Source: Thiomargarita sp.
Lineage (GTDB): Bacteria; Pseudomonadota; Gammaproteobacteria; Beggiatoales; Beggiatoaceae
Length of the DNA stretch: 64,000 bases
Assembly: GCA_020721005.1 (NCBI GenBank)
Contig: DYNP01000002.1
Location: 253,598 to 317,597, forward strand
Direction of reading: 5' to 3'
Part shown: positions 1 through 64,000 of the stretch, in pieces
Layout of the letters: every line of letters begins with the position of its first letter
Numbering within the stretch: position 1 is the first letter of the stretch
Translations under genes and position numbers: made by a program
The notes under the pieces: generated by a model
What the model was told of the DNA's origin: nothing
What the model saw: the letters and a program-made list of their open reading frames with translations, nothing else
The model's database searches: none

Positions 1-1175
1 GGGACGGCTTGCTGACACAGAGTTTGTAAAGGGGCTGTCACCACGGACCAGCGATAGGCGAGTGCTAGATTTCGCACTCCTGTAACACAGTGGTCATAAT
101 AGTCAGGATCTTGCATTTTTTCAATGGCATGCACCCAGGCTTGCACGTCTTGAGGAGGCAGGGCCAGTCCGGCTTGATAATGCTCAATAGCCGCAGCCAG
201 CACATCGCCTTGAGTGGTTAAAATGGGTTTTCCGGCCCATAAGTAATACAACAAACGGGTACGAAAAGAGTAGTGAGTTTCCAGGCAGTCAGCATGGGCG
301 CTGACCCCAACTTGAGCCTCTAACAGACAGCTGCCCAATTCCTCATAGGGTATCCAGCCGTCTAAAAAGTAAACCTGTTGATCCAAGACTCCCAGTTGTT
401 GGGCTAAAGCCTGAGCTTGATACTGCATGGCCATGGGTTGAATACTGCTATTAGGGTGCTGAGTCCCCAGAAATACCAGAGCAAGTCCGGGATAGCGGGG
501 GGCCAACTGGTGAACGGCCTTGATGAGAGTGAGGGGATCAAACCATTGCCAAATACCACCTCCCCAAAGTAGGATAAAACTGGGTTTTTTTCCCAGTCGG
601 GTTTGTAAGCCAGGACCTTTGCGTTGCGGAGGTTGATCGGGTAAGCCAAAAGGAATGGTCAATACGCGTTGTTGAATATCTGGATAAGTATGAGGATTAA
701 TCCGTCCTAAAGCCAAAAGATGTCCCATCCAGAGATCTCGTTGTCTGTCATTAGCGCATAAAAAGTAATCCGCCCATTGCAATTGTTCATTGATAGTATG
801 CACTTGTTCGGCAATAACTTGCTGGGCGTTTGCCGTGGGCTGCCGGTGTTGTTCCAGTCCTTCTAGGGGAATGGGGTCATACAAATCGGCAATAAGAACT
901 TTGGCAGAATGTTTAACTAAAGGGTATTGTTTGAGGATATGTCCTTGAAAAATAATGAGTTCTGCCCAGGCTATCAGTTCAGCAATGTTGTCAGGACGGT
1001 GTTGAACCAAACGGACTGAAGGTAGCGAGGGAAGCAGATCATCTATGGGATTGGGAATGGCCAAGGTGACCGTATGTTGTTGACTGAGGGCGTTGGCAAA
1101 TTCCCAATAACGGATAGCTGGACCGGCCATTTTGATTGTAATTACGTCAGGACAGAGAAGTAAAACAAGAGACAT
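1..1175 (-). CDS. glycosyltransferase, GT4-like (partial, runs off the left edge)
   Basis: Reading leftward from an ATG at 1173-1175, the frame stays open to the window edge (391 codons), so the C-terminus is missing. The translation begins MSLVLLLCPDVITIKMAGPA, the usual opening of a GT-B glycosyltransferase, where the first beta-strand is followed by a glycine-containing 'GPAIRYWE' loop. Mid-protein there is FILLWGGGIWQWFDP (start of the C-terminal Rossmann domain) and LVFLGTQHPN. Further on, 'SFRTRLLYYLWAGKPILTT' matches the GT4 donor-binding region, in which the remote domain holds the nucleotide sugar. Expected role: transfer of a sugar from an NDP-sugar in surface polysaccharide or glycan assembly; the acceptor cannot be told. 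A weak GAGC-type ribosome site precedes the start. The upstream side is a repeat cluster, so this gene probably ends or begins a transcription unit there. Confidence 0.75.
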   Translation of the reverse strand, partial: MSLVLLLCPDVITIKMAGPAIRYWEFANALSQQHTVTLAIPNPIDDLLPSLPSVRLVQHRPDNIAELIAWAELIIFQGHILKQYPLVKHSAKVLIADLYDPIPLEGLEQHRQPTANAQQVIAEQVHTINEQLQWADYFLCANDRQRDLWMGHLLALGRINPHTYPDIQQRVLTIPFGLPDQPPQRKGPGLQTRLGKKPSFILLWGGGIWQWFDPLTLIKAVHQLAPRYPGLALVFLGTQHPNSSIQPMAMQYQAQALAQQLGVLDQQVYFLDGWIPYEELGSCLLEAQVGVSAHADCLETHYSFRTRLLYYLWAGKPILTTQGDVLAAAIEHYQAGLALPPQDVQAWVHAIEKMQDPDYYDHCVTGVRNLALAYRWSVVTAPLQTLCQQAV

Positions 1176-1240
1176 GCAGAGTGCTCGGGGTTGTTGGGGT
1201 GAGGGTAAAATAGTTATTGAATGGATTTGAATCGAAAGTA

Positions 1241-1556
1241 GGTTGGAGTAGAGGCTTTAGCCGGTGGGTTGGAGTGGAGGCTTTAGCCGGCGGGTTGGAG
1301 TGGAGGCTTCAGCCGGTGGGTTGGAGTCGAGGCTTCAGCCGGCTAGCAATCGGCCCTTGTCATTTGTGTATATGGGGTGATGCTACGGCTAACCGGCTAA
1401 AGCCTCCACTCCAACGTAAGCATCGACTCCGGCTAAAGCCTCTACTCCAACGTAAGCATCGACTCCGGCTAAAGCCTCCACTCCAACGTATCTCAATTGA
1501 GGTGCAACTCTCATTTTTTTATGATCGCATACTTTTGCAAGAGATCTACTATAACT
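1241..1556. repeat. MITE-like repeat cluster (copy A)
   Basis: Four head-to-tail copies of a unit like ggttggagtggaggctttag (1241-1343) are followed by a spacer (about 1344-1390) and then three copies of the reverse complement (to about 1490), so the cluster can fold into a long hairpin. The spacer contains cggcccttgtcatttgtgta and is about 88% identical to the spacer of the cluster at 59915-60181. The right flank (about 1530-1553) contains cttttgcaagagatctacta, matching the inverted end of that same cluster. The apparent 113-codon reading frame here is only repeat sequence. Confidence 0.8.
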
Positions 1557-1822
1557 GATGGAAATCTTGTTGACTATATTCTCAGTAACGGACAGTCGAT
1601 GAAATGCCGGGATGTATCATCAAGGTCCTTGCTGAAAAGGTGTTAAGTGACAAGCTGATTTTAGACGGATTTACACTGGGGCAAACTGAGCATTAAAAAA
1701 ACAATTTTTTAAGATTACAATTTGGTATACTATCTGCATGCAACATAAAGGGTGTCCTAAAAAGTCTAATACTGTCTGCAATCAATCCCTTAATTTGGTC
1801 AGTTTGCCCCCTGGATCTGTCC

Positions 1823-1893
1823 CTGTTGTATAAATGCTACAGTATTTTCGTAAAAATATCTTTACTGTTGTACAAAAAACTCACACTGTTGTA
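1823..1893 (+). promoter_or_regulatory. three phased direct repeats, candidate activator/operator sites
   Basis: The octamer CTGTTGTA occurs at 1823-1830, 1865-1872 and 1886-1893. The start-to-start distances are 42 and 21 bp, that is four and two helical turns, so all three lie on the same face of DNA. The last copy ends two bases before the -35 box of the promoter at 1896. The arrangement suits a DNA-binding regulator of the surface-protein gene at 2093, but the regulator is unknown. Confidence 0.45.
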
Positions 1894-1895
1894 TG

Positions 1896-1924
1896 TTGAC
1901 AATTCAAACTCCCTTAGATAATAT
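1896..1924 (+). promoter_or_regulatory. sigma-70 type promoter
   Basis: TTGACA (1896-1901), a 17-bp spacer and TAATAT (1919-1924) form a near-consensus sigma-70 promoter. Transcription would start near 1931 and leave a leader of about 160 nt before the ATG at 2093, which has a GAGGAA ribosome site. No other strong promoter is apparent between 1557 and 2092. Confidence 0.6.
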
Positions 1925-2092
1925 TCATCCCAGCGGCCTTTAGCTCACACCCCTTTAAATTTGCTTTACCAGTTGTTGCTTTTCAATCAGACAACAAGCA
2001 CAATAGACAAGTGTCAGCTTTACGGTTAGGAGAAACTGAGTCACTTGAACTGACGTAAGGTTTTTATAACATTTTGATGAGGAATTTCATAT

Positions 2093-3928
2093 ATGAAAGA
2101 AATGAAAAAACTCTCCGCAGCCGTTGCTCTAGCATTGAGCATGGGCGTGATGTCCCAGGCACAAGCGGAGATAGTGTTGAAGAACGGTGGCCTGGGTGAT
2201 GCGTTGCTGTTCCCGGCATATAACGCCTACGTAGAGAACTATTTCACAATTAATAACAATGATAACAAGTGGATACAAGGCCACCTGCGGTTTCGAGGTG
2301 CTGCTTGGAGCGGGGAGTTGTTGGACTTTGACATTATCCTATCTCCAGGTGACGTCTTCATCTTCCGGTTGGCTGACGTGGATGGGGATGGTTATTGGGA
2401 AATTGACCAAAGTTTAGACATCCATAATTTCATGTACACCGGTCAAGTGGCCAGTTGTTCACCCACCGTGCCTAATCCCAGTGCTGCAGGAGCGGCAACT
2501 CAAAATTGTATGGATTTCAGCACCATGTTGGTACCCAGTACTCTAAGTGACGTTGTGACTTCAGACCGGATTATTCATCATCTGATGACTGGTTATATCG
2601 AGTTTGTCGGAGAGGCAGTACTGGATGGAATGGATGCTGACACGATGAAGGCTTTGTTGAGCGATACTCCAGGTGCAGCTTTAGCCCCTTATCAGACTCG
2701 GGCTGGCAGTGGACGCGGAGTTACTGCTTGGAGTTGGAGTGATGCTGCCAATCAATTCGTAAAAGACAAGGGTTTAAGTGACGTCCCCAATATGTTGAGT
2801 GGCACTGCTTTTGTCACGTTGCCAGGATCCAGCCATGGTTTATCCTATAATGCAGAATCTTTGGTCAATTTCCGGACTGGAATGACTGCACACCGGATTG
2901 ACAACTATCGCATGAATCACAATAAGAAAGATGAAATCTATGTGAGTTTGGATGACGATGGGACGCGAGCCACCAGTGAAAAAACCAGGGCCAATCGGGC
3001 TGTTATCGTTCATGATGAAGATGTTAATGGCAAAGGAATTGCGGATCCTTACAAACCTTATGGTGATTACCTATTCCGGTTTGAATCGTTTCGCAGTATT
3101 CCCAGCAGTCGGGAGGATCGTTTGGATGAATCTCGTATGAGCTTCCAAAACACTTGGGGTCCTACTTTAGCTGATGGTGATGATTATCTGTTGGCCGGCT
3201 TACGTCCCACTTATGATACTCCAGACATGGATGATTTTGATGCCGATTGGAGACTGAATCCCTTTGGATACGGTGTTACCAACAGTATTGCTGAAGTGGA
3301 AGAAGCCGTGCGTAAAGGCGGTCAATCCTTCATTGGTTTCTATTTTGATGACGGTACTTTACCTCAATCCAGTGCTGGTTTGAGCAGTCAATACTTTGCA
3401 TATTTTCCCACCAAGGTATTCTGGAGTGAACTGTATGATGAGTACAACCAAACCTCCTTTGCCGGTTATCTGCAAGAAGCTGTGCAGTGGTTATTAACCA
3501 AATCTAAAGGTTATCATTTAGAATTGTGGGATCATCAGGAAAGAGAAGCTTGCCGCAAGAGTACTACCAGTGCCTCGACTTCCCCATTCCAACCTGGGGC
3601 CAGTGGATGCACCGTAACCACCAGCCCTTCTTTTGGTTGTCAAGTTGCTGACGCTCCTGTGGTTACCACTGCCCAATGTGAAATTGATCTGGGTTTTGAA
3701 CTCAACTTCTTTGACATCAATGACATCAAGGCCCGTTTCCCAAGCAGTAAGGAGGGAGGCTTTGATCTCGACACTGAGTTCCAAATTGGTCGAGTCGTTT
3801 TTGAACCCTATGAAGAGTATAACGATACTTATCAAGACAATCTCCGTCAAAGCTGGCCAGCTCTGATGTATGGCTTTGAGTGGAGTGGTGATGGTCACTT
3901 GGCACATTGGAGAAATTTGCACCGCTAA
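2093..3928 (+). CDS. secreted surface-type protein, 611 aa
   Basis: The product has a clear Sec signal peptide: KEMKK, a hydrophobic stretch, then AQA before EIVLKNGG, so cleavage is expected near residue 25. The mature start contains GDALLFPAYNAYVENYFTI and then 'LDFDIILSPGDVFIFRL'. This pattern is shared by a family of uncharacterised, probably beta-rich secreted proteins in proteobacteria with a 'GDALLFP..' start. Pairs of cysteines (for example CSPTV...NC, and several around residues 487-535) suggest disulfides outside the cytoplasm. ADVDGDGYWEID looks like a calcium-type Asp-rich loop. There is no enzymatic motif I recognise. The gene has its own strong promoter with phased repeats and a strong terminator, so it is probably abundant and regulated. 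Role unknown; surface or periplasmic location is inferred from the signal peptide. Confidence 0.7.
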   Translation: MKEMKKLSAAVALALSMGVMSQAQAEIVLKNGGLGDALLFPAYNAYVENYFTINNNDNKWIQGHLRFRGAAWSGELLDFDIILSPGDVFIFRLADVDGDGYWEIDQSLDIHNFMYTGQVASCSPTVPNPSAAGAATQNCMDFSTMLVPSTLSDVVTSDRIIHHLMTGYIEFVGEAVLDGMDADTMKALLSDTPGAALAPYQTRAGSGRGVTAWSWSDAANQFVKDKGLSDVPNMLSGTAFVTLPGSSHGLSYNAESLVNFRTGMTAHRIDNYRMNHNKKDEIYVSLDDDGTRATSEKTRANRAVIVHDEDVNGKGIADPYKPYGDYLFRFESFRSIPSSREDRLDESRMSFQNTWGPTLADGDDYLLAGLRPTYDTPDMDDFDADWRLNPFGYGVTNSIAEVEEAVRKGGQSFIGFYFDDGTLPQSSAGLSSQYFAYFPTKVFWSELYDEYNQTSFAGYLQEAVQWLLTKSKGYHLELWDHQEREACRKSTTSASTSPFQPGASGCTVTTSPSFGCQVADAPVVTTAQCEIDLGFELNFFDINDIKARFPSSKEGGFDLDTEFQIGRVVFEPYEEYNDTYQDNLRQSWPALMYGFEWSGDGHLAHWRNLHR

Positions 3929-3954
3929 GCGGGATTTGACCTTAAACTTCATTT

Positions 3955-3983
3955 AAAAACGGGACTTACGTCCCGTTTTTTTT
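3955..3983 (+). terminator. rho-independent terminator
   Basis: The 11-bp stem aaaaacgggac / gtcccgttttt has a 4-nt loop (ttac) and is followed by more T residues. It lies 26 bp after the stop of the 611-aa gene and just before the next gene. Confidence 0.85.
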
Positions 3984-4006
3984 ACCACATTTAGGACCCT
4001 TATTAG

Positions 4007-4618
4007 ATGAAAATCCGCATTATCGCCCTTATCAGTCTCGTCTGCTCATTGGGCAGTTATCCTGTCTTTAGCGAGGATAAACCTAATGTTGAGGATAAAC
4101 CCAATATTTTTGAAAAAATTACCCCCCCCTCCAATTTGGAAGCACATGCCGAACTCAAAAATACAGTTTCAGATTACTTCAAATCTTGGCAAAATAAGGA
4201 TTTTAAAGCCATGCTGACTTATGAAAATTGGGAAGGGGGGAGTCCATTGGATGAGATCGGCTACCTGAAGGCCATTGATACGGACTTCACCATTCACCAG
4301 TGGCAAGTGACTCAAATACATCCCTCCAAAGATGGCGGTGAGTACAAAGTCTTGATTTTAGTCACTCACAATCCTCCCAAGCAAGTGGCTGCTTTGCTTC
4401 CACCTGGAAAAACAGTTCGCTCCACTCTTAGTCAGTGGTGGAAACAAGAGGGAGATAAATACGTGCACTTGTTCAATGTGGAACGGGATCGTTTACTTAA
4501 GCCAATGGAACAACCTCCCGCAGGTAATCCATTCAAGGGACTGCCCAAACCCGCCCCTGAGGAAGATACACCTAAAGAAGAAGCCCCAGCCAAAGAAGGC
4601 GCCCCCAGCGCTTCCTAA
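4007..4618 (+). CDS. secreted protein of unknown function, 203 aa
   Basis: An N-terminal signal peptide (MKIRIIALISLVCSLGSYPV..) precedes a short repeat (EDKPNVEDKPN). A globular region follows (about residues 45-165) with 'HAELKNTVSDYFKSWQNKDF' and 'YLKAIDTDFTIHQWQVTQI'. That layout, an amphipathic helix plus curved sheet, recalls NTF2/SnoaL-like stress or lipoprotein domains, but no catalytic residues are evident. The C-terminus is a Pro/Glu/Ala-rich low-complexity tail. The start follows the terminator at 3955 by 24 bp, so the gene either has its own promoter inside that gap or depends on read-through. Probably periplasmic; function not recognised. Confidence 0.6.
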   Translation: MKIRIIALISLVCSLGSYPVFSEDKPNVEDKPNIFEKITPPSNLEAHAELKNTVSDYFKSWQNKDFKAMLTYENWEGGSPLDEIGYLKAIDTDFTIHQWQVTQIHPSKDGGEYKVLILVTHNPPKQVAALLPPGKTVRSTLSQWWKQEGDKYVHLFNVERDRLLKPMEQPPAGNPFKGLPKPAPEEDTPKEEAPAKEGAPSAS

Positions 4619-4668
4619 GGTCGAAGTGTATCTGTAACTCAACACAGATTCAGACGAGGATACAGTGT

Positions 4669-4698
4669 GATGGGCTGCGCATTTTTTGTAAAGCCCAT
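4669..4698 (+). terminator. GATGGGCT hairpin downstream of the 203-aa gene
   Basis: GATGGGCT (4669-4676) pairs with AGCCCAT (4692-4698) around a T-rich loop. The same arms occur at 18593-18616, so this may be a small repeat family acting as a weak terminator. Confidence 0.35.
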
Positions 4699-4749
4699 TA
4701 TTTAATTGGGTACCTTATGAGAATTTGGGGAAAAATAGTCCCCAGTCAA

Positions 4750-5232
4750 TCAACTTTCCTTCCTCAGCCATTGACGAAGTTCGCCCACTCGGCTTTCAAT
4801 TTCTGTCCCCACACACTGAAAAACCGGCACAATCCGGCTTACCGTTTGTCGGTAAAGTTGCAGTTGCTGACCATTGGTTAAAATTCCATACCATGCTTTG
4901 TGATTGATCATCCACTGGTATAATTCTGCTTGGTAAGGACCTAACTTGTCTTGAGGAGATTTAACCAGAATGATGAGCTCCAAAGGTTCGTCCCAAGGTA
5001 AGACGAAGGGAATTTCTGGGGACAGCAGGAATAGGAAATCTAAGCGACGACTGATTAAACGGACTTGTTTATGCCAAGTTGAAGGAGAATAGCCCAGTTC
5101 TGGTAACAGGTAATTGAGAACAAACTGGCTTTCAACTTCTTCAGTGTCTTTGAAAAAGTATTGAGAATTCAAGGAAATATCAAAAAGAGGGGCGGATGAT
5201 GGTAGGGTGGGCAGCTGCTGGTTGCCCACCAA
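4750..5232 (-). CDS. HsdR-N-like / restriction-endonuclease-fold protein, 160 aa
   Basis: The core 'EVESQFVLNYLLPELGY', 'RLDFLFLLSP' and 'LELIILVKSPQDKLG' resembles the N-terminal nuclease-fold domain found in type I restriction R subunits and related small proteins (E...RLDF...E(I/L)KSP pattern). A further 'YGILTNGQQLQLYR' segment is typical of that group. The usual acidic and lysine residues are only partly conserved (ILVKS), so activity is uncertain. No hsdM, hsdS or helicase neighbour exists, so this is not a complete restriction system. No ATG is available: TTG at 5230-5232 or GTG at 5227-5229 are the likely starts, and both lie inside a repeat hairpin, which may have replaced the original 5' end. 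Confidence 0.5.
   Translation of the reverse strand: MVGNQQLPTLPSSAPLFDISLNSQYFFKDTEEVESQFVLNYLLPELGYSPSTWHKQVRLISRRLDFLFLLSPEIPFVLPWDEPLELIILVKSPQDKLGPYQAELYQWMINHKAWYGILTNGQQLQLYRQTVSRIVPVFQCVGTEIESRVGELRQWLRKES
5206..5230. repeat. GTGGGCA hairpin repeat
   Basis: GGTGGGCA (5206-5213) pairs with TGCCCACC (5223-5230). A half copy (tagggtgggcaac) lies near 22677-22690, and a copy embedded in coding DNA lies near 39676-39697. Confidence 0.6.
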
Positions 5233-5332
5233 TTGCGGAGGATTTGGGAATGAGATTCATCCCCTACTTCCTTTTATGTTGCAGCAGTATCCCCAAAACA
5301 AGCTTGCAGCCTATTTTGAGGTAAAACTCGCA

Positions 5333-5533
5333 TCAGGTCATGCTGTTGTTAGAGGAGGAATTGCCAGAAGGAGTATCTTCTGCGGCATCGTGAGAGGAAG
5401 CTGCTTCTGAATCTTCTTCAGAGGAATTTTCGACACTGAACAAATGCAAGGGGTCTTTCAAATATAAATAGCCAGCTACACTGCCAGCTGCAGCGCCCAT
5501 AAAAAATGGAACTAATAACAAGGGAAAGGGCAT
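5333..5533 (-). CDS. small membrane protein, 66 aa
   Basis: The start ATG is preceded by CAGGAGAAAACA, a strong ribosome site, which supports a real gene. Residues 4-24 form a single membrane segment with small residues (FFMGAAAGSVAGYLYL, glycine-rich packing). A Ser/Glu/Asp/Asn-rich tail follows, with no recognisable motif. The gene lies between the HsdR-N-like gene and rpmE, all leftward. Function unknown. Confidence 0.55.
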   Translation of the reverse strand: MPFPLLLVPFFMGAAAGSVAGYLYLKDPLHLFSVENSSEEDSEAASSHDAAEDTPSGNSSSNNSMT

Positions 5534-5607
5534 TGTTTTCTCCTGATTGAGATAAACCGAAAAACTATTATGAAGAAGCCAGTCGTTTTACATCGGTCAG
5601 CCATGGT

Positions 5608-5814
5608 TTAAGATTTAGTACCGTATTTACGACGGAATTTATCCACTCTTCCTGCAGTGTCGATCATCTTTTGCTTGCCCGTAAAAAAGGGATGACAAGC
5701 CGAACATATTTCCAAATGTAAATCTTTCCTCGAAGTAGAACGAGTCTTAAACGTGTTGCCGCAACCGCAAGTGACCGTGATTTCTGTATAGTTAGGATGG
5801 ATGTTGGGTTTCAT
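5608..5814 (-). CDS. rpmE: 50S ribosomal protein L31
   Basis: The 68 residues are the usual length. The start [20 protein letters not shown] and the segment [16 protein letters not shown] are diagnostic of bacterial L31. CGCG and CSAC supply the zinc-binding cysteines of the C+ type, as opposed to the zinc-free paralogue used in zinc starvation. The basic C-terminus '[10 protein letters not shown]' is conserved. It binds the large subunit near the central protuberance and bridges to the small subunit. Confidence 0.97.
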
Positions 5815-6332
5815 ATTAACTTAATTTATTACCTGTTTTAAAAATCATTATTTGAGGCTGTTCATTTTACAAGAAATGCTTGGCAATGGCAAAAGGCATT
5901 TTAAGATTTTCTTATCTACTGCAAATTACTGGCTGATGCAGAACGCTTGACTCCACTCGAGAAGCGAATCTCCCAACTTACTCCTTACTTTTAACCATTA
6001 TCAGGGTATTTGGGACCGGACAAAATTCTTCCCTACAGATGTAAGTTTGCAACCCGCATACTTTGAATTATTTTGAATCCATTGTAAAACTAAAAAATGC
6101 TCACTATTCAGCACATGTAGGATAGGTTGATGAAAGGAAAACCATCAATTGCATTAACTACAAATTGGTTTAAAAATAACCTATTCAACAAGACGCTCTT
6201 TCGTTCCCACGCTCTGCATGGGAACGAGAGAATAAAGGGCTTTTCACTATTTACTGATTGTAATTGTGCTATAAAATACAGTATAACTTTACTTTTTATT
6301 CCCCTATTCCAAAACCACTGATCCAAATTTCC
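5815..6332. other. 518-bp intergenic region with hairpin repeats
   Basis: No convincing gene. It contains TTGATG...CATCAA arms around 6126-6151 and the CTCGTTCCCA-type hairpin at 6196-6230. The short frames here overlap the repeats and show no ribosome site. The rpmE promoter should lie just right of 5814, but I see no clear consensus. Confidence 0.5.
6196..6230. repeat. CTCGTTCCCA hairpin repeat (copy 1)
   Basis: CTCTTTCGTTCCCA and TGGGAACGAGAG form an imperfect stem around the loop cgctctgca. Related copies are at 18941-18969 and 63820-63854. This is a widespread intergenic element in several bacterial groups. Confidence 0.75.
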
Positions 6333-7289
6333 TTACTTTCCAGAAACTGCCACCAACTTACTTTCCAGCCGCTCTATAGCCTTCTTCTCCCGTTCCAAAG
6401 CACCTTCAGCCTTGATCATTCGGCTCCTTACCGAAGTCATCTCCGATTTGGCTGTCCCCAATTCCAACTCCAATTTACTTAACATCTCTTTATAACCCCA
6501 TTCCTGAGACTCAGCTCGGGCTGCAATCCCAACCAACCTCTTCTCTACCTCGACCCTGGCCTTTGCCTCATTCTCCAAATTCCCTCTCAACTCTTGCTTT
6601 TCATCTTTAAGTAATTTAACCTCAGTTTCCAACTTTTTAACCACTTCTCTCAACTCTTGCACCAAAGATTCAGCCACAGCTGCCTTGGTTTGCTCAATCT
6701 TTAACTGCTTCCAAACCTGCTCAGACTCTTGAGTAGCTGTTCTCAAATTGGCCTCTAACCGTTCCTTAGTCCGTAAATTAACTAAACCTTCTTCCGAAAC
6801 AGTTTTCAACGCCTCTCGATCCTGCTCAGCCTGTCGACTCACCTCATACAGACGTTTCTGCAAATTATCCACCTGCTCCTTGGCCCGCCCCAACTCCTCA
6901 GTCAAACGTTTTGTCTCCCCCTCCTGTTGCACCAATTTACCCTCCAAATGAGTGGATTGATCAAGAGCACTTTTTAATTCCCCCACCTGTCGATTCAAAT
7001 CCACTTGCAACGACTTATTCTCCCGGTTCACCGTCTCCATTTGCGCCCGCACTGCCGTGATCTCAACCTGAGCCTGTTGAGCCCGCTGTAAAGCCTCCTC
7101 CCGTTGCTGTAACAACTCCTTTTCCACCTGCTGATAATGCTTCTTTATTAAATCAATCTCCTGTTGACCTATCCTTTGCGCAGTATGCCACAATAACTGC
7201 AAAGCCTCCATACCCATGCGTTGCACATTATCAGGAATATCTAATTTTTCGGATTCCAAAGTAGACAAAGTTATATGCTGTTTGGACAT
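6333..7289 (-). CDS. long coiled-coil protein, 318 aa
   Basis: Almost the whole protein from about residue 45 to the end is heptad-patterned and rich in Glu, Lys, Gln, Leu and Arg (for example QQVEKELLQQREEALQRAQQ), so it is predicted to be one long alpha-helical coiled coil. Only residues 1-40 ('LDIPDNVQRMGMEALQLLW') could form a separate head. It resembles KfrA- or SMC-like rods only in composition; there is no ATPase motif. The ATG at 7287-7289 is preferred over the in-frame GTG two codons upstream because GAGGTG sits at ribosome-site distance from the ATG. It is transcribed divergently from the 1457-aa membrane-protein gene across about 170 bp. A structural or scaffolding role is inference. 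Confidence 0.6.
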   Translation of the reverse strand: MSKQHITLSTLESEKLDIPDNVQRMGMEALQLLWHTAQRIGQQEIDLIKKHYQQVEKELLQQREEALQRAQQAQVEITAVRAQMETVNRENKSLQVDLNRQVGELKSALDQSTHLEGKLVQQEGETKRLTEELGRAKEQVDNLQKRLYEVSRQAEQDREALKTVSEEGLVNLRTKERLEANLRTATQESEQVWKQLKIEQTKAAVAESLVQELREVVKKLETEVKLLKDEKQELRGNLENEAKARVEVEKRLVGIAARAESQEWGYKEMLSKLELELGTAKSEMTSVRSRMIKAEGALEREKKAIERLESKLVAVSGK

Positions 7290-7462
7290 AATCACCTCAA
7301 AAATCTGTTAATATTAAAACCCTTAAACCACCTTTCAAAAACAACCTACGAAAATAACATCCTATTTCTCATAAAATCTTTATCCCGGGTAAATTTTAAA
7401 CCCAAAGCTACAATTTTCTGATAAAGTAAGCGCTCCTTAACTCTAATTCTGGAGTCATTGCT

Positions 7463-10400
7463 ATGCTCAAAACCTACCGCCATCTCATCATATGGACTGT
7501 CACCCTGTGGCTTATCAATAGTGCCACCTCTTTTGCCCAACCGCTCCCCCTTGAAAAAGTACCCACTCCCCTACAACCCTGGGTAGACTGGGTACTATTT
7601 GAACAACCCTCTTTTAATTGTCCCCTCTATTATAACCAAAATTTATCAATTTGTCGTTGGCCCTCCCAATTAAACCTACAATTGGACGCATCCAAAGCTG
7701 AATTCCAGCAAACTTGGACTCTACACAAACCCGATTGGGTTACATTACCTGGAGACTTAACCAATTGGCCCCAGGAAGTACAAGTCAATGCAGCCCCCGC
7801 ACTGGTCATGGAACGTCAGGGCTTACCTCAAATTTACCTACCGATCGGACAAATCAACCTCAGTGGTCAATTCTACTGGGAAAAACGTCCAGAATACCTA
7901 CAATTACCAATAGACAGCGGGCTGATCAACCTCACCTTAGACGACAATCCAGTAACCCTCCCAGAAATTGACGAACAAGGCCGACTTTGGTTACGCGCAG
8001 GGGGACAAGCCGCACCAGCCGCCACAGAAGAAAATCGCTTAGAACTCAAAGTCTATCGCCACCTCTTGGACAACATTCCCCTACAAATCACCACCCAAAT
8101 AACCCTAGAAGTCGCCGGACGCCATCGGGAAGTCATCCTCGGTCCAGTCCTCCTTGACCAACAAATTCCCATGGAACTCACCAGTCCTTTGCCCGCCCGT
8201 TTAGAAGCCGATGGCCGACTGCGCGTGCAAGTGCGTCCGGGCAGCTGGACCCTCACCCTCAAAGCCCGCCATCCCCACCCCGTCTCTCAACTGACCCTGC
8301 CGGAACACCATTCCGAACACTGGGTACCTCAAGAAATCTGGGTATTTCAAGCCCAAAGTGCCTTACGTACCGTCGAAATCACCGGCATTCCCGCCATCGA
8401 CCCCCAACAAACCACCCTACCCGCAAACTGGCGAAGTTGGCCCACCTACCTGGTCAATGTTGGCAGCACCCTCACCCTGGTTGAAAAAAGACGTGGCGAC
8501 CCCGAACCCATGCCCGACCAACTTCACTTGGAACGACACTTTTGGCTGGACTTTGACGGACAAGGCTACTCTGTTCAAGACCATATTCGCGGCACCATGA
8601 CCAAAGATTGGCGACTCAATATGGCTGCTCCTGCTTCATTGGGACGTGTCAACATACACGGACAAGACCAATTCATCACCTACGCCCCTCAATCCTCCCA
8701 TCAAGGCGTGGAAGTGCGACTGGGTGACCTCGACCTAATCGCCGACAGCCGTTTAGAAGAAGCCCTCTACCAAGTACCTGCAGTCGGTTGGTTATACGAC
8801 TTTCAGTCAGTCAACGCCGCCCTACATCTTCCCCCTGGATGGCGTCTTTTCAATGCCAGCGGCGTCGACTCCATTCCCCAAACCTGGCTAAGCCAATGGA
8901 CCCTATTGGACCTGTTCATTGTACTCATCATTGCCACCGCCATCGGCAAACTCTGGCATTGGCGCTGGGGATTCTTAGCCCTACTCACTCTGACCCTAAT
9001 TTACCATGAAACCGATGCCCCTCGTTGGGTATGGTTCCACCTCATCATCGCTTTAGCCCTACTAAGAGTATTACCCACTCTCAACTGGTTCAACTGGCTA
9101 GCCCGCTCCTATCGCAACCTCAGCCTAATTACCCTCCTGATTATCGCCGTTCCCTTCATGGTTCAACAAGCTCGCCAAAGCCTCTACCCTCAATTAGAGA
9201 ATCCGGACATGTTACTAGAATCCCCAGACTTTTCCCCAGCAGAGGCCGGATTGCTGTCAGGTGCTGCCTCTCCCTCTCTGCGACCAGTAATGTCGCCCCC
9301 TGAAACTCCACAACCCCAAACTGAAGAAGCCTTCGACGACACCGATTCCCAAAATGTCATGCAAAAAGAAAAAGGTTACTCTGAGGACTATCGAGCGAAA
9401 AAACGCGCGTTCTATCAGGGATCATTGTCCATGGGATATATGGAAGAAGAAAAATCCAGCCTGCTCCAAATCGATCCCAATACCCAAGTTCAAACTGGTC
9501 CCGGCTTACCTCAGTGGGACTGGCGACAAATCAACCTCAACTGGCACGGTCCCGTTGCCGCTGAACAAACCATCCAACTCTGGCTGATTTCTCCTCAAGT
9601 CAACCAAGTATTAGGGGTGCTTCGCATCTTATTACTCGGCTTGCTCACCGGCTTTTTCCTGCTTGTCGTTTGGCAACCTCAACACCGGCTTGCCAAAGGC
9701 AGTCTCTTCCAGAAACCAACCCCCAATTCCCTGGCTAATTTAATGGGACTTGGTCTACTCACCTTCTTGCTGGTAACTCAAAATTTTGCATCTCCGGTCC
9801 ATGCCCAAGTCATCACAGAAACAACCACGGAACAGGCAGTCTCTGCTGATGAATTACCTTTGGAACCCCCAGAATCGCAACCCGCACAAACTGAAGGCAC
9901 CGAAACTCCATCCAACCTGATCCCTGAACAATCCATTGATCAACAAACAATTTCCAAAGTCCCAGATGCCAACAATCTATTACCAACCCAAATTCCAGAC
10001 TATACTTTTCCCCCTGACCATTTGCTGGAGACCCTAAAACAACGGCTATTAATTCCAGCCGATTGTTTACCCTCTTGCGCCAACATTTCTCAAATGCAAC
10101 TGGATCTAGAGCCAGATTACCTGAGAATTCGCCTAGAAATCCATGCCCAAACCCATGTCGGTCTGCCTCTGCCCGGCACTGCCAAACACTGGCTGGCTCA
10201 ACGCGTGTGGCTCGGAGAACAAGCCGCTCAAAACATCTTTCGAGACCCACAAGGACAACTGTGGCTCAACCTACCTGCTGGCATTCACCAAGTCTTGTTA
10301 GAAGGTCCCTTGCCCAACCGCAACACCCTACAACTGCCCCTGCCCCTAAAACCCCGTCTGGTCAAATTCAAATCCAAAGGCTGGCAAGTGGAAGGCATTC

Positions 10401-11836
10401 ACGAAAATGGTCTTGCCGATCAACAACTTCAATTTACCAGAGAACAATCCGAAGAAACCCGAGCCCTGCTCGAAATTGGTAACTTACCCCCATTTGTCAA
10501 AATTGAACGCACCCTGTTATTGGGACTCGATTGGCAAGTACACACCACTCTCAAACGCCTCACTCCTCTGGGCTCTGCAATTGTGCTCGAAATTCCCCTG
10601 TTGACAGGAGAATCAGTCACCACTGAAAAAATTCGCGTCTCCTCTGGAAAAGCCTTGATCAACCTTTCCCCCGAAGAATCCGAAGTCAGCTGGACCTCCA
10701 CCTTTAGCAAACGTGACACCATTGAACTGATCGCCACCGAAAGTCCAGCCAGTATTGAAGTGTGGCGGCTGGAAGTCAGCGCCATTTGGCACGTTGAAAT
10801 TGCCGGTATTCCCATCATTCACCACCAATCTTCTGGACGTTGGCTTCCAGAATGGCGACCCTGGCCGGGAGAAAAGGTCAGCCTAAAACTCACTCGTCCC
10901 CAAGGAGTTACTGGACAAATTGTCACTATAGACCGCACCGAACTTCTAGTAACCCCAGGACAACGCACCACTGACAGTCGTCTGACTCTAAGTTTACGCA
11001 GCAGCCAAGGGGGACAACACCAACTGACCTTGCCGGAACAGGCTGAGCTACAAAAAATTTCGATCAACGATCAAACCCATCCCATTCGTCAAGAAGGCCA
11101 AAAAGTCACATTCCCTATCACTCCCGGGCTACAAAAAGTGGAACTGACCTTTCGGCAATCCTCCTCCGGTCTCACTAGCCACTTTGAGACCCCCACAGTA
11201 GACTTGGGACTTCCCAGCGTCAACACCCGCATCGAAGTCAGTTTGCCCCCTGATCGCTGGATTTTATGGGTGGGCGGCAACCTGATGGGACCTGCAGTGC
11301 TGATTTGGGGAGTATTGATCATCATTGCATTGGCGGCTCTGGGATTGGGACAAATCAAAACCACCCCGCTGAAATTTCGCCACTGGTTACTGTTGGGAAT
11401 TGTCCTTACTCAAGTACATATTGTAGGCATTCTCATTGTGGTGGGCTGGTTCATTCTCATGGGACAACGTGCGCAACTCTCTCCTGAAACTCCTCCCACA
11501 GAGTTTGCAATCATCCAAATTAGCCTTGCTCTATTTACCCTGATCGCCTTGAGCACCCTACTGATGGCCATTCACCAAGGACTGTTGGGACATCCCCAAA
11601 TGCACATTGCTGGCAACGGTTCCAGTGCCCACTTATTACGTTGGTACGAAGACCGGACCACAGGTCAACTGCCCACGGTTTGGATATTCTCTTGGTCAGT
11701 CTGGATTTACCGCTTAGCCATGCTAATTTGGGCACTTTGGATCTCACTTGCCCTGATGCGCTGGTTACCTTGGGCCTGGAATTGTTTTAGCACTCACGGC
11801 TTATGGAAAGGGTGGCGTTCCCCAATTGCCAAATAA
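7463..11836 (+). CDS. large multi-domain membrane protein of unknown function, 1457 aa
   Basis: It starts with a signal peptide or anchor (residues 8-26, ending in SFAQP). Two long extracytoplasmic, probably beta-rich regions (about 27-470 and about 815-1275) are separated by membrane segments at about 475-570, 715-735 and 755-775. The protein ends with several more membrane segments (about 1285-1440). Both soluble halves contain a matching stretch: VEITGIPAIDPQQ...WRSWP in the first and VEIAGIPIIHHQS...WRPWPG in the second. This suggests an ancient internal duplication. Two linkers (about 595-660 and 780-830) are rich in Pro, Glu and Gln. I recognise no enzyme motif. The last 36 codons are exactly repeated at 12559-12672 after a toxin-antitoxin pair. 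Envelope location is inferred from topology. Confidence 0.6.
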   Translation: MLKTYRHLIIWTVTLWLINSATSFAQPLPLEKVPTPLQPWVDWVLFEQPSFNCPLYYNQNLSICRWPSQLNLQLDASKAEFQQTWTLHKPDWVTLPGDLTNWPQEVQVNAAPALVMERQGLPQIYLPIGQINLSGQFYWEKRPEYLQLPIDSGLINLTLDDNPVTLPEIDEQGRLWLRAGGQAAPAATEENRLELKVYRHLLDNIPLQITTQITLEVAGRHREVILGPVLLDQQIPMELTSPLPARLEADGRLRVQVRPGSWTLTLKARHPHPVSQLTLPEHHSEHWVPQEIWVFQAQSALRTVEITGIPAIDPQQTTLPANWRSWPTYLVNVGSTLTLVEKRRGDPEPMPDQLHLERHFWLDFDGQGYSVQDHIRGTMTKDWRLNMAAPASLGRVNIHGQDQFITYAPQSSHQGVEVRLGDLDLIADSRLEEALYQVPAVGWLYDFQSVNAALHLPPGWRLFNASGVDSIPQTWLSQWTLLDLFIVLIIATAIGKLWHWRWGFLALLTLTLIYHETDAPRWVWFHLIIALALLRVLPTLNWFNWLARSYRNLSLITLLIIAVPFMVQQARQSLYPQLENPDMLLESPDFSPAEAGLLSGAASPSLRPVMSPPETPQPQTEEAFDDTDSQNVMQKEKGYSEDYRAKKRAFYQGSLSMGYMEEEKSSLLQIDPNTQVQTGPGLPQWDWRQINLNWHGPVAAEQTIQLWLISPQVNQVLGVLRILLLGLLTGFFLLVVWQPQHRLAKGSLFQKPTPNSLANLMGLGLLTFLLVTQNFASPVHAQVITETTTEQAVSADELPLEPPESQPAQTEGTETPSNLIPEQSIDQQTISKVPDANNLLPTQIPDYTFPPDHLLETLKQRLLIPADCLPSCANISQMQLDLEPDYLRIRLEIHAQTHVGLPLPGTAKHWLAQRVWLGEQAAQNIFRDPQGQLWLNLPAGIHQVLLEGPLPNRNTLQLPLPLKPRLVKFKSKGWQVEGIHENGLADQQLQFTREQSEETRALLEIGNLPPFVKIERTLLLGLDWQVHTTLKRLTPLGSAIVLEIPLLTGESVTTEKIRVSSGKALINLSPEESEVSWTSTFSKRDTIELIATESPASIEVWRLEVSAIWHVEIAGIPIIHHQSSGRWLPEWRPWPGEKVSLKLTRPQGVTGQIVTIDRTELLVTPGQRTTDSRLTLSLRSSQGGQHQLTLPEQAELQKISINDQTHPIRQEGQKVTFPITPGLQKVELTFRQSSSGLTSHFETPTVDLGLPSVNTRIEVSLPPDRWILWVGGNLMGPAVLIWGVLIIIALAALGLGQIKTTPLKFRHWLLLGIVLTQVHIVGILIVVGWFILMGQRAQLSPETPPTEFAIIQISLALFTLIALSTLLMAIHQGLLGHPQMHIAGNGSSAHLLRWYEDRTTGQLPTVWIFSWSVWIYRLAMLIWALWISLALMRWLPWAWNCFSTHGLWKGWRSPIAK

Positions 11837-11840
11837 TTCT
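11727..11840 (+). repeat. 114-bp direct repeat, left copy
   Basis: It covers the last 36 codons plus the stop of the 1457-aa gene and is identical base for base to 12559-12672. The two copies bracket the MntA/HepT genes. Confidence 0.95.
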
Positions 11841-11875
11841 CCTGTCCATTAAGAACTACAGAGGTTTGCCCAACC

Positions 11876-12175
11876 ATGCAGTGTAAAACTCATACCGATA
11901 TTTTGGCCCAGTTGCGCCACCTTAAACCACTCTTACAAGCACGCTACAAAGTTCAGAAAATCAGCTTGTTCGGCTCGTATGTGCGCCAACAACAACAGGC
12001 AGACAGCGATATTGATTTGTTGGTAGAATTTGCTACTGACGCGGATCTATTCGATTGGTTGGGCATGACACAATACCTGGAAGAACAATTTCACCAGCGG
12101 GTAGATGTGGTATCTTCTCGCACCTTGCGAACTGAACTTACGCAACAGGTTTTACAGGAACTGATTTCGGTATGA
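11876..12175 (+). CDS. mntA: MNT-domain nucleotidyltransferase antitoxin
   Basis: The 99-residue protein carries the minimal nucleotidyltransferase signature: ISLFGSYVRQQQQADSDIDL, with GS followed by the D-x-D metal-binding pair, and a third acidic residue in 'RVDVVSS'. MntA antitoxins AMPylate a tyrosine in the HEPN toxin HepT and so neutralise it. The stop overlaps the start of the next gene by 4 bp (ATGA), so the pair is translationally coupled. The pair sits between two exact 114-bp repeats. Confidence 0.88.
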   Translation: MQCKTHTDILAQLRHLKPLLQARYKVQKISLFGSYVRQQQQADSDIDLLVEFATDADLFDWLGMTQYLEEQFHQRVDVVSSRTLRTELTQQVLQELISV

Positions 12176-12519
12176 GAAACCATGCGCTGTATGTAAGTGA
12201 CATGCTCACCGCCATTCATAGTATTGAAGCATTTACGGTGGGCATGGATTTCGAGACATTTGCTGCCGACGATAAAACCACCAGCGCGGTTGTACGTAAA
12301 CTGGAAATTTTGGGTGAAGCAGCCAAACAAATTCCTCTCATTATCCGTGAAAAGTACCCGCACCTACCCTGGAAAGAAATGGCGGGAATGCGTGATAAAC
12401 TGATTCACTTTTATTTCGGCGTAGATAATCGCTTGGTGTGGCAAACCATTACTGAACGACTGCCAACTTTACAATCTGAACTGGAAACCTTGCTCGCTGA
12501 CTTAGAGAATTCGCAATAA
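12172..12519 (+). CDS. hepT: HEPN-domain (DUF86) RNase toxin
   Basis: The 115 residues have the all-helical HEPN pattern. The catalytic R-x4-H-x-Y motif is present as RDKLIHFYFGVD (about residues 77-88), with Tyr as the expected AMPylation target of MntA. The preceding 'KLEILGEAAKQIP' helix is typical of DUF86. HepT proteins are metal-independent RNases that arrest growth or confer phage resistance when released from control. All key residues are intact, so the module looks functional. Confidence 0.88.
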   Translation: MRNHALYVSDMLTAIHSIEAFTVGMDFETFAADDKTTSAVVRKLEILGEAAKQIPLIIREKYPHLPWKEMAGMRDKLIHFYFGVDNRLVWQTITERLPTLQSELETLLADLENSQ

Positions 12520-12558
12520 AATGTCCCAAATCGCCCGAATTCGGAATAAATAATCCTG

Positions 12559-12672
12559 TTTGGGCACTTTGGATCTCACTTGCCCTGATGCGCTGGTTAC
12601 CTTGGGCCTGGAATTGTTTTAGCACTCACGGCTTATGGAAAGGGTGGCGTTCCCCAATTGCCAAATAATTCT
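12559..12672 (+). repeat. 114-bp direct repeat, right copy
   Basis: Exact duplicate of the 3' end of the 1457-aa gene (11727-11840). It has no coding context of its own and is left as a scar after hepT. Confidence 0.95.
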
Positions 12673-12716
12673 TTCACTTATTTGTAAACTGTGAAAACTG
12701 ACCTGATTTAACATAA

Positions 12717-12743
12717 GGTGCGTTAGCAATAGCTTAACGCACC
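12717..12743. terminator. GGTGCGTTA hairpin with T-tract
   Basis: GGTGCGTTA (12717-12725) pairs with TAACGCACC (12735-12743) and is followed by ATTTTTTTG, so it can end rightward transcription from hepT. The GGTGCGTTA/TAACGCACC arms resemble a common intergenic repeat. Confidence 0.6.
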
Positions 12744-12847
12744 ATTTTTTTGAGACTGGCATAAAGTGACTGAGAATTTATAATCAAAATTTTCTATGTT
12801 GCAAACCAATAGTGAATAAAATAAACATCGATAATAAATGAGAAAAC

Positions 12848-13240
12848 TTAAATTTCCTGACTTTTTTTCATCAACGTAATGATTTCCTTGAGATAAAGAA
12901 TTTCCTGCTCTTTCTGTTCAATAACCAAACGGGCTTTTTCCAACTCATATTGACAGTCTGATTGAACAACTGTATTGCTATGAAATTGCTGTTGTTGATG
13001 AATAAAGCAGCCACCGTTTTCTATAAAATTAAATATATTCTTCTCACTTAACCCCACCAATTGAGCCACTTCCACTCCAAGCGTTTCTGCAATTTGCTTC
13101 AATCTGGACAAATTGATGTCAACCTTCCCCTGCTCTATTTTAGTATATCCATTCAAAACCATCCCCAATTTTTCCGCCATTTCTTCCTGAGACCACCCCC
13201 GAAATAAGCGAATAAACTTAATTTTTTCGTGCACTTCCAT
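12848..13240 (-). CDS. XRE-family transcriptional regulator with coiled-coil tail, 130 aa
   Basis: Residues 7-62 form a Cro/CI-type helix-turn-helix (SQEEMAEKLGMVLNGYTKIE, then LSRLKQIAETLGVEVAQLVG). Residues 95-125 are a short heptad-type helix (LEKARLVIEQKEQEILYLKE), a likely dimerisation element. It is transcribed away from the rightward membrane-protein/ParA cluster that starts at 13509, so it could act on the shared 268-bp intergenic region. No inducer-binding domain is present. The start ATG at 13238-13240 lacks a strong ribosome site. Confidence 0.75.
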   Translation of the reverse strand: MEVHEKIKFIRLFRGWSQEEMAEKLGMVLNGYTKIEQGKVDINLSRLKQIAETLGVEVAQLVGLSEKNIFNFIENGGCFIHQQQQFHSNTVVQSDCQYELEKARLVIEQKEQEILYLKEIITLMKKSQEI

Positions 13241-13508
13241 AAAATACCCTTATGGTGGGTGAAATTAGCCTTATCAGTTGGTGTTTTATCTCAAAAGTGT
13301 CTGCTAAGATGATATAAACTCAAACAATTAGAGATCTAAAACCAAACTTCCTAAAAATCAGTATACCACAGTAAGTACAGTCATATAAGCTGTCTACTGA
13401 ATAATCATACCACCTAAGCTTAACAATAAACAATCAAAATTTGACCTAAATTATGGGGTGTGGATCTTTACTCTTCATTTGTTTTAACTTAAAAGCGGAT
13501 AATATTTT

Positions 13509-14189
13509 ATGATCAAGTGGATAAAGGTATTTTTTGAAAAGTATGTAGTACAGATTTTTGTGGTGATTGTCGGGAGCACTGCATTTATAGAAGCGCTTGA
13601 TATGATTGAGGGACGTTACTTAACGGAGGATAAAATTGTATTGGAAGTCCAACAAGACTTTGAGGAAAGTGATAGCCACTTCGTCTTTTGGACAAGAGGA
13701 ATTTCTGATAAACCTTATGTTTTAACGGGTGTGAGAATTCGCACTGATAGACCGTCAACTCAGGTTAAATTACAATATGGTGACTTACGGAAACCCTTAC
13801 TTTTAAGCAGTAATCCCAATTTAAAGGAGCATCACTATGCGATTTCTGAACAAGAAATAGGGAAGATTTCCAAGGATGCAGGTTCTTTGTGGGAAAGTAA
13901 AAGTCCTTTTTTCATCCTTGTTGAATTTGAGGAAGTAGTTCCATTTTCAGCGTTAAAAGGATGTGAGTTTTCCGGCTTCAAAGGTGACTCGATAACTGAA
14001 GGAACCAGTCCTTCCAACATAAGTTGTGAAATTGAGGATTTGGGTTATTCTACTCGTAAAGAGATAGTATTATATACCTTTTACATTGGCTCTATCACAT
14101 TCATGTTGGCGTTGATTGTTTGGCTGTTCAGACTTTGGAAAAACAGAAAGAGGAATGGAGTATTTGTTGAAAGATCCTCTACCGATTAA
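13509..14189 (+). CDS. membrane-anchored protein with two terminal TM helices, 226 aa
   Basis: One hydrophobic segment lies at about residues 10-30 (YVVQIFVVIVGSTAFIEAL) and another at about 190-210 (FYIGSITFMLALIVWLF). They flank a soluble, mixed alpha/beta domain of about 155 residues that should lie on the far side of the membrane. A basic KNRKRNG motif follows the second helix. The domain is not recognised. It is the first gene of a rightward cluster, with 53 bp to the ParA-like gene. A -10-like GATAATAT sits directly before the ATG, which leaves little room for a leader. A membrane anchor or sensor for the downstream ATPase is inference from order only. Confidence 0.55.
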   Translation: MIKWIKVFFEKYVVQIFVVIVGSTAFIEALDMIEGRYLTEDKIVLEVQQDFEESDSHFVFWTRGISDKPYVLTGVRIRTDRPSTQVKLQYGDLRKPLLLSSNPNLKEHHYAISEQEIGKISKDAGSLWESKSPFFILVEFEEVVPFSALKGCEFSGFKGDSITEGTSPSNISCEIEDLGYSTRKEIVLYTFYIGSITFMLALIVWLFRLWKNRKRNGVFVERSSTD

Positions 14190-14242
14190 CTGCTAATTCA
14201 AACATTTAATGACAAATCATATGCAAAAGGAGGGGTTTTAAC

Positions 14243-15385
14243 GTGGATTGGCATCTCATTACCAGCAGTAAGGGAGGAGTTGGAAAAACGTTGCTGACTA
14301 TGTTTTTGTTTGTAAATATGGTGTTAGACGGTAAAAAAGTATTAATTGTTGATTTAAATGGTATGAATGCCGATCTTCGACGTTTGATTAGACGAGGAGG
14401 GCCCAGAAGACCTGAAGACATTATGGAATTAGAAGGATCGGCAGGTCTTTTTCCTGATAAGTTTCATATCGAACTCATTGGTGGTGACCAAAAAGGTGGA
14501 TATATGCTTGCCTGGTCATTGAACCCTTTCAAACTGTTCAACGGTTCTGATTTTCCAGGATTTTTGGAACATCTGTTGAAATCGAAGGATCGGATTGAAA
14601 AGAAACTCTTAAAGGGAAGGGCTCAAATTGATGCCGTCCTTATCGATACCAATTATCATTTTTGTAATCTCTTTCCAAAACAGCATGACGATTATGACAG
14701 GTTATTTCCTGGTTTTACTGAAAAAGAAGGGAATGAAAATTTGTTTATTTGGTTTATATGGGTTTATAGGCAGCTTAAGAATCTGGCAGAGGCCCTTGCT
14801 GGGAAAAATTTGGATGACCCTTACGCTATAGATGCGCGACAAGTACTTGATTATGCGGACGTGATTGAGGCAAAGTTAAAAAATAGAAAACTTGAAGGGA
14901 AAACTCCATTTGTACACGTCATTAGTCCAAAAGTTTTTTCCTCAATGCAGGATGTAGGACTTTTGGGAATTCTCAGTCGTATGGGTGGTATTCTCTCAAG
15001 TAGTCAACAGGAAGAGGTCATGGAAATTCTTCCTATAAGGCAGCTGGCTTTACTTGAAGGACGGCGAGAGATGGTAGTATTCCAGGACTTAGTTGGAGAT
15101 CTTAAAGAACTTAAAGATGATAATTCTCCGTCTAAGGATGAAAATGCGGTAAGGTATTTTCATCGTGTATTAGAAAAATATGTTGAGCGACGAAAAGTTA
15201 GAGAACAAGGATGTCCGCTCAATCTTATCCCACTCTACTGTTATGAGAAATCGTTGAGTGAGTATACTGAAGGGGATGTGAAGGATGATGTGATAACAGC
15301 AATAAAAAAATATCGTTCCTACGAGCTTTTAGGGATCTTTCTTAAACAACTCACCGAAGAAAAGAACACCAAAGAGAAAAGTTAG
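14243..15385 (+). CDS. ParA/MinD-like P-loop ATPase, 380 aa
   Basis: The deviant Walker A motif SSKGGVGKT at residues 8-16 has the signature lysine (KGG) that defines the ParA/MinD branch of SIMIBI ATPases. A Walker A' strand follows (KKVLIVDLNGMNADLRRL), and a likely Walker B is AVLIDTNYHF (about residues 132-141). The 380 residues exceed typical ParA (about 260); the extra part is a helical region after about residue 250 that I cannot assign. The start is GTG at 14243, behind AAGGAGGGG. No ParB or parS-like element is nearby, so chromosome partition is unlikely. ATP-driven dimerisation and surface positioning of a partner, probably the next gene's product or the membrane protein upstream, is the family's usual mode. 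Confidence 0.75.
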   Translation: MDWHLITSSKGGVGKTLLTMFLFVNMVLDGKKVLIVDLNGMNADLRRLIRRGGPRRPEDIMELEGSAGLFPDKFHIELIGGDQKGGYMLAWSLNPFKLFNGSDFPGFLEHLLKSKDRIEKKLLKGRAQIDAVLIDTNYHFCNLFPKQHDDYDRLFPGFTEKEGNENLFIWFIWVYRQLKNLAEALAGKNLDDPYAIDARQVLDYADVIEAKLKNRKLEGKTPFVHVISPKVFSSMQDVGLLGILSRMGGILSSSQQEEVMEILPIRQLALLEGRREMVVFQDLVGDLKELKDDNSPSKDENAVRYFHRVLEKYVERRKVREQGCPLNLIPLYCYEKSLSEYTEGDVKDDVITAIKKYRSYELLGIFLKQLTEEKNTKEKS

Positions 15386-15408
15386 TTTGTACGTATTCAT
15401 GGAAATGT

Positions 15409-16266
15409 ATGAAAATAATAGTTTATAGAGTGCCCAACCAACAAGGAATTCGCCTTTTGAGGGAAGAGCAGAGGACAATTTATATTCCAGATGCTGTTAC
15501 ACAGTATAGATGTCGTTGGCTTACGGGAACGGCTGATGAAAAACAACTTGAAGAACAAAAGGAATTGTTGAGAAGGTTTACCAGAGAAGGAGCTTTAGAG
15601 AATAGGATTGTTATTTTTATACCGGAAGAACCTCCCATGTTAAAAGAATGGTTCAGTGCCTTGTGGAATACCCTTTTCAACGGAAAAGGAGAACGATTGC
15701 CTCCACCACAGCCATATGATGATGACCACTTGGGCGGGAAAGAGGAAGCAGATCGTTATAAAAGGACAATAGCTGAAGACGAAGAAGTAACTGAAATAGA
15801 GTTTATCCAAACCTTTATGGAGGAAAGAAATATGCCCGTTGACAGAGCTGAATTTGAGGCTTTCCTTAGCAAAATCGCTAAAGATGAAAACAATGAAGTA
15901 GATGCCATTTTTGTAACCACCAGTATGGGAGGGGCTAACCCTATTATCTATCGCTCTGCCCTTCAAACAAGCAAGTTAGGTAAAAGAGTTGAGATCGATA
16001 AGTATGGATTACAAGTATCCCCATTTACAGATCTGATCAGACAAATGAGTAAGGTGGGTGAATTGGGCAACTTAGAAGAGGCCATCTTTCATTTCAAACA
16101 AGGCGTAGTCAGTATTACTCGATTAGGAGATAAAAATCCTGTTTACCTTTTTTTCGTAAGTATGGCAAATGATTCTTTTGCCGCTTTAGCAGATGTTGCT
16201 TGGATAAGACGCGAACATCTCGAAGAGATCACAAATAAACTCAGGGAACTTGGCAAAATCAGTTGA
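15409..16266 (+). CDS. protein with possible C-terminal roadblock/LC7-like domain, 285 aa
   Basis: It starts 23 bp after the ParA-like gene. Residues 1-85 form an alpha/beta region with 'LENRIVIFIPEEPPML'. A charged linker follows (about 100-140). From about residue 162 the pattern is 'DAIFVTTSMGGANPIIYRSA', a helix, then 'GVVSITRLGDKNPVYLFFV' and a final helix. This strand-strand-helix-strand-strand-helix order is what roadblock/LC7 domains (MglB-like) show. Such domains bind or regulate small P-loop GTPases; pairing with a ParA-like ATPase would be a variation on that theme. The assignment is by pattern, not by clear family residues, and could be wrong. Confidence 0.45.
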   Translation: MKIIVYRVPNQQGIRLLREEQRTIYIPDAVTQYRCRWLTGTADEKQLEEQKELLRRFTREGALENRIVIFIPEEPPMLKEWFSALWNTLFNGKGERLPPPQPYDDDHLGGKEEADRYKRTIAEDEEVTEIEFIQTFMEERNMPVDRAEFEAFLSKIAKDENNEVDAIFVTTSMGGANPIIYRSALQTSKLGKRVEIDKYGLQVSPFTDLIRQMSKVGELGNLEEAIFHFKQGVVSITRLGDKNPVYLFFVSMANDSFAALADVAWIRREHLEEITNKLRELGKIS

Positions 16267-16366
16267 TGGATTGAGCAAGGCACAGAATATTGTGATTGGC
16301 AACAATTGATTTTCAGTTTGTCAGTATCTTCAAAAGGCAGATTGATTACTGAAAGAGGTGAGTAAA

Positions 16367-17425
16367 ATGATATTGGCAGGTGATGTGGGAGGAACCTCAA
16401 CCCGCTTGGGCGTTTTTGAGCGGCAAGATCACAGGTTAATTTCTCACTTTGAGAGACAATATGACAGTTCCCAGGCCAACAGTTTAGGGGATCTGATCCG
16501 GAATTTTTTGGGTGAGTTGTCAAAGGAAGATTTAACCCCTGAACAAAAATACATTGGGGTGGCCTGTTTTGGGATTGCCGGTCCCATTAAGTCCGATGAT
16601 CAGGGCAAACGTTATGTTGCAATGACCAATATTCCCAATTGGCCCCTCATTAAAGAGGAAGAGTTGTCACAACTTTTGAGACTGGAAGCAGGGAAGGTCA
16701 GTTTGCTCAATGATATGTCAGCAATTTGTTATGGTATAGAGGTGCTTTCTGACAATGATTTGTTGGTTCTCAATCCGGGTAAAACCTTGCCAGGAAACAG
16801 GGCCCTTATTGCTGCAGGCACTGGATTGGGAGAAGCCCTGTTGTTTTGGGATGGGAAAAATTATCATCCTTCTCCTTCTGAAGGTGGACATACTGATTTT
16901 GCTGCTCGTAATGAGAATGAGTATAAACTGCTATGTTATTTTCAGGCACAAAAATCGACTGAGCATATCAGTTATGAACAGATTGTTTCTGGCAGTGGCC
17001 TTTTGGGTATTTACAATTGTCTACTGGAAAATAGCGAGTCCTCTAAAAATTCTGATTTTGTGGGTTCTTTAGAGAATTTTAATCCGTCCCCAAATGAGGA
17101 AGATCAACGCCCTGCCCTCATCAGTGAAGAAGCATTGAAGGCAGATGGGGACTCAGTGTGCAAACAAGCGTTGGATTGCTTTGTGTCATTGTATGGGGCT
17201 GAAGCGGGTAATTTGGCGTTGAAATATTTGGCTTTTGGAGGAGTATATGTTGGAGGAGGTATTGCACCCAAAATCCAACAAAAACTTAAGGATGGCAGTT
17301 TTATGGAGAATTTCAAAGCAAAAGAAGGTATCTTCTCCCAGCAAAACGCCGACATCCCGGTCAAGGTGATCCTGAACTCTAAAGTAGGACTTTTAGGGGC
17401 AGCTTGGTATGGAGTAAAAAGATAG
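16367..17425 (+). CDS. glk: glucokinase
   Basis: This is a hexokinase-fold ATP:glucose phosphotransferase of the bacterial Glk family (not ROK, since no zinc-binding Cys cluster is present). MILAGDVGGTSTRLGVF is the phosphate-1 loop and NIPNWP the sugar-binding segment. VSLLNDMSA holds the catalytic Asp, AGTGLGEALL is the adenosine/phosphate-2 loop, EGGHTDFAAR contacts sugar hydroxyls, and GGVYVGGGIAPK closes the site. The length of 352 residues is slightly above the E. coli enzyme because of an acidic insertion near 225-250. The ATG at 16367 is chosen over an in-frame GTG at 16358: GAGGTG is well spaced before the ATG, and the downstream paralogue also begins MILAG. It makes glucose 6-phosphate in the cytoplasm. 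Confidence 0.9.
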   Translation: MILAGDVGGTSTRLGVFERQDHRLISHFERQYDSSQANSLGDLIRNFLGELSKEDLTPEQKYIGVACFGIAGPIKSDDQGKRYVAMTNIPNWPLIKEEELSQLLRLEAGKVSLLNDMSAICYGIEVLSDNDLLVLNPGKTLPGNRALIAAGTGLGEALLFWDGKNYHPSPSEGGHTDFAARNENEYKLLCYFQAQKSTEHISYEQIVSGSGLLGIYNCLLENSESSKNSDFVGSLENFNPSPNEEDQRPALISEEALKADGDSVCKQALDCFVSLYGAEAGNLALKYLAFGGVYVGGGIAPKIQQKLKDGSFMENFKAKEGIFSQQNADIPVKVILNSKVGLLGAAWYGVKR

Positions 17426-17491
17426 CTTTGCTCATTCCCCAAGAAAAGAGTTTGCATCCAATTCAACAAACATATTTCGAGGCAGTATAAT

Positions 17492-18529
17492 ATGATTCTA
17501 GCGGGCAGTATAGGCTCAGCAGTCAGTGATTTGGCAATTTACCCTCAAGAGGTGGATGGACGTTTGCCAGTTGCGCGAAAGAAGTTTCCCAATAAAGATT
17601 ATTCTAGTTTAGAAGAAGTTGTACAGGAATTTCAGAAACAAAACCAGGAGTTATTGTCCAAGGAAGCTATTTTTTGGGCTTGTTTTGGCGTTGCTGGCCC
17701 AGTGATTGAAGGGGAGGTCATGATGCCAGAAACCGGGGGCAAGAGTCCGGGTTGGACTATTACGGAACAAGGACTGCGGGAAAGGTTGAATATCAACAAC
17801 GTGATAGTATTGAATGATATGCCTGCTTTGGGTGAATCAATTCCCCATATTCCTCCGGCAAATTTGATTGATATTAACCCCGGGGCTACTCCTAAAAATG
17901 GCAATCGAGCTGTGCTTTTGGCCACGGGTCCTGGAGTCGGAGAAATGTTATTATACCCTAATTTTGATGACTTCAAACCCTCTCCAGGAGAAGGTGGACA
18001 TGCCAATTTTGCGCCTCGCAATGAACTTGATATCGAATTTTTAAGTTATTTTCGTAAAGAATGTTCTCATGTGAGTTGTGAAAGAGTCCTTTCCTGGAAA
18101 GGACTTAAGAAATTGTATGAATTTTTTCGGGATGTGAAACGGGTTAAGGAATCTCCTTCAATAGCAAAGGCTTTGCTCAACAAACCGTATGAATATGAAA
18201 CAGTAATCACAAGTTCAGTGGAACAAGATATCTTGTGTAAACAAACCGTGGAGACTTTTGTATCCTTGCTTGGAGCGGAGGCTGGAGACCTTGCTTTGCG
18301 AACTCTGGCAGTTAATGGAGTGTATGTGGCCGGCGGTGTTGTTGAGAACCCCCAGATCCTTGCCGAGCTAAAAAAGGGAACAGAGGGAACGTTTTTAAAG
18401 TCCTTTACTGATAAGGAAGGACAATTTGCTCAACAAAACAAAGAGACTCCTGTCAAAGTTATTCTCGATCCAGATGCGGTATTGATAGGCTCCGCTCGTC
18501 GAGCAAGAGTGTTGGCAGGTTTGGAATGA
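17492..18529 (+). CDS. glucokinase paralogue with degenerate phosphate loop
   Basis: This tandem paralogue of the preceding glucokinase has the same start (MILAG) and retains LNDMPA (catalytic Asp), ATGPGVGEMLL, EGGHANFAPRN and 'GAEAGDLALRTLAVNGVYVA'. The phosphate-1 loop DVGGT has become SIGSA: the Asp is lost and the Gly/Thr pair altered. The NIPNWP sugar segment has become KSPGWT. Loss of both sets of residues argues against normal glucose phosphorylation. It could be a pseudokinase that senses sugar or regulates its neighbour, or an enzyme with another substrate. The frame is intact over 345 codons, so selection has kept it. The gap to glk is 66 bp, so the two are probably co-transcribed. 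Confidence 0.7.
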   Translation: MILAGSIGSAVSDLAIYPQEVDGRLPVARKKFPNKDYSSLEEVVQEFQKQNQELLSKEAIFWACFGVAGPVIEGEVMMPETGGKSPGWTITEQGLRERLNINNVIVLNDMPALGESIPHIPPANLIDINPGATPKNGNRAVLLATGPGVGEMLLYPNFDDFKPSPGEGGHANFAPRNELDIEFLSYFRKECSHVSCERVLSWKGLKKLYEFFRDVKRVKESPSIAKALLNKPYEYETVITSSVEQDILCKQTVETFVSLLGAEAGDLALRTLAVNGVYVAGGVVENPQILAELKKGTEGTFLKSFTDKEGQFAQQNKETPVKVILDPDAVLIGSARRARVLAGLE

Positions 18530-18592
18530 AAAATCATTTTAGGTCTAAGGACCAAATTCAACGGTTATCTTAGACTTCTTTGCATATCGAAT

Positions 18593-18616
18593 GATGGGCT
18601 TGTTGGTCAGCCCATC
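18593..18616 (+). terminator. GATGGGCT hairpin, possible terminator
   Basis: The perfect 8-bp stem GATGGGCT/AGCCCATC has an 8-nt loop and lies 64 bp past the glucokinase paralogue. It shares its arms with the hairpin at 4669. The T-tract is poor, so termination strength is uncertain. Confidence 0.45.
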
Positions 18617-18858
18617 TTGCATGTCTTCATCCTTGCCAACGCCCCACCCAACTGTCCAAGTTCATCATTCCCATACTTTTCAATCCGTGTTAGTTTCAGA
18701 AGAATTTCCATTCCCAGCACCATCACTATTCTCAAGTTCACCTATCATATCCATTCTCTTTATTCATTTTCCTTGTTTAGTTCTCGTTTACTTCCTATTT
18801 AATTCCCTCCAGTATAAAATCAGGTTTTTGTTGTGCCAGCAGCAGGCACAGATCGCAT

Positions 18859-18890
18859 AGGATGCGCGATCGCATTTTGCGAAGCGCATT
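18859..18890. repeat. GGATGCGC/GCGCAT hairpin repeat
   Basis: Taggatgcgc and gcgaagcgcat arms surround a short AT-rich loop. Relatives are at 22612-22648, 50461-50490 and 63951-63996. Confidence 0.55.
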
Positions 18891-18940
18891 TATCGTATTT
18901 CTTATTTTCAAGGAGGGAAAAAGGGGTGATTTATTTTTTT

Positions 18941-18969
18941 CTCGTTCCCAAGTAGGACTTGGGAACGAG
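18941..18969. repeat. CTCGTTCCCA hairpin repeat (copy 2)
   Basis: CTCGTTCCCAAGT and ACTTGGGAACGAG form a perfect 13-bp stem with a 3-nt loop. Confidence 0.8.
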
Positions 18970-19143
18970 AGATCATGTGATTTTTCAGTTGGATAAGTGG
19001 CAAAAAAATAGGAGCGAATCATTCTTTGCTCCTATGATGTTGGCAGTGAATTGAGTGAATTGGTCGAAGTGGAAAATTTTATACACTGACTTGTTTGATG
19101 ACAGCGCAAACAGATGCGTTTTATTTATATTTTTCCCTACTGG

Positions 19144-20847
19144 TTACGATTCTGTCCATCCAAATATATCCATTCGTTTGAGAAGTCCCTTCTGTTGACT
19201 GTCGCAATTGGCCCCTTGATTATTGGCATCACAAGTCACTTTTTCCAAAATGGCCAACTCCTCCTTAACTACCTCGTCAGGAAAGGATAGCAGTTCAGAA
19301 GCGGTTAGAAGTGCTTGACCTTTGTCAGACCCAATAAATTTGATAAACTCGTTTTGCACTGGCGGTAACAATTTATGTGGCCGTTTGTTCACATACAACC
19401 ACAGTGGACGTGCCAGAGGATATTGACCTGACATGGCATTGCTCAGAGTCGGTTTGACCCAATCAGACAGATAGCCACTGCCTTTGTTTTCAATGGGCAG
19501 GGCTTTCACGTCTGGAATGCTCTCTTCCGTCAATCTTGCAAAACTGAGGTTGTTCACGGCACGGTTTGCAACCTCAATAGCTGTTTCAGAATTGGCAACC
19601 AGGGTAATCTTTTGTTTCCATTCGCCTTTGCACAATGCTATTTCTTGAAAGAGTTCAGCAACTGTTGATTCTGGCGAATGACCAAATAGTTGAATAGTCA
19701 ATTTATCCCAAGCCACCGCTTCCCCACCGCCTAATCCCAGCCATTTACCTGTATCTTTCATCCAAATATTGGTCACTCCCAGATCGCCCCAGACTTTGGC
19801 TTCTTTTTTGGCACCTCCACATTTTCTGGCAGTGGAAAAAATGGCATCTAATTGAGGGATGGTTAAACCTTTGATAGGGTTGTCATGATGGACATAAACC
19901 GCCACCGCTGCCAATCCCACCCGTAACCCGGTCGGTGCGTAACCAAATTTTTCGGTAAATGTTTGAATTTCCTGAGCAGTCATGGGACGCGGTAAAAATA
20001 TTAAATTGCTGGTGCCCTCCAACAAGTCTGAGAATACAGTGGCAATTTCTGCTTGGGTATAAGGTTGAGACTGTACTTTAATTTGAGGATGACGCGTTTT
20101 ATATTCGTGCTGCCAAGAGTCTATCAAGTGAGTAAGAGATTTGGGCATCCGGCTGGACAAGAGACCCACAATATTTTGAACTGTCCATTCCTTGTTGATG
20201 CCAGTGAGCACTGTTTGTTTAATCACCACTTTGTTTTTATGCAAGGCTAAGTAAACAAAGACAGGCTTTTGGGAACCTTCTTCCCACAAGGCTTTGGCAT
20301 CTTCTCGTAAAGCGGCAATATTGCTGAGGGTAGGCGGGTTCAAGGATCGTAACCAACTGTTGGATTTCAGGCGTACTGGAAAAGTTCCACTGGCCAGATC
20401 ATAGTCTTCTCGTAGCAGATGAGCAACCCCGGCTTGATAACGGGGATCATGGTGTTGTACGGCTTTGTTATAATCTTCGATCAGTTGTTGCCAACGCTTC
20501 TCAAATTCTTGAACGGTCTCAAATTCTCCTTTTTTGAGCGTTAACAATGAGGTGAAGTCCAGTTTTTTCTCATCGACTAAAACAATTTTCTTAGCCACCA
20601 CTGCCCCATCACCAATCACGACTTCAAGGTGTTGGCTTTGTTTGCCTGGTTTACTCACTTCCAGCCGATGTTTACCCTCTGGTAGTCTGAGAACAATCGG
20701 AGACGAGTTGGCTTTGAGAATGCCATTGATGTAAATTTCGGCATCGTTGGGATCAATTGTAAGAGCCAGTGCACCTTCGCCCGCCTGTGTTGTGCAAGAA
20801 AAAATGGTTAAAATCAGTGCGATAATAATTCGCGTTAAGTGATTCAT
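19144..20847 (-). CDS. PEGA domain fused to a PstS-like periplasmic binding domain, 567 aa
   Basis: Translation is set at the ATG 20845-20847, giving a signal sequence MNHLTRIIIALILTIFSCTT and an AAGGA ribosome site. The longer frame to 21060 runs into repeat DNA and is not credible. Residues about 25-75 form a PEGA domain (LTIDPNDAEIYINGILKANS, then LPEGKHRLEVSKPG), a surface beta-sandwich. A helical linker follows. From about residue 255 there is a phosphate-ABC-type solute-binding fold: LIDSWQHEYKTRHPQIKVQS, then 'NLIFLPRPMTAQEI', 'VYVHHDNPIKGLTIPQLDAI', 'VANSETAIEVANRAVNNLSF' and 'YPLARPLWLYVN'. These match the PstS-like order (D.P..S..E, then IFSG..., GTRE.FE..VL, Y.ISRPL.LY). There is no adjacent ABC transporter, so it may act as a sensor or adhesin rather than a transport component. 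Confidence 0.75.
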   Translation of the reverse strand: MNHLTRIIIALILTIFSCTTQAGEGALALTIDPNDAEIYINGILKANSSPIVLRLPEGKHRLEVSKPGKQSQHLEVVIGDGAVVAKKIVLVDEKKLDFTSLLTLKKGEFETVQEFEKRWQQLIEDYNKAVQHHDPRYQAGVAHLLREDYDLASGTFPVRLKSNSWLRSLNPPTLSNIAALREDAKALWEEGSQKPVFVYLALHKNKVVIKQTVLTGINKEWTVQNIVGLLSSRMPKSLTHLIDSWQHEYKTRHPQIKVQSQPYTQAEIATVFSDLLEGTSNLIFLPRPMTAQEIQTFTEKFGYAPTGLRVGLAAVAVYVHHDNPIKGLTIPQLDAIFSTARKCGGAKKEAKVWGDLGVTNIWMKDTGKWLGLGGGEAVAWDKLTIQLFGHSPESTVAELFQEIALCKGEWKQKITLVANSETAIEVANRAVNNLSFARLTEESIPDVKALPIENKGSGYLSDWVKPTLSNAMSGQYPLARPLWLYVNKRPHKLLPPVQNEFIKFIGSDKGQALLTASELLSFPDEVVKEELAILEKVTCDANNQGANCDSQQKGLLKRMDIFGWTES

Positions 20848-20997
20848 GGTTAAATTGTCCTTATCAAATTTTGGGTTGGGACACTGTTGACCTATCGTGC
20901 CATCATTCAGGGTAGTGTTACAGTGGTCATGGTAAACCACTGGGATAGCCTGGAATGGAGGGTTTTGGGAAAGGCTGGAGTGGAATCTTTTGAGAGA

Positions 20998-21080
20998 GGC
21001 TGGAGTGGAGGCTTTAGCCGGTGGGGGTTGACACTGACTTAAACTCAGCGGAAAAGCCACCGGCTAAAGCCTCTACTCCA
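20998..21080. repeat. MITE-like repeat pair (copy D)
   Basis: The unit ggagtggaggctttagccgg (about 21002-21021) and its inverse ccggctaaagcctctactcc (about 21060-21079) are separated by about 38 bp and can form a hairpin. A degenerate extra unit lies at 20973-20990. The pair falls between the two leftward genes. Confidence 0.75.
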
Positions 21081-21135
21081 AAACCTCTATCATTCAGACC
21101 TGACCCATTTTCAAAACGGATCAGATCTTTGCGTT

Positions 21136-22398
21136 TCAGAAGGTTTTTGCAAACAATATTGCCTGTTGAAGAGTTGGGCTGCTAAAAGCGTTGATGATGG
21201 TGGGTAACACTCGTTTGATGAAACGGGCTATCGCTATTCCTTGTTTTACTGCCGGTACGAAAGCGGCTACTAAATCACTGATATCACCAATAATATCTTG
21301 TTTTCCAAAATTATTTATGCGTTGATTGAGTTGTTCCAACTGTTCAGACAGGGCTTGATTGTGAGAAGCAATTGCGGCCTCTAAACGCTGACTGTGAATT
21401 TTTAATTCGGTTTTCACGGTTTTTTCAAGATGTTGCATTTGCACTTGAACCGTTTTTTCAAGATGTTGCATTTGCACTTGAACCGTTTTTTCAAGATGTT
21501 GCGTTTGCACCTGAACCGTTTTTTCAAGATGTTGCGTTTGCACTTGAACCGTTTCTACCACAGCCTTATGCATTTCTTGAATACTCTTGATAGTTGCGGT
21601 CTGGTGTGCCTCCATCAGTTTTTGATAAGCAAAACGTTCCTCACGGTCTAGCATTTCAGTAAACACTTTGGTGTCTCTGAAAATATCCAAACTCAGCAAG
21701 CGATAATGACGGGAAGACAATAACGTATTATTTTCTTTTTCAGCCACTCGGGCCTCGTTGAATAAACGACGCGCCATATTTTCATGTTGATCATGATTAT
21801 CCTTATATTTTTCAATGGCTTGTTGTGCTGCTTGAAAAGCCAAGTCAATGGCTTGAGGAATTTGTTTCGCCCCCGGAAAAGTGGTGACGAACGCATCAAA
21901 TACCAAAGGATCATGGGCTTGTGTGGCGCGTTCAAAAGCCAACTCCTGAAGTTTCAACAAAGCCTCAATGGACTCGACCACGTCTGGAAATTCTTCCATG
22001 AATTTTTGATATTTCTCCATATCATTCGCAGCCTGTATCACCTTAAATAAAGCATTGATGGCTTGCGCTCTCAATGGTGAATCGGGTTTAATGGTGAGAA
22101 AATCCCGATAGATTTCCTCCTGATTCAAAGTGTAGGCCTGTTGCCAGGCTTTTAAATAGGCTTGGTCATGTTTGTCAAATTTGGCATATTTGATGGCTAC
22201 ATCGCGCCAGGCTTGGTAAGTCTCTTGGGTTTGGGCTTGTTGGTAAGCTAAAGGATAAGCGGTCTCCCATTCGCCCATGGCTTCCAAGCCGCTGATAATT
22301 TCGGCATCCGTGATGCCCCATACCAAAGGCTGAGTGCTGAAGGTCAACACGGCTAACAATATTCCCATTAGCCAGGCGTGTTGATAACGAAATTTCAT
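21136..22398 (-). CDS. periplasmic helical-repeat protein with tandem coiled-coil repeats, 420 aa
   Basis: The start is set at the ATG 22396-22398, which follows AAGGGG and begins a signal peptide (MKFRYQHAWLMGILLAVLTF, ending near VWG). The upstream in-frame extension is repeat-rich and not credible. Residues about 30-260 are TPR-like helices (for example DHQAYLKAWQQAYTLNQEEI). Four tandem copies of the 11-residue unit QVQTQHLEKTV follow, continuing into a longer coiled coil. The C-terminus is hydrophobic/amphipathic (ISDLVAAFVPAVKQGIAIAR). The gene follows and probably shares transcription with the PEGA-fusion gene further left (about 290 bp apart). Function not recognised; a scaffold or pore-forming role would be guesswork. 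Confidence 0.6.
   Translation of the reverse strand: MKFRYQHAWLMGILLAVLTFSTQPLVWGITDAEIISGLEAMGEWETAYPLAYQQAQTQETYQAWRDVAIKYAKFDKHDQAYLKAWQQAYTLNQEEIYRDFLTIKPDSPLRAQAINALFKVIQAANDMEKYQKFMEEFPDVVESIEALLKLQELAFERATQAHDPLVFDAFVTTFPGAKQIPQAIDLAFQAAQQAIEKYKDNHDQHENMARRLFNEARVAEKENNTLLSSRHYRLLSLDIFRDTKVFTEMLDREERFAYQKLMEAHQTATIKSIQEMHKAVVETVQVQTQHLEKTVQVQTQHLEKTVQVQMQHLEKTVQVQMQHLEKTVKTELKIHSQRLEAAIASHNQALSEQLEQLNQRINNFGKQDIIGDISDLVAAFVPAVKQGIAIARFIKRVLPTIINAFSSPTLQQAILFAKTF
21418..21551 (-). repeat. 33-bp tandem repeat, four copies, within coding sequence
   Basis: The unit (gttttttcaagatgttgcat... on the plus strand) repeats with a 33-bp period and only a few base changes (gcatttg versus gcgtttg). 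It encodes the 11-residue QVQ(T/M)QHLEKTV repeats. Near-identity of copies indicates recent slippage. Confidence 0.9.
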
Positions 22399-22891
22399 TA
22401 TAGTTCCCCTTGATAAATAGACAATTGAAAGTGAGGCGCCAAGCAATGCCTTGGACTCCTGGAGGAGACGCCAAACTTTGTGGCAAAATTTGTTTTGGAG
22501 GGAATTGGGTTTACAAGTACAGTGCTTCCATACTCTGCAAATTCTGATCCAGAGCGATTGTTTTCTGAGGTCTGAATTGGGATTTACAGAATTATGGAAT
22601 TTCCAGCAGATGTAGGATGTGCTGAGCATTTTTTGCGAAGCGCATCCATTGGGGAAGGCAATATTCAAGTAGCCCAGTAGGGTGGGCAACTCATTACTAA
22701 AATAGTTGATAATGGCTAACATTAGTTTTAACATAGTGCATCTAAACTCAAAGGTGTGTTACGTGCGTAAATACGAAAACTGCAAAGCACATGTTGGATG
22801 TTTATTCCAACATGTTGAGAAACTGGTTTCGTCAAGTCTCGCAAGTAACATATTGATTTTTCGCATTCTTAACCATGAATCATCCGAAATC
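22399..22891. other. 493-bp intergenic region left of the NRPS locus
   Basis: It holds a GGATGTGC hairpin (22612-22648) and half of a GTGGGCA repeat (22677-22690). A reading frame continues from 22706 into the scrap at 22892, but it has no ribosome site. No clear promoter for the NRPS genes was identified. Confidence 0.4.
22612..22648. repeat. GGATGTGC/GCGCATCC hairpin repeat
   Basis: TAGGATGTGCT and AGCGCATCCA arms surround an AT-rich loop, related to 18859, 50461 and 63951. Confidence 0.6.
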
Positions 22892-23131
22892 ATGAAAGAA
22901 ACCCTCCTGTCCGAATTCCAGCATATCGTCGTTAACCGTCCCAATTGGGATAGCGATGAGCTTACAGCCTCTCTCTCCTTTCCTGCGTTTTTTATCCTCA
23001 TACCATCGTGCTATGGCTCTATCTTGTTGCGCGTCATGCTGGACCGGCTTTCTGGATTATTTGCCCCGCCGCAAGCAGTGTACCCATCATTGCAAAGTCC
23101 AGTGCAAACTCAAAGTAGGAGGAGAGCGTGA
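22892..23131 (+). pseudogene. scrap resembling a sulfotransferase domain, overlapping the NRPS1 start
   Basis: The frame from ATG 22892 encodes 79 residues. Near its middle, ILLRVMLDRLSGLFAPPQ aligns with TLLRVMLGGHPAIFAPPE of the NRPS1 sulfotransferase domain (10 of 18 identical), and the DNA is also similar (ttgttgcgcgtcatgctgg versus ttgttgcgggtgatgttgg). The PAPS-loop residues PPRSGTT are replaced by PSCYGSI, so it could not bind PAPS. The frame ends with TGA overlapping the GTG of NRPS1 (GTGA), and the NRPS1 ribosome site lies inside it. It is best read as a decayed fragment of a sulfotransferase sequence. A small coupled gene is possible but less likely. Confidence 0.4.
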
Positions 23132-26100
23132 GCAGTTTCGGTAAAATAACATTTCCCCTGACTTCCCCGCAGCGTGAAATCTGGTTTGACCAAATGATGT
23201 ATCCCAGTGTGCCCTTGTATAACATCGGCTCATGGGTTGAAATCAATATCGCCGTTGACAGTGCCTTGTTTCGCCAGGCCGTGCAGTATTTAGCAGCGGG
23301 GCACGATGCCTTGCGCATGGTATTGCAGCCCAATCCTGTATTAGAAGAACCGCCGCTACAAACTTTTCTTGACGAAATCACGGTTCCCCTCCCGTTTCTT
23401 GATTTTTCTACCGAACCAAGCCCGGAACAAGCTGCCGAAGCCTGGATGCAATCCCAGTTTATCCAACCCTTTGCCTTATTAGAGGATAAGCAGCTATTTC
23501 GTTATGCGCTGCTTAAACTGCGCCATGAGCATTTTCGCTTCTTCTCGGTCTATCATCACCTGATCAGTGACGGTCTGGGTATATCCCTGCTGCACAAAAG
23601 GCTGGGCATTATTTACGCCGCCTTGGTAAAAGAAAGACACACGCCATTCCACGCCGAGTGGCAGTTTCCCGCATACCGTGATTTTATCGAGAACGACCAG
23701 AGTTATCGTCATTCCGCGCGCCACAGCGATGATCTCACTTACTGGACAGAAAAATATCCTTCCCTGCCAGAACCCTTATTCCGCTTGCGCCAAACTCACT
23801 CTGCTGGCCGCGTCGTGCCTTCCGAGCGGCAAGTGTTGTGGATAGAGCGGGGGTTTTATCAGCGGATGGCGGACTTTGCCAGCCTATCCAACTCCACCCT
23901 GTTTCATCTCATGCTCGCAGCCCTGTACATCTACTTTGTGCGCACTGCGCGCCGTGAAGAATTGGCCATTGGTTTGCCCATTCTAAATCGCAGTGGCGCA
24001 GCGTTCAAACAAACCGTCGGAGTCTTCATCAACATGATTCCGGCCCGGATCCAGTGCGGAGTTGACCTGAATTTCCGTCAATTACTCCTGGCGATTGGCA
24101 AAACCTTAAAAGCCGATTACCGCCATCAACGCCTGCCCATCGGTGATTTATACCGCGAACTCGGCTTTTATGCCTCTGGCCGGCGCAATCTGATTGAAGT
24201 GCAATTCAACTATGCCAAGCACGACCACGCCACCGAATCCGGCATTTTTCAGGGGCGAACCATTGCGCTCACCAATGACAGCAAACAAAGTCCATTGATC
24301 ATTTCGGTCTGGGAACTCCATCAACAAGCCGATGTACAGGTCGATTTCGTCTACAACCTAGCCTATCTCGATGCCAGTGAAGCGTTGCGCATCCAGTCTT
24401 GCTTCTTGCGGATTTTAGAGCAGGGCTTGGACACCCCGGAGATTCCGCTGCGTTCCATTTCCCTGCTCAGCCCGGCGGAACAAATGCAGCTCATAGCCTG
24501 GAATCCGTGCACAAACACCACGCCAACCACATTGGTTGCCCTATTCGAGGCGCAGGCCGCCAACACCCCCAACAACGTGGCGGTGGTCTGTGAGGTCCAA
24601 TCACTCACCTATGCCGAACTCAACCGGCAGGCCAATCAACTGGCGCATTGCCTGCTTGGTATGGGAAGGGAACGCCTGGTCGGCGTGTGCCTGGAACGCT
24701 CGCTGGACATGGTGATCGGTGTCCTGGCCATTCTCAAAGCCGGCGCGGCCTATGTGCCGCTCGATCCCGACTATCCCAAAGAACGCCTGAGCTTTATCGT
24801 GGAAGACGCGGGACTCCGGGTATTGCTCACCCAAAGCAGCCTGTTGGACGCACTGCCAGCACACGGGACAAGTCTGTTGTGCATAGACAGCGGGCAGTCC
24901 GAAACTTACCCTGCGCACAATCCAGCACTCACCATCCAACCGGACGATCCGGCCTATGTCATTTACACCTCCGGCTCTACCGGCAAGCCCAAGGGCTGCT
25001 TAGTCACCCATGCCAATGTCACCCGTTTGTTCGCGGTCACTGAAGATTTATATCACTTCTCCGCCGATGATGTGTGGACTCTATTCCACTCCTATTCCTT
25101 TGACTTCTCCGTGTGGGAAATCTGGGGCGCATTGCTGTATGGCGGCAAACTGGTGGTGGTGCCTTATCTCACCAGCCGCGATCCGCAAGCCTTTTATCAA
25201 CTCCTTCGCAAGCAACACGTCACAATACTCAACCAAACCCCCTCCGCGTTCCGACAATTGATCAGCGTGGCGACCCAGGCGGAAAAACTGCCCTTGCGCT
25301 ATGTGATTTTCGGCGGCGAAGCCCTGGACTATGCCGCGTTGAGCCCATGGTTCAAGCATTACGGCACGGACAAACCGCGCCTGGTGAATATGTACGGTAT
25401 CACCGAAACCACAGTACACGTCACCTATTGCCCGTTGAGCGGGGATGAAAAGGAAAGCGGCAACATCGGGCGCCCGCTAGCGGATTTGCAGGTGTGGATT
25501 TTGGACGCCCAACAGCAACCGCTGCCCATCGGCGTTGCCGGCGAAATGTACGTTGGCGGCAACGGTGTTAGTCGGGGTTATCTCAATCGCCCCGAATTGA
25601 GCGCGTCGCGATTTCTGGAACTGGAACTGTTCGGCCAACTCCGGCGTGTGTACCGCACCGGTGACTTGGCGCGGCAACACCCCGACGGTAGCCTGGAATA
25701 CTTGGGTCGGATTGATGAGCAAGTCAAAATCCGCGGATTCCGCATCGAGTTGGGCGAAATCGAGACCTGCCTGGCCCAGCATGAGGCGGTGCAAGCGGCG
25801 GTGGTGCAACCGTTTGGCGAAGGAGACAATATCCGCCTAGTGGCCTACCTGACCTTACGCCAGCCAGTAGTGGATGTCGAACACCACTTGCGCGCCTGGC
25901 TGACGGAACGCCTGCCGGATTACATGCTCCCCGGTGCCTTCAGGGTGCTAGAGCAATTCCCCTTGACCGTGAACGGCAAGATAGACCGCAAGGCTTTACC
26001 TGCGCCGGATACTCGATCAAGGACGGATTTTGTCGCGCCGCGAACCGAGGCCGAAAAACTGGTGGCCGACATCTGGCGCACCATTTTGGAGGTCGAGCGC

Positions 26101-29100
26101 ATCGGCATCCATGACGATTTCTTCGCCATTGGCGGCAACTCGCTCAACGGCATTCGCTTTATCAACGAATTGAATGCGCGAACCCAGGAAATTTTCCATA
26201 TTTACGACTTGTTTACCGCGTCCACCCTGAGCCAATTTGTCGCCGGCATGAGAGTCCATTATCCCAAGTTGATGGCACGGTTGGAAGGGACGGAAATCGT
26301 CCCGGCAGCCGTGCTAAACAGGGAACAAGCCGCTGATTTGGCGGATTTGCGGCGGTTATTGATCAAGCCCCGCTTCAAACCCGCCACCGCGCCCAAGAAT
26401 CCGCCTGTAGTCTTCGTGCTGGCACCGCCGCGTTCCGGCACCACTTTGTTGCGGGTGATGTTGGGCGGGCATCCTGCTATTTTTGCCCCGCCGGAACTGG
26501 AATTACTGGGCTTTGCCGATTTGCGCGAACGCGCTGCGCGTTGCCAGGCACGCGACAGTTTTTGGCTGCAAGGCACGGTACGCGCTCTGATGGAACTGCG
26601 CGGCTGCGATGTTGAACACGCCTGGCAAATGATGGCCGAGTTCGAGCAACGCGATTTGGATGTGCAAGCGTTTTACCGTGAACTGCAAGGCACGGCGCAC
26701 GGGCGGTTGCTGGTGGACAAGACCCCGTTTTACTCGGTGGATACGGCAATTCCGTCCCAGGCCGAAGCCTATTTCGACAAACCCCTGTATATTCACCTGC
26801 AACGTCATCCTCTGGGTATGATTCGCTCGTTCGAGAAGGCGCGCATGGAGCGCATTCTGTCCGGGCATCCTTACGCGGCAGCCCTGGCGGATTTGGCCGA
26901 ATCTACTTCGTCCATCAGGCTGGGCGAATTGCTCTGGCAACTCTGCAACCAGAATATTCTGGAGTTCCTCGCCGGCATCCCGCGCGAACGCCAACACGCC
27001 CTGAAATTCGAGGAGTTGGTCGCGCAGCCACGCGCCAGCCTGGAAAAACTCTGCACCTTCCTCAAGCTGCCGCTGCATGAGGATATGCTCAATCCTTATC
27101 AGGACCTGAAGCAGCGCATGACCGACGGCTTATACGCCGAAGGCAAAATGCTGGGCGACCTCAAATTCCATAGCCACGGCAAAATCAATGCTGCGACCGC
27201 CGACAATTGGCGCAGTGCTTACAAAGAAGATTTCCTCGGCCAAGCCACCTGGTCGCTGGCCGAGCGCCTAGGCTATCCCCGCGATGTTCACGGCATTCCC
27301 CGCCTGTCTGAACACCAGCCCAAGCCGCTGTCTTTTGCCCAACAACGGCTGTGGTTTCTCGCTCAGTTGGAAGGCCAAAGCGCGACCTACAACATCCCGC
27401 TCGTGCTGCGCCTGCAAGGCAAGTTAGATGAGCGCGCGCTGCGGCAAGCGTTCATGAGCCTGCTTGAGCGCCATGAAAGCCTGCGCGTCAGCTTCCCAGC
27501 GATAAACGGCCAGGCCACGCTGCGGCTGAATCCCGTCTATGATCCGCTGGTCTCAGTGGAATTGCCCGCGCTGCCCCCAAATGAGCAGCAACCCTGGCTG
27601 GACGAGTGGCTGGTTCAAGAAATCCATCGCCCTTTTGATTTGGCGAATGGCCCCTTGCTGCGCGTGTATTTGCTGACACTCCAGCCGGAAGAACACATTC
27701 TGCTGATTTCCATGCACCACATCATCAGCGACGGCTGGTCCATGGGCGTATTGGTCAAGGAATGGGCGCAGTTATATGGCGCGGCGGCGCAACAGAAAAC
27801 TTTGCATTTACCGGAATTGCCCATTCAGTACAGCGATTACGCAGCCTGGCAAAAAACCTGGCTGGAACAAGGCGCGCTGGCTGCGCAACTGGCTTATTGG
27901 AAAGAGAAACTCGCTGGTCTGCCGGAATTGCTGGAACTGCCCACCGATTTCCCGCGCCCGGCGATGATGCGCCATCAAGGCTACCATTTCAAAAGCCGTA
28001 TCAGCGCCGCCATCGTTGACCAGCTCAAGCGCATCAGCCGCGAGCAGAATGCCACCTTGTTTATGACCCTGCTCGCCGCCTTCAAGGTATTGCTGTACCG
28101 CTACAGCCAGCAAACCGATCTGGCCGTCGGTACGCCCATCGCCAACCGCAACCATCAGCAAACCGAAGGCTTGATTGGCTTGTTTGTGAATACCCTGGTG
28201 TTGCGCAGCCAGATTAACCCGGAACAGGGCTTCGCGGAGGCGTTGCGGCAAGCGCGGGAAACCGCGCTGGAAGCCTATAGCCATCAGGATGTTCCATTTG
28301 AATTGTTGGTAGAACACCTGAACCCGGCCCGCAGCATGAGCCATGCGCCGCTGTTCCAGGTCATGTTCATGCTGCAAGCCATGCAACCAGCCGACTTGCC
28401 TGGCCTGGACATCACCCTGCTAGAGCCGGAGTACAAAGTCGCCAAATTCGACCTGACTCTGACCGCTGCGGAGCAAGACGGCGGACTGCTGTGTACCTGG
28501 GAATATGATACGGATTTGTTCCGCCGCGAAACGATTGCCGCGCTGGCCGAACATTTCGCCGTCTTGCTGCAAAGCATTTGTGCCGACCCGCAGCAGGCAG
28601 TGGCGCATTTGCCGCTGCTTACCCCGGCGGAAATCCAGCAGCTTGCCGCGCCCAAGCAGGTGAGTTATCCAGCGGATCAAACCGTGATCGCCCAGTTTGA
28701 AGCGCGGGCCGCGCAACACCCCGACAAAGTGGCGGTGGTCTTCGCCGAACAGCAATTGACCTATGCCGAACTGAACCGCCGCGCCAACCAACTCGCCCAC
28801 CAATTGATGGTGCTGGGCGTGGGGCCAGAAACCCTGGTGGGCTTGTGCGTGGAGCGTTCCCTGGAGATGCTGATCGGCGTGCTGGGCATCCTCAAAGCCG
28901 GCGGGGCTTACCTGCCGCTCGACCCGGATCAACCGCAAGAGCGTCTGCATTTCATTTTGGAAGACGCGGCAATCCCTATTTTGCTCACCCAATCCCATTT
29001 GCAAGCGCATTTGCCCATCACGGACAAACTCCGAGTCCTGATGCTGGATCAACCGGCGCAATCCCCTGGAATTCACACAAACCCCGTCTTGCGCGCCGGG

Positions 29101-30537
29101 CCGGATAACTTGGCCTACGTGATTTACACGTCCGGCTCTACCGGCAAGCCCAAGGGCTGCCTCGTCACTCATGCCAACATCAGCCGCTTGTTTACCGCCA
29201 CCGACCACTGGTATCACTTTGATCAACACGACACCTGGACCCTGTTTCACTCCTATGCCTTTGATTTCTCGGTGTGGGAAATCTGGGGGGCACTGTTGTA
29301 CGGTGGCAAATTGGTCATCGTGCCTTATCTGACCAGCCGTGACCCGCACGCTTTTTACCAACTCCTGCTGGAGCAACACGTCACCATCCTCAACCAAACG
29401 CCATCGGCTTTCCGGCAACTGATGGGCGTGGATAACCAACCGGAAAAACTGGCCTTGCGCTATGTCATTTTCGGCGGCGAAGCACTGGACAGCACCCTGC
29501 TCAAACCCTGGTTCGCCAAACATCCGGCTCAACCGCGTCTGATCAACATGTATGGCATCACCGAAACCACCGTGCATGTCACTTATTGCCCGCTTGACCC
29601 GCCTCAACTCGGTGGCATCGGCATCCCCATTCCCGATTTACAGGTCTGGATACTGGATAGCCTGCGGCAATCCGTGCCCACCGGTGTGCCCGGCGAGATG
29701 TATGTCAGCGGCGCGGGCGTGGCGCGCGGCTATTTAAACCGCCCGGAATTAACCGCCAGCCGGTTTATCGAAATGGAACAGTTCGGCAGGCGCGATCGCC
29801 TGTACCGTACAGGCGACCTGGCCCGCCGCCTGACCGACGGCAGCCTGGAATACCTGGGGCGGATTGACAACCAGGTCAAATTGCGCGGTTTCCGTATCGA
29901 ACTGGGGGAAATCGAGACGCTGCTGCATCAACATCAGGCGGTGCAAGAAGCGGTGGTATTGCTGGATAATAACGACGGCAATCCCAGGCTGCTGGCCTAT
30001 GTCACCGTTATCAGTCATCAGTTATCAACCAACAGTCAACAGTCAGCAGGTAACAGTGACGGCGCGCAAACTCTGTTCACTGATCACGGTTCACTGATCA
30101 CTACCTTGCGTGATTGGCTCAAAACCCGCCTGCCCGACTACATGGTGCCCACGGGCTTTCATGTGCTGGCGGCTATGCCCCTGACCGGCAACGGCAAAAT
30201 TGACCGCAAGGCACTGGCCGCGCTGGAGGTGCAAACAACCACGTCTGCTGCTTACGCCCCGCTGGAAACCGAACACCAGCAACACATGGCCGACATCTGG
30301 GCTGAACTGCTGCAACTGCCGGTAGCGCGCATCGGCGCGCAAGATAATTTTTTCGATTTGGGCGGACATTCTTTACTTGCCACCCAACTCGTCTCACGCA
30401 TCCGTAGCGTTTTTGGCATAGACCTGCCTTTGCGGCAGGTATTCGAGTCGCCCACTGTGGCGCAATTGTCCCGGCTGATTGCCGGTATGACGCAAGGCCA
30501 GGAAGACGTGGCGGAATTAGAGGAAGGCGTTTTGTGA
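23128..30537 (+). CDS. non-ribosomal peptide synthetase 1: C-A(Thr)-PCP-ST-C-A(Thr)-PCP
   Basis: GTG start behind AGGAGGAG; 2469 residues. Approximate domains: C 5-440 (HHLISDG at 140), A 468-960 (YTSGSTGKPKG near 610), PCP 970-1040 (DDFFAIGGNSLNG), sulfotransferase 1085-1385 (APPRSGTTLL near 1100; RHPLGMIRSF near 1224), C 1395-1830 (HHIISDG near 1531), A 1850-2370, PCP near 2406 (DNFFDLGGHSLLA). Reading the ten-residue code against GrsA gives D-F-W-N-I-G-M-V-H for both A domains, the classical threonine code. The two A domains are very alike (both have KGCLVTHAN), which points to module duplication. There is no loading module, so the first C may be a starter C that takes an external acyl group. 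There is no epimerase. The stop overlaps NRPS2 by 4 bp. Confidence 0.95.
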   Translation: MSSFGKITFPLTSPQREIWFDQMMYPSVPLYNIGSWVEINIAVDSALFRQAVQYLAAGHDALRMVLQPNPVLEEPPLQTFLDEITVPLPFLDFSTEPSPEQAAEAWMQSQFIQPFALLEDKQLFRYALLKLRHEHFRFFSVYHHLISDGLGISLLHKRLGIIYAALVKERHTPFHAEWQFPAYRDFIENDQSYRHSARHSDDLTYWTEKYPSLPEPLFRLRQTHSAGRVVPSERQVLWIERGFYQRMADFASLSNSTLFHLMLAALYIYFVRTARREELAIGLPILNRSGAAFKQTVGVFINMIPARIQCGVDLNFRQLLLAIGKTLKADYRHQRLPIGDLYRELGFYASGRRNLIEVQFNYAKHDHATESGIFQGRTIALTNDSKQSPLIISVWELHQQADVQVDFVYNLAYLDASEALRIQSCFLRILEQGLDTPEIPLRSISLLSPAEQMQLIAWNPCTNTTPTTLVALFEAQAANTPNNVAVVCEVQSLTYAELNRQANQLAHCLLGMGRERLVGVCLERSLDMVIGVLAILKAGAAYVPLDPDYPKERLSFIVEDAGLRVLLTQSSLLDALPAHGTSLLCIDSGQSETYPAHNPALTIQPDDPAYVIYTSGSTGKPKGCLVTHANVTRLFAVTEDLYHFSADDVWTLFHSYSFDFSVWEIWGALLYGGKLVVVPYLTSRDPQAFYQLLRKQHVTILNQTPSAFRQLISVATQAEKLPLRYVIFGGEALDYAALSPWFKHYGTDKPRLVNMYGITETTVHVTYCPLSGDEKESGNIGRPLADLQVWILDAQQQPLPIGVAGEMYVGGNGVSRGYLNRPELSASRFLELELFGQLRRVYRTGDLARQHPDGSLEYLGRIDEQVKIRGFRIELGEIETCLAQHEAVQAAVVQPFGEGDNIRLVAYLTLRQPVVDVEHHLRAWLTERLPDYMLPGAFRVLEQFPLTVNGKIDRKALPAPDTRSRTDFVAPRTEAEKLVADIWRTILEVERIGIHDDFFAIGGNSLNGIRFINELNARTQEIFHIYDLFTASTLSQFVAGMRVHYPKLMARLEGTEIVPAAVLNREQAADLADLRRLLIKPRFKPATAPKNPPVVFVLAPPRSGTTLLRVMLGGHPAIFAPPELELLGFADLRERAARCQARDSFWLQGTVRALMELRGCDVEHAWQMMAEFEQRDLDVQAFYRELQGTAHGRLLVDKTPFYSVDTAIPSQAEAYFDKPLYIHLQRHPLGMIRSFEKARMERILSGHPYAAALADLAESTSSIRLGELLWQLCNQNILEFLAGIPRERQHALKFEELVAQPRASLEKLCTFLKLPLHEDMLNPYQDLKQRMTDGLYAEGKMLGDLKFHSHGKINAATADNWRSAYKEDFLGQATWSLAERLGYPRDVHGIPRLSEHQPKPLSFAQQRLWFLAQLEGQSATYNIPLVLRLQGKLDERALRQAFMSLLERHESLRVSFPAINGQATLRLNPVYDPLVSVELPALPPNEQQPWLDEWLVQEIHRPFDLANGPLLRVYLLTLQPEEHILLISMHHIISDGWSMGVLVKEWAQLYGAAAQQKTLHLPELPIQYSDYAAWQKTWLEQGALAAQLAYWKEKLAGLPELLELPTDFPRPAMMRHQGYHFKSRISAAIVDQLKRISREQNATLFMTLLAAFKVLLYRYSQQTDLAVGTPIANRNHQQTEGLIGLFVNTLVLRSQINPEQGFAEALRQARETALEAYSHQDVPFELLVEHLNPARSMSHAPLFQVMFMLQAMQPADLPGLDITLLEPEYKVAKFDLTLTAAEQDGGLLCTWEYDTDLFRRETIAALAEHFAVLLQSICADPQQAVAHLPLLTPAEIQQLAAPKQVSYPADQTVIAQFEARAAQHPDKVAVVFAEQQLTYAELNRRANQLAHQLMVLGVGPETLVGLCVERSLEMLIGVLGILKAGGAYLPLDPDQPQERLHFILEDAAIPILLTQSHLQAHLPITDKLRVLMLDQPAQSPGIHTNPVLRAGPDNLAYVIYTSGSTGKPKGCLVTHANISRLFTATDHWYHFDQHDTWTLFHSYAFDFSVWEIWGALLYGGKLVIVPYLTSRDPHAFYQLLLEQHVTILNQTPSAFRQLMGVDNQPEKLALRYVIFGGEALDSTLLKPWFAKHPAQPRLINMYGITETTVHVTYCPLDPPQLGGIGIPIPDLQVWILDSLRQSVPTGVPGEMYVSGAGVARGYLNRPELTASRFIEMEQFGRRDRLYRTGDLARRLTDGSLEYLGRIDNQVKLRGFRIELGEIETLLHQHQAVQEAVVLLDNNDGNPRLLAYVTVISHQLSTNSQQSAGNSDGAQTLFTDHGSLITTLRDWLKTRLPDYMVPTGFHVLAAMPLTGNGKIDRKALAALEVQTTTSAAYAPLETEHQQHMADIWAELLQLPVARIGAQDNFFDLGGHSLLATQLVSRIRSVFGIDLPLRQVFESPTVAQLSRLIAGMTQGQEDVAELEEGVL
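26400..27285 (+). other. embedded PAPS-type sulfotransferase domain of NRPS1
   Basis: About 295 residues lie between PCP1 and C2. APPRSGTTLL is the 5'-phosphosulfate-binding loop, and RHPLGMIRSF carries the 3'-phosphate-binding Arg and Ser. Acidic and basic candidates for catalysis are present downstream. It would transfer sulfate from PAPS to a hydroxyl of the PCP1-bound substrate, for which the side chain of the predicted threonine is the obvious candidate. Confidence 0.85.
30008..30108 (+). repeat. repeat-like insertion in the NRPS1 A2 linker
   Basis: Degenerate short repeats (agtcatcagttatcaacc, aacagtcaacagtc, and tcactgat twice) lie in frame between motifs a8 and a9. The encoded stretch (SHQLSTNSQQSAGNSDG..) is low-complexity and absent from the sister A domain at the same place. 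Confidence 0.6.
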
Positions 30538-33500
30538 AATATATCCAAGATTTTCTATTTGAACTCAAACAAAAAAACATCGAACTATGGGCTGAAGACG
30601 GACAATTGCGCTTCAAAGCACCCAAAGGCGCGCTGACCGAGTCGTTACGCGCTGAACTGGGCGCACGTAAAAGTGAAATACTGGAGTTCCTGCACCGCAA
30701 GGCCCTGCTGGAGCAGCCGATTCCCCGGCTGGCCGAGGGTGAAAAGATACCGCTTTCTTTCGCGCAACAGCGTTTACTGTTTTTGGAACAATTGGAAGAA
30801 CAGCGCGCGGTATATAATATGCCGGCGGTGTTCCATTGCGCCGGGCAACTCGATGAAAATGCTCTACAAGCCTCTCTCGCCGCCTTGATTCAACGCCATG
30901 CCAGCCTGCGGACATGCTTTCCCAGTGTAAACGGAGAAGCCACCGCGCAGGTGGGGGAAGTTTACAACCCGCTGCATATCACCGACTTAAGCGCGCTGGA
31001 CGAAGCGGCGCGGCAAGCCGAAGTGGATCGCTTGATTGTCGAACACGCGCAACTCGATTTCGACCTCCAGCACGGCCCTTTATTTGATTTACTTTTGTTG
31101 AAGCGAGGGGAAGGGCAACCGCTTTTGCTGTTCAACATGCACCACATCATCACCGATGGCTGGTCTATCAGCGTCTTCATTCGGGAATGGAAGGCGCTTT
31201 ACAACGCCTATCTCCAGGGGCAGGAAGCCGCTTTACCCGAACTGCCGATTCAGTACGGTGACTATGCCGCCTGGCAACGGCAATGGTTGGCGCAGGGACT
31301 GTTCGCCGGCCAGCTCGAATACTGGAAAAACCAGCTTGCCGGGCTGCCGGATTTGCTGGAATTGCCCACCGATTTCCCGCGCCCGGCGCTGATGGGCACT
31401 GAGGGCAATCACTGCCGCGTGACCATCCCCGCAGAACTGGCGCAAAAAATCAAGCAACTCAGCCGCGATCAAGGCGCAACGCTGTTTATGACCTTGCTCG
31501 CCGCCTTCAATGCGCTGCTATACCGTTACAGCAGACAGGAGGATTTCGCGGTAGGCAGTCCGATTGCCAACCGCACTCATCCGCAGAGCGAAGGGCTGAT
31601 CGGCTTTTTTGTCAATGCGTTGGTGCTACGCGCTCAACTCAGCGCCGGGCAAAGCTTTCTTGAACTGCTCCAGCAAACCCGGCAAACCGCGCTGGATGCC
31701 TACAGCCATCAGGACATTCCCTTCGATTACCTGGTCGAGCAATTGAATCCCACCCGCAATATGCGCCATGCGCCGTTGTTTCAAGTGATGTTTGCGCTGC
31801 AAAACACGCCGCAAGAAGACTTGGAATTGGGCGGTGTGAAACTGGCGTTGCAACAACCCGATTACCACATTGCCAAATTCGATTTATCCCTGAGCGTGAC
31901 GGAGCAGGCGGAGGGCTTACAGTGCGATTGGGAATACCGCGCCGACTTGTTCCGCCCTGAAACCATTACCCGCATGACCGGGCATTTTCAGCGCCTGCTG
32001 GAGGAAATTGCCGCCAATCCGGCGCGGCCAATCTCGCGCCTGCCCTGGCTCACCGAGGCGAATGCGCAACAGCTAACCGCCTGGAATCAAACTCAAATGG
32101 CCTATCCTGCCGCTAAAACGGTGGTGAATTTGTTTGAAGCCCAAGCCGCGCAAAATCCCGGCAAAACCGCGCTGGTGTTTGTCGGCCAACAACTCGGCTA
32201 TGCCGAACTCAACCAACGCGCCAATCAACTTGCCTATCAATTGATAGAACTGGGGGTTGAACCGGACACCTTAGTCGGTATATGCGTCGAGCGTTCGCTG
32301 GACATGATCACCGGCTTGTTGGGAATTCTCAAGGCGGGCGGCGCTTATGTGCCGCTAGACCCGGATTATCCGCAAGAGCGGCTGGCCTTCATGATCGAAG
32401 ATGCCGGCGTGGAAGTGCTGGTCACGCAATCGCACTTGCTGGCGCGGCTGCCTAAACAAACAACAGCGAGCGTTTGCCTTGACCAGGCGGACTTGGACGC
32501 CTATCCGAACACCAACCCGCCGCGTCGCGCCAGCCCCGGACACCTCGCTTACATTATTTACACCTCCGGATCCACCGGCAAGCCCAAAGGCGTGATGATC
32601 GAACACGCGGCCCTGGCTGCCTATGTTCATACAGCCATTGCCACGTATGGGCTGCAAGCCCAAGACCGGGTGTTGCAGTTTTCTTCCATCAATTTCGATG
32701 TCTCGGTGGAAGAGATTTATCCCATCTTGATTCAAGGTGGCTGTCTGGTGGTGCGCGACAACGCCATGTTGAATACGGATAAGGAATTTCTCCAAGCCTG
32801 TGACCGACAAGCGATTAGCGTGATCATGCTGCCCACCGCCTACTGGCAACAGTTGATTCACTCGCAGGGACAGTGGCCAGCCGGACTGCGTACCCTCATC
32901 ATCGGCGGCGAAGCGGCTGCCGTGGAGCAGGTGCGCTATTGGTTGCGCGAGTTGCGCCCGACGGCGCGGCTATTCAATGCCTATGGCCCGACGGAAACCA
33001 CCGTTTCATCCGTGTGTTACCGCTTTGGCAGCGATATAGAGGAGGTTTGCCCGATAGGCCAACCACTGCCAAACCAGCGAGTTTACCTATTGGATGCCCA
33101 ACTCCAGCCGGTGCCACCGGGCGTACCGGGCGAATTGTGCATCGCCGGCACGGGCTTGGCGCGGGGTTATCTCAACCGCCCGGACTTGACCGCCGAAAAA
33201 TTCATTGAACTCGAATTGTTCCGCAAAACCGAGCGTATTTACAAAACCGGCGATTTGGCCCGCTGGCTGCCCGATGGCAATCTGGAATACCTGGGGCGGA
33301 TTGACCAACAGGTCAAACTGCGCGGTTTCCGCATCGAATTGGGCGAAATCGAAGCCGCCTTGAACGCGCATCCGGTGGTGATTGAGTCGGCTGTCGTGTT
33401 GCGCGAACGCGAAGGGGACAAGATCCTTGCTGCGTATGTGACGGCGGCGAGTGAAAAGCAAGCTGCCACTCAGCACTCACCACTCGCCACCACCCTCCGC

Positions 33501-36500
33501 GACTGGCTGAAAACCCGTTTACCGGATTACATGATTCCGGCGAGTTTCACGGTGTTGGACAAACTGCCCCTGACCTCCAACGGCAAGATAGACCGCAAGG
33601 CGCTGCCCGCGCCCGAGATGCAGAGCCGGGATACAACCCGCCTGATCAAGCCCAAAACCGCGTTGGAACAAAAAATTGCCGCTGTGTGGCGAAAGGTTCT
33701 CAAACTGGAACAGGTGGGCATCCAGGATAATTTCTTTGATCTGGGCGGCCATTCCCTGCTGTTGCTTCAGGTGTTGAGCCAGTTGCAGGAGACGCTGAAT
33801 CTATCCCTGCCGCTGGTAACGCTGTTCCAATACCCCACGATACAAAGCCTGGCCGCCCATCTCGCCAGTGACAAGGCCACTGCGCCGATCTTGGGCGCGG
33901 ACACCGCACAGCGCGACAATCCGCCTAACGACCATGCCGATGACATTGCCATCATCGGCATGGCCGGGCGTTTTCCAGGCGCGGCAGACATTGATGCGTT
34001 TTGGGAAAATCTGCGTAACGGTGTCGAATCCATTCAATTCTTTTCGGATGAAGAATTGCTGGCAAGCGGCATCGATCCCCAGGTGTTCAATCATCCACAT
34101 TACGTTCGTGCTGGCGGCGTGATCGAGCAGCCGGAATTTTTCGATGCCGCGTTTTTTGGCTTCCCGCCCAGCGAGGCGGAATTGCTAGACCCGCAACAGC
34201 GCTTGTTTATGGAAACGGCCTGGACCGCGATTGAACACGCCGGCTATGATGTAAACCGTATGCCGTTCGCGGTCGGCATCTTTGCCGGGGCGGGTGCCAG
34301 CTCCTATTTTCTCAATAACTTATGGCCGAACCAGGCATTGCTGGCGCGGTTCGGGCAGCAGCAAGTGCTGATGAGCGGCGACAAGGATTTTCTGGCCGCC
34401 AGGGTAGCCTATAAACTGAATTTGCGCGGCCCAGTGGTCAGTCTCAATACCGCGTGCTCGACCTCGCTGGTGGCGGTACACATGGCGCGGCAGAGTCTGT
34501 TGCAGAACGAATGCCGGATGGCGCTGGCTGGCGGCGTGAGCGTGTTCTTCCCGCACAAACAAGGCTATCTGTATCAGGAAGGCAACATTCTGTCGCCGGA
34601 TGGACATTGTCGTGCCTTCGATGCGGATGCAAAAGGCACAGTGGGCGGCGCAGGCGTGGCGATTGTCGTACTGAAGCGTCTCTGTCACGCCCAGGAAGAT
34701 GGCGATGCCATTCATGCGATAATTAAAGGTTCGGCGATTAACAACGATGGCATGGCCCGCATGGGGTTTACCGCGCCTAGCGTGACCGGTCAGTCACAGG
34801 TCATTCGCGACGCCATGCGCGGGTTGGATTATGAATCCATCAGCTATATTGAAACGCACGGCACTGGCACCTTGTTGGGCGACCCGATTGAAGTCAGCGC
34901 ATTGCAGCAAGCGTATAAAGCGGGCACGAATAAAACCGGTTACTGCGCCTTGGGCGCGGTCAAGACCAACATCGGCCATCTGGATACAGCGGCAGGCGTT
35001 GCTGGTCTGATTAAGGTGGTATTAGCCCTCAAGCACCGTGAAATTCCGCCCACTTTACATTTCAAATCGCCCAATCCACAAATTGACTTCACCAACAGCC
35101 CGTTCTTCGTCAATACCGAACTCAAACCCTGGCAAGCCGACGCGCCCCGGCGGGCCGGGGTCAGTTCCTTCGGTATCGGCGGTACCAATGCCCATCTGGT
35201 GCTGGAAGAGGCGCCGGCGCAGGAATCTTCCGCTTCCCGCGCCTGGCAGTTGCTGTGCCTGTCTGCCAAATCAGATACTGCTTTGCGCCAGTATCGCAGC
35301 GATCTCGCCGACTATCTGGTCTCTCTCCCCGATCTGAAGCTGGCGGATGCCGCCTACACTTGCCACTCTGGGCGCGGCGCGTTTGCGTACCGGGGCTTTG
35401 TCGTGGGCCGCGATGCCAGCGAAATGGCCGCGCAACTGCGCCAAGAAAAATCCAGCCGTTGGCAGCAGGGCCGGGTGGGCGAGCAAGAGGCCAAGGTGGC
35501 ATTCATGTTCCCCGGACAAGGAACGCAATATATCAAAATGACGGAGAATTTGTACCAAAATGAACTGAAATACCGGGTAACGATTGACGAGTGCGCAGAA
35601 TTATTGATCCCTCACCTGCAACTGGACATCAGAGAAGCGTTGTTCAACCCCGATTCGCGGCAGGATATTCACCAAACCACATGGACTCAGCCCGCGTTAT
35701 TCACGGTTGAATATGCCTTAGCGCAGTTGTGGATACAGTGGGGCGTCCAACCGGCGGCATTCATAGGGCATAGTATCGGGGAATATGTTGCGGCTTGCTT
35801 GTCTGGGGTGTTTTCCCTGCAAGATGCGCTGGCTCTGGTCGCCTTCCGAGGGCGGTTAATCCAATCCTTACCGGCGGGAGAGATGCTGGCAGTGCCTCTT
35901 TCCGAACCACAAGCGCAAATGTGGTGTTCGGAGGCGATTTCCCTTGCGGCCATCAACCATCCCAAGCAATGCGTTCTTTCTGGTCTTCCCTCCGCTATTG
36001 CGCAATTGCAAGTCGCCTTGCAAGAGCAAGGAATCGAAAGTAAACGTTTGCAAACTTCTCATGCCTTTCATTCTCATCTGCTGGAACCGGTATTGGCAAC
36101 ATTTTTCGACCGCTTACAGCGAATCCAGTTTCAAAAGCCGAAATTTCCCTATCTATCCAACCTCACCGGTGATTGGATCAACCCGGAAGCGGTCACCCAT
36201 CCCCACTACTGGGTACAACATCTGCGGCATACGGTGCGTTTTGCCGACAATTTGGAGAATCTGTTTGCCAGTGGCGTGGATGTGCTGTTGGAGGTTGGAC
36301 CAGGACACTCTCTTTCTAAGTTGGCGCGCCGATATCCGGCTTACCCCGCCGACTGCATGGCTCTGCAAACGTTGCCGCCCGCCACCGATGTTTTGGAAGA
36401 AATACATCATTTACAGGAAACTGTGGGCCGGTGTTGGCTGCGCGGGATAAATCTCGACTGGCAAGCATTTTATGCGGATGAACAACGCTTGCGCTTGCCG

Positions 36501-39500
36501 CTGCCAACGTATCCATTTGAACGGCAACGCTACTGGATCGAACCCATAGCCAGCAACCCACTAGCTAACGCCAATATGCCAGCGTCCACCCAAGAAACCG
36601 CTGCAACGGTGGATGCTCGCTGCGCTGGGGAAACGGGACTGGTACCTAGCGTCCCCGATGACAACGCACCCAGTACCGAGACCGAACGAAAAGTCGCTGC
36701 AATTTGGCAGTTACTGTTAGGCGTTACACCGGGACGAGACGATGACTTTTTTACGCTGGGCGGAGATTCTTTGCTCAGTGTTCAAGTGTTATCGCGCCTG
36801 CGCGAATCCTTTGAAGTTGAAATTTCGCTCAATCTGCTGTTTGAACGTCCGGCTTTAAAAGACCTCGCCAACTGGCTGGACAGCCACCACGGCGCAGCGC
36901 CCGCCCGCCTGTCGCCGATTTTGCCCCAGCCTGCCGACGCGCCGCTGGTGATGTCGTTCGCCCAGCAACGGCTGCGTTTTCTGGCGCAACTGGAAGGCGA
37001 AAGTGCGACTTACAATCTTCCTGGCGTCGTGCATCTGGCGGGCAGATTGAATGAAAGCGCTCTGCGCAAGGCATTTACCGCGCTGATCCAGCGCCATGAC
37101 AGCCTGCGCCTGTCCTTTCCGGTCATCAACGGGGAAGCGCGTGTATGCAAGGGTGACGTTTATGATCCGGTGGACATTGAGGACATCAGCAAGCTGCCCG
37201 CTGCCGAACAGCAAGAAATCAGCAAAGCTTGGCTGGCTCGCCATGCCCAGACGCCGTTCAATCTGGACAGCGGTCCGCTGTTGCGCTTGAATGTCCTTAG
37301 GCTGAATGCCGAAGAACAGATCGCGCTGATCAATGTGCACCATATTATCAGCGACGGCTGGACTATCGGTCTGTTGATCCACGAGTGGAGCCAGTGTTAC
37401 AACGCCTATGCGCAAAACCGCCAGCCCGATTTGCCCGCGCTGCCGATTCAATACACAGATTATGCCGCTTGGCAACGGCAGTGGTTACAGGGCGAAGTGT
37501 TGGAACGGCAATTGGGCTACTGGAAACAGAAATTGGCCGATGCTCCCGCGTTGCTGGAACTGCCCACCGATTACCCGCGCCCAGCGATCATGCGTTATCA
37601 GGGCAGTTACCTGCGTCTCGCTGTTGATAGCGCATTGACGCAACAGATCAAGCAGTTCAGCCAGGATCAGGGAGTGACGATCTTTATGACCCTGCTGGCC
37701 GCTTTCAAGGTACTGCTGTATCGCTACAGCGGTCAGCAAGACCTGCAGGTCGGTACTCCGATAGCCGGACGAACCCGGCGTGAAACCGAGGGTCTGATTG
37801 GCTTTTTCGTCAATACCCTGGTGTTGCGCAGCGTGATTGCCGGAGAGAAAAGTTTCCTACACTTGTTACAACAAGTGAAACAAACGGAATTGGAAGCGCA
37901 CGAGCATCAAGATATTCCGTTTGAATATCTGGTAGAGAAATTGAATCCGGCGCGCAGCCTGAGCCATTCCCCCTTGTTCCAGGTCATGTTCGCCTTGCAG
38001 AATGCGCCGGAATATGCCTTGCAACTAGACGGTCTGCAAGCGCGTCTGCTGGAATCTGAGGCCAGTACCTCCAAGTTTGACCTGACCCTGAGTATCGAGG
38101 AACGGGGACAAGGTTTTACCTGCCACTGGGAATACAACACCGATCTGTTCCGCACCGCAACCATCGCCCGGATGCACGAGCACTGGCAAGTGCTGTTGCG
38201 TGGCATTCTGGCTGACCCGCGTCGGCAGATTGCCCACTTGCCGCTGTTGACCCCGGAAGAAATCTACCAACTGCAAGCGTGGAACGACACGGCGGTGGAT
38301 TATCCCAAAGATAAAACGATTGTGGATTTGTTTGAGGAGCAAGTTGAACAAACGCCGGATAATATTGCCGTCGTGTTTGAAGGCAAACTTTTAAGCTACC
38401 GGGAATTAAACCAAAAAGCCAACCAGATTGCGTATCATTTGCTCAATCTGAAAAATAATTCTGACCACTCGCCACTTGCCACTAACCCCTTAATCGCCAT
38501 CTGCGTCGAGCGTTCGCTGGAAATGGTAATTGGGCTATTAGGCATACTCAAGTCCGGCGGCGCGTACGTGCCGATAGACCCGAATTACCCAACAACGCGG
38601 ATTGAATACCTATTAAAAGACAGTGCTGCGCCGTTGTTACTGACGCAGAGTCACTTAAAAGCCCAACTGCCGGAATTATCCCAAGATTGCGCGGTGATAT
38701 GCTTAGATGAAACTAAATTCGCCGGACAATCCACGGCAAATCCAGGAGTAAAGTTAAAATCCACTGATTTGGTGTATGTGATTTACACCTCGGGTTCTAC
38801 GGGGATGCCGAAAGGAGTCATGATAGAACACCGTAATGTCATCAATCATCTGCATGGATTTGAACAACAAGCACCTCATGTAAAACCGCTGAGCAGCATT
38901 TTTACCGTGCCATTCAGTTTTGACCTTTCGGTCTGGGAAATTTTTAACCCCCTCTGTTATGGCGGCACATTGCACCTCTTATCCAAAGATAGGCTTCTGG
39001 AAATCGGCGCATTGGCAACTTATTTAACGGATAATCAGATTTCTACCGCGTATCTGCCGCCAGCACTACTGGAATCTGTTGCCAAGCATTTGCAACAGCA
39101 TGGAAATCCTTTGCAACGCTTGCTGGTCGGGGTTGAACCGATTCCTCAGAAAACACTCCAGGCATTCAGGGACATTGCAGACGAACTGTACATTATCAAT
39201 GGCTATGGCCCGACCGAAGCCACAGTCTGCGCAACTTTTTATTCTTTTACCCATGCCACGGACGGAGAACGGCGCACACCGATTGGCCGCCCGCCCGCTA
39301 ATTACCGGATTTATATTTTAGATGCCCAGCACCAACCGCAACCGCTCGGTATTCCCGGTGAACTGTGCATTGCCGGTGCCGGACTGGCGCGTGGTTATCT
39401 CAACCGCCCCGAATTAACTGCTGAGAAGTTTATTGAAATCGAATTATTCGGCCAAACCGAGCGCATCTATAAAACCGGCGACTTGGCGCGCTGGTTGCCG

Positions 39501-42500
39501 GATGGCAATTTGGAATATTTAGGCCGCATTGACCACCAAATCAAACTGCGTGGTTTCCGTATTGAGTTGGGAGAGATTGAAAGCGTGCTGGCGCAGCACG
39601 AAGCGGTCAAAGAAGTCGTGGTCACGCTGTATGAGGCTGATGGGAATAAGCGGCTGGTGGCGTATGTTGTAGAAAGTGGGCAAAATCCATTGCCCATCCT
39701 ACAGTTGCGCGATTGGCTCAAAACCCGCTTGCCCGACTACATGATTCCGGCACATTTCGTGGTGTTGGACAAATTGCCCTTAACTCCGAACGGCAAGATA
39801 GACCGCAAAGCCTTGCCCGCGCCGGAACGTGAAAGTGAGACCGGGGTTTTGCCGCTGACACCCAGCGAAGAGCTGCTGGCCGCATTGTGGAGCGCGGTGC
39901 TTACAGTAGAAACCATTCACCGCCACGCCAATTTCTTTGAATTGGGCGGTCATTCCCTGCTGGCAACCCAACTGGTCTCGCGTGTGCGCGAGGCATTTCA
40001 AACTGAATTGCCGGTACGCCAGTTATTTGAAACGCCAGTGTTGAGCGATTTGGCGGCTTGGCTGGATCAGCAGCAGCGCGGCGAAATTCTGCCGCCTCTG
40101 CAACCCCTGCCGGAGTTCGCGCCCCTGCGTCTTTCCGCCGCTCAGGAGCGGCTCTGGTTTCTTGCCAAATTGGAGGGACCATCCGCCACCTATAACATCC
40201 CAGCGGCGGTCAGATTGCATGGCAAGCTGGATATAGACGCGCTGCGCCAAACCTTTGCGCTGCTGACCGAACGCCATCAAAGCCTGCGCATGTATTTTCC
40301 GGATATTGACGGACAATCCACGCTCAAACTTCTGCCCGCCTATGACTCGCTACAGATCACCGATCTCAGCAGCCTCGCCGAAGATCAACAGGCGGCGGAA
40401 CTGCAAAGCGAGATTCTGCGGCACGGAGCCACCCCCTTTGATTTGGCCACTGGCCCGCTGTTGCGGAATGAGTTGCTGATATTAGGCCCCGGCGAGCATG
40501 TCCTGCTGTTCAACATGCACCACATCATTTCGGATGGCTGGTCTATGGCTATCCTGCTGCGAGAATCGGCGGCAATCTACAAGGCCATCGCGGCGGGACA
40601 GCCCCCAGTTTTGAAACCGCTGACAGCGCAGTATGCCGATTACGCGGCTTGGCAGCGAGCGGTTTTGACCGGTGATACGCTGTTTCGCCGGATTGCCTGG
40701 TGGAAAGAATACCTGGCTGGCATACTGCCCCTGCTGGAGTTGCCGACTGATCATCCGCGTCCAGCAAAGCAGAGTTTCCAGGGCGCTACCCTGCAAAGCG
40801 GGATTGGGACGGAGTTGACCCGGCGGCTCCAGGAATTGGCGCAACAGCAGGGCTGTACCCTGTTCATGACCTTGCTGGCCGCCTTCAGCGTCCTGTTGCA
40901 GCGCCACAGCGGCCAGAGCGACATCGTGATCGGCAGCCCGATTGCCAACCGCGCCCACAGCCAGACGGAAGACATCATCGGCTTTTTCGTCAATGTGCTG
41001 GCATTGCGTACCAGAATCGATCCAGAACAGTCCTTTACCGGGCTTCTGCGCCAGACCCGGCATAGCTGTCTGGGTGCTTATGCCCACCAGGACACGCCCT
41101 TCGAGACGCTGGTGGAGCAACTGCAACCCACGCGCAGTCTCGGCCACAGTCCGCTATTCCAAGTCATGCTTGCGCTGCAAAACAATGCCAGCGAAGCATT
41201 TGAACTGTCCGGACTGACAGTGACGCCCCTGCCGGTTGATTACCCGATGGCCAAGTTCGACTTGACCCTCACTGTCGAAGAAAAAGGCGGCCAACTCCAG
41301 TGCCACTGGGAATACGCCACCGATTTGTTCCAAGCCGAGACTATCGAGCGCATGGCCGGCCATTTTGCAGTCCTGCTCCGCGGCATCGTGGACAATCCGG
41401 GGCAGTCCATTGGCCGCCTGCCGTTGCTTACCGAGGCAGAACTCCAGCAATTGGCGGCCTGGAATGACACTAAGGCCGACTTCCCCAGCGATCAAACTCT
41501 GGTCAGCCTGTTTGAAGCCAGTGTCAATGCCACTCCAGACGGCATCGCCGTGGTATTCGAGGGCCAGTCCCTTACCTACCGGCAACTTAACGAACGGGTG
41601 AACCGGCTTGCCCACCACCTGCGCGAACTGTCCGCCATCAGCCAGCCCAGGCGCGCCGCCGACAATCTGATTGCCCTCTGCGTCAAGCGTTCTCTGGATA
41701 TGGTCGTTGGCCTGTTGGCCATCCTCAAGGCTGGCGGGGCTTATGTACCGATGGCCGACGATTGGCCGCTGGAACGGATGAAATACATCTTATCCACGCA
41801 AAAGATTCGGCATGTGCTCACCCAATACGAATTTCTGCCCGGCCTGCAAACCTTGCAGTGGGAGTTGCCGGAACTGAAGAATATCGTTTGCCTGGATATA
41901 GAAACCGCCGATATCCCCCTGGAAGCAATGGACACCGGCATTGTTCAATCCTTGTGGGACAGTGTCGCCGAACGCGCCGTTGACGACAGCAGTGCCGCCG
42001 GTTTCATCAGCAGTTACACCGGCGAGACATTCAGCGCCACCCAGATCGATGAGTACTCGCAGGGTATCTTGCAACATGTCAGTCCTTACCTGAAGCCGGA
42101 TGCCCGCCTGCTGGAAATCGGCTGCGGTTCGGGTTTGCTGATGTTTGCTATCGCCCCTAACGTGGGTCTCTATGTCGGTCTCGATCCGTCCGGGCTGACA
42201 CAGCAACGTAATCGTGCGCGTGTGCTTGAGCATGGCCATGCCAACATCGAGTTGATCACCGGGTTCGCCCATGAATTGGAGCGCATCCCGCAAGGCCCGT
42301 TCGATCTGATCCTGATGGCCAGTACCACGCAGTTTTTCCCAGGCTACCGCTATTTGCGGGCGACGCTGGCGGCAGCGTTGGACAAATTGGCGCCGGGTGG
42401 CGTGCTGGTCATTGCTGACGTCATGGATCCCCGGCAGAAAGACGCCTTCCGGCAGTCCCTGGATGATTTCAAAAAAGCCCTGCCCGCCGGCCAGACAGCC

Positions 42501-45500
42501 AGAATCAAGACCTCGTTGGACAGCGAGTTCTACATTGATGAAAACTTCTTCCAAGCGCTGCCGTTGATGCAGAATTCGGTGGCTGAGGTTTCGGTGATCA
42601 AGCGAGAAAGCGGATACACCAGTGAATTGCGTTATCGCTATGACGTTCTGGTGCAAAAGAAAACAAACGAAGTTGTGCCAACGAGTCAAGTAGCCGAACT
42701 ACCCAAGCAGGTTTGGACCAACTGGCATGTCAGCCAGCGGCCAGTGGAAAATCCGGCCCCGGTACTGACGCCGGACGACTTGGCCTACATCATCTACACC
42801 TCTGGCTCCACTGGTACGCCTAAGGGCGTGGAAATGCGCCACCAACCAGTCGTTAATCTGATCGACTGGGTCAACAAGACCTTTAATGTGAGTTGCAATG
42901 ACCGGCTGTTATTCGTTACGTCTTATTGTTTCGATCTATCGGTTTACGACGTGTTCGGTATCTTGGCCTGCGGTGGCTCGGTGCATATTGCTTCCAAAAC
43001 AGCGCTGCGGGAACCCCAGCGGCTGCTGCGGTTGCTCAGCGACGAGCGCATCACCTTCTGGGATTCCGCCCCGGCGGCGCTCCAACAGTTAGTAGCCTAT
43101 CAGGGAAATACTCCTATTCCGAGCAATGACTTGCGTCTGGTCTTCCTCAGCGGCGACTGGATACCGGTGAGCCTGCCGGACACCATCCGTGCGATCTACC
43201 CGAACGCCAAGGTGATCGGCCTGGGAGGCGCCACCGAGGCGGCAATCTGGTCTAATTATTATCCGATTGGCGAGGTTGATCCAAACTGGAACAGCATCCC
43301 CTACGGCAAGCCGATCCAGAACGCCCGCTATTACGTCCTCGACAGCCAACTTAATCAATGCCCTATAGGCGTACCAGGTTTCCTGTACATCGGCGGCGAC
43401 TGTCTGGCATCAGGCTACGCCAACGAGCCTGAGCAGACCGCGACCAAGTTCATCCCGTCGCCGTTCAGTGAAGAACCCGGTGCGCGTATCTACTATACCG
43501 GTGACTTGGCACGTTGGATGCCCGACGGCAACATGGAATTTTTGGGACGCATCGATAATCAGGTCAAGCTGCGCGGCTTCCGCATCGAGTTGGGGGAAAT
43601 CGAAACCGTTCTGACCCGGCACGACGCGGTCAAGGAGGCCATCGTCACGGTGCATCAACGCGAGGGTGAGAAGTCTCTAGTGGCCTATCTCCTAAAAGAG
43701 GAGTATGTCACCGATCAAGCCGCCTTGTTCGGCGAACTTCAGCTACATCTCAAAATTCAGCTGCCGGAGTACATGATCCCGGCTCACTTCATGGTTGTGG
43801 AGCATATCCCCTTGACCTCCAACGGCAAGGTTGACCGCAACTCGCTGCCGGCACCGGAGGCGATCCAGTCGGTTGGTGGGCAAGTGCCCGCCAACCCAAC
43901 CGAGGAATTGTTAGCCGCCATATGGGCGGATGTGCTCAAACGTGACGCCATCTACCGCGATGACCATTTCTTTGAACTCGGCGGCCACTCCTTGCTCGCC
44001 GCTCAGCTTGTCTCCCGTATCCGCGATGGTTTCAAAATCGAACTGCCGGTGCGGACGATCTTTGAATCGCCGCGCTTGTCGCAACTGGCGGCAGACATCC
44101 AAGCCGTCCGTCGCGAAGTGGATATGCCGTCCATCCTCCGGCAGGCCGTTGACGCACCCAAGGTATTGTCCTTCGCCCAACAACGCCTATGGTTCCTGGC
44201 GCATCTGGAAGGCCAGAATGCCGCGTATAACATGCCGTTTGCCCTGAAACTGCATGGACAATTAGCGGCAGCAGCTTTACATCAGGCCACCACGGCCTTG
44301 ATCCAGCGGCATGAGTGCCTGCGTCTGTGCTTCCTGGAAGTGGATGGCATCGGCACGGTAGAGCGCATTGCGTCCTACGATCCGTTCAACGTCATTGATC
44401 TCTCGGCTTTGTCGGATGCGGAGCGGGCACGCCAGGTCAATGACCAACTGGCGCGGCATGGCAAGGATGCCTTTGACCTCACCAGCGGCCCCTTGTTCAG
44501 CCTGCATTTGCTGCGCTTGGGCGAACAGGAACATGTGCTATTGTGCAACATGCACCACATCATCAGCGATGGCTGGTCTATGGGGGTCATGGTGCGGGAC
44601 TGGAGCGAACTTTACCGCGCCGCCACCGAACAACGGGAGCCGGTGCTGCCGGAATTGTCTATTCAGTACACCGACTATGCTGCTTGGCAAAAGGACTGGT
44701 TGCGCGGCGAGACCCTGAAAGCTCAGTTGTCTTACTGGCGCGACAAACTGACCGGCGCGCCGGAATTGCTGGATTTACCCACTGATTTTCCGCGCCCAGC
44801 GGTCAAGACCTATCAAGGCCAGCATCTGCAATCCACTCTGCCCGTTGATTTGGTAGACGACATCAAGCGCGTAAGCCACGAGCATGGCGCAACTGTGTTC
44901 ATGGGCTTGTTGTCGGCTTTCAACGTCTTGCTGTATCGCTACAGCCGGCAAACCGACGTGCTGGTTGGCAGCCCGATTGCCAATCGCACCCAACGGCAGA
45001 CCGAAGACTTGATTGGCTTTTTCGTCAATACCCTGGTGTTGCGCAGCCAACTCGACAGTCAGCAGACCTTTGTAGAACTGCTCCAGCAAGTTCGGCAAAC
45101 TGCGCTGGGGGCTTACAGCCATCAGGATATTCCGTTTGAGTTCCTGGTCGAGCAACTCAATCCGGCGCGCAGTACCAGCTATTCACCCCTGTTCCAGGTG
45201 ATGTTCATTCTGCAAAACACGCCGATGGAAGCCCTGGCATTCGGTGACATCAAAGTCGAAATTCTGGAGCCTGAACTGACCACCGCCAAGTTCGATTTGA
45301 CCCTGAGCATGACCGAAGTGGGTGGCGGCTTCATCTGCGATTGGGAATATTCCACCGACCTGTTCGAGGCGGATACCATCCTGCGCATGGCCGGGCATTT
45401 TGAAACCCTGCTGCGGGAACTGATGCGTGTCCCGGAACAAGCGGTGAGCGCTTTCTCCTTGCTGTCGCCGGCGGAAGCCGGGGAATTGCAGCGGTGGAAC

Positions 45501-48500
45501 GCGACTGCATTCGAGTATCCGCGCCACCAAACCATGGTGGATTTGTTTGAAGCGCAGGCCGCGCTGCATCCAGACAAGATTGCCGTCCGCTGCGCCAGCG
45601 CCGAGCTAAGTTTCGCGGAACTCAACGCGCAAGCCAACCAATTGGCGGCCTACCTGCGCGGCCTCGGCGTCGGCCAGGATACCCTGGTGGGTATTTGCGT
45701 GGAACGTTCCCTTGAGATGCTGGTTGGCCTGCTCGGCATCCTCAAGGCTGGCGGCGCTTACGTGCCCATGGACCTGGACTATCCACGGGAACGCCTGCGC
45801 GTCATGCTGGATGATTCCGCTATACAGGTATTGCTTACCCAGCAGCGCCTCATCAACCATCTGCCGGAAAGCGGCTTGACCCTGCTCTGCCTGGATCGCG
45901 GCTGGCCCGCCATCTCGGCGCATTCAACGGCGAATCCAGACAGATCGAGCAGCCCCAATCATCCGGCCTATGTGATCTTCACCTCAGGTTCCACCGGGCG
46001 GCCTAAGGGCGTGATGATCGAACATGGCGCGTTGCTGAATTTCTTGACCTATATGCGGCAACGTATCGGCATCCGGGAAAGCGACCGATTCCTGGCGCTG
46101 ACCACGCTATCCTTCGACATTGCGGGCCTGGAACTCTACCTGCCGCTCATCAGCGGCAGCCAAGTGGTGATCATTCCGCGCGAAACCGCGATGGATGGCG
46201 AACGGCTCATGCAAGCCATGGATGAACAGCGCATTACCATCATGCAAGCTACCCCGGCCACCTGGAAATTGCTGCTGCAAAGCGGCTGGCAACAGCGCGC
46301 GCCGTTGACCATCCTGTGCGGCGGCGAGTCCATGCCCGGCGAATTGGGTAAAAAACTACTAGAGAACAGCCAACAACTGTGGAATGTGTATGGACCGACC
46401 GAAACCACCATTTGGTCAACGATGCAGGACTGTACCCGCCAACCGGAACGGCCAGAATTGATTGGCCGCCCCATTGGCAATACCCAAATCTATATCTTGG
46501 ATGAACATGGCTGCGTGGTTCCGCCGGGCATGTCGGGCGAACTGTGCATCGGTGGGGATGGACTGGCCAGAGGGTATCTCAACCGTCCTGAATTAACCGC
46601 CGAGAAGTTTGTCGAGATGGATTTGTTCGGGCAGCGCCAGACTCTCTACAAGACCGGCGATCTGGCGCGTTTGTTGCGCAACGGTCATCTGGAGTGCCTG
46701 GGACGCATAGATCATCAGGTTAAGCTGCGCGGTTTCCGCATCGAACTGGGCGAGATCGAGGAAGCCCTCAACCGTCATCCGCGCTTACAGGAAGCCGCCG
46801 TGATTAGCAACCAGGCCAAGGATAGTCTGCTGGCTTATGTGGTGCCGCGTTCAGTTGCTGATGCCGACAGCCACGATCAAAGTACCCAGGCCGAACAAGT
46901 CAAGCGTTGGGAACAGGTATGGAGCGACGCCTACAGCCAGTCTTCCGCCGAGATCAAAGATACGCAACGCAATACCATTGGCTGGAACAGCAGTTACACT
47001 CTGGCGCCTATTCCAGAGGCGGAAATGCAAGAATGGCTGGATTGTACGATTGAACAAATCCTGGCCTTAGCGCCTACGCGCATCCTGGAAATCGGTTGCG
47101 GCACCGGCATGTTGTTGTTCCGCCTAGCGCCCCATTGCGAGCATTACGCTGGCGTGGACATTTCCCCGGCGGCTCTGCGCTGGATTGAACAGCAGACGCA
47201 GGGCTGGGCATTCGCGGATCGGGTCACGCTGCGGCAAGCCGCTGCTGATCAAATCAGCGGCATTGAGCCTGGTTCGGTGGACTTGGTGATTATCAACTCG
47301 GTGATTCAGTATTTCCCCTCGGTGGACTATCTGATCCGCGTGTTGCGCCAGGCCACAGAGTGGGTGGCTCCCGGCGGCCAAATTTTTGTGGGCGACGCGC
47401 GCAACTTCCAATTGCTGGAGGCTTTCCATGCTTCCATTCAATGGTTCCAGGCCGAGGCGGAATTAACCGCGACGCAGTTGCGCCAGCGGATCAGCGCTAG
47501 CCTCAAGCGGGAGCGGGAATTGCTGATTGACCCGGAATTCTTCTCCGCGCTGCAACAGGAATTGTCCGCCATCAGCCAAGCGCGGATACTACTGAAAAAC
47601 GGCGTTGCCGATAACGAGATGACCCGCTTCCGCTACGATGCGGTATTGTCTATCAGCGCGGCGGCGCAAGCGCCTGGCCAGGCGGTTCGGAAACTGGACT
47701 GGAGCCAGGACACGCTGACGCTGGACAAGCTCAGCCAAATGCTCGCGGATCACTGCGCGGATATTCTGGAAATCAGCGGCATCCCCAATGCCCGCCTAGC
47801 CACCGAACAACGCCTGCTGGCGCGGCTGGAGCATTTTGAAGGCACGGTGGCCGGCCTGAAGGAAGAAATGGCTGATGGCAAGGATGGCGCATGGGTTGCC
47901 CCGGAAAGCCTCCGCGCCCTGGCGCGGGACAAGTCTTATGCCTGTACTCTGCATTACGGCGACCGCTTCCGCTACACGGCGGCCTTGCAGCGCGTGACGC
48001 CTGAATTACCGCCTTATTTCGTGACCGTCAAAGCGGCATCAACCCCGCGCCCCTGGCGCAGTTATGCCAACGAGCCGGCGGTGGATATGTTAGACAAAAC
48101 CGCTTTTGCCGCTGAACTGCGCGATTATCTCCAGCAGCAGCTACCCGCCTATATGGTGCCAAGCAGCTTTACCGTATTGGACAAATTGCCGCTGACGCCC
48201 AACGGCAAGATCAACCGCAAAGCGCTGCCGGAGCCGGATGCGCAACGCCGGGGCAATGCCTATCAGCCGCCGCGCGACACCGTGGAACTGCAACTGGCGC
48301 AAATCTGGGAGGAACTGCTGAAAACCCATCCTGTCGGCATCAGCGACAATTTCTTTGACATCGGCGGGCATTCCCTGCTGGCCGTGCGCCTAGTGGCGCA
48401 GATTGAGCAAAAGTTCAACCAGCATATCTCGCTGAGTACGCTGTTCCATCACGGCACCATTGAGGACATCGCGAAAATTTTACGCCAGCAAAGCGAACGC

Positions 48501-49379
48501 CGGCCATGGTCTTGCGTGGTGCCGATTCAGCCCGCCGGCAAGAACGAGCCGTTGTTCTGCGTACATCCGGCTGGCGGTAACGTGCTGTGCTACTTGGAAC
48601 TGGCACAACAATTGGGCGCGAATCAGCCGCTCTATGCGTTCCAAGCCTACGGACTGGAAGCTGAACAAACGCCGTACAGCGAAGTGGCGGAAATGGCGCA
48701 AATCTATATCACCGCCATGAAGACGGTTCAGCCGCATGGCCCTTACCAGATTGTCGGCTGGTCTTTTGGCGGCCCGGTTGCCGTGGAGATGGCAACGCAA
48801 TTACAAGCCCACCATGAATCTGTGACGTTCCTGGGACTGTTTGATGCCATCGCGCCGCATATTGTCCGCGACATCGTGCAAGAACCGGAGGATGATGCGC
48901 AATTCTTTGCCGATTACTTCGCGGAAGCGGATGCCGAACTTTCTCTGGATTATCTGCGCCAACTCCGCCCGGAAGACCAAATCGCCTATGTTATCGCGCA
49001 AGGCCGGCAGGCCGGCATTTTCCCGGCGGATGTTGATCTCATGCAGACCCGCCGCCTGGTGAATGTGTATCGTACTAACATGTCCGCCCTGCTGCGTTAC
49101 CGCGCGTGTGCGTATCATGGCCGCATTACCCTGTTCCAGGCCAGCGAGCGCCGCCCGGAAGACCCGGCGTTGCCCCCTGAACACGGTTGGCAAACCTATA
49201 CAGCGCAGCCGGTGGAGGTGATTCAGGTTCCGGGCAAACACCATGCCATGATGAATCTGCCGCATGTGCAAGCGCTGGCGCAACGCTTGAAAAGCTGCCT
49301 GGAACGCAAGGCGACGCCAGCCGGCGCGGTGGCGAGCGTGGATATAGGCATCGAACAAACCGAGGCAGCGCCGGCATGA
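30534..49379 (+). CDS. hybrid NRPS/PKS 2: docking-C-A-PCP-KS-AT-ACP-C-A-PCP-C-A[MT]-PCP-C-A[MT]-PCP-TE
   Basis: GTG start overlapping NRPS1 (GTGA); 6281 residues. Approximate parts: TubC-type N-terminal docking domain 1-56, C1 60-500, A1 529-1030, PCP1 1066, KS 1136-1560 (TACSTS near 1305), AT 1656-2000 (GHSIGEY near 1745; HAFH near 1843, malonyl type), ACP near 2071, C2 from 2140, A2 2596-3100, PCP2 3131, C3 from 3200, A3 3656-4440 interrupted between a2 and a3 by a methyltransferase, PCP3 4477, C4 from 4546, A4 5000-5890 interrupted between a8 and a9 by an N-methyltransferase, PCP4 5938, TE from 6005 (GWSFGG near 6075; His in GKHHAMM near 6236). Code readings: A1 D-V-E-M-I-G-A-V-S (unassigned); A2 D-L-W-Y-L-G-G-V-C (unassigned, hydrophobic?); A3 D-L-Y-D-F-S-L-I-W (nearest to cysteine codes); A4 D-I-L-Q-L-G-V-I-W (glycine). 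No KR, DH, ER or epimerase is present. Confidence 0.95.
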   Translation: MKYIQDFLFELKQKNIELWAEDGQLRFKAPKGALTESLRAELGARKSEILEFLHRKALLEQPIPRLAEGEKIPLSFAQQRLLFLEQLEEQRAVYNMPAVFHCAGQLDENALQASLAALIQRHASLRTCFPSVNGEATAQVGEVYNPLHITDLSALDEAARQAEVDRLIVEHAQLDFDLQHGPLFDLLLLKRGEGQPLLLFNMHHIITDGWSISVFIREWKALYNAYLQGQEAALPELPIQYGDYAAWQRQWLAQGLFAGQLEYWKNQLAGLPDLLELPTDFPRPALMGTEGNHCRVTIPAELAQKIKQLSRDQGATLFMTLLAAFNALLYRYSRQEDFAVGSPIANRTHPQSEGLIGFFVNALVLRAQLSAGQSFLELLQQTRQTALDAYSHQDIPFDYLVEQLNPTRNMRHAPLFQVMFALQNTPQEDLELGGVKLALQQPDYHIAKFDLSLSVTEQAEGLQCDWEYRADLFRPETITRMTGHFQRLLEEIAANPARPISRLPWLTEANAQQLTAWNQTQMAYPAAKTVVNLFEAQAAQNPGKTALVFVGQQLGYAELNQRANQLAYQLIELGVEPDTLVGICVERSLDMITGLLGILKAGGAYVPLDPDYPQERLAFMIEDAGVEVLVTQSHLLARLPKQTTASVCLDQADLDAYPNTNPPRRASPGHLAYIIYTSGSTGKPKGVMIEHAALAAYVHTAIATYGLQAQDRVLQFSSINFDVSVEEIYPILIQGGCLVVRDNAMLNTDKEFLQACDRQAISVIMLPTAYWQQLIHSQGQWPAGLRTLIIGGEAAAVEQVRYWLRELRPTARLFNAYGPTETTVSSVCYRFGSDIEEVCPIGQPLPNQRVYLLDAQLQPVPPGVPGELCIAGTGLARGYLNRPDLTAEKFIELELFRKTERIYKTGDLARWLPDGNLEYLGRIDQQVKLRGFRIELGEIEAALNAHPVVIESAVVLREREGDKILAAYVTAASEKQAATQHSPLATTLRDWLKTRLPDYMIPASFTVLDKLPLTSNGKIDRKALPAPEMQSRDTTRLIKPKTALEQKIAAVWRKVLKLEQVGIQDNFFDLGGHSLLLLQVLSQLQETLNLSLPLVTLFQYPTIQSLAAHLASDKATAPILGADTAQRDNPPNDHADDIAIIGMAGRFPGAADIDAFWENLRNGVESIQFFSDEELLASGIDPQVFNHPHYVRAGGVIEQPEFFDAAFFGFPPSEAELLDPQQRLFMETAWTAIEHAGYDVNRMPFAVGIFAGAGASSYFLNNLWPNQALLARFGQQQVLMSGDKDFLAARVAYKLNLRGPVVSLNTACSTSLVAVHMARQSLLQNECRMALAGGVSVFFPHKQGYLYQEGNILSPDGHCRAFDADAKGTVGGAGVAIVVLKRLCHAQEDGDAIHAIIKGSAINNDGMARMGFTAPSVTGQSQVIRDAMRGLDYESISYIETHGTGTLLGDPIEVSALQQAYKAGTNKTGYCALGAVKTNIGHLDTAAGVAGLIKVVLALKHREIPPTLHFKSPNPQIDFTNSPFFVNTELKPWQADAPRRAGVSSFGIGGTNAHLVLEEAPAQESSASRAWQLLCLSAKSDTALRQYRSDLADYLVSLPDLKLADAAYTCHSGRGAFAYRGFVVGRDASEMAAQLRQEKSSRWQQGRVGEQEAKVAFMFPGQGTQYIKMTENLYQNELKYRVTIDECAELLIPHLQLDIREALFNPDSRQDIHQTTWTQPALFTVEYALAQLWIQWGVQPAAFIGHSIGEYVAACLSGVFSLQDALALVAFRGRLIQSLPAGEMLAVPLSEPQAQMWCSEAISLAAINHPKQCVLSGLPSAIAQLQVALQEQGIESKRLQTSHAFHSHLLEPVLATFFDRLQRIQFQKPKFPYLSNLTGDWINPEAVTHPHYWVQHLRHTVRFADNLENLFASGVDVLLEVGPGHSLSKLARRYPAYPADCMALQTLPPATDVLEEIHHLQETVGRCWLRGINLDWQAFYADEQRLRLPLPTYPFERQRYWIEPIASNPLANANMPASTQETAATVDARCAGETGLVPSVPDDNAPSTETERKVAAIWQLLLGVTPGRDDDFFTLGGDSLLSVQVLSRLRESFEVEISLNLLFERPALKDLANWLDSHHGAAPARLSPILPQPADAPLVMSFAQQRLRFLAQLEGESATYNLPGVVHLAGRLNESALRKAFTALIQRHDSLRLSFPVINGEARVCKGDVYDPVDIEDISKLPAAEQQEISKAWLARHAQTPFNLDSGPLLRLNVLRLNAEEQIALINVHHIISDGWTIGLLIHEWSQCYNAYAQNRQPDLPALPIQYTDYAAWQRQWLQGEVLERQLGYWKQKLADAPALLELPTDYPRPAIMRYQGSYLRLAVDSALTQQIKQFSQDQGVTIFMTLLAAFKVLLYRYSGQQDLQVGTPIAGRTRRETEGLIGFFVNTLVLRSVIAGEKSFLHLLQQVKQTELEAHEHQDIPFEYLVEKLNPARSLSHSPLFQVMFALQNAPEYALQLDGLQARLLESEASTSKFDLTLSIEERGQGFTCHWEYNTDLFRTATIARMHEHWQVLLRGILADPRRQIAHLPLLTPEEIYQLQAWNDTAVDYPKDKTIVDLFEEQVEQTPDNIAVVFEGKLLSYRELNQKANQIAYHLLNLKNNSDHSPLATNPLIAICVERSLEMVIGLLGILKSGGAYVPIDPNYPTTRIEYLLKDSAAPLLLTQSHLKAQLPELSQDCAVICLDETKFAGQSTANPGVKLKSTDLVYVIYTSGSTGMPKGVMIEHRNVINHLHGFEQQAPHVKPLSSIFTVPFSFDLSVWEIFNPLCYGGTLHLLSKDRLLEIGALATYLTDNQISTAYLPPALLESVAKHLQQHGNPLQRLLVGVEPIPQKTLQAFRDIADELYIINGYGPTEATVCATFYSFTHATDGERRTPIGRPPANYRIYILDAQHQPQPLGIPGELCIAGAGLARGYLNRPELTAEKFIEIELFGQTERIYKTGDLARWLPDGNLEYLGRIDHQIKLRGFRIELGEIESVLAQHEAVKEVVVTLYEADGNKRLVAYVVESGQNPLPILQLRDWLKTRLPDYMIPAHFVVLDKLPLTPNGKIDRKALPAPERESETGVLPLTPSEELLAALWSAVLTVETIHRHANFFELGGHSLLATQLVSRVREAFQTELPVRQLFETPVLSDLAAWLDQQQRGEILPPLQPLPEFAPLRLSAAQERLWFLAKLEGPSATYNIPAAVRLHGKLDIDALRQTFALLTERHQSLRMYFPDIDGQSTLKLLPAYDSLQITDLSSLAEDQQAAELQSEILRHGATPFDLATGPLLRNELLILGPGEHVLLFNMHHIISDGWSMAILLRESAAIYKAIAAGQPPVLKPLTAQYADYAAWQRAVLTGDTLFRRIAWWKEYLAGILPLLELPTDHPRPAKQSFQGATLQSGIGTELTRRLQELAQQQGCTLFMTLLAAFSVLLQRHSGQSDIVIGSPIANRAHSQTEDIIGFFVNVLALRTRIDPEQSFTGLLRQTRHSCLGAYAHQDTPFETLVEQLQPTRSLGHSPLFQVMLALQNNASEAFELSGLTVTPLPVDYPMAKFDLTLTVEEKGGQLQCHWEYATDLFQAETIERMAGHFAVLLRGIVDNPGQSIGRLPLLTEAELQQLAAWNDTKADFPSDQTLVSLFEASVNATPDGIAVVFEGQSLTYRQLNERVNRLAHHLRELSAISQPRRAADNLIALCVKRSLDMVVGLLAILKAGGAYVPMADDWPLERMKYILSTQKIRHVLTQYEFLPGLQTLQWELPELKNIVCLDIETADIPLEAMDTGIVQSLWDSVAERAVDDSSAAGFISSYTGETFSATQIDEYSQGILQHVSPYLKPDARLLEIGCGSGLLMFAIAPNVGLYVGLDPSGLTQQRNRARVLEHGHANIELITGFAHELERIPQGPFDLILMASTTQFFPGYRYLRATLAAALDKLAPGGVLVIADVMDPRQKDAFRQSLDDFKKALPAGQTARIKTSLDSEFYIDENFFQALPLMQNSVAEVSVIKRESGYTSELRYRYDVLVQKKTNEVVPTSQVAELPKQVWTNWHVSQRPVENPAPVLTPDDLAYIIYTSGSTGTPKGVEMRHQPVVNLIDWVNKTFNVSCNDRLLFVTSYCFDLSVYDVFGILACGGSVHIASKTALREPQRLLRLLSDERITFWDSAPAALQQLVAYQGNTPIPSNDLRLVFLSGDWIPVSLPDTIRAIYPNAKVIGLGGATEAAIWSNYYPIGEVDPNWNSIPYGKPIQNARYYVLDSQLNQCPIGVPGFLYIGGDCLASGYANEPEQTATKFIPSPFSEEPGARIYYTGDLARWMPDGNMEFLGRIDNQVKLRGFRIELGEIETVLTRHDAVKEAIVTVHQREGEKSLVAYLLKEEYVTDQAALFGELQLHLKIQLPEYMIPAHFMVVEHIPLTSNGKVDRNSLPAPEAIQSVGGQVPANPTEELLAAIWADVLKRDAIYRDDHFFELGGHSLLAAQLVSRIRDGFKIELPVRTIFESPRLSQLAADIQAVRREVDMPSILRQAVDAPKVLSFAQQRLWFLAHLEGQNAAYNMPFALKLHGQLAAAALHQATTALIQRHECLRLCFLEVDGIGTVERIASYDPFNVIDLSALSDAERARQVNDQLARHGKDAFDLTSGPLFSLHLLRLGEQEHVLLCNMHHIISDGWSMGVMVRDWSELYRAATEQREPVLPELSIQYTDYAAWQKDWLRGETLKAQLSYWRDKLTGAPELLDLPTDFPRPAVKTYQGQHLQSTLPVDLVDDIKRVSHEHGATVFMGLLSAFNVLLYRYSRQTDVLVGSPIANRTQRQTEDLIGFFVNTLVLRSQLDSQQTFVELLQQVRQTALGAYSHQDIPFEFLVEQLNPARSTSYSPLFQVMFILQNTPMEALAFGDIKVEILEPELTTAKFDLTLSMTEVGGGFICDWEYSTDLFEADTILRMAGHFETLLRELMRVPEQAVSAFSLLSPAEAGELQRWNATAFEYPRHQTMVDLFEAQAALHPDKIAVRCASAELSFAELNAQANQLAAYLRGLGVGQDTLVGICVERSLEMLVGLLGILKAGGAYVPMDLDYPRERLRVMLDDSAIQVLLTQQRLINHLPESGLTLLCLDRGWPAISAHSTANPDRSSSPNHPAYVIFTSGSTGRPKGVMIEHGALLNFLTYMRQRIGIRESDRFLALTTLSFDIAGLELYLPLISGSQVVIIPRETAMDGERLMQAMDEQRITIMQATPATWKLLLQSGWQQRAPLTILCGGESMPGELGKKLLENSQQLWNVYGPTETTIWSTMQDCTRQPERPELIGRPIGNTQIYILDEHGCVVPPGMSGELCIGGDGLARGYLNRPELTAEKFVEMDLFGQRQTLYKTGDLARLLRNGHLECLGRIDHQVKLRGFRIELGEIEEALNRHPRLQEAAVISNQAKDSLLAYVVPRSVADADSHDQSTQAEQVKRWEQVWSDAYSQSSAEIKDTQRNTIGWNSSYTLAPIPEAEMQEWLDCTIEQILALAPTRILEIGCGTGMLLFRLAPHCEHYAGVDISPAALRWIEQQTQGWAFADRVTLRQAAADQISGIEPGSVDLVIINSVIQYFPSVDYLIRVLRQATEWVAPGGQIFVGDARNFQLLEAFHASIQWFQAEAELTATQLRQRISASLKRERELLIDPEFFSALQQELSAISQARILLKNGVADNEMTRFRYDAVLSISAAAQAPGQAVRKLDWSQDTLTLDKLSQMLADHCADILEISGIPNARLATEQRLLARLEHFEGTVAGLKEEMADGKDGAWVAPESLRALARDKSYACTLHYGDRFRYTAALQRVTPELPPYFVTVKAASTPRPWRSYANEPAVDMLDKTAFAAELRDYLQQQLPAYMVPSSFTVLDKLPLTPNGKINRKALPEPDAQRRGNAYQPPRDTVELQLAQIWEELLKTHPVGISDNFFDIGGHSLLAVRLVAQIEQKFNQHISLSTLFHHGTIEDIAKILRQQSERRPWSCVVPIQPAGKNEPLFCVHPAGGNVLCYLELAQQLGANQPLYAFQAYGLEAEQTPYSEVAEMAQIYITAMKTVQPHGPYQIVGWSFGGPVAVEMATQLQAHHESVTFLGLFDAIAPHIVRDIVQEPEDDAQFFADYFAEADAELSLDYLRQLRPEDQIAYVIAQGRQAGIFPADVDLMQTRRLVNVYRTNMSALLRYRACAYHGRITLFQASERRPEDPALPPEHGWQTYTAQPVEVIQVPGKHHAMMNLPHVQALAQRLKSCLERKATPAGAVASVDIGIEQTEAAPA
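33463..33495 (+). repeat. heptamer-like insertion in the NRPS2 A1 linker
   Basis: cactcagcactcaccactcg and gccacc form a degenerate cactcNN tandem run in frame between a8 and a9. It is similar to sequence at 38460-38482. Confidence 0.5.
33930..36900 (+). other. PKS module KS-AT-ACP inside NRPS2
   Basis: The KS active-site Cys lies in TACSTS, with the partner His residues in THGTGT and KTNIGHLD. The AT carries GHSIGEYVAA, and HAFH predicts malonyl-CoA. The carrier ends in GGDSLLS. Only about 50 residues separate AT and ACP, so no reductive domain fits: the chain leaves this module as a beta-ketoacyl thioester and is then condensed by a C domain. Confidence 0.9.
38455..38485 (+). repeat. heptamer-like insertion in the NRPS2 A2 domain
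   Basis: gaccactcgccacttgccac encodes DHSPLA in a loop between a1 and a2, in frame, and resembles the insertion at 33463. Confidence 0.5.
39668..39703 (+). repeat. GTGGGCA hairpin embedded in the NRPS2 A2 linker
   Basis: gtgggca (39676-39682) pairs with tgcccat (39691-39697), flanked by gtag and ctac. This is the intergenic repeat type of 5206, here in frame between a8 and a9. Confidence 0.5.
42000..42670 (+). other. methyltransferase domain interrupting A3 between a2 and a3
   Basis: Motif a2 (LKAGGAYVPM, near 41730) and a3 (YIIYTSGSTG, near 42787) are about 350 residues apart instead of about 70-80. The insertion contains LLEIGCGSGLLMF (SAM-binding motif I), 'YVGLDPSG' and 'LDKLAPGGVLVIAD'. 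Known a2/a3 interruptions (TioN and KtzH types) methylate side-chain S or O atoms, so S- or O-methylation of the A3 residue is suggested. Confidence 0.8.
46910..47690 (+). other. N-methyltransferase domain interrupting A4 between a8 and a9
   Basis: It lies after a8 (VKLRGFRIELGEIE) and before a9 (LPAYMVPSSF). SAM motif I is ILEIGCGTGMLLF, followed by 'YAGVDISPAAL'. This is the canonical site of backbone N-methyltransferases in NRPSs. With the glycine code of A4 it predicts N-methylglycine (sarcosine). Confidence 0.9.
48540..49330 (+). other. terminal thioesterase domain of NRPS2
   Basis: This is a type I TE with alpha/beta-hydrolase features: FCVHPAGGNVLCYLEL (oxyanion strand), GWSFGG (nucleophile Ser near residue 6075), an Asp after 'FLGLFDAIAP', and His in GKHHAMM. 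It releases the product by hydrolysis or macrocyclisation. A threonine hydroxyl could serve as nucleophile for a lactone, but that is not determinable here. Confidence 0.9.
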
Positions 49380-49425
49380 TGATGCCGCGCCGCAAATTCT
49401 TCACTGAACGCTAAAGGTAAAAACT

Positions 49426-49593
49426 ATGGATATTCAGACGGTCGGCGTCATCGGCGCTGGCGTGATGGGAGTCGGAGTTGCGCAGAATCTTGCCCAGACC
49501 GGGCATCAAGTCATCCTCGTGGATATTGGCGATGACATTCTGCAAGCGGCTGGCGAGCAGATACGAAACAATCTGCGCTTTCAAAGGAATTAA
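49426..49593 (+). pseudogene. truncated 3-hydroxyacyl-CoA dehydrogenase-like (FkbK-type) remnant
   Basis: Only 55 residues remain of a family near 285 aa. They are the N-terminal NAD-binding strand and loop (MDIQTVGVIGAGVMGVGVAQ, then HQVILVDIGDDILQAAG), ending in a stop right after RNNLRFQRN. In hydroxymalonyl/methoxymalonyl-ACP pathways the FkbK-type enzyme oxidises glyceryl-ACP. It starts 47 bp after NRPS2 and is followed by FkbJ- and FkbI-like remnants, which is why I favour that family over fatty-acid oxidation enzymes. It lacks the substrate and dimerisation domains, so it cannot be active. Confidence 0.7.
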
Positions 49594-49665
49594 TGGGAAT
49601 AGCGCGTAGGTGAGTCATTGCACTATATTCCATCCCCCTTGATGGGGATATGATGAAGGAGTTTT

Positions 49666-49937
49666 ATGAATACAGATGACATCCGTGAGGAAATTCTATT
49701 GTTTCTCGAGCAATTTGTCAGCGTTGACCGGCTAAAGCCTCCACTCCAATACTTTTGAGGTGAACGATGATGAAGATTTGTTTGCCGCCGGACTGGTGAA
49801 TTCGCTGTTTGCTATGCAATTGGTTCTGTTCGTTGAAAAGAAGTTTTCTATCAAAGTTGAGAACCAGGACCTAAGATATTGCCAATTTCAAGTCAGTCAA
49901 TGCCATTACCCAGTTTATCCAACGCAAAATCTCATAG
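49666..49937 (+). pseudogene. FkbJ-type acyl carrier protein, disrupted by repeat insertion and frameshift
   Basis: ATG 49666 follows GAAGGAG and encodes MNTDDIREEILLFLEQFVSV. A repeat of about 31 bp then brings a stop (TGA 49756). The carrier core resumes in another frame as NDDEDLFAAGLVNSLFAMQL, where GLVNSL contains the phosphopantetheine Ser. A second frameshift near 49873 must be undone to read DIANFKSVNAITQFIQRKIS and the stop TAG at 49935-49937. The restored product is about 80 aa, the size of discrete ACPs of the methoxymalonyl/hydroxymalonyl (FkbJ) type, whose core reads 'G.VNSLFAMQLV.FVE..F'. Confidence 0.75.
49727..49757 (-). repeat. MITE-like repeat unit (copy E) inside the carrier-protein pseudogene
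   Basis: These 31 nt are the exact reverse complement of 54967-54997 (ends caaaagtattgg... and ...tttagccggt). It is the only copy of this family that interrupts a recognisable gene in this window. Confidence 0.9.
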
Positions 49938-49954
49938 TAGAAAAAGGAACGTCC

Positions 49955-50040
49955 ATGTATATCGCATTAACTCCCCAATAGCAGTCGGCTCAAGACTGTT
50001 TCCGCGCGTTTTCGGCGGAATAAATCGCGCCGAAGGAACT
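49955..50040 (+). pseudogene. FkbI-type acyl-CoA dehydrogenase N-terminal remnant
   Basis: ATG 49955 follows AAAAAGGAA. The frame reads MYIALTPQ, stop, QSAQDCFRAFSAE, stop, IAPKEL. This is the usual beginning of an acyl-CoA dehydrogenase (LTPEQ...FR.F...EIAP) with two nonsense mutations. After about residue 30 it runs into unrelated, repeat-like sequence (tgtaggggtagcggtttatc, and ggattggggcaa twice) up to a TGA at 50249, with no further similarity visible. FkbI-type enzymes act on the ACP-bound glycerate-derived unit. Order K-J-I after the NRPS genes supports the assignment. Confidence 0.6.
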
Positions 50041-50251
50041 GGTAGATAATGGCAAATCGCCAATTGTAGGGGTAGCGGTTTATCCCTGCTCTATTAAGGA
50101 TTGGGGCAAGGAGAAGGGATTGCCCCTACGGGTTCAAAAGGATTGGGGCAACTACAAGGGGCGGATTATTCTGGAAAATGATCGCAGCCAGATGCAATTC
50201 TTCCCTGCGCATATCACTGTCAAGGTTGCGCCCTGTTCCTGGAAATCCTGA

Positions 50252-50395
50252 CTACCCTACAAAAGACTGAATCAGTTGCAACGCTAACTCAAGCTGTGGA
50301 TGATTGCAGTGCATTTCTTGACACAATCGCAAAGTGTCTTCTTGAGTAATCACGTTTTCAGGTAAAACAACCGCAGGTTTGCATAAAAGAGACAT
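50252..50395 (-). pseudogene. type III polyketide synthase N-terminal remnant
   Basis: The 47 codons start at an ATG preceded by GAAAGGAT and read MSLLCKPAVVLPENVITQED, then LCQEMHCNHPQLELALQLIQ, ending abruptly with SFVG and a stop. 'P...LPE..ITQ....L....H..HP.L.LAL..I' is the typical start of bacterial chalcone-synthase-like enzymes of about 350 aa; the catalytic Cys-His-Asn region is gone. It faces away from the NRPS genes. The stop borders the end of the acyl-CoA dehydrogenase remnant frame, so a deletion junction lies near 50250. Confidence 0.5.
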
Positions 50396-50460
50396 AGTCT
50401 ATCCTTTCTCTTAGACACACGACAACATGACGATGCCAATGTCGTACATGGTCTGATCGA

Positions 50461-50490
50461 TGGATGTGCAAAAATGTTCGCATATCCTAA
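50461..50490. repeat. GGATGTGC-type hairpin repeat
   Basis: tggatgtgc and gcatatcct arms form an imperfect stem. It is a member of the family at 18859, 22612 and 63951. Confidence 0.5.
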
Positions 50491-50513
50491 CGAATTTAAA
50501 CTGTTTTATTCCC

Positions 50514-51101
50514 TTAGGTGGGTTTTGCGGCCGTTTTCCAAGGATATAGTTTGGGAATGTAGAGGGTTAATAGGATCGCAACGGTGAAGGCAATGATGAG
50601 ACCGATGGTAAGCACATCCCAACTTGCTGGTCTGAGTCCCCCCAGGGTTACGATCAGGAAAAAGATCGGTAAATCAAGGAAATGGGTGAATGTGGAGAGG
50701 GTTTCGCCGCGAGCTTCTTGTAATTCTGGGGTGAAGTCTCCGGTTGTCAGGGCATGTTGGGTCAGTCGTCTTAAGCGCATGAAATAGATGCGGGTGATGG
50801 TGTTGCCTTCGATAAATTCGATAAGGAATAAGACAACCATGCCGGTTAACCAGGTGATTTGTAGGAATTGCCAGCCTCCTAAGAATCGGCTGATCATCCA
50901 GGTCCCAGAAAAAAGGAGTAGTAGGGCGCCAGGGACTACTAATCCATCGTAAAATACAGCAATACTTCGTACTGCTTCTGAGAAGGCTTTTATTTCGTGA
51001 AGTTGACGAGAACGCAGGTCAGAAATCCAGACTCCAATCAGTCCAGATCCCATTAACACAAATCCCAAAATGTGCATCAGTCTAATGATTTGATATTCCA
51101 T
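50514..51101 (-). CDS. DUF2269-like integral membrane protein, 195 aa
   Basis: Four or five hydrophobic segments are visible: LMHILGFVLMGSGLIGVWI, GLVVPGALLLLFSGTWMI, ITWLTGMVVLFLIEFI, DLPIFFLIVTLG and VLTIGLIIAFTVAILLTL. The first helix with 'HILG', the 'P...LLL.SG..M' second helix and 'R..R.L' loop are features of the DUF2269 family of predicted integral membrane proteins. No function is known for that family. It points leftward toward the type III PKS remnant and may once have been part of the same unit. Confidence 0.6.
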   Translation of the reverse strand: MEYQIIRLMHILGFVLMGSGLIGVWISDLRSRQLHEIKAFSEAVRSIAVFYDGLVVPGALLLLFSGTWMISRFLGGWQFLQITWLTGMVVLFLIEFIEGNTITRIYFMRLRRLTQHALTTGDFTPELQEARGETLSTFTHFLDLPIFFLIVTLGGLRPASWDVLTIGLIIAFTVAILLTLYIPKLYPWKTAAKPT

Positions 51102-51176
51102 GTTGTGTTTTCCAGTGTCGATTTAAAGGAGTAAGAACAGCTAGGCAGTTGATTTACTCTTGTTTAGAGTTAGGGT

Positions 51177-51851
51177 TTAGTTCTGATCAGCGTGTAACAT
51201 TTGGTCTCGCTCGGTAAACCATGCTTGAGCATATTCGCAGGTTTGCCAGTTTGAAAAGTAGGGACCGCCAATGGTGTAGTGAACTAAGGACACTTCTTTG
51301 GAAGGGGGATCATAGCCTACCAAATGATTCCAGCGGTGAGGCAATTCGCCAATGAGTGCTTCTGAGTCGAGCCATTGAAATTGGTGCAGATCGAGACCGG
51401 TAGCTGTGTTGACATAATTTGGAGTCAGGGCTGTACAGCGGGAATTGTTGAATAACATGACACTGGACCAGTTTTTCTTTGCATAGGGAGTTTGGGGGGC
51501 ATTGAGAAATTTATGGGTTTCTTGGGGCTGGTGTTGGTGTTTGACGACTTGCACGGCATAGTTTGGGTCCCTGTGCTGCCATAGGTGAGCGATGTCGTCA
51601 AGCATAAGCATGTCGCAATCTATGAAGAGGGCCCAGCCTTGATAGTCGCAAAGGTAGGGAACTAGGAAGCGGGAGAAGGAAAAATCTGTGGATTGTAGGG
51701 GGTGACGAGGACGGTTAAAAATGGTGGTGAGGTGGTTAAGGTGAAGTGGGGTGATGGCCACGGGGCTGGAGGAACGGGCTAAGATGCTGTGATTTAAGAC
51801 GTGATAGGCGACCGTTTCCCGGGGGTCATATCCAATAAAGATTGTTATCAT
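51177..51851 (-). CDS. GT8-like glycosyltransferase, 224 aa
   Basis: The start MITIFIGYDPRETVAYHVLN is the usual opening strand of this GT-A family, and FIDCDMLML contains the DxD-type metal/nucleotide-sugar site. Further on there are 'WSSVMLFNN', HRWNHLVGY and 'LVHYTIGGPYFSNW', the latter providing a His near the C-terminus for metal binding. It is shorter than most GT8 enzymes but the fold core looks complete. A soluble cytoplasmic enzyme of surface glycan synthesis is likely; the sugar cannot be told. It lies downstream of the pilus response regulators. Confidence 0.7.
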   Translation of the reverse strand: MITIFIGYDPRETVAYHVLNHSILARSSSPVAITPLHLNHLTTIFNRPRHPLQSTDFSFSRFLVPYLCDYQGWALFIDCDMLMLDDIAHLWQHRDPNYAVQVVKHQHQPQETHKFLNAPQTPYAKKNWSSVMLFNNSRCTALTPNYVNTATGLDLHQFQWLDSEALIGELPHRWNHLVGYDPPSKEVSLVHYTIGGPYFSNWQTCEYAQAWFTERDQMLHADQN

Positions 51852-51905
51852 TATGATGATATTTTGCGTTAGGGGTCATTGGTTTGAGAGGGTCGAACTT
51901 CCTTG

Positions 51906-51921
51906 CCCCCAAAAAAGGGGG
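51906..51921 (-). terminator. CCCCC/GGGGG hairpin downstream of pilH-like gene
   Basis: CCCCC, a 6-nt A loop and GGGGG lie about 50 bp past the stop of the leftward PilH-like gene. There is no T-run on the minus strand, so termination is uncertain. Confidence 0.3.
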
Positions 51922-51969
51922 AGTTAAGAAGTTCTCCCTGTTTTGGCAAGGAGGAGAATGGGGAATGTT

Positions 51970-52335
51970 TTATTTAAAATGGTCAATTTGGGCTAAGATT
52001 TGAACAGGCGTATAAGGTTTTTGGACCAGCCCTTTACCTCCTTGCATTTCGGCCCACATACGGTCAGCCTTTTGGCCTTTGCTGGTTACAAAAATGATGG
52101 GAATATTTTTGGTGGCATCGTTATGGGTGATTTCTCGACAGGCTTGGTAGCCATCCATTTTTTGCATAACCACGTCCATAAAGATGAGGTCTGGTTTTTC
52201 GGAATAGGCTTTTTCGATGGCATCTTGACCCGAATCGGCGGTAATGACTGTGTAACCGGCATCCGATATGATACCTTGGATGTTCATGCGGTCCACTACT
52301 GAGTCGTCAACAACTAGGATTTTACTGATAGGCAT
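51970..52335 (-). CDS. pilH: twitching-motility response regulator PilH-like
   Basis: A single receiver domain of 121 aa: acidic pair in ILVVDDSVVD, phospho-acceptor Asp in LIFMDVVM, the Thr/Ser switch in IIFVTSKGQ and the Lys in VQKPYTP. The segment 'ADRMWAEMQGGKGLVQKP' parallels the 'D.VWGKRQGA..YLTKP' region characteristic of PilH. It has no output domain. In Pseudomonas-type Chp systems PilH tunes type IV pilus motors and cAMP signalling. It lies 37 bp after the PilG-like gene and is co-directional with it. The pilI/pilJ/chpA genes are not next to it. Confidence 0.8.
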   Translation of the reverse strand: MPISKILVVDDSVVDRMNIQGIISDAGYTVITADSGQDAIEKAYSEKPDLIFMDVVMQKMDGYQACREITHNDATKNIPIIFVTSKGQKADRMWAEMQGGKGLVQKPYTPVQILAQIDHFK

Positions 52336-52372
52336 GGGTGAAAACTCCTTCTCTTACATTGAAACACTCAAG

Positions 52373-53188
52373 TTAGGCTTGAGCAAGACTGGGTAAAATT
52401 TGTTTGATAACTTCTTTGAGTTTTTCTTGTTCCACCGGTTTGGTGAGATAAACAGTGGCGCCGGCCATAGTTCCCCTGAGTTTGTCAAAAGATTTGCCTT
52501 TGGCAGTGAGCATAACGACTGGGGTGCTTTTGGACAGCTTATGGGACTTGACTTCTTTACAGACTTTGTAGCCATCAATGCCGGGTAACATGACGTCAAG
52601 AAAAATGATGTCATAAACGTTTTTTTGAGTGAATTCCAAGGCTTCTTCACCGGTTTCTGCAAAGTCCATATCCATGCCAAATAGACCCAATTGAATTTCC
52701 ATGGATTTGCGGACCGGCAAACTGTCGTCAACCACCAGCGCTTTTATTCCGGAACGAGAAGTTTGTTGGGCACTTTGGGCAGCGCCTTGCAAAGCGGCTA
52801 CACTTTCTTCATTGAGTTCACCTTCTCCTCCCACAACTAACTCAGGTACGTATTTATGGGCTTCGATGGTGACCTTGTCTAAAATTTCCAATACCCTTTT
52901 AAGGGTAAGAGGCCGGCGCAAATATACCTCTTCTCCAGTTTCCGCTGGAGCTATTTTGACTACTTTTATAGTAGGAATTTGGCTGTGGTGCACACTGAAA
53001 CTTCGCCACTCATTGACTGCATTGTTGTCATCCGCATCGACCAGTATGATTTCAGCAGTAGCACGCTCTTGGGGTTGAACCATGACATATTGTCGTGGAC
53101 GGGAGGCCGCCAATTTAAAAATACTTCCTAAGGTGTTCTGCTCGTTGGAAGCGAGTCCAAACACGCCGACTTTAAAGACCTTATCCAT
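52373..53188 (-). CDS. pilG: PilG-like response regulator with N-terminal pseudo-receiver, 271 aa
   Basis: Residues about 147-265 are a complete receiver domain: ALVVDDSLPVRKSM, IIFLDVMLPGIDGYKV with the phospho-acceptor Asp, VVMLTAKG and YLTKPVEQ. Residues 1-110 follow the same strand order ('VFKVGVFGLASNEQNTLG', AEIILVDADDN, IPTIKVVKI, YLRRPLTLKRVLEIL) but lack the acidic pair and have Arg for the conserved Lys. This looks like a degenerate receiver. A Gln/Glu/Ala linker joins the two. PilG proper is about 130 aa, so the N-terminal half is an added module. It acts with the PilH-like protein in pilus control; the name is by position and similarity. Confidence 0.65.
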   Translation of the reverse strand: MDKVFKVGVFGLASNEQNTLGSIFKLAASRPRQYVMVQPQERATAEIILVDADDNNAVNEWRSFSVHHSQIPTIKVVKIAPAETGEEVYLRRPLTLKRVLEILDKVTIEAHKYVPELVVGGEGELNEESVAALQGAAQSAQQTSRSGIKALVVDDSLPVRKSMEIQLGLFGMDMDFAETGEEALEFTQKNVYDIIFLDVMLPGIDGYKVCKEVKSHKLSKSTPVVMLTAKGKSFDKLRGTMAGATVYLTKPVEQEKLKEVIKQILPSLAQA

Positions 53189-53319
53189 TTGCTTGTTTCC
53201 TATCTTTTGGTAGCCAATTAAGAGGTCGTTGGATTGGCTACGGATGCTTTAACTTTTTCCCGAAGTTAGGGGGAATTTTTTCAATCAGGGTTGGTTTTGA
53301 GCAACGCAAGTGTGAATGG

Positions 53320-54090
53320 TTATAGCATACAACAAGCCAGCTCAAAGTTCACATCTTGTTCAGTGGCTACCGCACGTTTCTCAACGGAAGGTTGTTCATA
53401 AAAGCGTACTGTAAAGCGTTGTTTACCTCCATTGATCTCAGGGTAACAGGAATGTTCCAATGGTAAAGAGACTTGGATTAATTGATGGGTGGTATTGGCC
53501 TCTAATTTGGATTGAAATAGCCCACGGGTGGCGATTTCTTGATAGGTAACGGCATTATTCCTGATCATGTACAAGTCTAAAATTAAAGCGTCTTGTAAAA
53601 CATCCAAAGGCGTTAACCATTCCGTAATTTCCTGATGGCGTTGTTTGGGATTTTTTTGGAGCCAATGATAATAGGCCGGGAGATCGGAACGTGAGGTACC
53701 TCCCAGAATACTTTGTCGTAAGCGTATTAAATTAAGTAAAGGATGAGGATTGAGATGAGTAGACAGAGGACCTGTAAAGTGTTGCAATTGGGTGATGCAC
53801 TGGTTGACCTGTTCGAACAACTGATTAAGGCGTTCTATATTCACTTCCGGCAGGGATTTCCAACGTTGTAGAGTTTGCAAATGCAACTCGAAATCTTTAA
53901 GTAATTCTGCTTTAAAATCAAATCGATCCGCAAAATCTATGATGGTAATCAGGTTATCAATCACTGCCCGACTGTCCCATTCAGAAGGACCTTTGAGACG
54001 ATAAGACATTTCTGAGAACAAGTGTTCTAAACGCAGCCAAGTCCTAATGCGTTCATTCAGTGGTTGTTCATAAGTGATTCTTTTTTTCAC
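53320..54090 (-). CDS. zapD: cell division protein ZapD
   Basis: The 256 residues start with ITYEQPLNERIRTWLRLEHL, the hallmark of ZapD (YacF), followed by the helical region and a C-terminal beta domain (CYPEINGGKQRFTVRFYEQP). ZapD crosslinks FtsZ filaments at the division site. It follows coaE leftward, the usual order coaE-zapD. The normal downstream partner yacG is not seen: the next gene is the PilG-like regulator. Confidence 0.93.
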   Translation of the reverse strand: MKKRITYEQPLNERIRTWLRLEHLFSEMSYRLKGPSEWDSRAVIDNLITIIDFADRFDFKAELLKDFELHLQTLQRWKSLPEVNIERLNQLFEQVNQCITQLQHFTGPLSTHLNPHPLLNLIRLRQSILGGTSRSDLPAYYHWLQKNPKQRHQEITEWLTPLDVLQDALILDLYMIRNNAVTYQEIATRGLFQSKLEANTTHQLIQVSLPLEHSCYPEINGGKQRFTVRFYEQPSVEKRAVATEQDVNFELACCML

Positions 54091-54219
54091 GTGATACCCT
54101 AATTTCTATGGAATGATCGGCAATTGACGGAATATGACTGTATGCGTGCCCATGTGCAGATCACTGATTTTGAGTATTTTTGGCCCAGGGGTGAGCTCAT
54201 TATAACCTGAATGATTGAA

Positions 54220-54870
54220 TCAAGGAAGAGTGGATAAGTGAAGGGTATCCTGCAGTTGTCGGTAAAAACGGTCCAAAGCAAGTACCTGGGGGACCAGGTG
54301 AGATGGGCCACGGTGGTTGTCGATGACCTCGTCAGCTAAGCTCAGACGAGTATCACGATCCAGTTGAGCGGCCAAGATTTGAGCTAACAATTCATCGGAC
54401 AATTGACTGCGCGATTTAAGACGTTGTATTTGTAAGGGCAAGGGACAGTCGACAACCAACACCCTTTCCACAGTATATTGTTGGTTCTTTTCCAACAACA
54501 GGGGAATACTGAGGATACAGTAAGGAAAATCGCACAACTTGGCGATATCTTGTTGCATACGTTGTAGAATGCGGGGATGTAAAATAGCCTCCAATCGTAA
54601 ACGTTGAGAGGAGTCTGAAAATACCATTTCACGCAATTTTGCTCTATGCAATTCCCCATCAGCCGTCAAAAATTCTTTGCCAAATTGGGCGATGATCTCG
54701 TCCAAAGCCGGTTGACCGGGATGCACCAGGGCATGGGCCAACTGATCAGCATCCAATACTGGAATTCCCAACTGGGCAAACAGTTCGGATACAGTGGATT
54801 TACCACTGGCAATACCTCCGGTCAAACCGACAGTTAACGGGAGATGGCGCATCTTTTGTTCTGCACTCAT
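54220..54870 (-). CDS. coaE: dephospho-CoA kinase
   Basis: The 216 residues carry the P-loop GLTGGIASGKST, 'DADQLAHALVHPG' (substrate and catalytic Asp region), HPRILQRM and 'IPLLLEKNQQYTVERVLVVD'. It phosphorylates the 3'-hydroxyl of dephospho-CoA, the last step of CoA synthesis. Start ATG 54868-54870; an internal ATG six codons later (MRHLPL) would also serve. The space to pilD is filled by a repeat cluster, which interrupts the usual tight pilD-coaE spacing. Confidence 0.95.
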   Translation of the reverse strand: MSAEQKMRHLPLTVGLTGGIASGKSTVSELFAQLGIPVLDADQLAHALVHPGQPALDEIIAQFGKEFLTADGELHRAKLREMVFSDSSQRLRLEAILHPRILQRMQQDIAKLCDFPYCILSIPLLLEKNQQYTVERVLVVDCPLPLQIQRLKSRSQLSDELLAQILAAQLDRDTRLSLADEVIDNHRGPSHLVPQVLALDRFYRQLQDTLHLSTLP

Positions 54871-54947
54871 ACTTTCAATATCCTGTCTTAGTTTGTCCTT
54901 GCAAAGGAGAAACAGGTATTTCTCACTTCTCCGGTAAACAGCAGGGG

Positions 54948-55260
54948 GAATAAACTAGACCTCCTGCAAAAGTATTGGAGTGGAGGCTTTAGCCGGTTAG
55001 CCGTAGGCAAAAATACTGGATTGGAGGCTTTAGCCGGTTAGCCGTAGGCATCCCCCCACACTCTTAAATTGCGAGGCGCCTACCGCCGGCCGGCTAAAGC
55101 CTCCACTCCTAGTATCTTAAGTGCCGGCTAAAGCCTCCACTCCTAGTATCTTAAGTACCGGCTAAAGCCTCCACTCCTAAGTATCTTAAGTGCCGACTAA
55201 AGCCTCCACTCCTAAGTATCTTAAGTGTCGGCTAAAGCCTCCACTCCTAAGCACTTTAGA
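54948..55260. repeat. MITE-like repeat cluster (copy C)
   Basis: The left end ctagacctcctgcaaaagta resembles the terminal sequence of copy B. Two forward units (ggagtggaggctttagccgg and a near copy) follow. After a spacer come five inverted units (ggctaaagcctccactcct) at an interval of about 34-36 bp, joined by agtatcttaagt. The cluster separates coaE from pilD and ends about 10 bp from the pilD stop. Confidence 0.85.
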
Positions 55261-55269
55261 GGGTCTACT

Positions 55270-56160
55270 TTAAAATGTTTGCAAAAGCGTGGTCCATAAT
55301 TCTGTTCCCCATAATAAACTGATCCAGCCTGCTATTGCCAAAAAAGGTCCAAAAGGTAGAGGTTGATTGCGGTCCCGACCTCGTATCACAATCAGAGTGA
55401 TGCCTAAAATTGCTCCGGTTAGGGAGGAAAGCAAAATGATCAAGGGCAGGGCAGTTGCGCCTAACCAGGCTCCCAAAGCGGCCAATAATTTGAAATCTCC
55501 ATAACCCATGCCTTCTTTACCGGTTATCAATTTAAATCCCCAATACACTGACCACAGAGTCAAGTAGCCTAATACCGCTCCCAATACGCTGTCTTCCAAA
55601 CTGCAATATAAATTCCCATAATTCAATAAAATGCCCAGCCATAGCAAGGGGAATGTCAAATGATCAGGCAACAGGTAACGGTCAAAATCAATGGCTGCAG
55701 CTGCCAATAGGATCCAAGTGAAGATTAAGGCGCCCAACAGTGGCCATCCCCAGCCCAATTGCCAGGCACAGACTGCAGACAATAAGGCAGTCATGAATTC
55801 TATCAAGGGATAGCGAAGGGAGATGGGTTGACGACAAGCCGTGCAGCGACCTCGTTGCCATAAGTAACTGAGTATGGGAATATTTTCCCAAGCTCTGATC
55901 AAATGCCCACAGTGAGGGCAACGGGAAGAAGGATGTATCAAATTGAATGGAGAAGGCAATTTATCCGGGGAAGAAATTGAGTTGGTCTCAGATAAATTCC
56001 AATATTCTTGACACTGCTGTCGCCATTCTCGTTCCAACATGATGGGCAGCCGGAAAACAACCACGTTTAGGAAGCTGCCTATGATTAAGCCCAGTAGAAA
56101 CACGGTCCCAATCAGGGCACTGGGCTCTGTGGCCAAGTGCCAAAATAGATGATCTAACAA
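55270..56160 (-). CDS. pilD: prepilin leader peptidase/N-methyltransferase
   Basis: This 296-residue polytopic membrane aspartyl protease cuts type IV prepilins and N-methylates the new terminus. Visible features: 'GLIIGSFLNVVVFRLP' at the N-terminus, the zinc tetracysteine CPHC...CTAC (about residues 83-109), the first catalytic Asp in AAAIDFDRYLLPD and the second in GMGYGDFKLLAALGAWLG (GxGD). About seven further hydrophobic helices are present. It is the third gene of the pilB-pilC-pilD run. Confidence 0.96.
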   Translation of the reverse strand: MLDHLFWHLATEPSALIGTVFLLGLIIGSFLNVVVFRLPIMLEREWRQQCQEYWNLSETNSISSPDKLPSPFNLIHPSSRCPHCGHLIRAWENIPILSYLWQRGRCTACRQPISLRYPLIEFMTALLSAVCAWQLGWGWPLLGALIFTWILLAAAAIDFDRYLLPDHLTFPLLWLGILLNYGNLYCSLEDSVLGAVLGYLTLWSVYWGFKLITGKEGMGYGDFKLLAALGAWLGATALPLIILLSSLTGAILGITLIVIRGRDRNQPLPFGPFLAIAGWISLLWGTELWTTLLQTF

Positions 56161-56260
56161 ATATCCCCCTTAAATTTGTTGTGCAATTACCTTGCTTAAC
56201 AGTTGAACCGAGTCCCTCGTGGGAATGACTGAGGGAACAAAGTATCCACTGATATACACA

Positions 56261-57490
56261 CTAAATATTTTCACCCATTTTGAAGATGGGCATATACATT
56301 GCCAAAACCAATCCACCAATGACCACGCCCAAAAAAGCCATAATCATCGGTTCCATCATGGAGCTGAGCGCGTCGACCAAGTTGTCCACTTCTTCCTCAT
56401 AATAATCCGCCACTTTATTCAACATTTTATCGATATTTCCCGACTCTTCCCCAATCTGGGTCATTTGCACCACCATATTGGGAAACACGCCACTGTTACG
56501 CATACTTTCTGCCAATGTAACGCCCGTCGAGACTTCCTGTTTGATTTTGATCGTTGCTTCATAAAAAACAATATTGCCGGTTGCTCCCGCCACGGAATCC
56601 ATGGCTTCCACCAGAGGAGTGCCTGCTGCAAACATAGTTGCCAAGGTGCGAGTGAAACGGGCAATTGCCGATTTTTTGAGCAATTCCCCAAACATGGGAA
56701 GTTTTAAAGACAGTCTTTCTAAAAAATTGCGGAATGCCAGTGATCGTGCCTTAGCTTGTTTAAACGCAGTTTTTAACGCGAATATGGTACCAAGTACCGG
56801 TGCCCAGTTAGCCACCATAAAATCAGAAAGCATCACGACAAATTTGGTCATGCCGGGTAAATCTCCACCCAAACCGCTGAACATATCTGCAAAGACTGGT
56901 ACCACGTAGATCAGCAGCACGGCACTGACTATGAGCGCCACGACCAAAATACTGATCGGATAACTCAATGCCTTCTTGATTTTCTTTTTCATACTTTCAC
57001 TTTTCTCCTTATAAGTCGCCAACTTATTCAAGAGAGATTCTAAAATTCCGGCTTGTTCCCCAGCCTCCACCAAGTTGCAAAATAGGGAATCGAAATATTG
57101 AGGATATTTCCGCATGGCATCAGCCATAGTTCCCCCGGCCTCAATGTCTGCCTTGATATCCATGACTAATTTTTGGAAACGAGGATTTTCATGGCCTTGG
57201 GCAACCAAATCAAATGACTGTAACAAAGGAACTCCAGATGTCATCATTGTGGCCATTTGCCGAGCAAATAAGGACACATCAGAAGTCTCAATAGGTTTAC
57301 CGCCACCTCCAAACAGGGATTTGGGCTTTTTCTTGACTTTGGTCGGTTTTATTCCCTGTTTACGTAAAACTGCCTTGACAGACACCTCATTGGTACCAGT
57401 CAACTCTCCCGATCTTTTTTCTCCCTTTTTATCGGTCCCTTCCCAAATGAACATCACCTCTTTTTTCTTAGCAGCATCAGCGGCGGCCAT
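56261..57490 (-). CDS. pilC: type IV pilus inner-membrane platform protein
   Basis: The 409 residues show two GspF/PilC domains. The first starts at VSLFARQMATMMTSGVPLLQ and the second at IARFTRTLATMFAAGTPLVE. Membrane helices lie near 180-200 (SILVVALIVSAVLLIYVVPV), 220-245 and at the C-terminus (MIMAFLGVVIGGLVLAMYMP). It couples the PilB motor to pilin assembly. The ATG has an AAGGAGA ribosome site, and the gap from pilB is 44 bp, so the two genes form an operon. Confidence 0.96.
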   Translation of the reverse strand: MAAADAAKKKEVMFIWEGTDKKGEKRSGELTGTNEVSVKAVLRKQGIKPTKVKKKPKSLFGGGGKPIETSDVSLFARQMATMMTSGVPLLQSFDLVAQGHENPRFQKLVMDIKADIEAGGTMADAMRKYPQYFDSLFCNLVEAGEQAGILESLLNKLATYKEKSESMKKKIKKALSYPISILVVALIVSAVLLIYVVPVFADMFSGLGGDLPGMTKFVVMLSDFMVANWAPVLGTIFALKTAFKQAKARSLAFRNFLERLSLKLPMFGELLKKSAIARFTRTLATMFAAGTPLVEAMDSVAGATGNIVFYEATIKIKQEVSTGVTLAESMRNSGVFPNMVVQMTQIGEESGNIDKMLNKVADYYEEEVDNLVDALSSMMEPMIMAFLGVVIGGLVLAMYMPIFKMGENI

Positions 57491-57534
57491 AATGATTCTC
57501 CTTCAACACAGCGAGATTTTCGCTCTAACCCAAC

Positions 57535-59253
57535 TTATTCTTTATTGGTAACCCGATTGACTTCTTCCAAGGAAGTCAACCCATCCTGAACTTTCTTCAA
57601 ACCAGACTTGCGCAAATCGGGAATGCCCTCTTTGGCTGCCTGATCAGCGATTCCTATGGCATTACTGCCAGTCATAATCAATCGTTTCATTTCCTCACTG
57701 ATGGGCATGACTTGGTAAATTCCAACTCGACCTTTATAACCGAGATTGGTACATCTTTCACAACCCTGAGGATTTCTAGCATACAACTTCAAAGCAGAAA
57801 TATCCTCCTCTTTAAAACCTTCGCTTAACAGGATATTTTTGGGAACTTCTTGTTCAATTTTACACGTGCATAACCGTCGACATAAACGTTGTGCCATAAT
57901 CAAATTAACGCAAGTGGCAATCGCAAATGGAGCAATTCCCATGTCCACCATACGAGTTAAAGTTTGCGGTGCATCATTCGTATGTAAAGTGGACATGACC
58001 ATATGACCGGTAGAAGCCGCTTTAATTGCAATGCCTCCGGTCTCCAAATCCCGAATCTCCCCCACCAAAATAATATCGGGATCTTGCCGCAAAAACGCTT
58101 TCAACGCCTTGGCGAACGTCATCCCAGTCTTTTCATCCACTTGCACCTGATTGACCCCGGGCAAATTAATTTCCACTGGATCTTCGGCAGTACTGATATT
58201 CACATGTTCCTGATTTAAAATATTAATTCCCGTGTACAAAGAAACAGTCTTCCCACTCCCAGTGGGTCCGGTGACCAACACCATGCCATATGGATTGGCG
58301 AGAGCTTCCAGATACAACTTCTTTTGATACTCTTCATAGCCCAACGCATCGATATTCAAGCTGGCGGCATCGGAGTTCAAAATCCGCATGACTATCTTTT
58401 CCCCGTATAAGGTGGGCATGGTACTGACTCGAAAGTCGATAGCCCCTCTGCCATACTTGATTTTAATGCGACCATCTTGAGGGACACGACGTTCTGATAC
58501 GTCCAATCGCGACATAACCTTTAAACGAGCCGCCAATTTGCGCGCCAAAGTTACCGGAGGATTTGCCACCATTCGCAGCATTCCATCGACTCGAAATCGC
58601 ACACGATAAAACTTTTCATAGGGTTCAAAATGCAGATCGGAAGCTCCCATCTTGATGGCATCATAAAGCATCTTATTGACAAACTTAACAATGGGAGCTT
58701 CATCTGCTTCCCCCCCCTTATCATCATCCTTCTTGTCAGCGTCATCATCGACCAAATCGACATCCGACAAATCATCATCTAAATCCTTCATGCTGGTATC
58801 AAACACTTCCAAGGCCCGTTCAATCACCTTGGCCAACTTATCTTCTTCGGCAATGATAGCCTCAGTATTCATCTTGGTTTGAAACTTAATGTCATCTAGG
58901 GCAGGAAGATTCACTGGATCGGATAAGGCGACAAAAAGACGTTTTCCCCGTTCGAAAATGGGCAACACTCCGTGTTTACGGATAATTTTCTCATCCACCT
59001 TCTTAATAATTTCTGCATTGAGCTCAACCCCTTCAATATCCACCAGTGGGAAGCCAAATTCCTCTGCTGCCGCTATTGCAATTTTCGAACTCTCCAACAA
59101 TTTTTGCTTGACAATGTAACTGACAAACGGAACTTTATCCTTTAATGCCTGATCAAAAGCTTGCTCAGCCTGTTCCGGAGTCAACAGGCCATCCATGACC
59201 AATTTACGAGCTAAGCCGGTTAAATTACTGATTTTTGCTTGCGGAACTGCCAT
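57535..59253 (-). CDS. pilB: type IV pilus assembly ATPase
   Basis: The hexameric GspE/PilB extension motor has an N-terminal MshE-type domain (about 1-150), Walker A TGPTGSGKT, an Asp box near STAEDPVE, Walker B ILVGEIRD, the His box HMVMSTLHTNDAP and a tetracysteine zinc site (CRRLCTC...CERC). A highly acidic linker (DDDLSDVDLVDDDADKKDDD) lies near residue 165-185. The ATG at 59251-59253 (MAVPQAKIS) is preferred to an in-frame GTG four codons upstream; neither has a strong ribosome site. First gene of pilB-pilC-pilD. Confidence 0.96.
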   Translation of the reverse strand: MAVPQAKISNLTGLARKLVMDGLLTPEQAEQAFDQALKDKVPFVSYIVKQKLLESSKIAIAAAEEFGFPLVDIEGVELNAEIIKKVDEKIIRKHGVLPIFERGKRLFVALSDPVNLPALDDIKFQTKMNTEAIIAEEDKLAKVIERALEVFDTSMKDLDDDLSDVDLVDDDADKKDDDKGGEADEAPIVKFVNKMLYDAIKMGASDLHFEPYEKFYRVRFRVDGMLRMVANPPVTLARKLAARLKVMSRLDVSERRVPQDGRIKIKYGRGAIDFRVSTMPTLYGEKIVMRILNSDAASLNIDALGYEEYQKKLYLEALANPYGMVLVTGPTGSGKTVSLYTGINILNQEHVNISTAEDPVEINLPGVNQVQVDEKTGMTFAKALKAFLRQDPDIILVGEIRDLETGGIAIKAASTGHMVMSTLHTNDAPQTLTRMVDMGIAPFAIATCVNLIMAQRLCRRLCTCKIEQEVPKNILLSEGFKEEDISALKLYARNPQGCERCTNLGYKGRVGIYQVMPISEEMKRLIMTGSNAIGIADQAAKEGIPDLRKSGLKKVQDGLTSLEEVNRVTNKE

Positions 59254-59451
59254 AATATAATTCACTAAATTTAAGGTAAAAAGGTTAAGGGACTTTATCG
59301 ATTGATTAACTATTTATTGCTGATTTAACTTAATTTAACCATAGCTCATTTTAACCCACTTATCCAATTGTTCACAACCCAAATCACATCAATAACCTCC
59401 CAATTTTTCCAATTTAAGGGAGTATTATAACTCTATTAACGGAATAAATAC

Positions 59452-59868
59452 TCATTTGCCTTCGGGTAAAGTGATCAGTCCCAATTGAATTACCCCAGCC
59501 TGTCGAATCACAGCCAATACCTGAGCTAATTCCTGATATTGAGTACTTTTATCTGCCTGCAAGTGAACAGGCGTTTGAGGAGTTTTTTTAACAAGCTCAC
59601 TCAACTGCAAAGCCAATTCACTCAGTTCGATAGGCTTATCCTCCAAAAATACCTTACCTTCTCCATCGATCACCACTACTGCGGGAGGCAACTGCGCACT
59701 TGGCAAGCGCTCAGTGGAAACCTCCGGGACTGCCACTTTTAAACTCTGCAAAGTGAGTAAAGGGGCTGTCACCATAAATAGAATCAACAAGACCAACATC
59801 ACATCCACCAAGGGAATGATACTAATTTCCGCCAATGGTTGATGACTTTCTACGTCCTCTAATTTCAT
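59452..59868 (-). CDS. exbD: ExbD/TolR-family energy-transduction protein
   Basis: The 138 residues contain one N-terminal membrane helix with the proton-pathway Asp (ISIIPLVDVMLVLLILFMVT) and a periplasmic domain ending in 'LADKSTQYQELAQVLAVIRQ'-like sequence (HLQADKSTQYQELAQVLAVI), typical of ExbD/TolR. It normally works with ExbB/TolQ and TonB/TolA, but neither is next to it: the upstream side is a repeat cluster and a broken gene. It may be an orphan or its partner gene may be elsewhere. Confidence 0.88.
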   Translation of the reverse strand: MKLEDVESHQPLAEISIIPLVDVMLVLLILFMVTAPLLTLQSLKVAVPEVSTERLPSAQLPPAVVVIDGEGKVFLEDKPIELSELALQLSELVKKTPQTPVHLQADKSTQYQELAQVLAVIRQAGVIQLGLITLPEGK

Positions 59869-59914
59869 ATTACTCTCCTGTTCAGTGCTTAAACACCGTT
59901 AAGCAGAACTAAAA

Positions 59915-60181
59915 TAGTAGATTTCTTGCAAAAGAAGGTATGTTGGAGTGGAAGTCCTTGGAGTGGAGGCTTTAGCCGGTCAACCATTAGAGTAGATGCT
60001 TTAGCCGGTTAGTGGTCGGCCCTTATAATTTGTGTATATGGAGGGATGCCTACGGCTAACCGGCTAAAGCCTCCACTCCAAAAGCCTCGACTCCGACCGT
60101 TAACCGGCTAAAGCCTCCACTCCAAAAGCCTCAACTCCAACCTATCTTCCAGAGCCTCCACTTTTGCAAGAAGTCTATTAT
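59915..60181. repeat. MITE-like repeat cluster (copy B) with terminal inverted repeats
   Basis: The left end tagtagatttcttgcaaaag (59915-59934) matches the reverse complement of the right end cttttgcaagaagtctatta (60161-60180) at 17 or 18 of 20 positions. Inside are forward units of ggagtggaggctttagccgg, a spacer with cggcccttataatttgtgta, and inverted units. The size is about 267 bp with no coding capacity, which fits a miniature inverted-repeat element. Confidence 0.75.
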
Positions 60182-60317
60182 CCCCACCACTCCATTTCAA
60201 CAGTGCCTGTTCATTGTACACCAATCCTTGAAAAACACTAAAAACTGCGTCATCACTTGCCTCCTCTAACACTCTTCAGCTATGATACTCCCTTCACTCA
60301 ACCATTAGGAATCCCTC

Positions 60318-60927
60318 ATGCAATCCCCTGTAAAATTCCCTTCTTTAGCAGCCCTGGCCAAAGCCGGCAGTCAAAAAGCCCAAGAAGATTATCTTAACTA
60401 CCATCGTTATGCCCACATTGCTGCCCTCCTATTGGCTGCCTCAATCCTCTTTATCAAACATCCGGAACTGCTGGTGGCATTATCAAGAAAAACACTATCA
60501 TCACCTGTCCAGGGAATTGACTCGGCGGGCTCTGTTACAAGATGCCTTTGGGCAATCCGGTGACCCCACAGAAATTTCACATTTATTGCAGGATATGCAC
60601 AGTCCTCAGTTTATTGCCCAAGCCACCCAATTGGACGAACTGTTTAAACAAGGCGGCGGATTTTTTACCAGTCAATTGCCATTGGGAATGCAACGCTGTT
60701 TGGACAACCTGCAAGAAAGTGCATTTTGGTCAGCCTATTTGTACCGTATAGCTGCGCTGCGAACCGCCTTAATAATCGTAGCTGGATTTTCAGTCGCCAT
60801 GATCTTAGGCTTTGCAATTGTGCCCATAGTGGCCCAAGGACACATTTCTGTCTTGCCTAAATTATTCAGTTTACTCTTTATTTTTTGGTTGGCTGACGAA
60901 TTAAATGTAGCTGTCACTTATCATTGA
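60318..60927 (+). pseudogene. membrane protein gene split by a frameshift
   Basis: The first frame from ATG 60318 reads MQSPVKFPSLAALAKAGSQK and a hydrophobic helix (IAALLLAASILFIKHPELL). Near 60470-60480 the sensible reading moves to another frame: WHYQEKHYHHLSRELTRRAL, then ISHLLQDMHSPQFIAQATQL, then two more helices (ALIIVAGFSVAMILGFAIV and 'KLFSLLFIFWLADEL') to a stop at 60927. The restored protein would be about 200 aa with three membrane segments; the family is not recognised. A one-base indel explains it. A sequencing error cannot be excluded. Confidence 0.55.
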
Positions 60928-61043
60928 TAATGATGTACCATGACGTCTATGACCCATCGTTAGAGGTAGGAATAGCAGCACGACAAGCATACAAACGTCT
61001 TCCTTCAATAGTTGAGAGGTACGTTGTCCCCTTTCTTTCAGGC

Positions 61044-61069
61044 AAAAAAACCCGCCTTTTTGGGGCGGG
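61044..61069 (-). terminator. leftward rho-independent terminator without an evident gene
   Basis: On the minus strand CCCGCC, a short A-rich loop and GGCGGG are followed by TTTTTTT, a strong intrinsic terminator for leftward transcription. No leftward protein gene ends here. Confidence 0.6.
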
Positions 61070-61184
61070 GGAGGCGAGGGGTTAATTCCCATAATAAGTT
61101 TCTACCTTTTATCGTTCATAGGGACATGCTCTTTTAACATAAAATAAAGCTCTTTCAGTAAGTATTTTTATACCTCCTGGAGTT

Positions 61185-61231
61185 TTTAAAATAAGGGCCT
61201 CGCCCTGACAGGGCGAGGCCCTTATTTTAAA
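61185..61231. repeat. 47-bp perfect palindrome
   Basis: A 23-bp arm (tttaaaataagggcctcgcc plus ctg) and its exact reverse complement are separated by one base. As RNA it would form a very long, stable hairpin. It lies in the 378-bp gap (60928-61305), which otherwise shows only the terminator at 61044. Confidence 0.9.
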
Positions 61232-61383
61232 CCTTTTTAAGTATAAAGTCAAATAAATTCTTATTGACCTATAGGACTCGTCAATTCAGTTATGCTCATG
61301 TGTAGAACATCTGGCCCGAATCTGCTCCCAACCGACTGCAGGCGCCTGAACCGCCTCGGCCAGAATGGAGCTGGGACAAATCC

Positions 61384-63759
61384 TTGATACTCTGCGATCT
61401 GCAGCAACCGTATCAACGTTATCTGTATTTGATGCCCTGGGGCGCCCAATACAGTCATCCCAAAGATGATTCTACCAAGACACGTCCTGGATTATTGGAC
61501 AGTGTGCGTTGGAAATCCAAGTATCAAAGTATAAATCCCCATGAAGAGCGGGCGGTGATCATTCAACGCCATTATGATGAGGATACCTGGCGGCAACTGG
61601 GTTGGCAGGCACAACTGTCAGATGAAAGAGCCGTGCAAAAACAACCCGTTAACCAAGTGGTTGGAAAACTGGTCGAGGAACTGGTGGATCGTTACCAATT
61701 TGCCGAACCTGAAGTATTGACTGAGCCCCCCGTTGCCACTCATTCGCAGTTTGATTTACAACACGGTCGCTTGTGGGCACTGCCCATAGCCTCCCAAACA
61801 GTGCCACGTCCAACCCAGCTGCAGCGAATTCTGACTGAGTTGGAACGCACGCCAACCCGTCGTTTATTATTGGAAGGTGCATCCGGCAGCGGCAAAACAG
61901 TGGTGTTGGCGCAATTGTATCAACAGGAACACACGCGTCGAAAAGTTGTATTTATCAAAGCCGTCAATGCAGAGTTCAGCTCAACAACTCAAGAATCGGA
62001 GCGCCTCGGGCTCAAATCGGAGAACACGGGGCCCAAGAACAGTGCTGCGTTACGCTCCATGATGTATTGCATGACCGTATTGGGTGCCGAGCCCTTGCAA
62101 ATGGAGTTATCTCTTCAGCAGTTGCATGATAAGTTTCGGCAACAAGCCCAACAGCGGGCAGAGCCTTGGTTGCTCATCATCGACGGCTTAAATGAGGCCC
62201 CTGATCCTGGCTGTTTTACCGGAAATCTGTCCGATCCATTGCCGGAGCATGTGTACATCGTGGCCAGCAGTCAACCCCAGGATCGAGTGTGGACCGTCCT
62301 CACCGGCACTGATCCGCAGGCGTGGAAACGGCTGGAATTGGAGCGATTGTCCCAGGAAGAGGCCCACCACATTATCCAGCATTATTGGCAACAACCTGTA
62401 GAAGGACAGGAAGTGCCCGCTGCCCATCTGTTATCGCCGGAATTACAGAAACAATTGTGGCTTAAGAGTCAGGGACTGCCGGTATTTTTAGAAGGATGGA
62501 TTCGGCGATTACGGGAAATTTGGCACACTGACCCCCATCACTTTGCCGAACAGGCGTTACAAGAGTTTACGCAACATGCTGATGACTGGTTGCCCCAGTT
62601 TCTGCGTCAAAAACTGCATGAGCGACAACAACAGTTTCAATCACCCCGCCTGATTGAAGCCCTGCTGTGGTCCTTAAGTTTAATTCCCAAAGGTCTAACC
62701 CTGCAAGAATTACAAGAATGTCTGCGCAAACTGCGAGACCTGCCTGAATTTGCCGCATTGCCTCCCGTCAGCAAATCCGAGATTGAAGACGGATTGGACA
62801 AATTGGGAGGATTTGTACACAAAATACCCGGATGGGAAACGCGTTGGCAACTGCTCCATGAAAGCATGGGCAGTTGGTTTATCAACCACAAAGGACCCCC
62901 CGAAACCCTGCCCAAACTGCGGTTGAGCCTGGTGCAATTTGGGGCGATTCCATTGCCAGCCACCGCCACCAAGGAAGAATTCACCCAATGGCTGCAGTGG
63001 GTAATACAGGAAGATGATAAGCATTACGACAGTTTGCCTCCAGAATTACAAGTCAGTGTATGCCAAAGTTTATTGGCTCACCTGCCACCCTCAGGGGCAG
63101 ATTATGTGATCATACAGTCTAGACTGGTACAGAGATTTTTATATCGTACTGGAGAACAATCCCGTGGATTTGCACTGAAATCCGTTTTGGAACAAGCATT
63201 ACAACAACCCCATTTACCTTGGGCAGCCCAAACACAGGCACTTTGCGCCCTGGGAGATATTAAGTCAAGTTTAAATGAATTGGGACCTGCCCTAGACTAT
63301 TACCAGCGTTACTTGGAAAGCAGCCAACACTGGCAACAGGAATCGCCCACTCCCCAAACCGCCCGGGAGTTAGCCGCAGCCTGGAGTCGGCTTGGGGAGG
63401 TCCATCAAGCCCGCAATGAACTTGAACAAGCCCAGCAGTGTTTTGAACAGTCCTTTGAAATACATGACAAGTTGCACCGCGAGGCACCCACTCCCCAAAC
63501 CGCCCGGGACTTAGCCATCGCTTATCATCGTTTGGGCACCATTTATTTTGATCAAGAGCAGTTTGGGCAAGCTCTTCCCTATTTTGAGAAAGCGCTACAA
63601 TTGTTTGAAGAGTTGTTGGCTGCAGCCGATATTCCCGATTTACGACTCAATGTGGAAATAGCCAAAGGCTGTGTGGCTGATACGCGGGAAAAATTGTTGC
63701 CTTCACAACTCCCCCCTATAAGCCTGTGGGAGAAGTTGAAACGATTGTGGAAAAAGTGA
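61384..63759 (+). CDS. STAND-type NTPase with C-terminal TPRs, probably lacking its 5' end
   Basis: 791 residues from TTG 61384. An N-terminal region of about 160 residues of unknown fold is followed by a P-loop (LLEGASGSGKT, about residues 160-170) and Walker B LLIIDGLNEA, a layout of AAA+/NACHT-like STAND ATPases. A helical winged region follows (about 330-530), then TPR-like pairs (LDYYQRYLESSQHWQQESPT; LPYFEKALQLFEEL). Two TPR linkers are near-identical (TPQTARELA and TPQTARDLA). The frame is open upstream only to a TAG at 61303 and offers no ATG or ribosome site. The sequence before TTG (APEPPRPEWSWDKSLI) reads like protein, so the true N-terminal effector is probably lost or frameshifted. 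Such proteins act as ligand-triggered oligomeric switches in defence or signalling. Confidence 0.7.
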   Translation: MILCDLQQPYQRYLYLMPWGAQYSHPKDDSTKTRPGLLDSVRWKSKYQSINPHEERAVIIQRHYDEDTWRQLGWQAQLSDERAVQKQPVNQVVGKLVEELVDRYQFAEPEVLTEPPVATHSQFDLQHGRLWALPIASQTVPRPTQLQRILTELERTPTRRLLLEGASGSGKTVVLAQLYQQEHTRRKVVFIKAVNAEFSSTTQESERLGLKSENTGPKNSAALRSMMYCMTVLGAEPLQMELSLQQLHDKFRQQAQQRAEPWLLIIDGLNEAPDPGCFTGNLSDPLPEHVYIVASSQPQDRVWTVLTGTDPQAWKRLELERLSQEEAHHIIQHYWQQPVEGQEVPAAHLLSPELQKQLWLKSQGLPVFLEGWIRRLREIWHTDPHHFAEQALQEFTQHADDWLPQFLRQKLHERQQQFQSPRLIEALLWSLSLIPKGLTLQELQECLRKLRDLPEFAALPPVSKSEIEDGLDKLGGFVHKIPGWETRWQLLHESMGSWFINHKGPPETLPKLRLSLVQFGAIPLPATATKEEFTQWLQWVIQEDDKHYDSLPPELQVSVCQSLLAHLPPSGADYVIIQSRLVQRFLYRTGEQSRGFALKSVLEQALQQPHLPWAAQTQALCALGDIKSSLNELGPALDYYQRYLESSQHWQQESPTPQTARELAAAWSRLGEVHQARNELEQAQQCFEQSFEIHDKLHREAPTPQTARDLAIAYHRLGTIYFDQEQFGQALPYFEKALQLFEELLAAADIPDLRLNVEIAKGCVADTREKLLPSQLPPISLWEKLKRLWKK

Positions 63760-63819
63760 GCCCAGCCGCATGTTCCCCGTTTCTACCCCCTTTGAAAAAA
63801 AGGGGGAAAATTATCGTAT

Positions 63820-63854
63820 TTTCTCGTTCCCAAGTGCCATTTGGGAACGAGAAA
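63820..63854. repeat. CTCGTTCCCA hairpin repeat (copy 3)
   Basis: TTTCTCGTTCCCAA and TTGGGAACGAGAAA form a perfect 14-bp stem with a 7-nt loop. Confidence 0.85.
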
Positions 63855-63950
63855 AAATTCATGAAAACCAAGTTCCCCATTTTGGACTGATGAATGACTG
63901 ACCGCGATGCGGTCAAGACGGCAACGAGAAAAAGATATGTTTTGGTATCT

Positions 63951-63996
63951 TGTGTAGGGTGTGTGCTTTGCAAAAAATGTTCGCACATCCTACACA
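63951..63996. repeat. GGATGTGC-type hairpin repeat
   Basis: tgtgtagggtgtgtgc and gcacatcctacaca arms surround an A/T-rich loop. It is the longest member of the family at 18859, 22612 and 50461. Confidence 0.65.
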
Positions 63997-64000
63997 GGAT

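Follow-up and report, generated by a model that had tools for sequence, protein, structure and literature searches.

A putative carrier-sulfotransferase cassette behind a threonine module of a Thiomargarita nonribosomal peptide synthetase

Background

What is a sulfotransferase (ST) doing in the middle of a nonribosomal peptide synthetase (NRPS), between a carrier and the next condensation (C) domain? The question is raised by NRPS1 of Thiomargarita sp. (family Beggiatoaceae), encoded in the 64,000-nucleotide stretch of DNA analyzed here (hereafter: the window), whose preliminary description took the polyketide synthase (PKS) CurM as the nearest precedent and considered two fates for the sulfate, retention in the product or departure as a leaving group. 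However, STs acting in cis within NRPSs had already been found in OciA, the cyanopeptolin synthetase from Planktothrix (PMC2533009), and in DysB, the dysinosin synthetase (PMC6520454). Their substrate is glyceric acid, and systems of these two types give products in which the sulfate is kept on that unit (PMC2533009, PMC6520454). The residue that SulN from sulfazecin biosynthesis (PMC11298585) sulfonates is likewise bound to an NRPS carrier, as we propose for the ST in the window, but SulN is free-standing and acts in trans, on an amine, before closure of the beta-lactam ring.

Results and discussion

Architecture of the assembly line

The features of the locus are collected in Table 1. NRPS1 starts with a GTG codon preceded by AGGAGG, and overlaps by 4 bases with NRPS2, which carries the line on to a thioesterase (TE) of the PF00975 family. 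The two adenylation (A) domains of NRPS1 are 64% identical and have the same specificity code, but only the module of A1 is followed by the ST.

Table 1. Coordinates of NRPS1, its domains and the adjacent features in the window
Feature	Position	Strand	Description
ST fragment	22889..23074	+	Remnant of the N-terminal part of a second, degraded ST, immediately upstream of NRPS1
NRPS1	23128..30537	+	2469 aa (P0001), single open frame, C-A(Thr)-PCP-ST-C-A(Thr)-PCP
C1	23149..24492	+	First condensation domain, motif HHLISDG
A1	24544..26007	+	Adenylation domain, code DFWNIGMVHK (Thr)
PCP1	26062..26250	+	Carrier, predicted ST-adjacent subtype, FFAIGGNSLNG, S1005 = attachment serine
ST	26395..27282	+	Predicted PAPS-dependent sulfotransferase domain (PF13469), residues 1090-1385
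C2	27325..28644	+	Ordinary condensation domain, HHIISDG, would receive the chain from PCP1
A2	28696..30219	+	Adenylation domain, code DFWNIGMVHK (Thr)
PCP2	30286..30480	+	Carrier, predicted ordinary subtype
NRPS2	30534..49379	+	6281 aa, TubC docking domain, C-A-PCP-KS-AT-carrier-C-A-PCP-C-A(MT)-PCP-C-A(Gly, MT)-PCP-TE

In the tree of C domains, C1 falls into a divergent clade together with C domains of two related loci, L023 and L029, and by its position there it may be starter-like, i.e. accept an acyl starter. The ST fragment upstream of NRPS1 aligns over 62 residues with the N-terminal ST of L029 at 61% identity (E 1e-17); its P-loop is ruined (PPRSGS changed to PSCYGS). Since this fragment matches L029 and C1 groups with the C domain of the same locus, the 5' end of NRPS1 may derive from a deletion.

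Two A domains of NRPS2 contain methyltransferase (MT) insertions. The third has an early insertion, between motifs A2 and A3 (41928-42677, + strand), and a Cys-like code (DLYDFSLIWK); it resembles what we take to be the TioN-type S-methyl-Cys modules. The last one has a late insertion (46899-47588, + strand) and the Gly code DILQLGVIWK, a combination that suggests that the line ends with N-methyl-Gly.

The sulfotransferase domain and its PAPS site

The preliminary description placed a complete PAPS-type ST at 26400-27285, nearly the boundaries given in Table 1, and quoted its two loops correctly: APPRSGTTLL spans residues 1099-1108 and RHPLGMIRSF residues 1226-1235. The identification withstood both profile and structural comparisons. 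In Pfam, the domain passes the cut-offs of both PF13469 (Sulfotransfer_3, E 1.3e-23) and PF00685 (E 2.7e-8), and its closest solved structures are the STs of CurM (4gbm, E 1.8e-56) and of the olefin synthase OLS (4gox, E 3.5e-51). An AlphaFold2 model (pLDDT 85.6) retains the same fold according to Foldseek, with TM-scores of 0.85/0.92 to 4gbm and 0.84/0.93 to 4gox. The preliminary description had also considered that PAPS-binding residues might be lost; the loops for the 5'- and the 3'-phosphate are both intact. Residues R1102, G1104, R1226, S1234 and D1344 are invariant in all 95 aligned STs, H1350 agrees with CurM and OLS, S1103 and T1106 agree with the majority, and the domain deviates at just three strongly conserved positions, all outside the PAPS loops. 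Given the domain order, the profile and structure matches, the superposition of the model and the invariant residues, we regard the ST as real, complete, correctly placed and, as far as sequence and model can tell, probably functional. The host genome encodes an APS kinase (E 1e-68), which presumably serves the production of PAPS.

The threonine module and the codes that precede STs

A1 and A2 both read DFWNIGMVHK, which we take to be a Thr code, in agreement with the earlier assignment of the module before the ST. The same string is given as the code of OciA-A2 (PMC2533009).

Relatives were collected from one genome per species; 337 candidates encoded a relative, and 79 loci were kept, chosen by similarity to the query, which biases all counts that follow. 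Ser/Thr codes are found in 33 of the 72 A domains that precede an ST versus 8 of the 82 A domains at other positions of these loci (Fisher's test, p=3e-7, a value that takes no account of shared ancestry), and four further ST-preceding A domains have Tyr-like codes, DAST(I/V)AAV. On the other hand, about half of the A domains before STs in the relatives are of other types (Cys-, Asp-, Orn/Dab- or Ile-like, or unclear), so that strict specificity of the family for Ser/Thr had to be rejected, and its members may also sulfate other groups, including amines. On the Agrobacterium vitis plasmid pRvVAT039a (L112, 4946-13704), a gene for A-PCP-ST-TE with the code DAEVVGAVAK adjoins cysD, cysN and ectB (diaminobutyrate transaminase); this clustering of PAPS supply and diaminobutyrate formation with the cassette suggests that amines, too, may be sulfonated.

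The carrier in front of the ST belongs to a distinct subtype

Among the 93 STs surveyed, 86 lie directly behind a carrier; the domain that follows is C in 53 cases, TE in 9, KS in 5, and none in 19. NRPSs with the order PCP-ST-C, for which the preliminary description had proposed a search, are thus found in many phyla. At least 13 named phyla contribute ST-adjacent carriers, e.g. Pseudomonadota (16), Acidobacteriota (13), Chloroflexota (11) and Bacteroidota (11).

These carriers resemble each other more than they resemble the rest: the nearest PCP from another locus is itself ST-adjacent for 85 of the 86 ST-adjacent carriers, versus 2 of 122 others, and the pattern is kept if matches are limited to at most 50% identity (84/86 versus 4/122). 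Carrier profiles trained without the window labelled 23 of 23 left-out carriers correctly, among them PCP1, assigned to the ST type, and the other six carriers of the window, assigned to the ordinary type. The discriminating positions surround the attachment serine and span helix II to the following loop (P0001 1004-1031). We conclude, at the level of sequence, that ST-adjacent carriers form a distinct subtype, and since they do, PCP-ST behaves as a two-domain cassette, in which the ST would recognize its own carrier and which would travel as a unit.

Two arrangements recur among the relatives. An NRPS of about 2800-3150 aa with the order C-A(Thr)-PCP-ST-C-A-PCP-TE (L037, L039, L041, L042, L044, L046, L047, L059, L061) is found in Pseudomonadota, Bacteroidota, Balneolota and Thermodesulfobacteriota, and judged by its architecture it represents a conserved family of gene clusters in which the ST is built in. 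Proteins that read Ligase-PCP-ST and measure about 950-1040 aa (L081, L087, L095, L104, L070) possess an unusual adenylation domain; in L081, the one of these five that was tested, it resembles acyl-CoA/acyl-AMP ligases more than A domains for amino acids.

Relationship to the known systems

In the ST tree, a branch with 100/88 support separates CurM and OLS from a large group of NRPS STs. The ST from the window belongs to this group, where it clusters (100/100) with STs of Anammoxibacter that follow Thr and Ser modules and with one of Thiotrichaceae that follows Ser. CurM is therefore not the closest precedent. The ST fold, the PAPS site and the embedding behind a carrier are common to the window and to the ACP-ST-TE arrangement of CurM (curacin) and of the olefin synthase, but there the substrate is a PKS beta-hydroxyacyl chain and a decarboxylating TE follows. 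A terminal ACP-ST-TE module of this type is absent from the line in the window, where a C domain follows the ST and the sole TE is the PF00975 member at the end of NRPS2.

As a stand-in for OciA we used L126 (FkbH-PCP-ST-C-A(Thr)-PCP), chosen on the basis of its FkbH domain and of the codes DFWNIGMVHK and DVENAGVVTK; the DysB type is represented by L038. Both are cyanobacterial loci. The ST from the window is 52% identical to that of L126 and 53% identical to that of L038, versus 37-38% to CurM-type STs, and both loci share with the window the carrier-ST-C order and the carrier subtype, in addition to the cis location of the ST. They differ in what is loaded: in OciA the line begins with a carrier that receives glyceric acid, and in the DysB type FkbH and a methyltransferase make methylated glyceric acid, so that the unit to be sulfated is loaded without an A domain. 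FkbH was detected in L038 and L126, the loci checked for it; in the window the ST is preceded instead by a full C-A(Thr)-PCP module. Based on the shared order, carrier subtype and sequence identity, we propose that the ST would work as in the OciA and DysB types, but on a Thr module and without FkbH. A cis ST behind an ordinary Thr module rather than a glyceric-acid loader is new. Also new, and seen at the sequence level, are the ST-adjacent carrier subtype and the carrier-ST order across many phyla with its excess of Ser/Thr codes, the carrier subtype being the most general result of this work. A literature search among open-licence papers for O-sulfo-Thr or O-sulfo-Ser peptides of NRPS origin returned nothing relevant.

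Is the sulfate retained or eliminated?

We consider it rather probable that PCP1 and the ST constitute a two-domain sulfation cassette, that the first Thr is O-sulfated on PCP1, and that the sulfate is retained in the product. According to this scenario, A1 would load L-Thr onto PCP1 and C1 would presumably acylate its amine; the ST would dock on its dedicated carrier and move the sulfate from PAPS to the beta-hydroxyl of Thr, whereupon C2 would condense the second Thr with the O-sulfo-threonyl unit. The finished lipo- or acyl-peptide would still carry the sulfate, as oscillapeptin/cyanopeptolin and dysinosin do. That a cis ST acts on a Thr-loaded carrier, as the preliminary description had suggested, is supported by the intact catalytic residues, the Thr code, the enrichment of Ser/Thr codes, the dedicated PCP subtype and the APS kinase.

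Several points speak for retention: in the related systems the sulfate stays in the product, C2 is ordinary, and the line has neither an eliminase-like domain after the ST nor a CurM-like TE. The other fate envisaged earlier, in which sulfate serves as a leaving group, is in our opinion unlikely. O-sulfo-Thr, on PCP1 or after condensation, would then give dehydrobutyrine, or the sulfate would be displaced by a nucleophile with formation of a ring (oxazoline or beta-lactam). Such activation is known from CurM and the olefin synthase, whose STs are homologous to the one studied here, and in several relatives (L021, L023, L051, L062, L080) the ST immediately precedes a TE. Elimination is chemically easy next to a thioester, owing to the alpha-proton; as O-sulfated Thr bound in this way could lose its sulfate even spontaneously, this route to dehydrobutyrine keeps some plausibility. 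Against it, C2 nests among ordinary C domains from its own line, those that follow plain PCPs of unmodified modules, and the Anammoxibacter C domains that follow an ST are near neighbours of those that follow a PCP; a special post-ST C domain as a sign of dehydration was rejected, as the tree has no post-ST clade near the window (the comparison, an indirect one, covered C domains of the window line and of its relatives). The motif of C2, HHIISDG, is not preceded by a third His, whereas HHHxxxDG is, we assume, the mark of the beta-lactam-forming C domain of NocB. A CurM-like decarboxylating TE in the ST-TE relatives was likewise rejected, as the tested TEs, like that of NRPS2, match PF00975 best. 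Besides, no eliminase-like domain is found between the ST and C2, and NRPS STs with a known product class retain the sulfate.

It is distinctly improbable that the ST is catalytically dead or that the sulfate goes elsewhere (for instance to an amine, to the acyl chain or to a residue further along). The broken second ST just upstream demonstrates that STs are lost in this very locus, and Dab/Orn-like codes in the relatives suggest amines as possible substrates; nonetheless, the embedded domain preserves every residue conserved in 95/95 STs, its three deviations lying away from the PAPS loops, and PCP1 is of the specialized subtype, as expected if the ST acts on it. An assembly or domain-shuffling artefact without function, conceivable in a draft genome of 133 contigs, can practically be dismissed, since the open frame of NRPS1 is unbroken within a contig of 379 kb and the idea is refuted by the recurrence of PCP-ST-C, seen for 53 of the 93 STs surveyed, across many phyla.

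Conclusions

Thus far, in the literature searched, sulfation inside an NRPS had been described for glyceric acid in cyanobacteria only. The presence of the carrier-ST cassette on ordinary amino-acid modules would make sulfated residues predictable from genomes of many phyla, with the carrier alone sufficing to recognize the cassette. It is tempting, albeit speculative, to regard PCP-ST as a mobile cassette that has a carrier subtype of its own, occurs in a dozen or more phyla behind Ser, Thr, Tyr and other modules and points to a large, as yet unrecorded class of sulfated nonribosomal peptides; some lines, including that in the window, would then use the sulfate as a leaving group for on-line dehydration of Thr/Ser or for ring closure. 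Whether the sulfate is retained or eliminated is a question that can be tested directly on a single PCP-ST didomain. Sulfated peptides include potent protease inhibitors, and PCP-ST may offer a transferable pair of domains with which sulfation could be engineered at a residue of choice.
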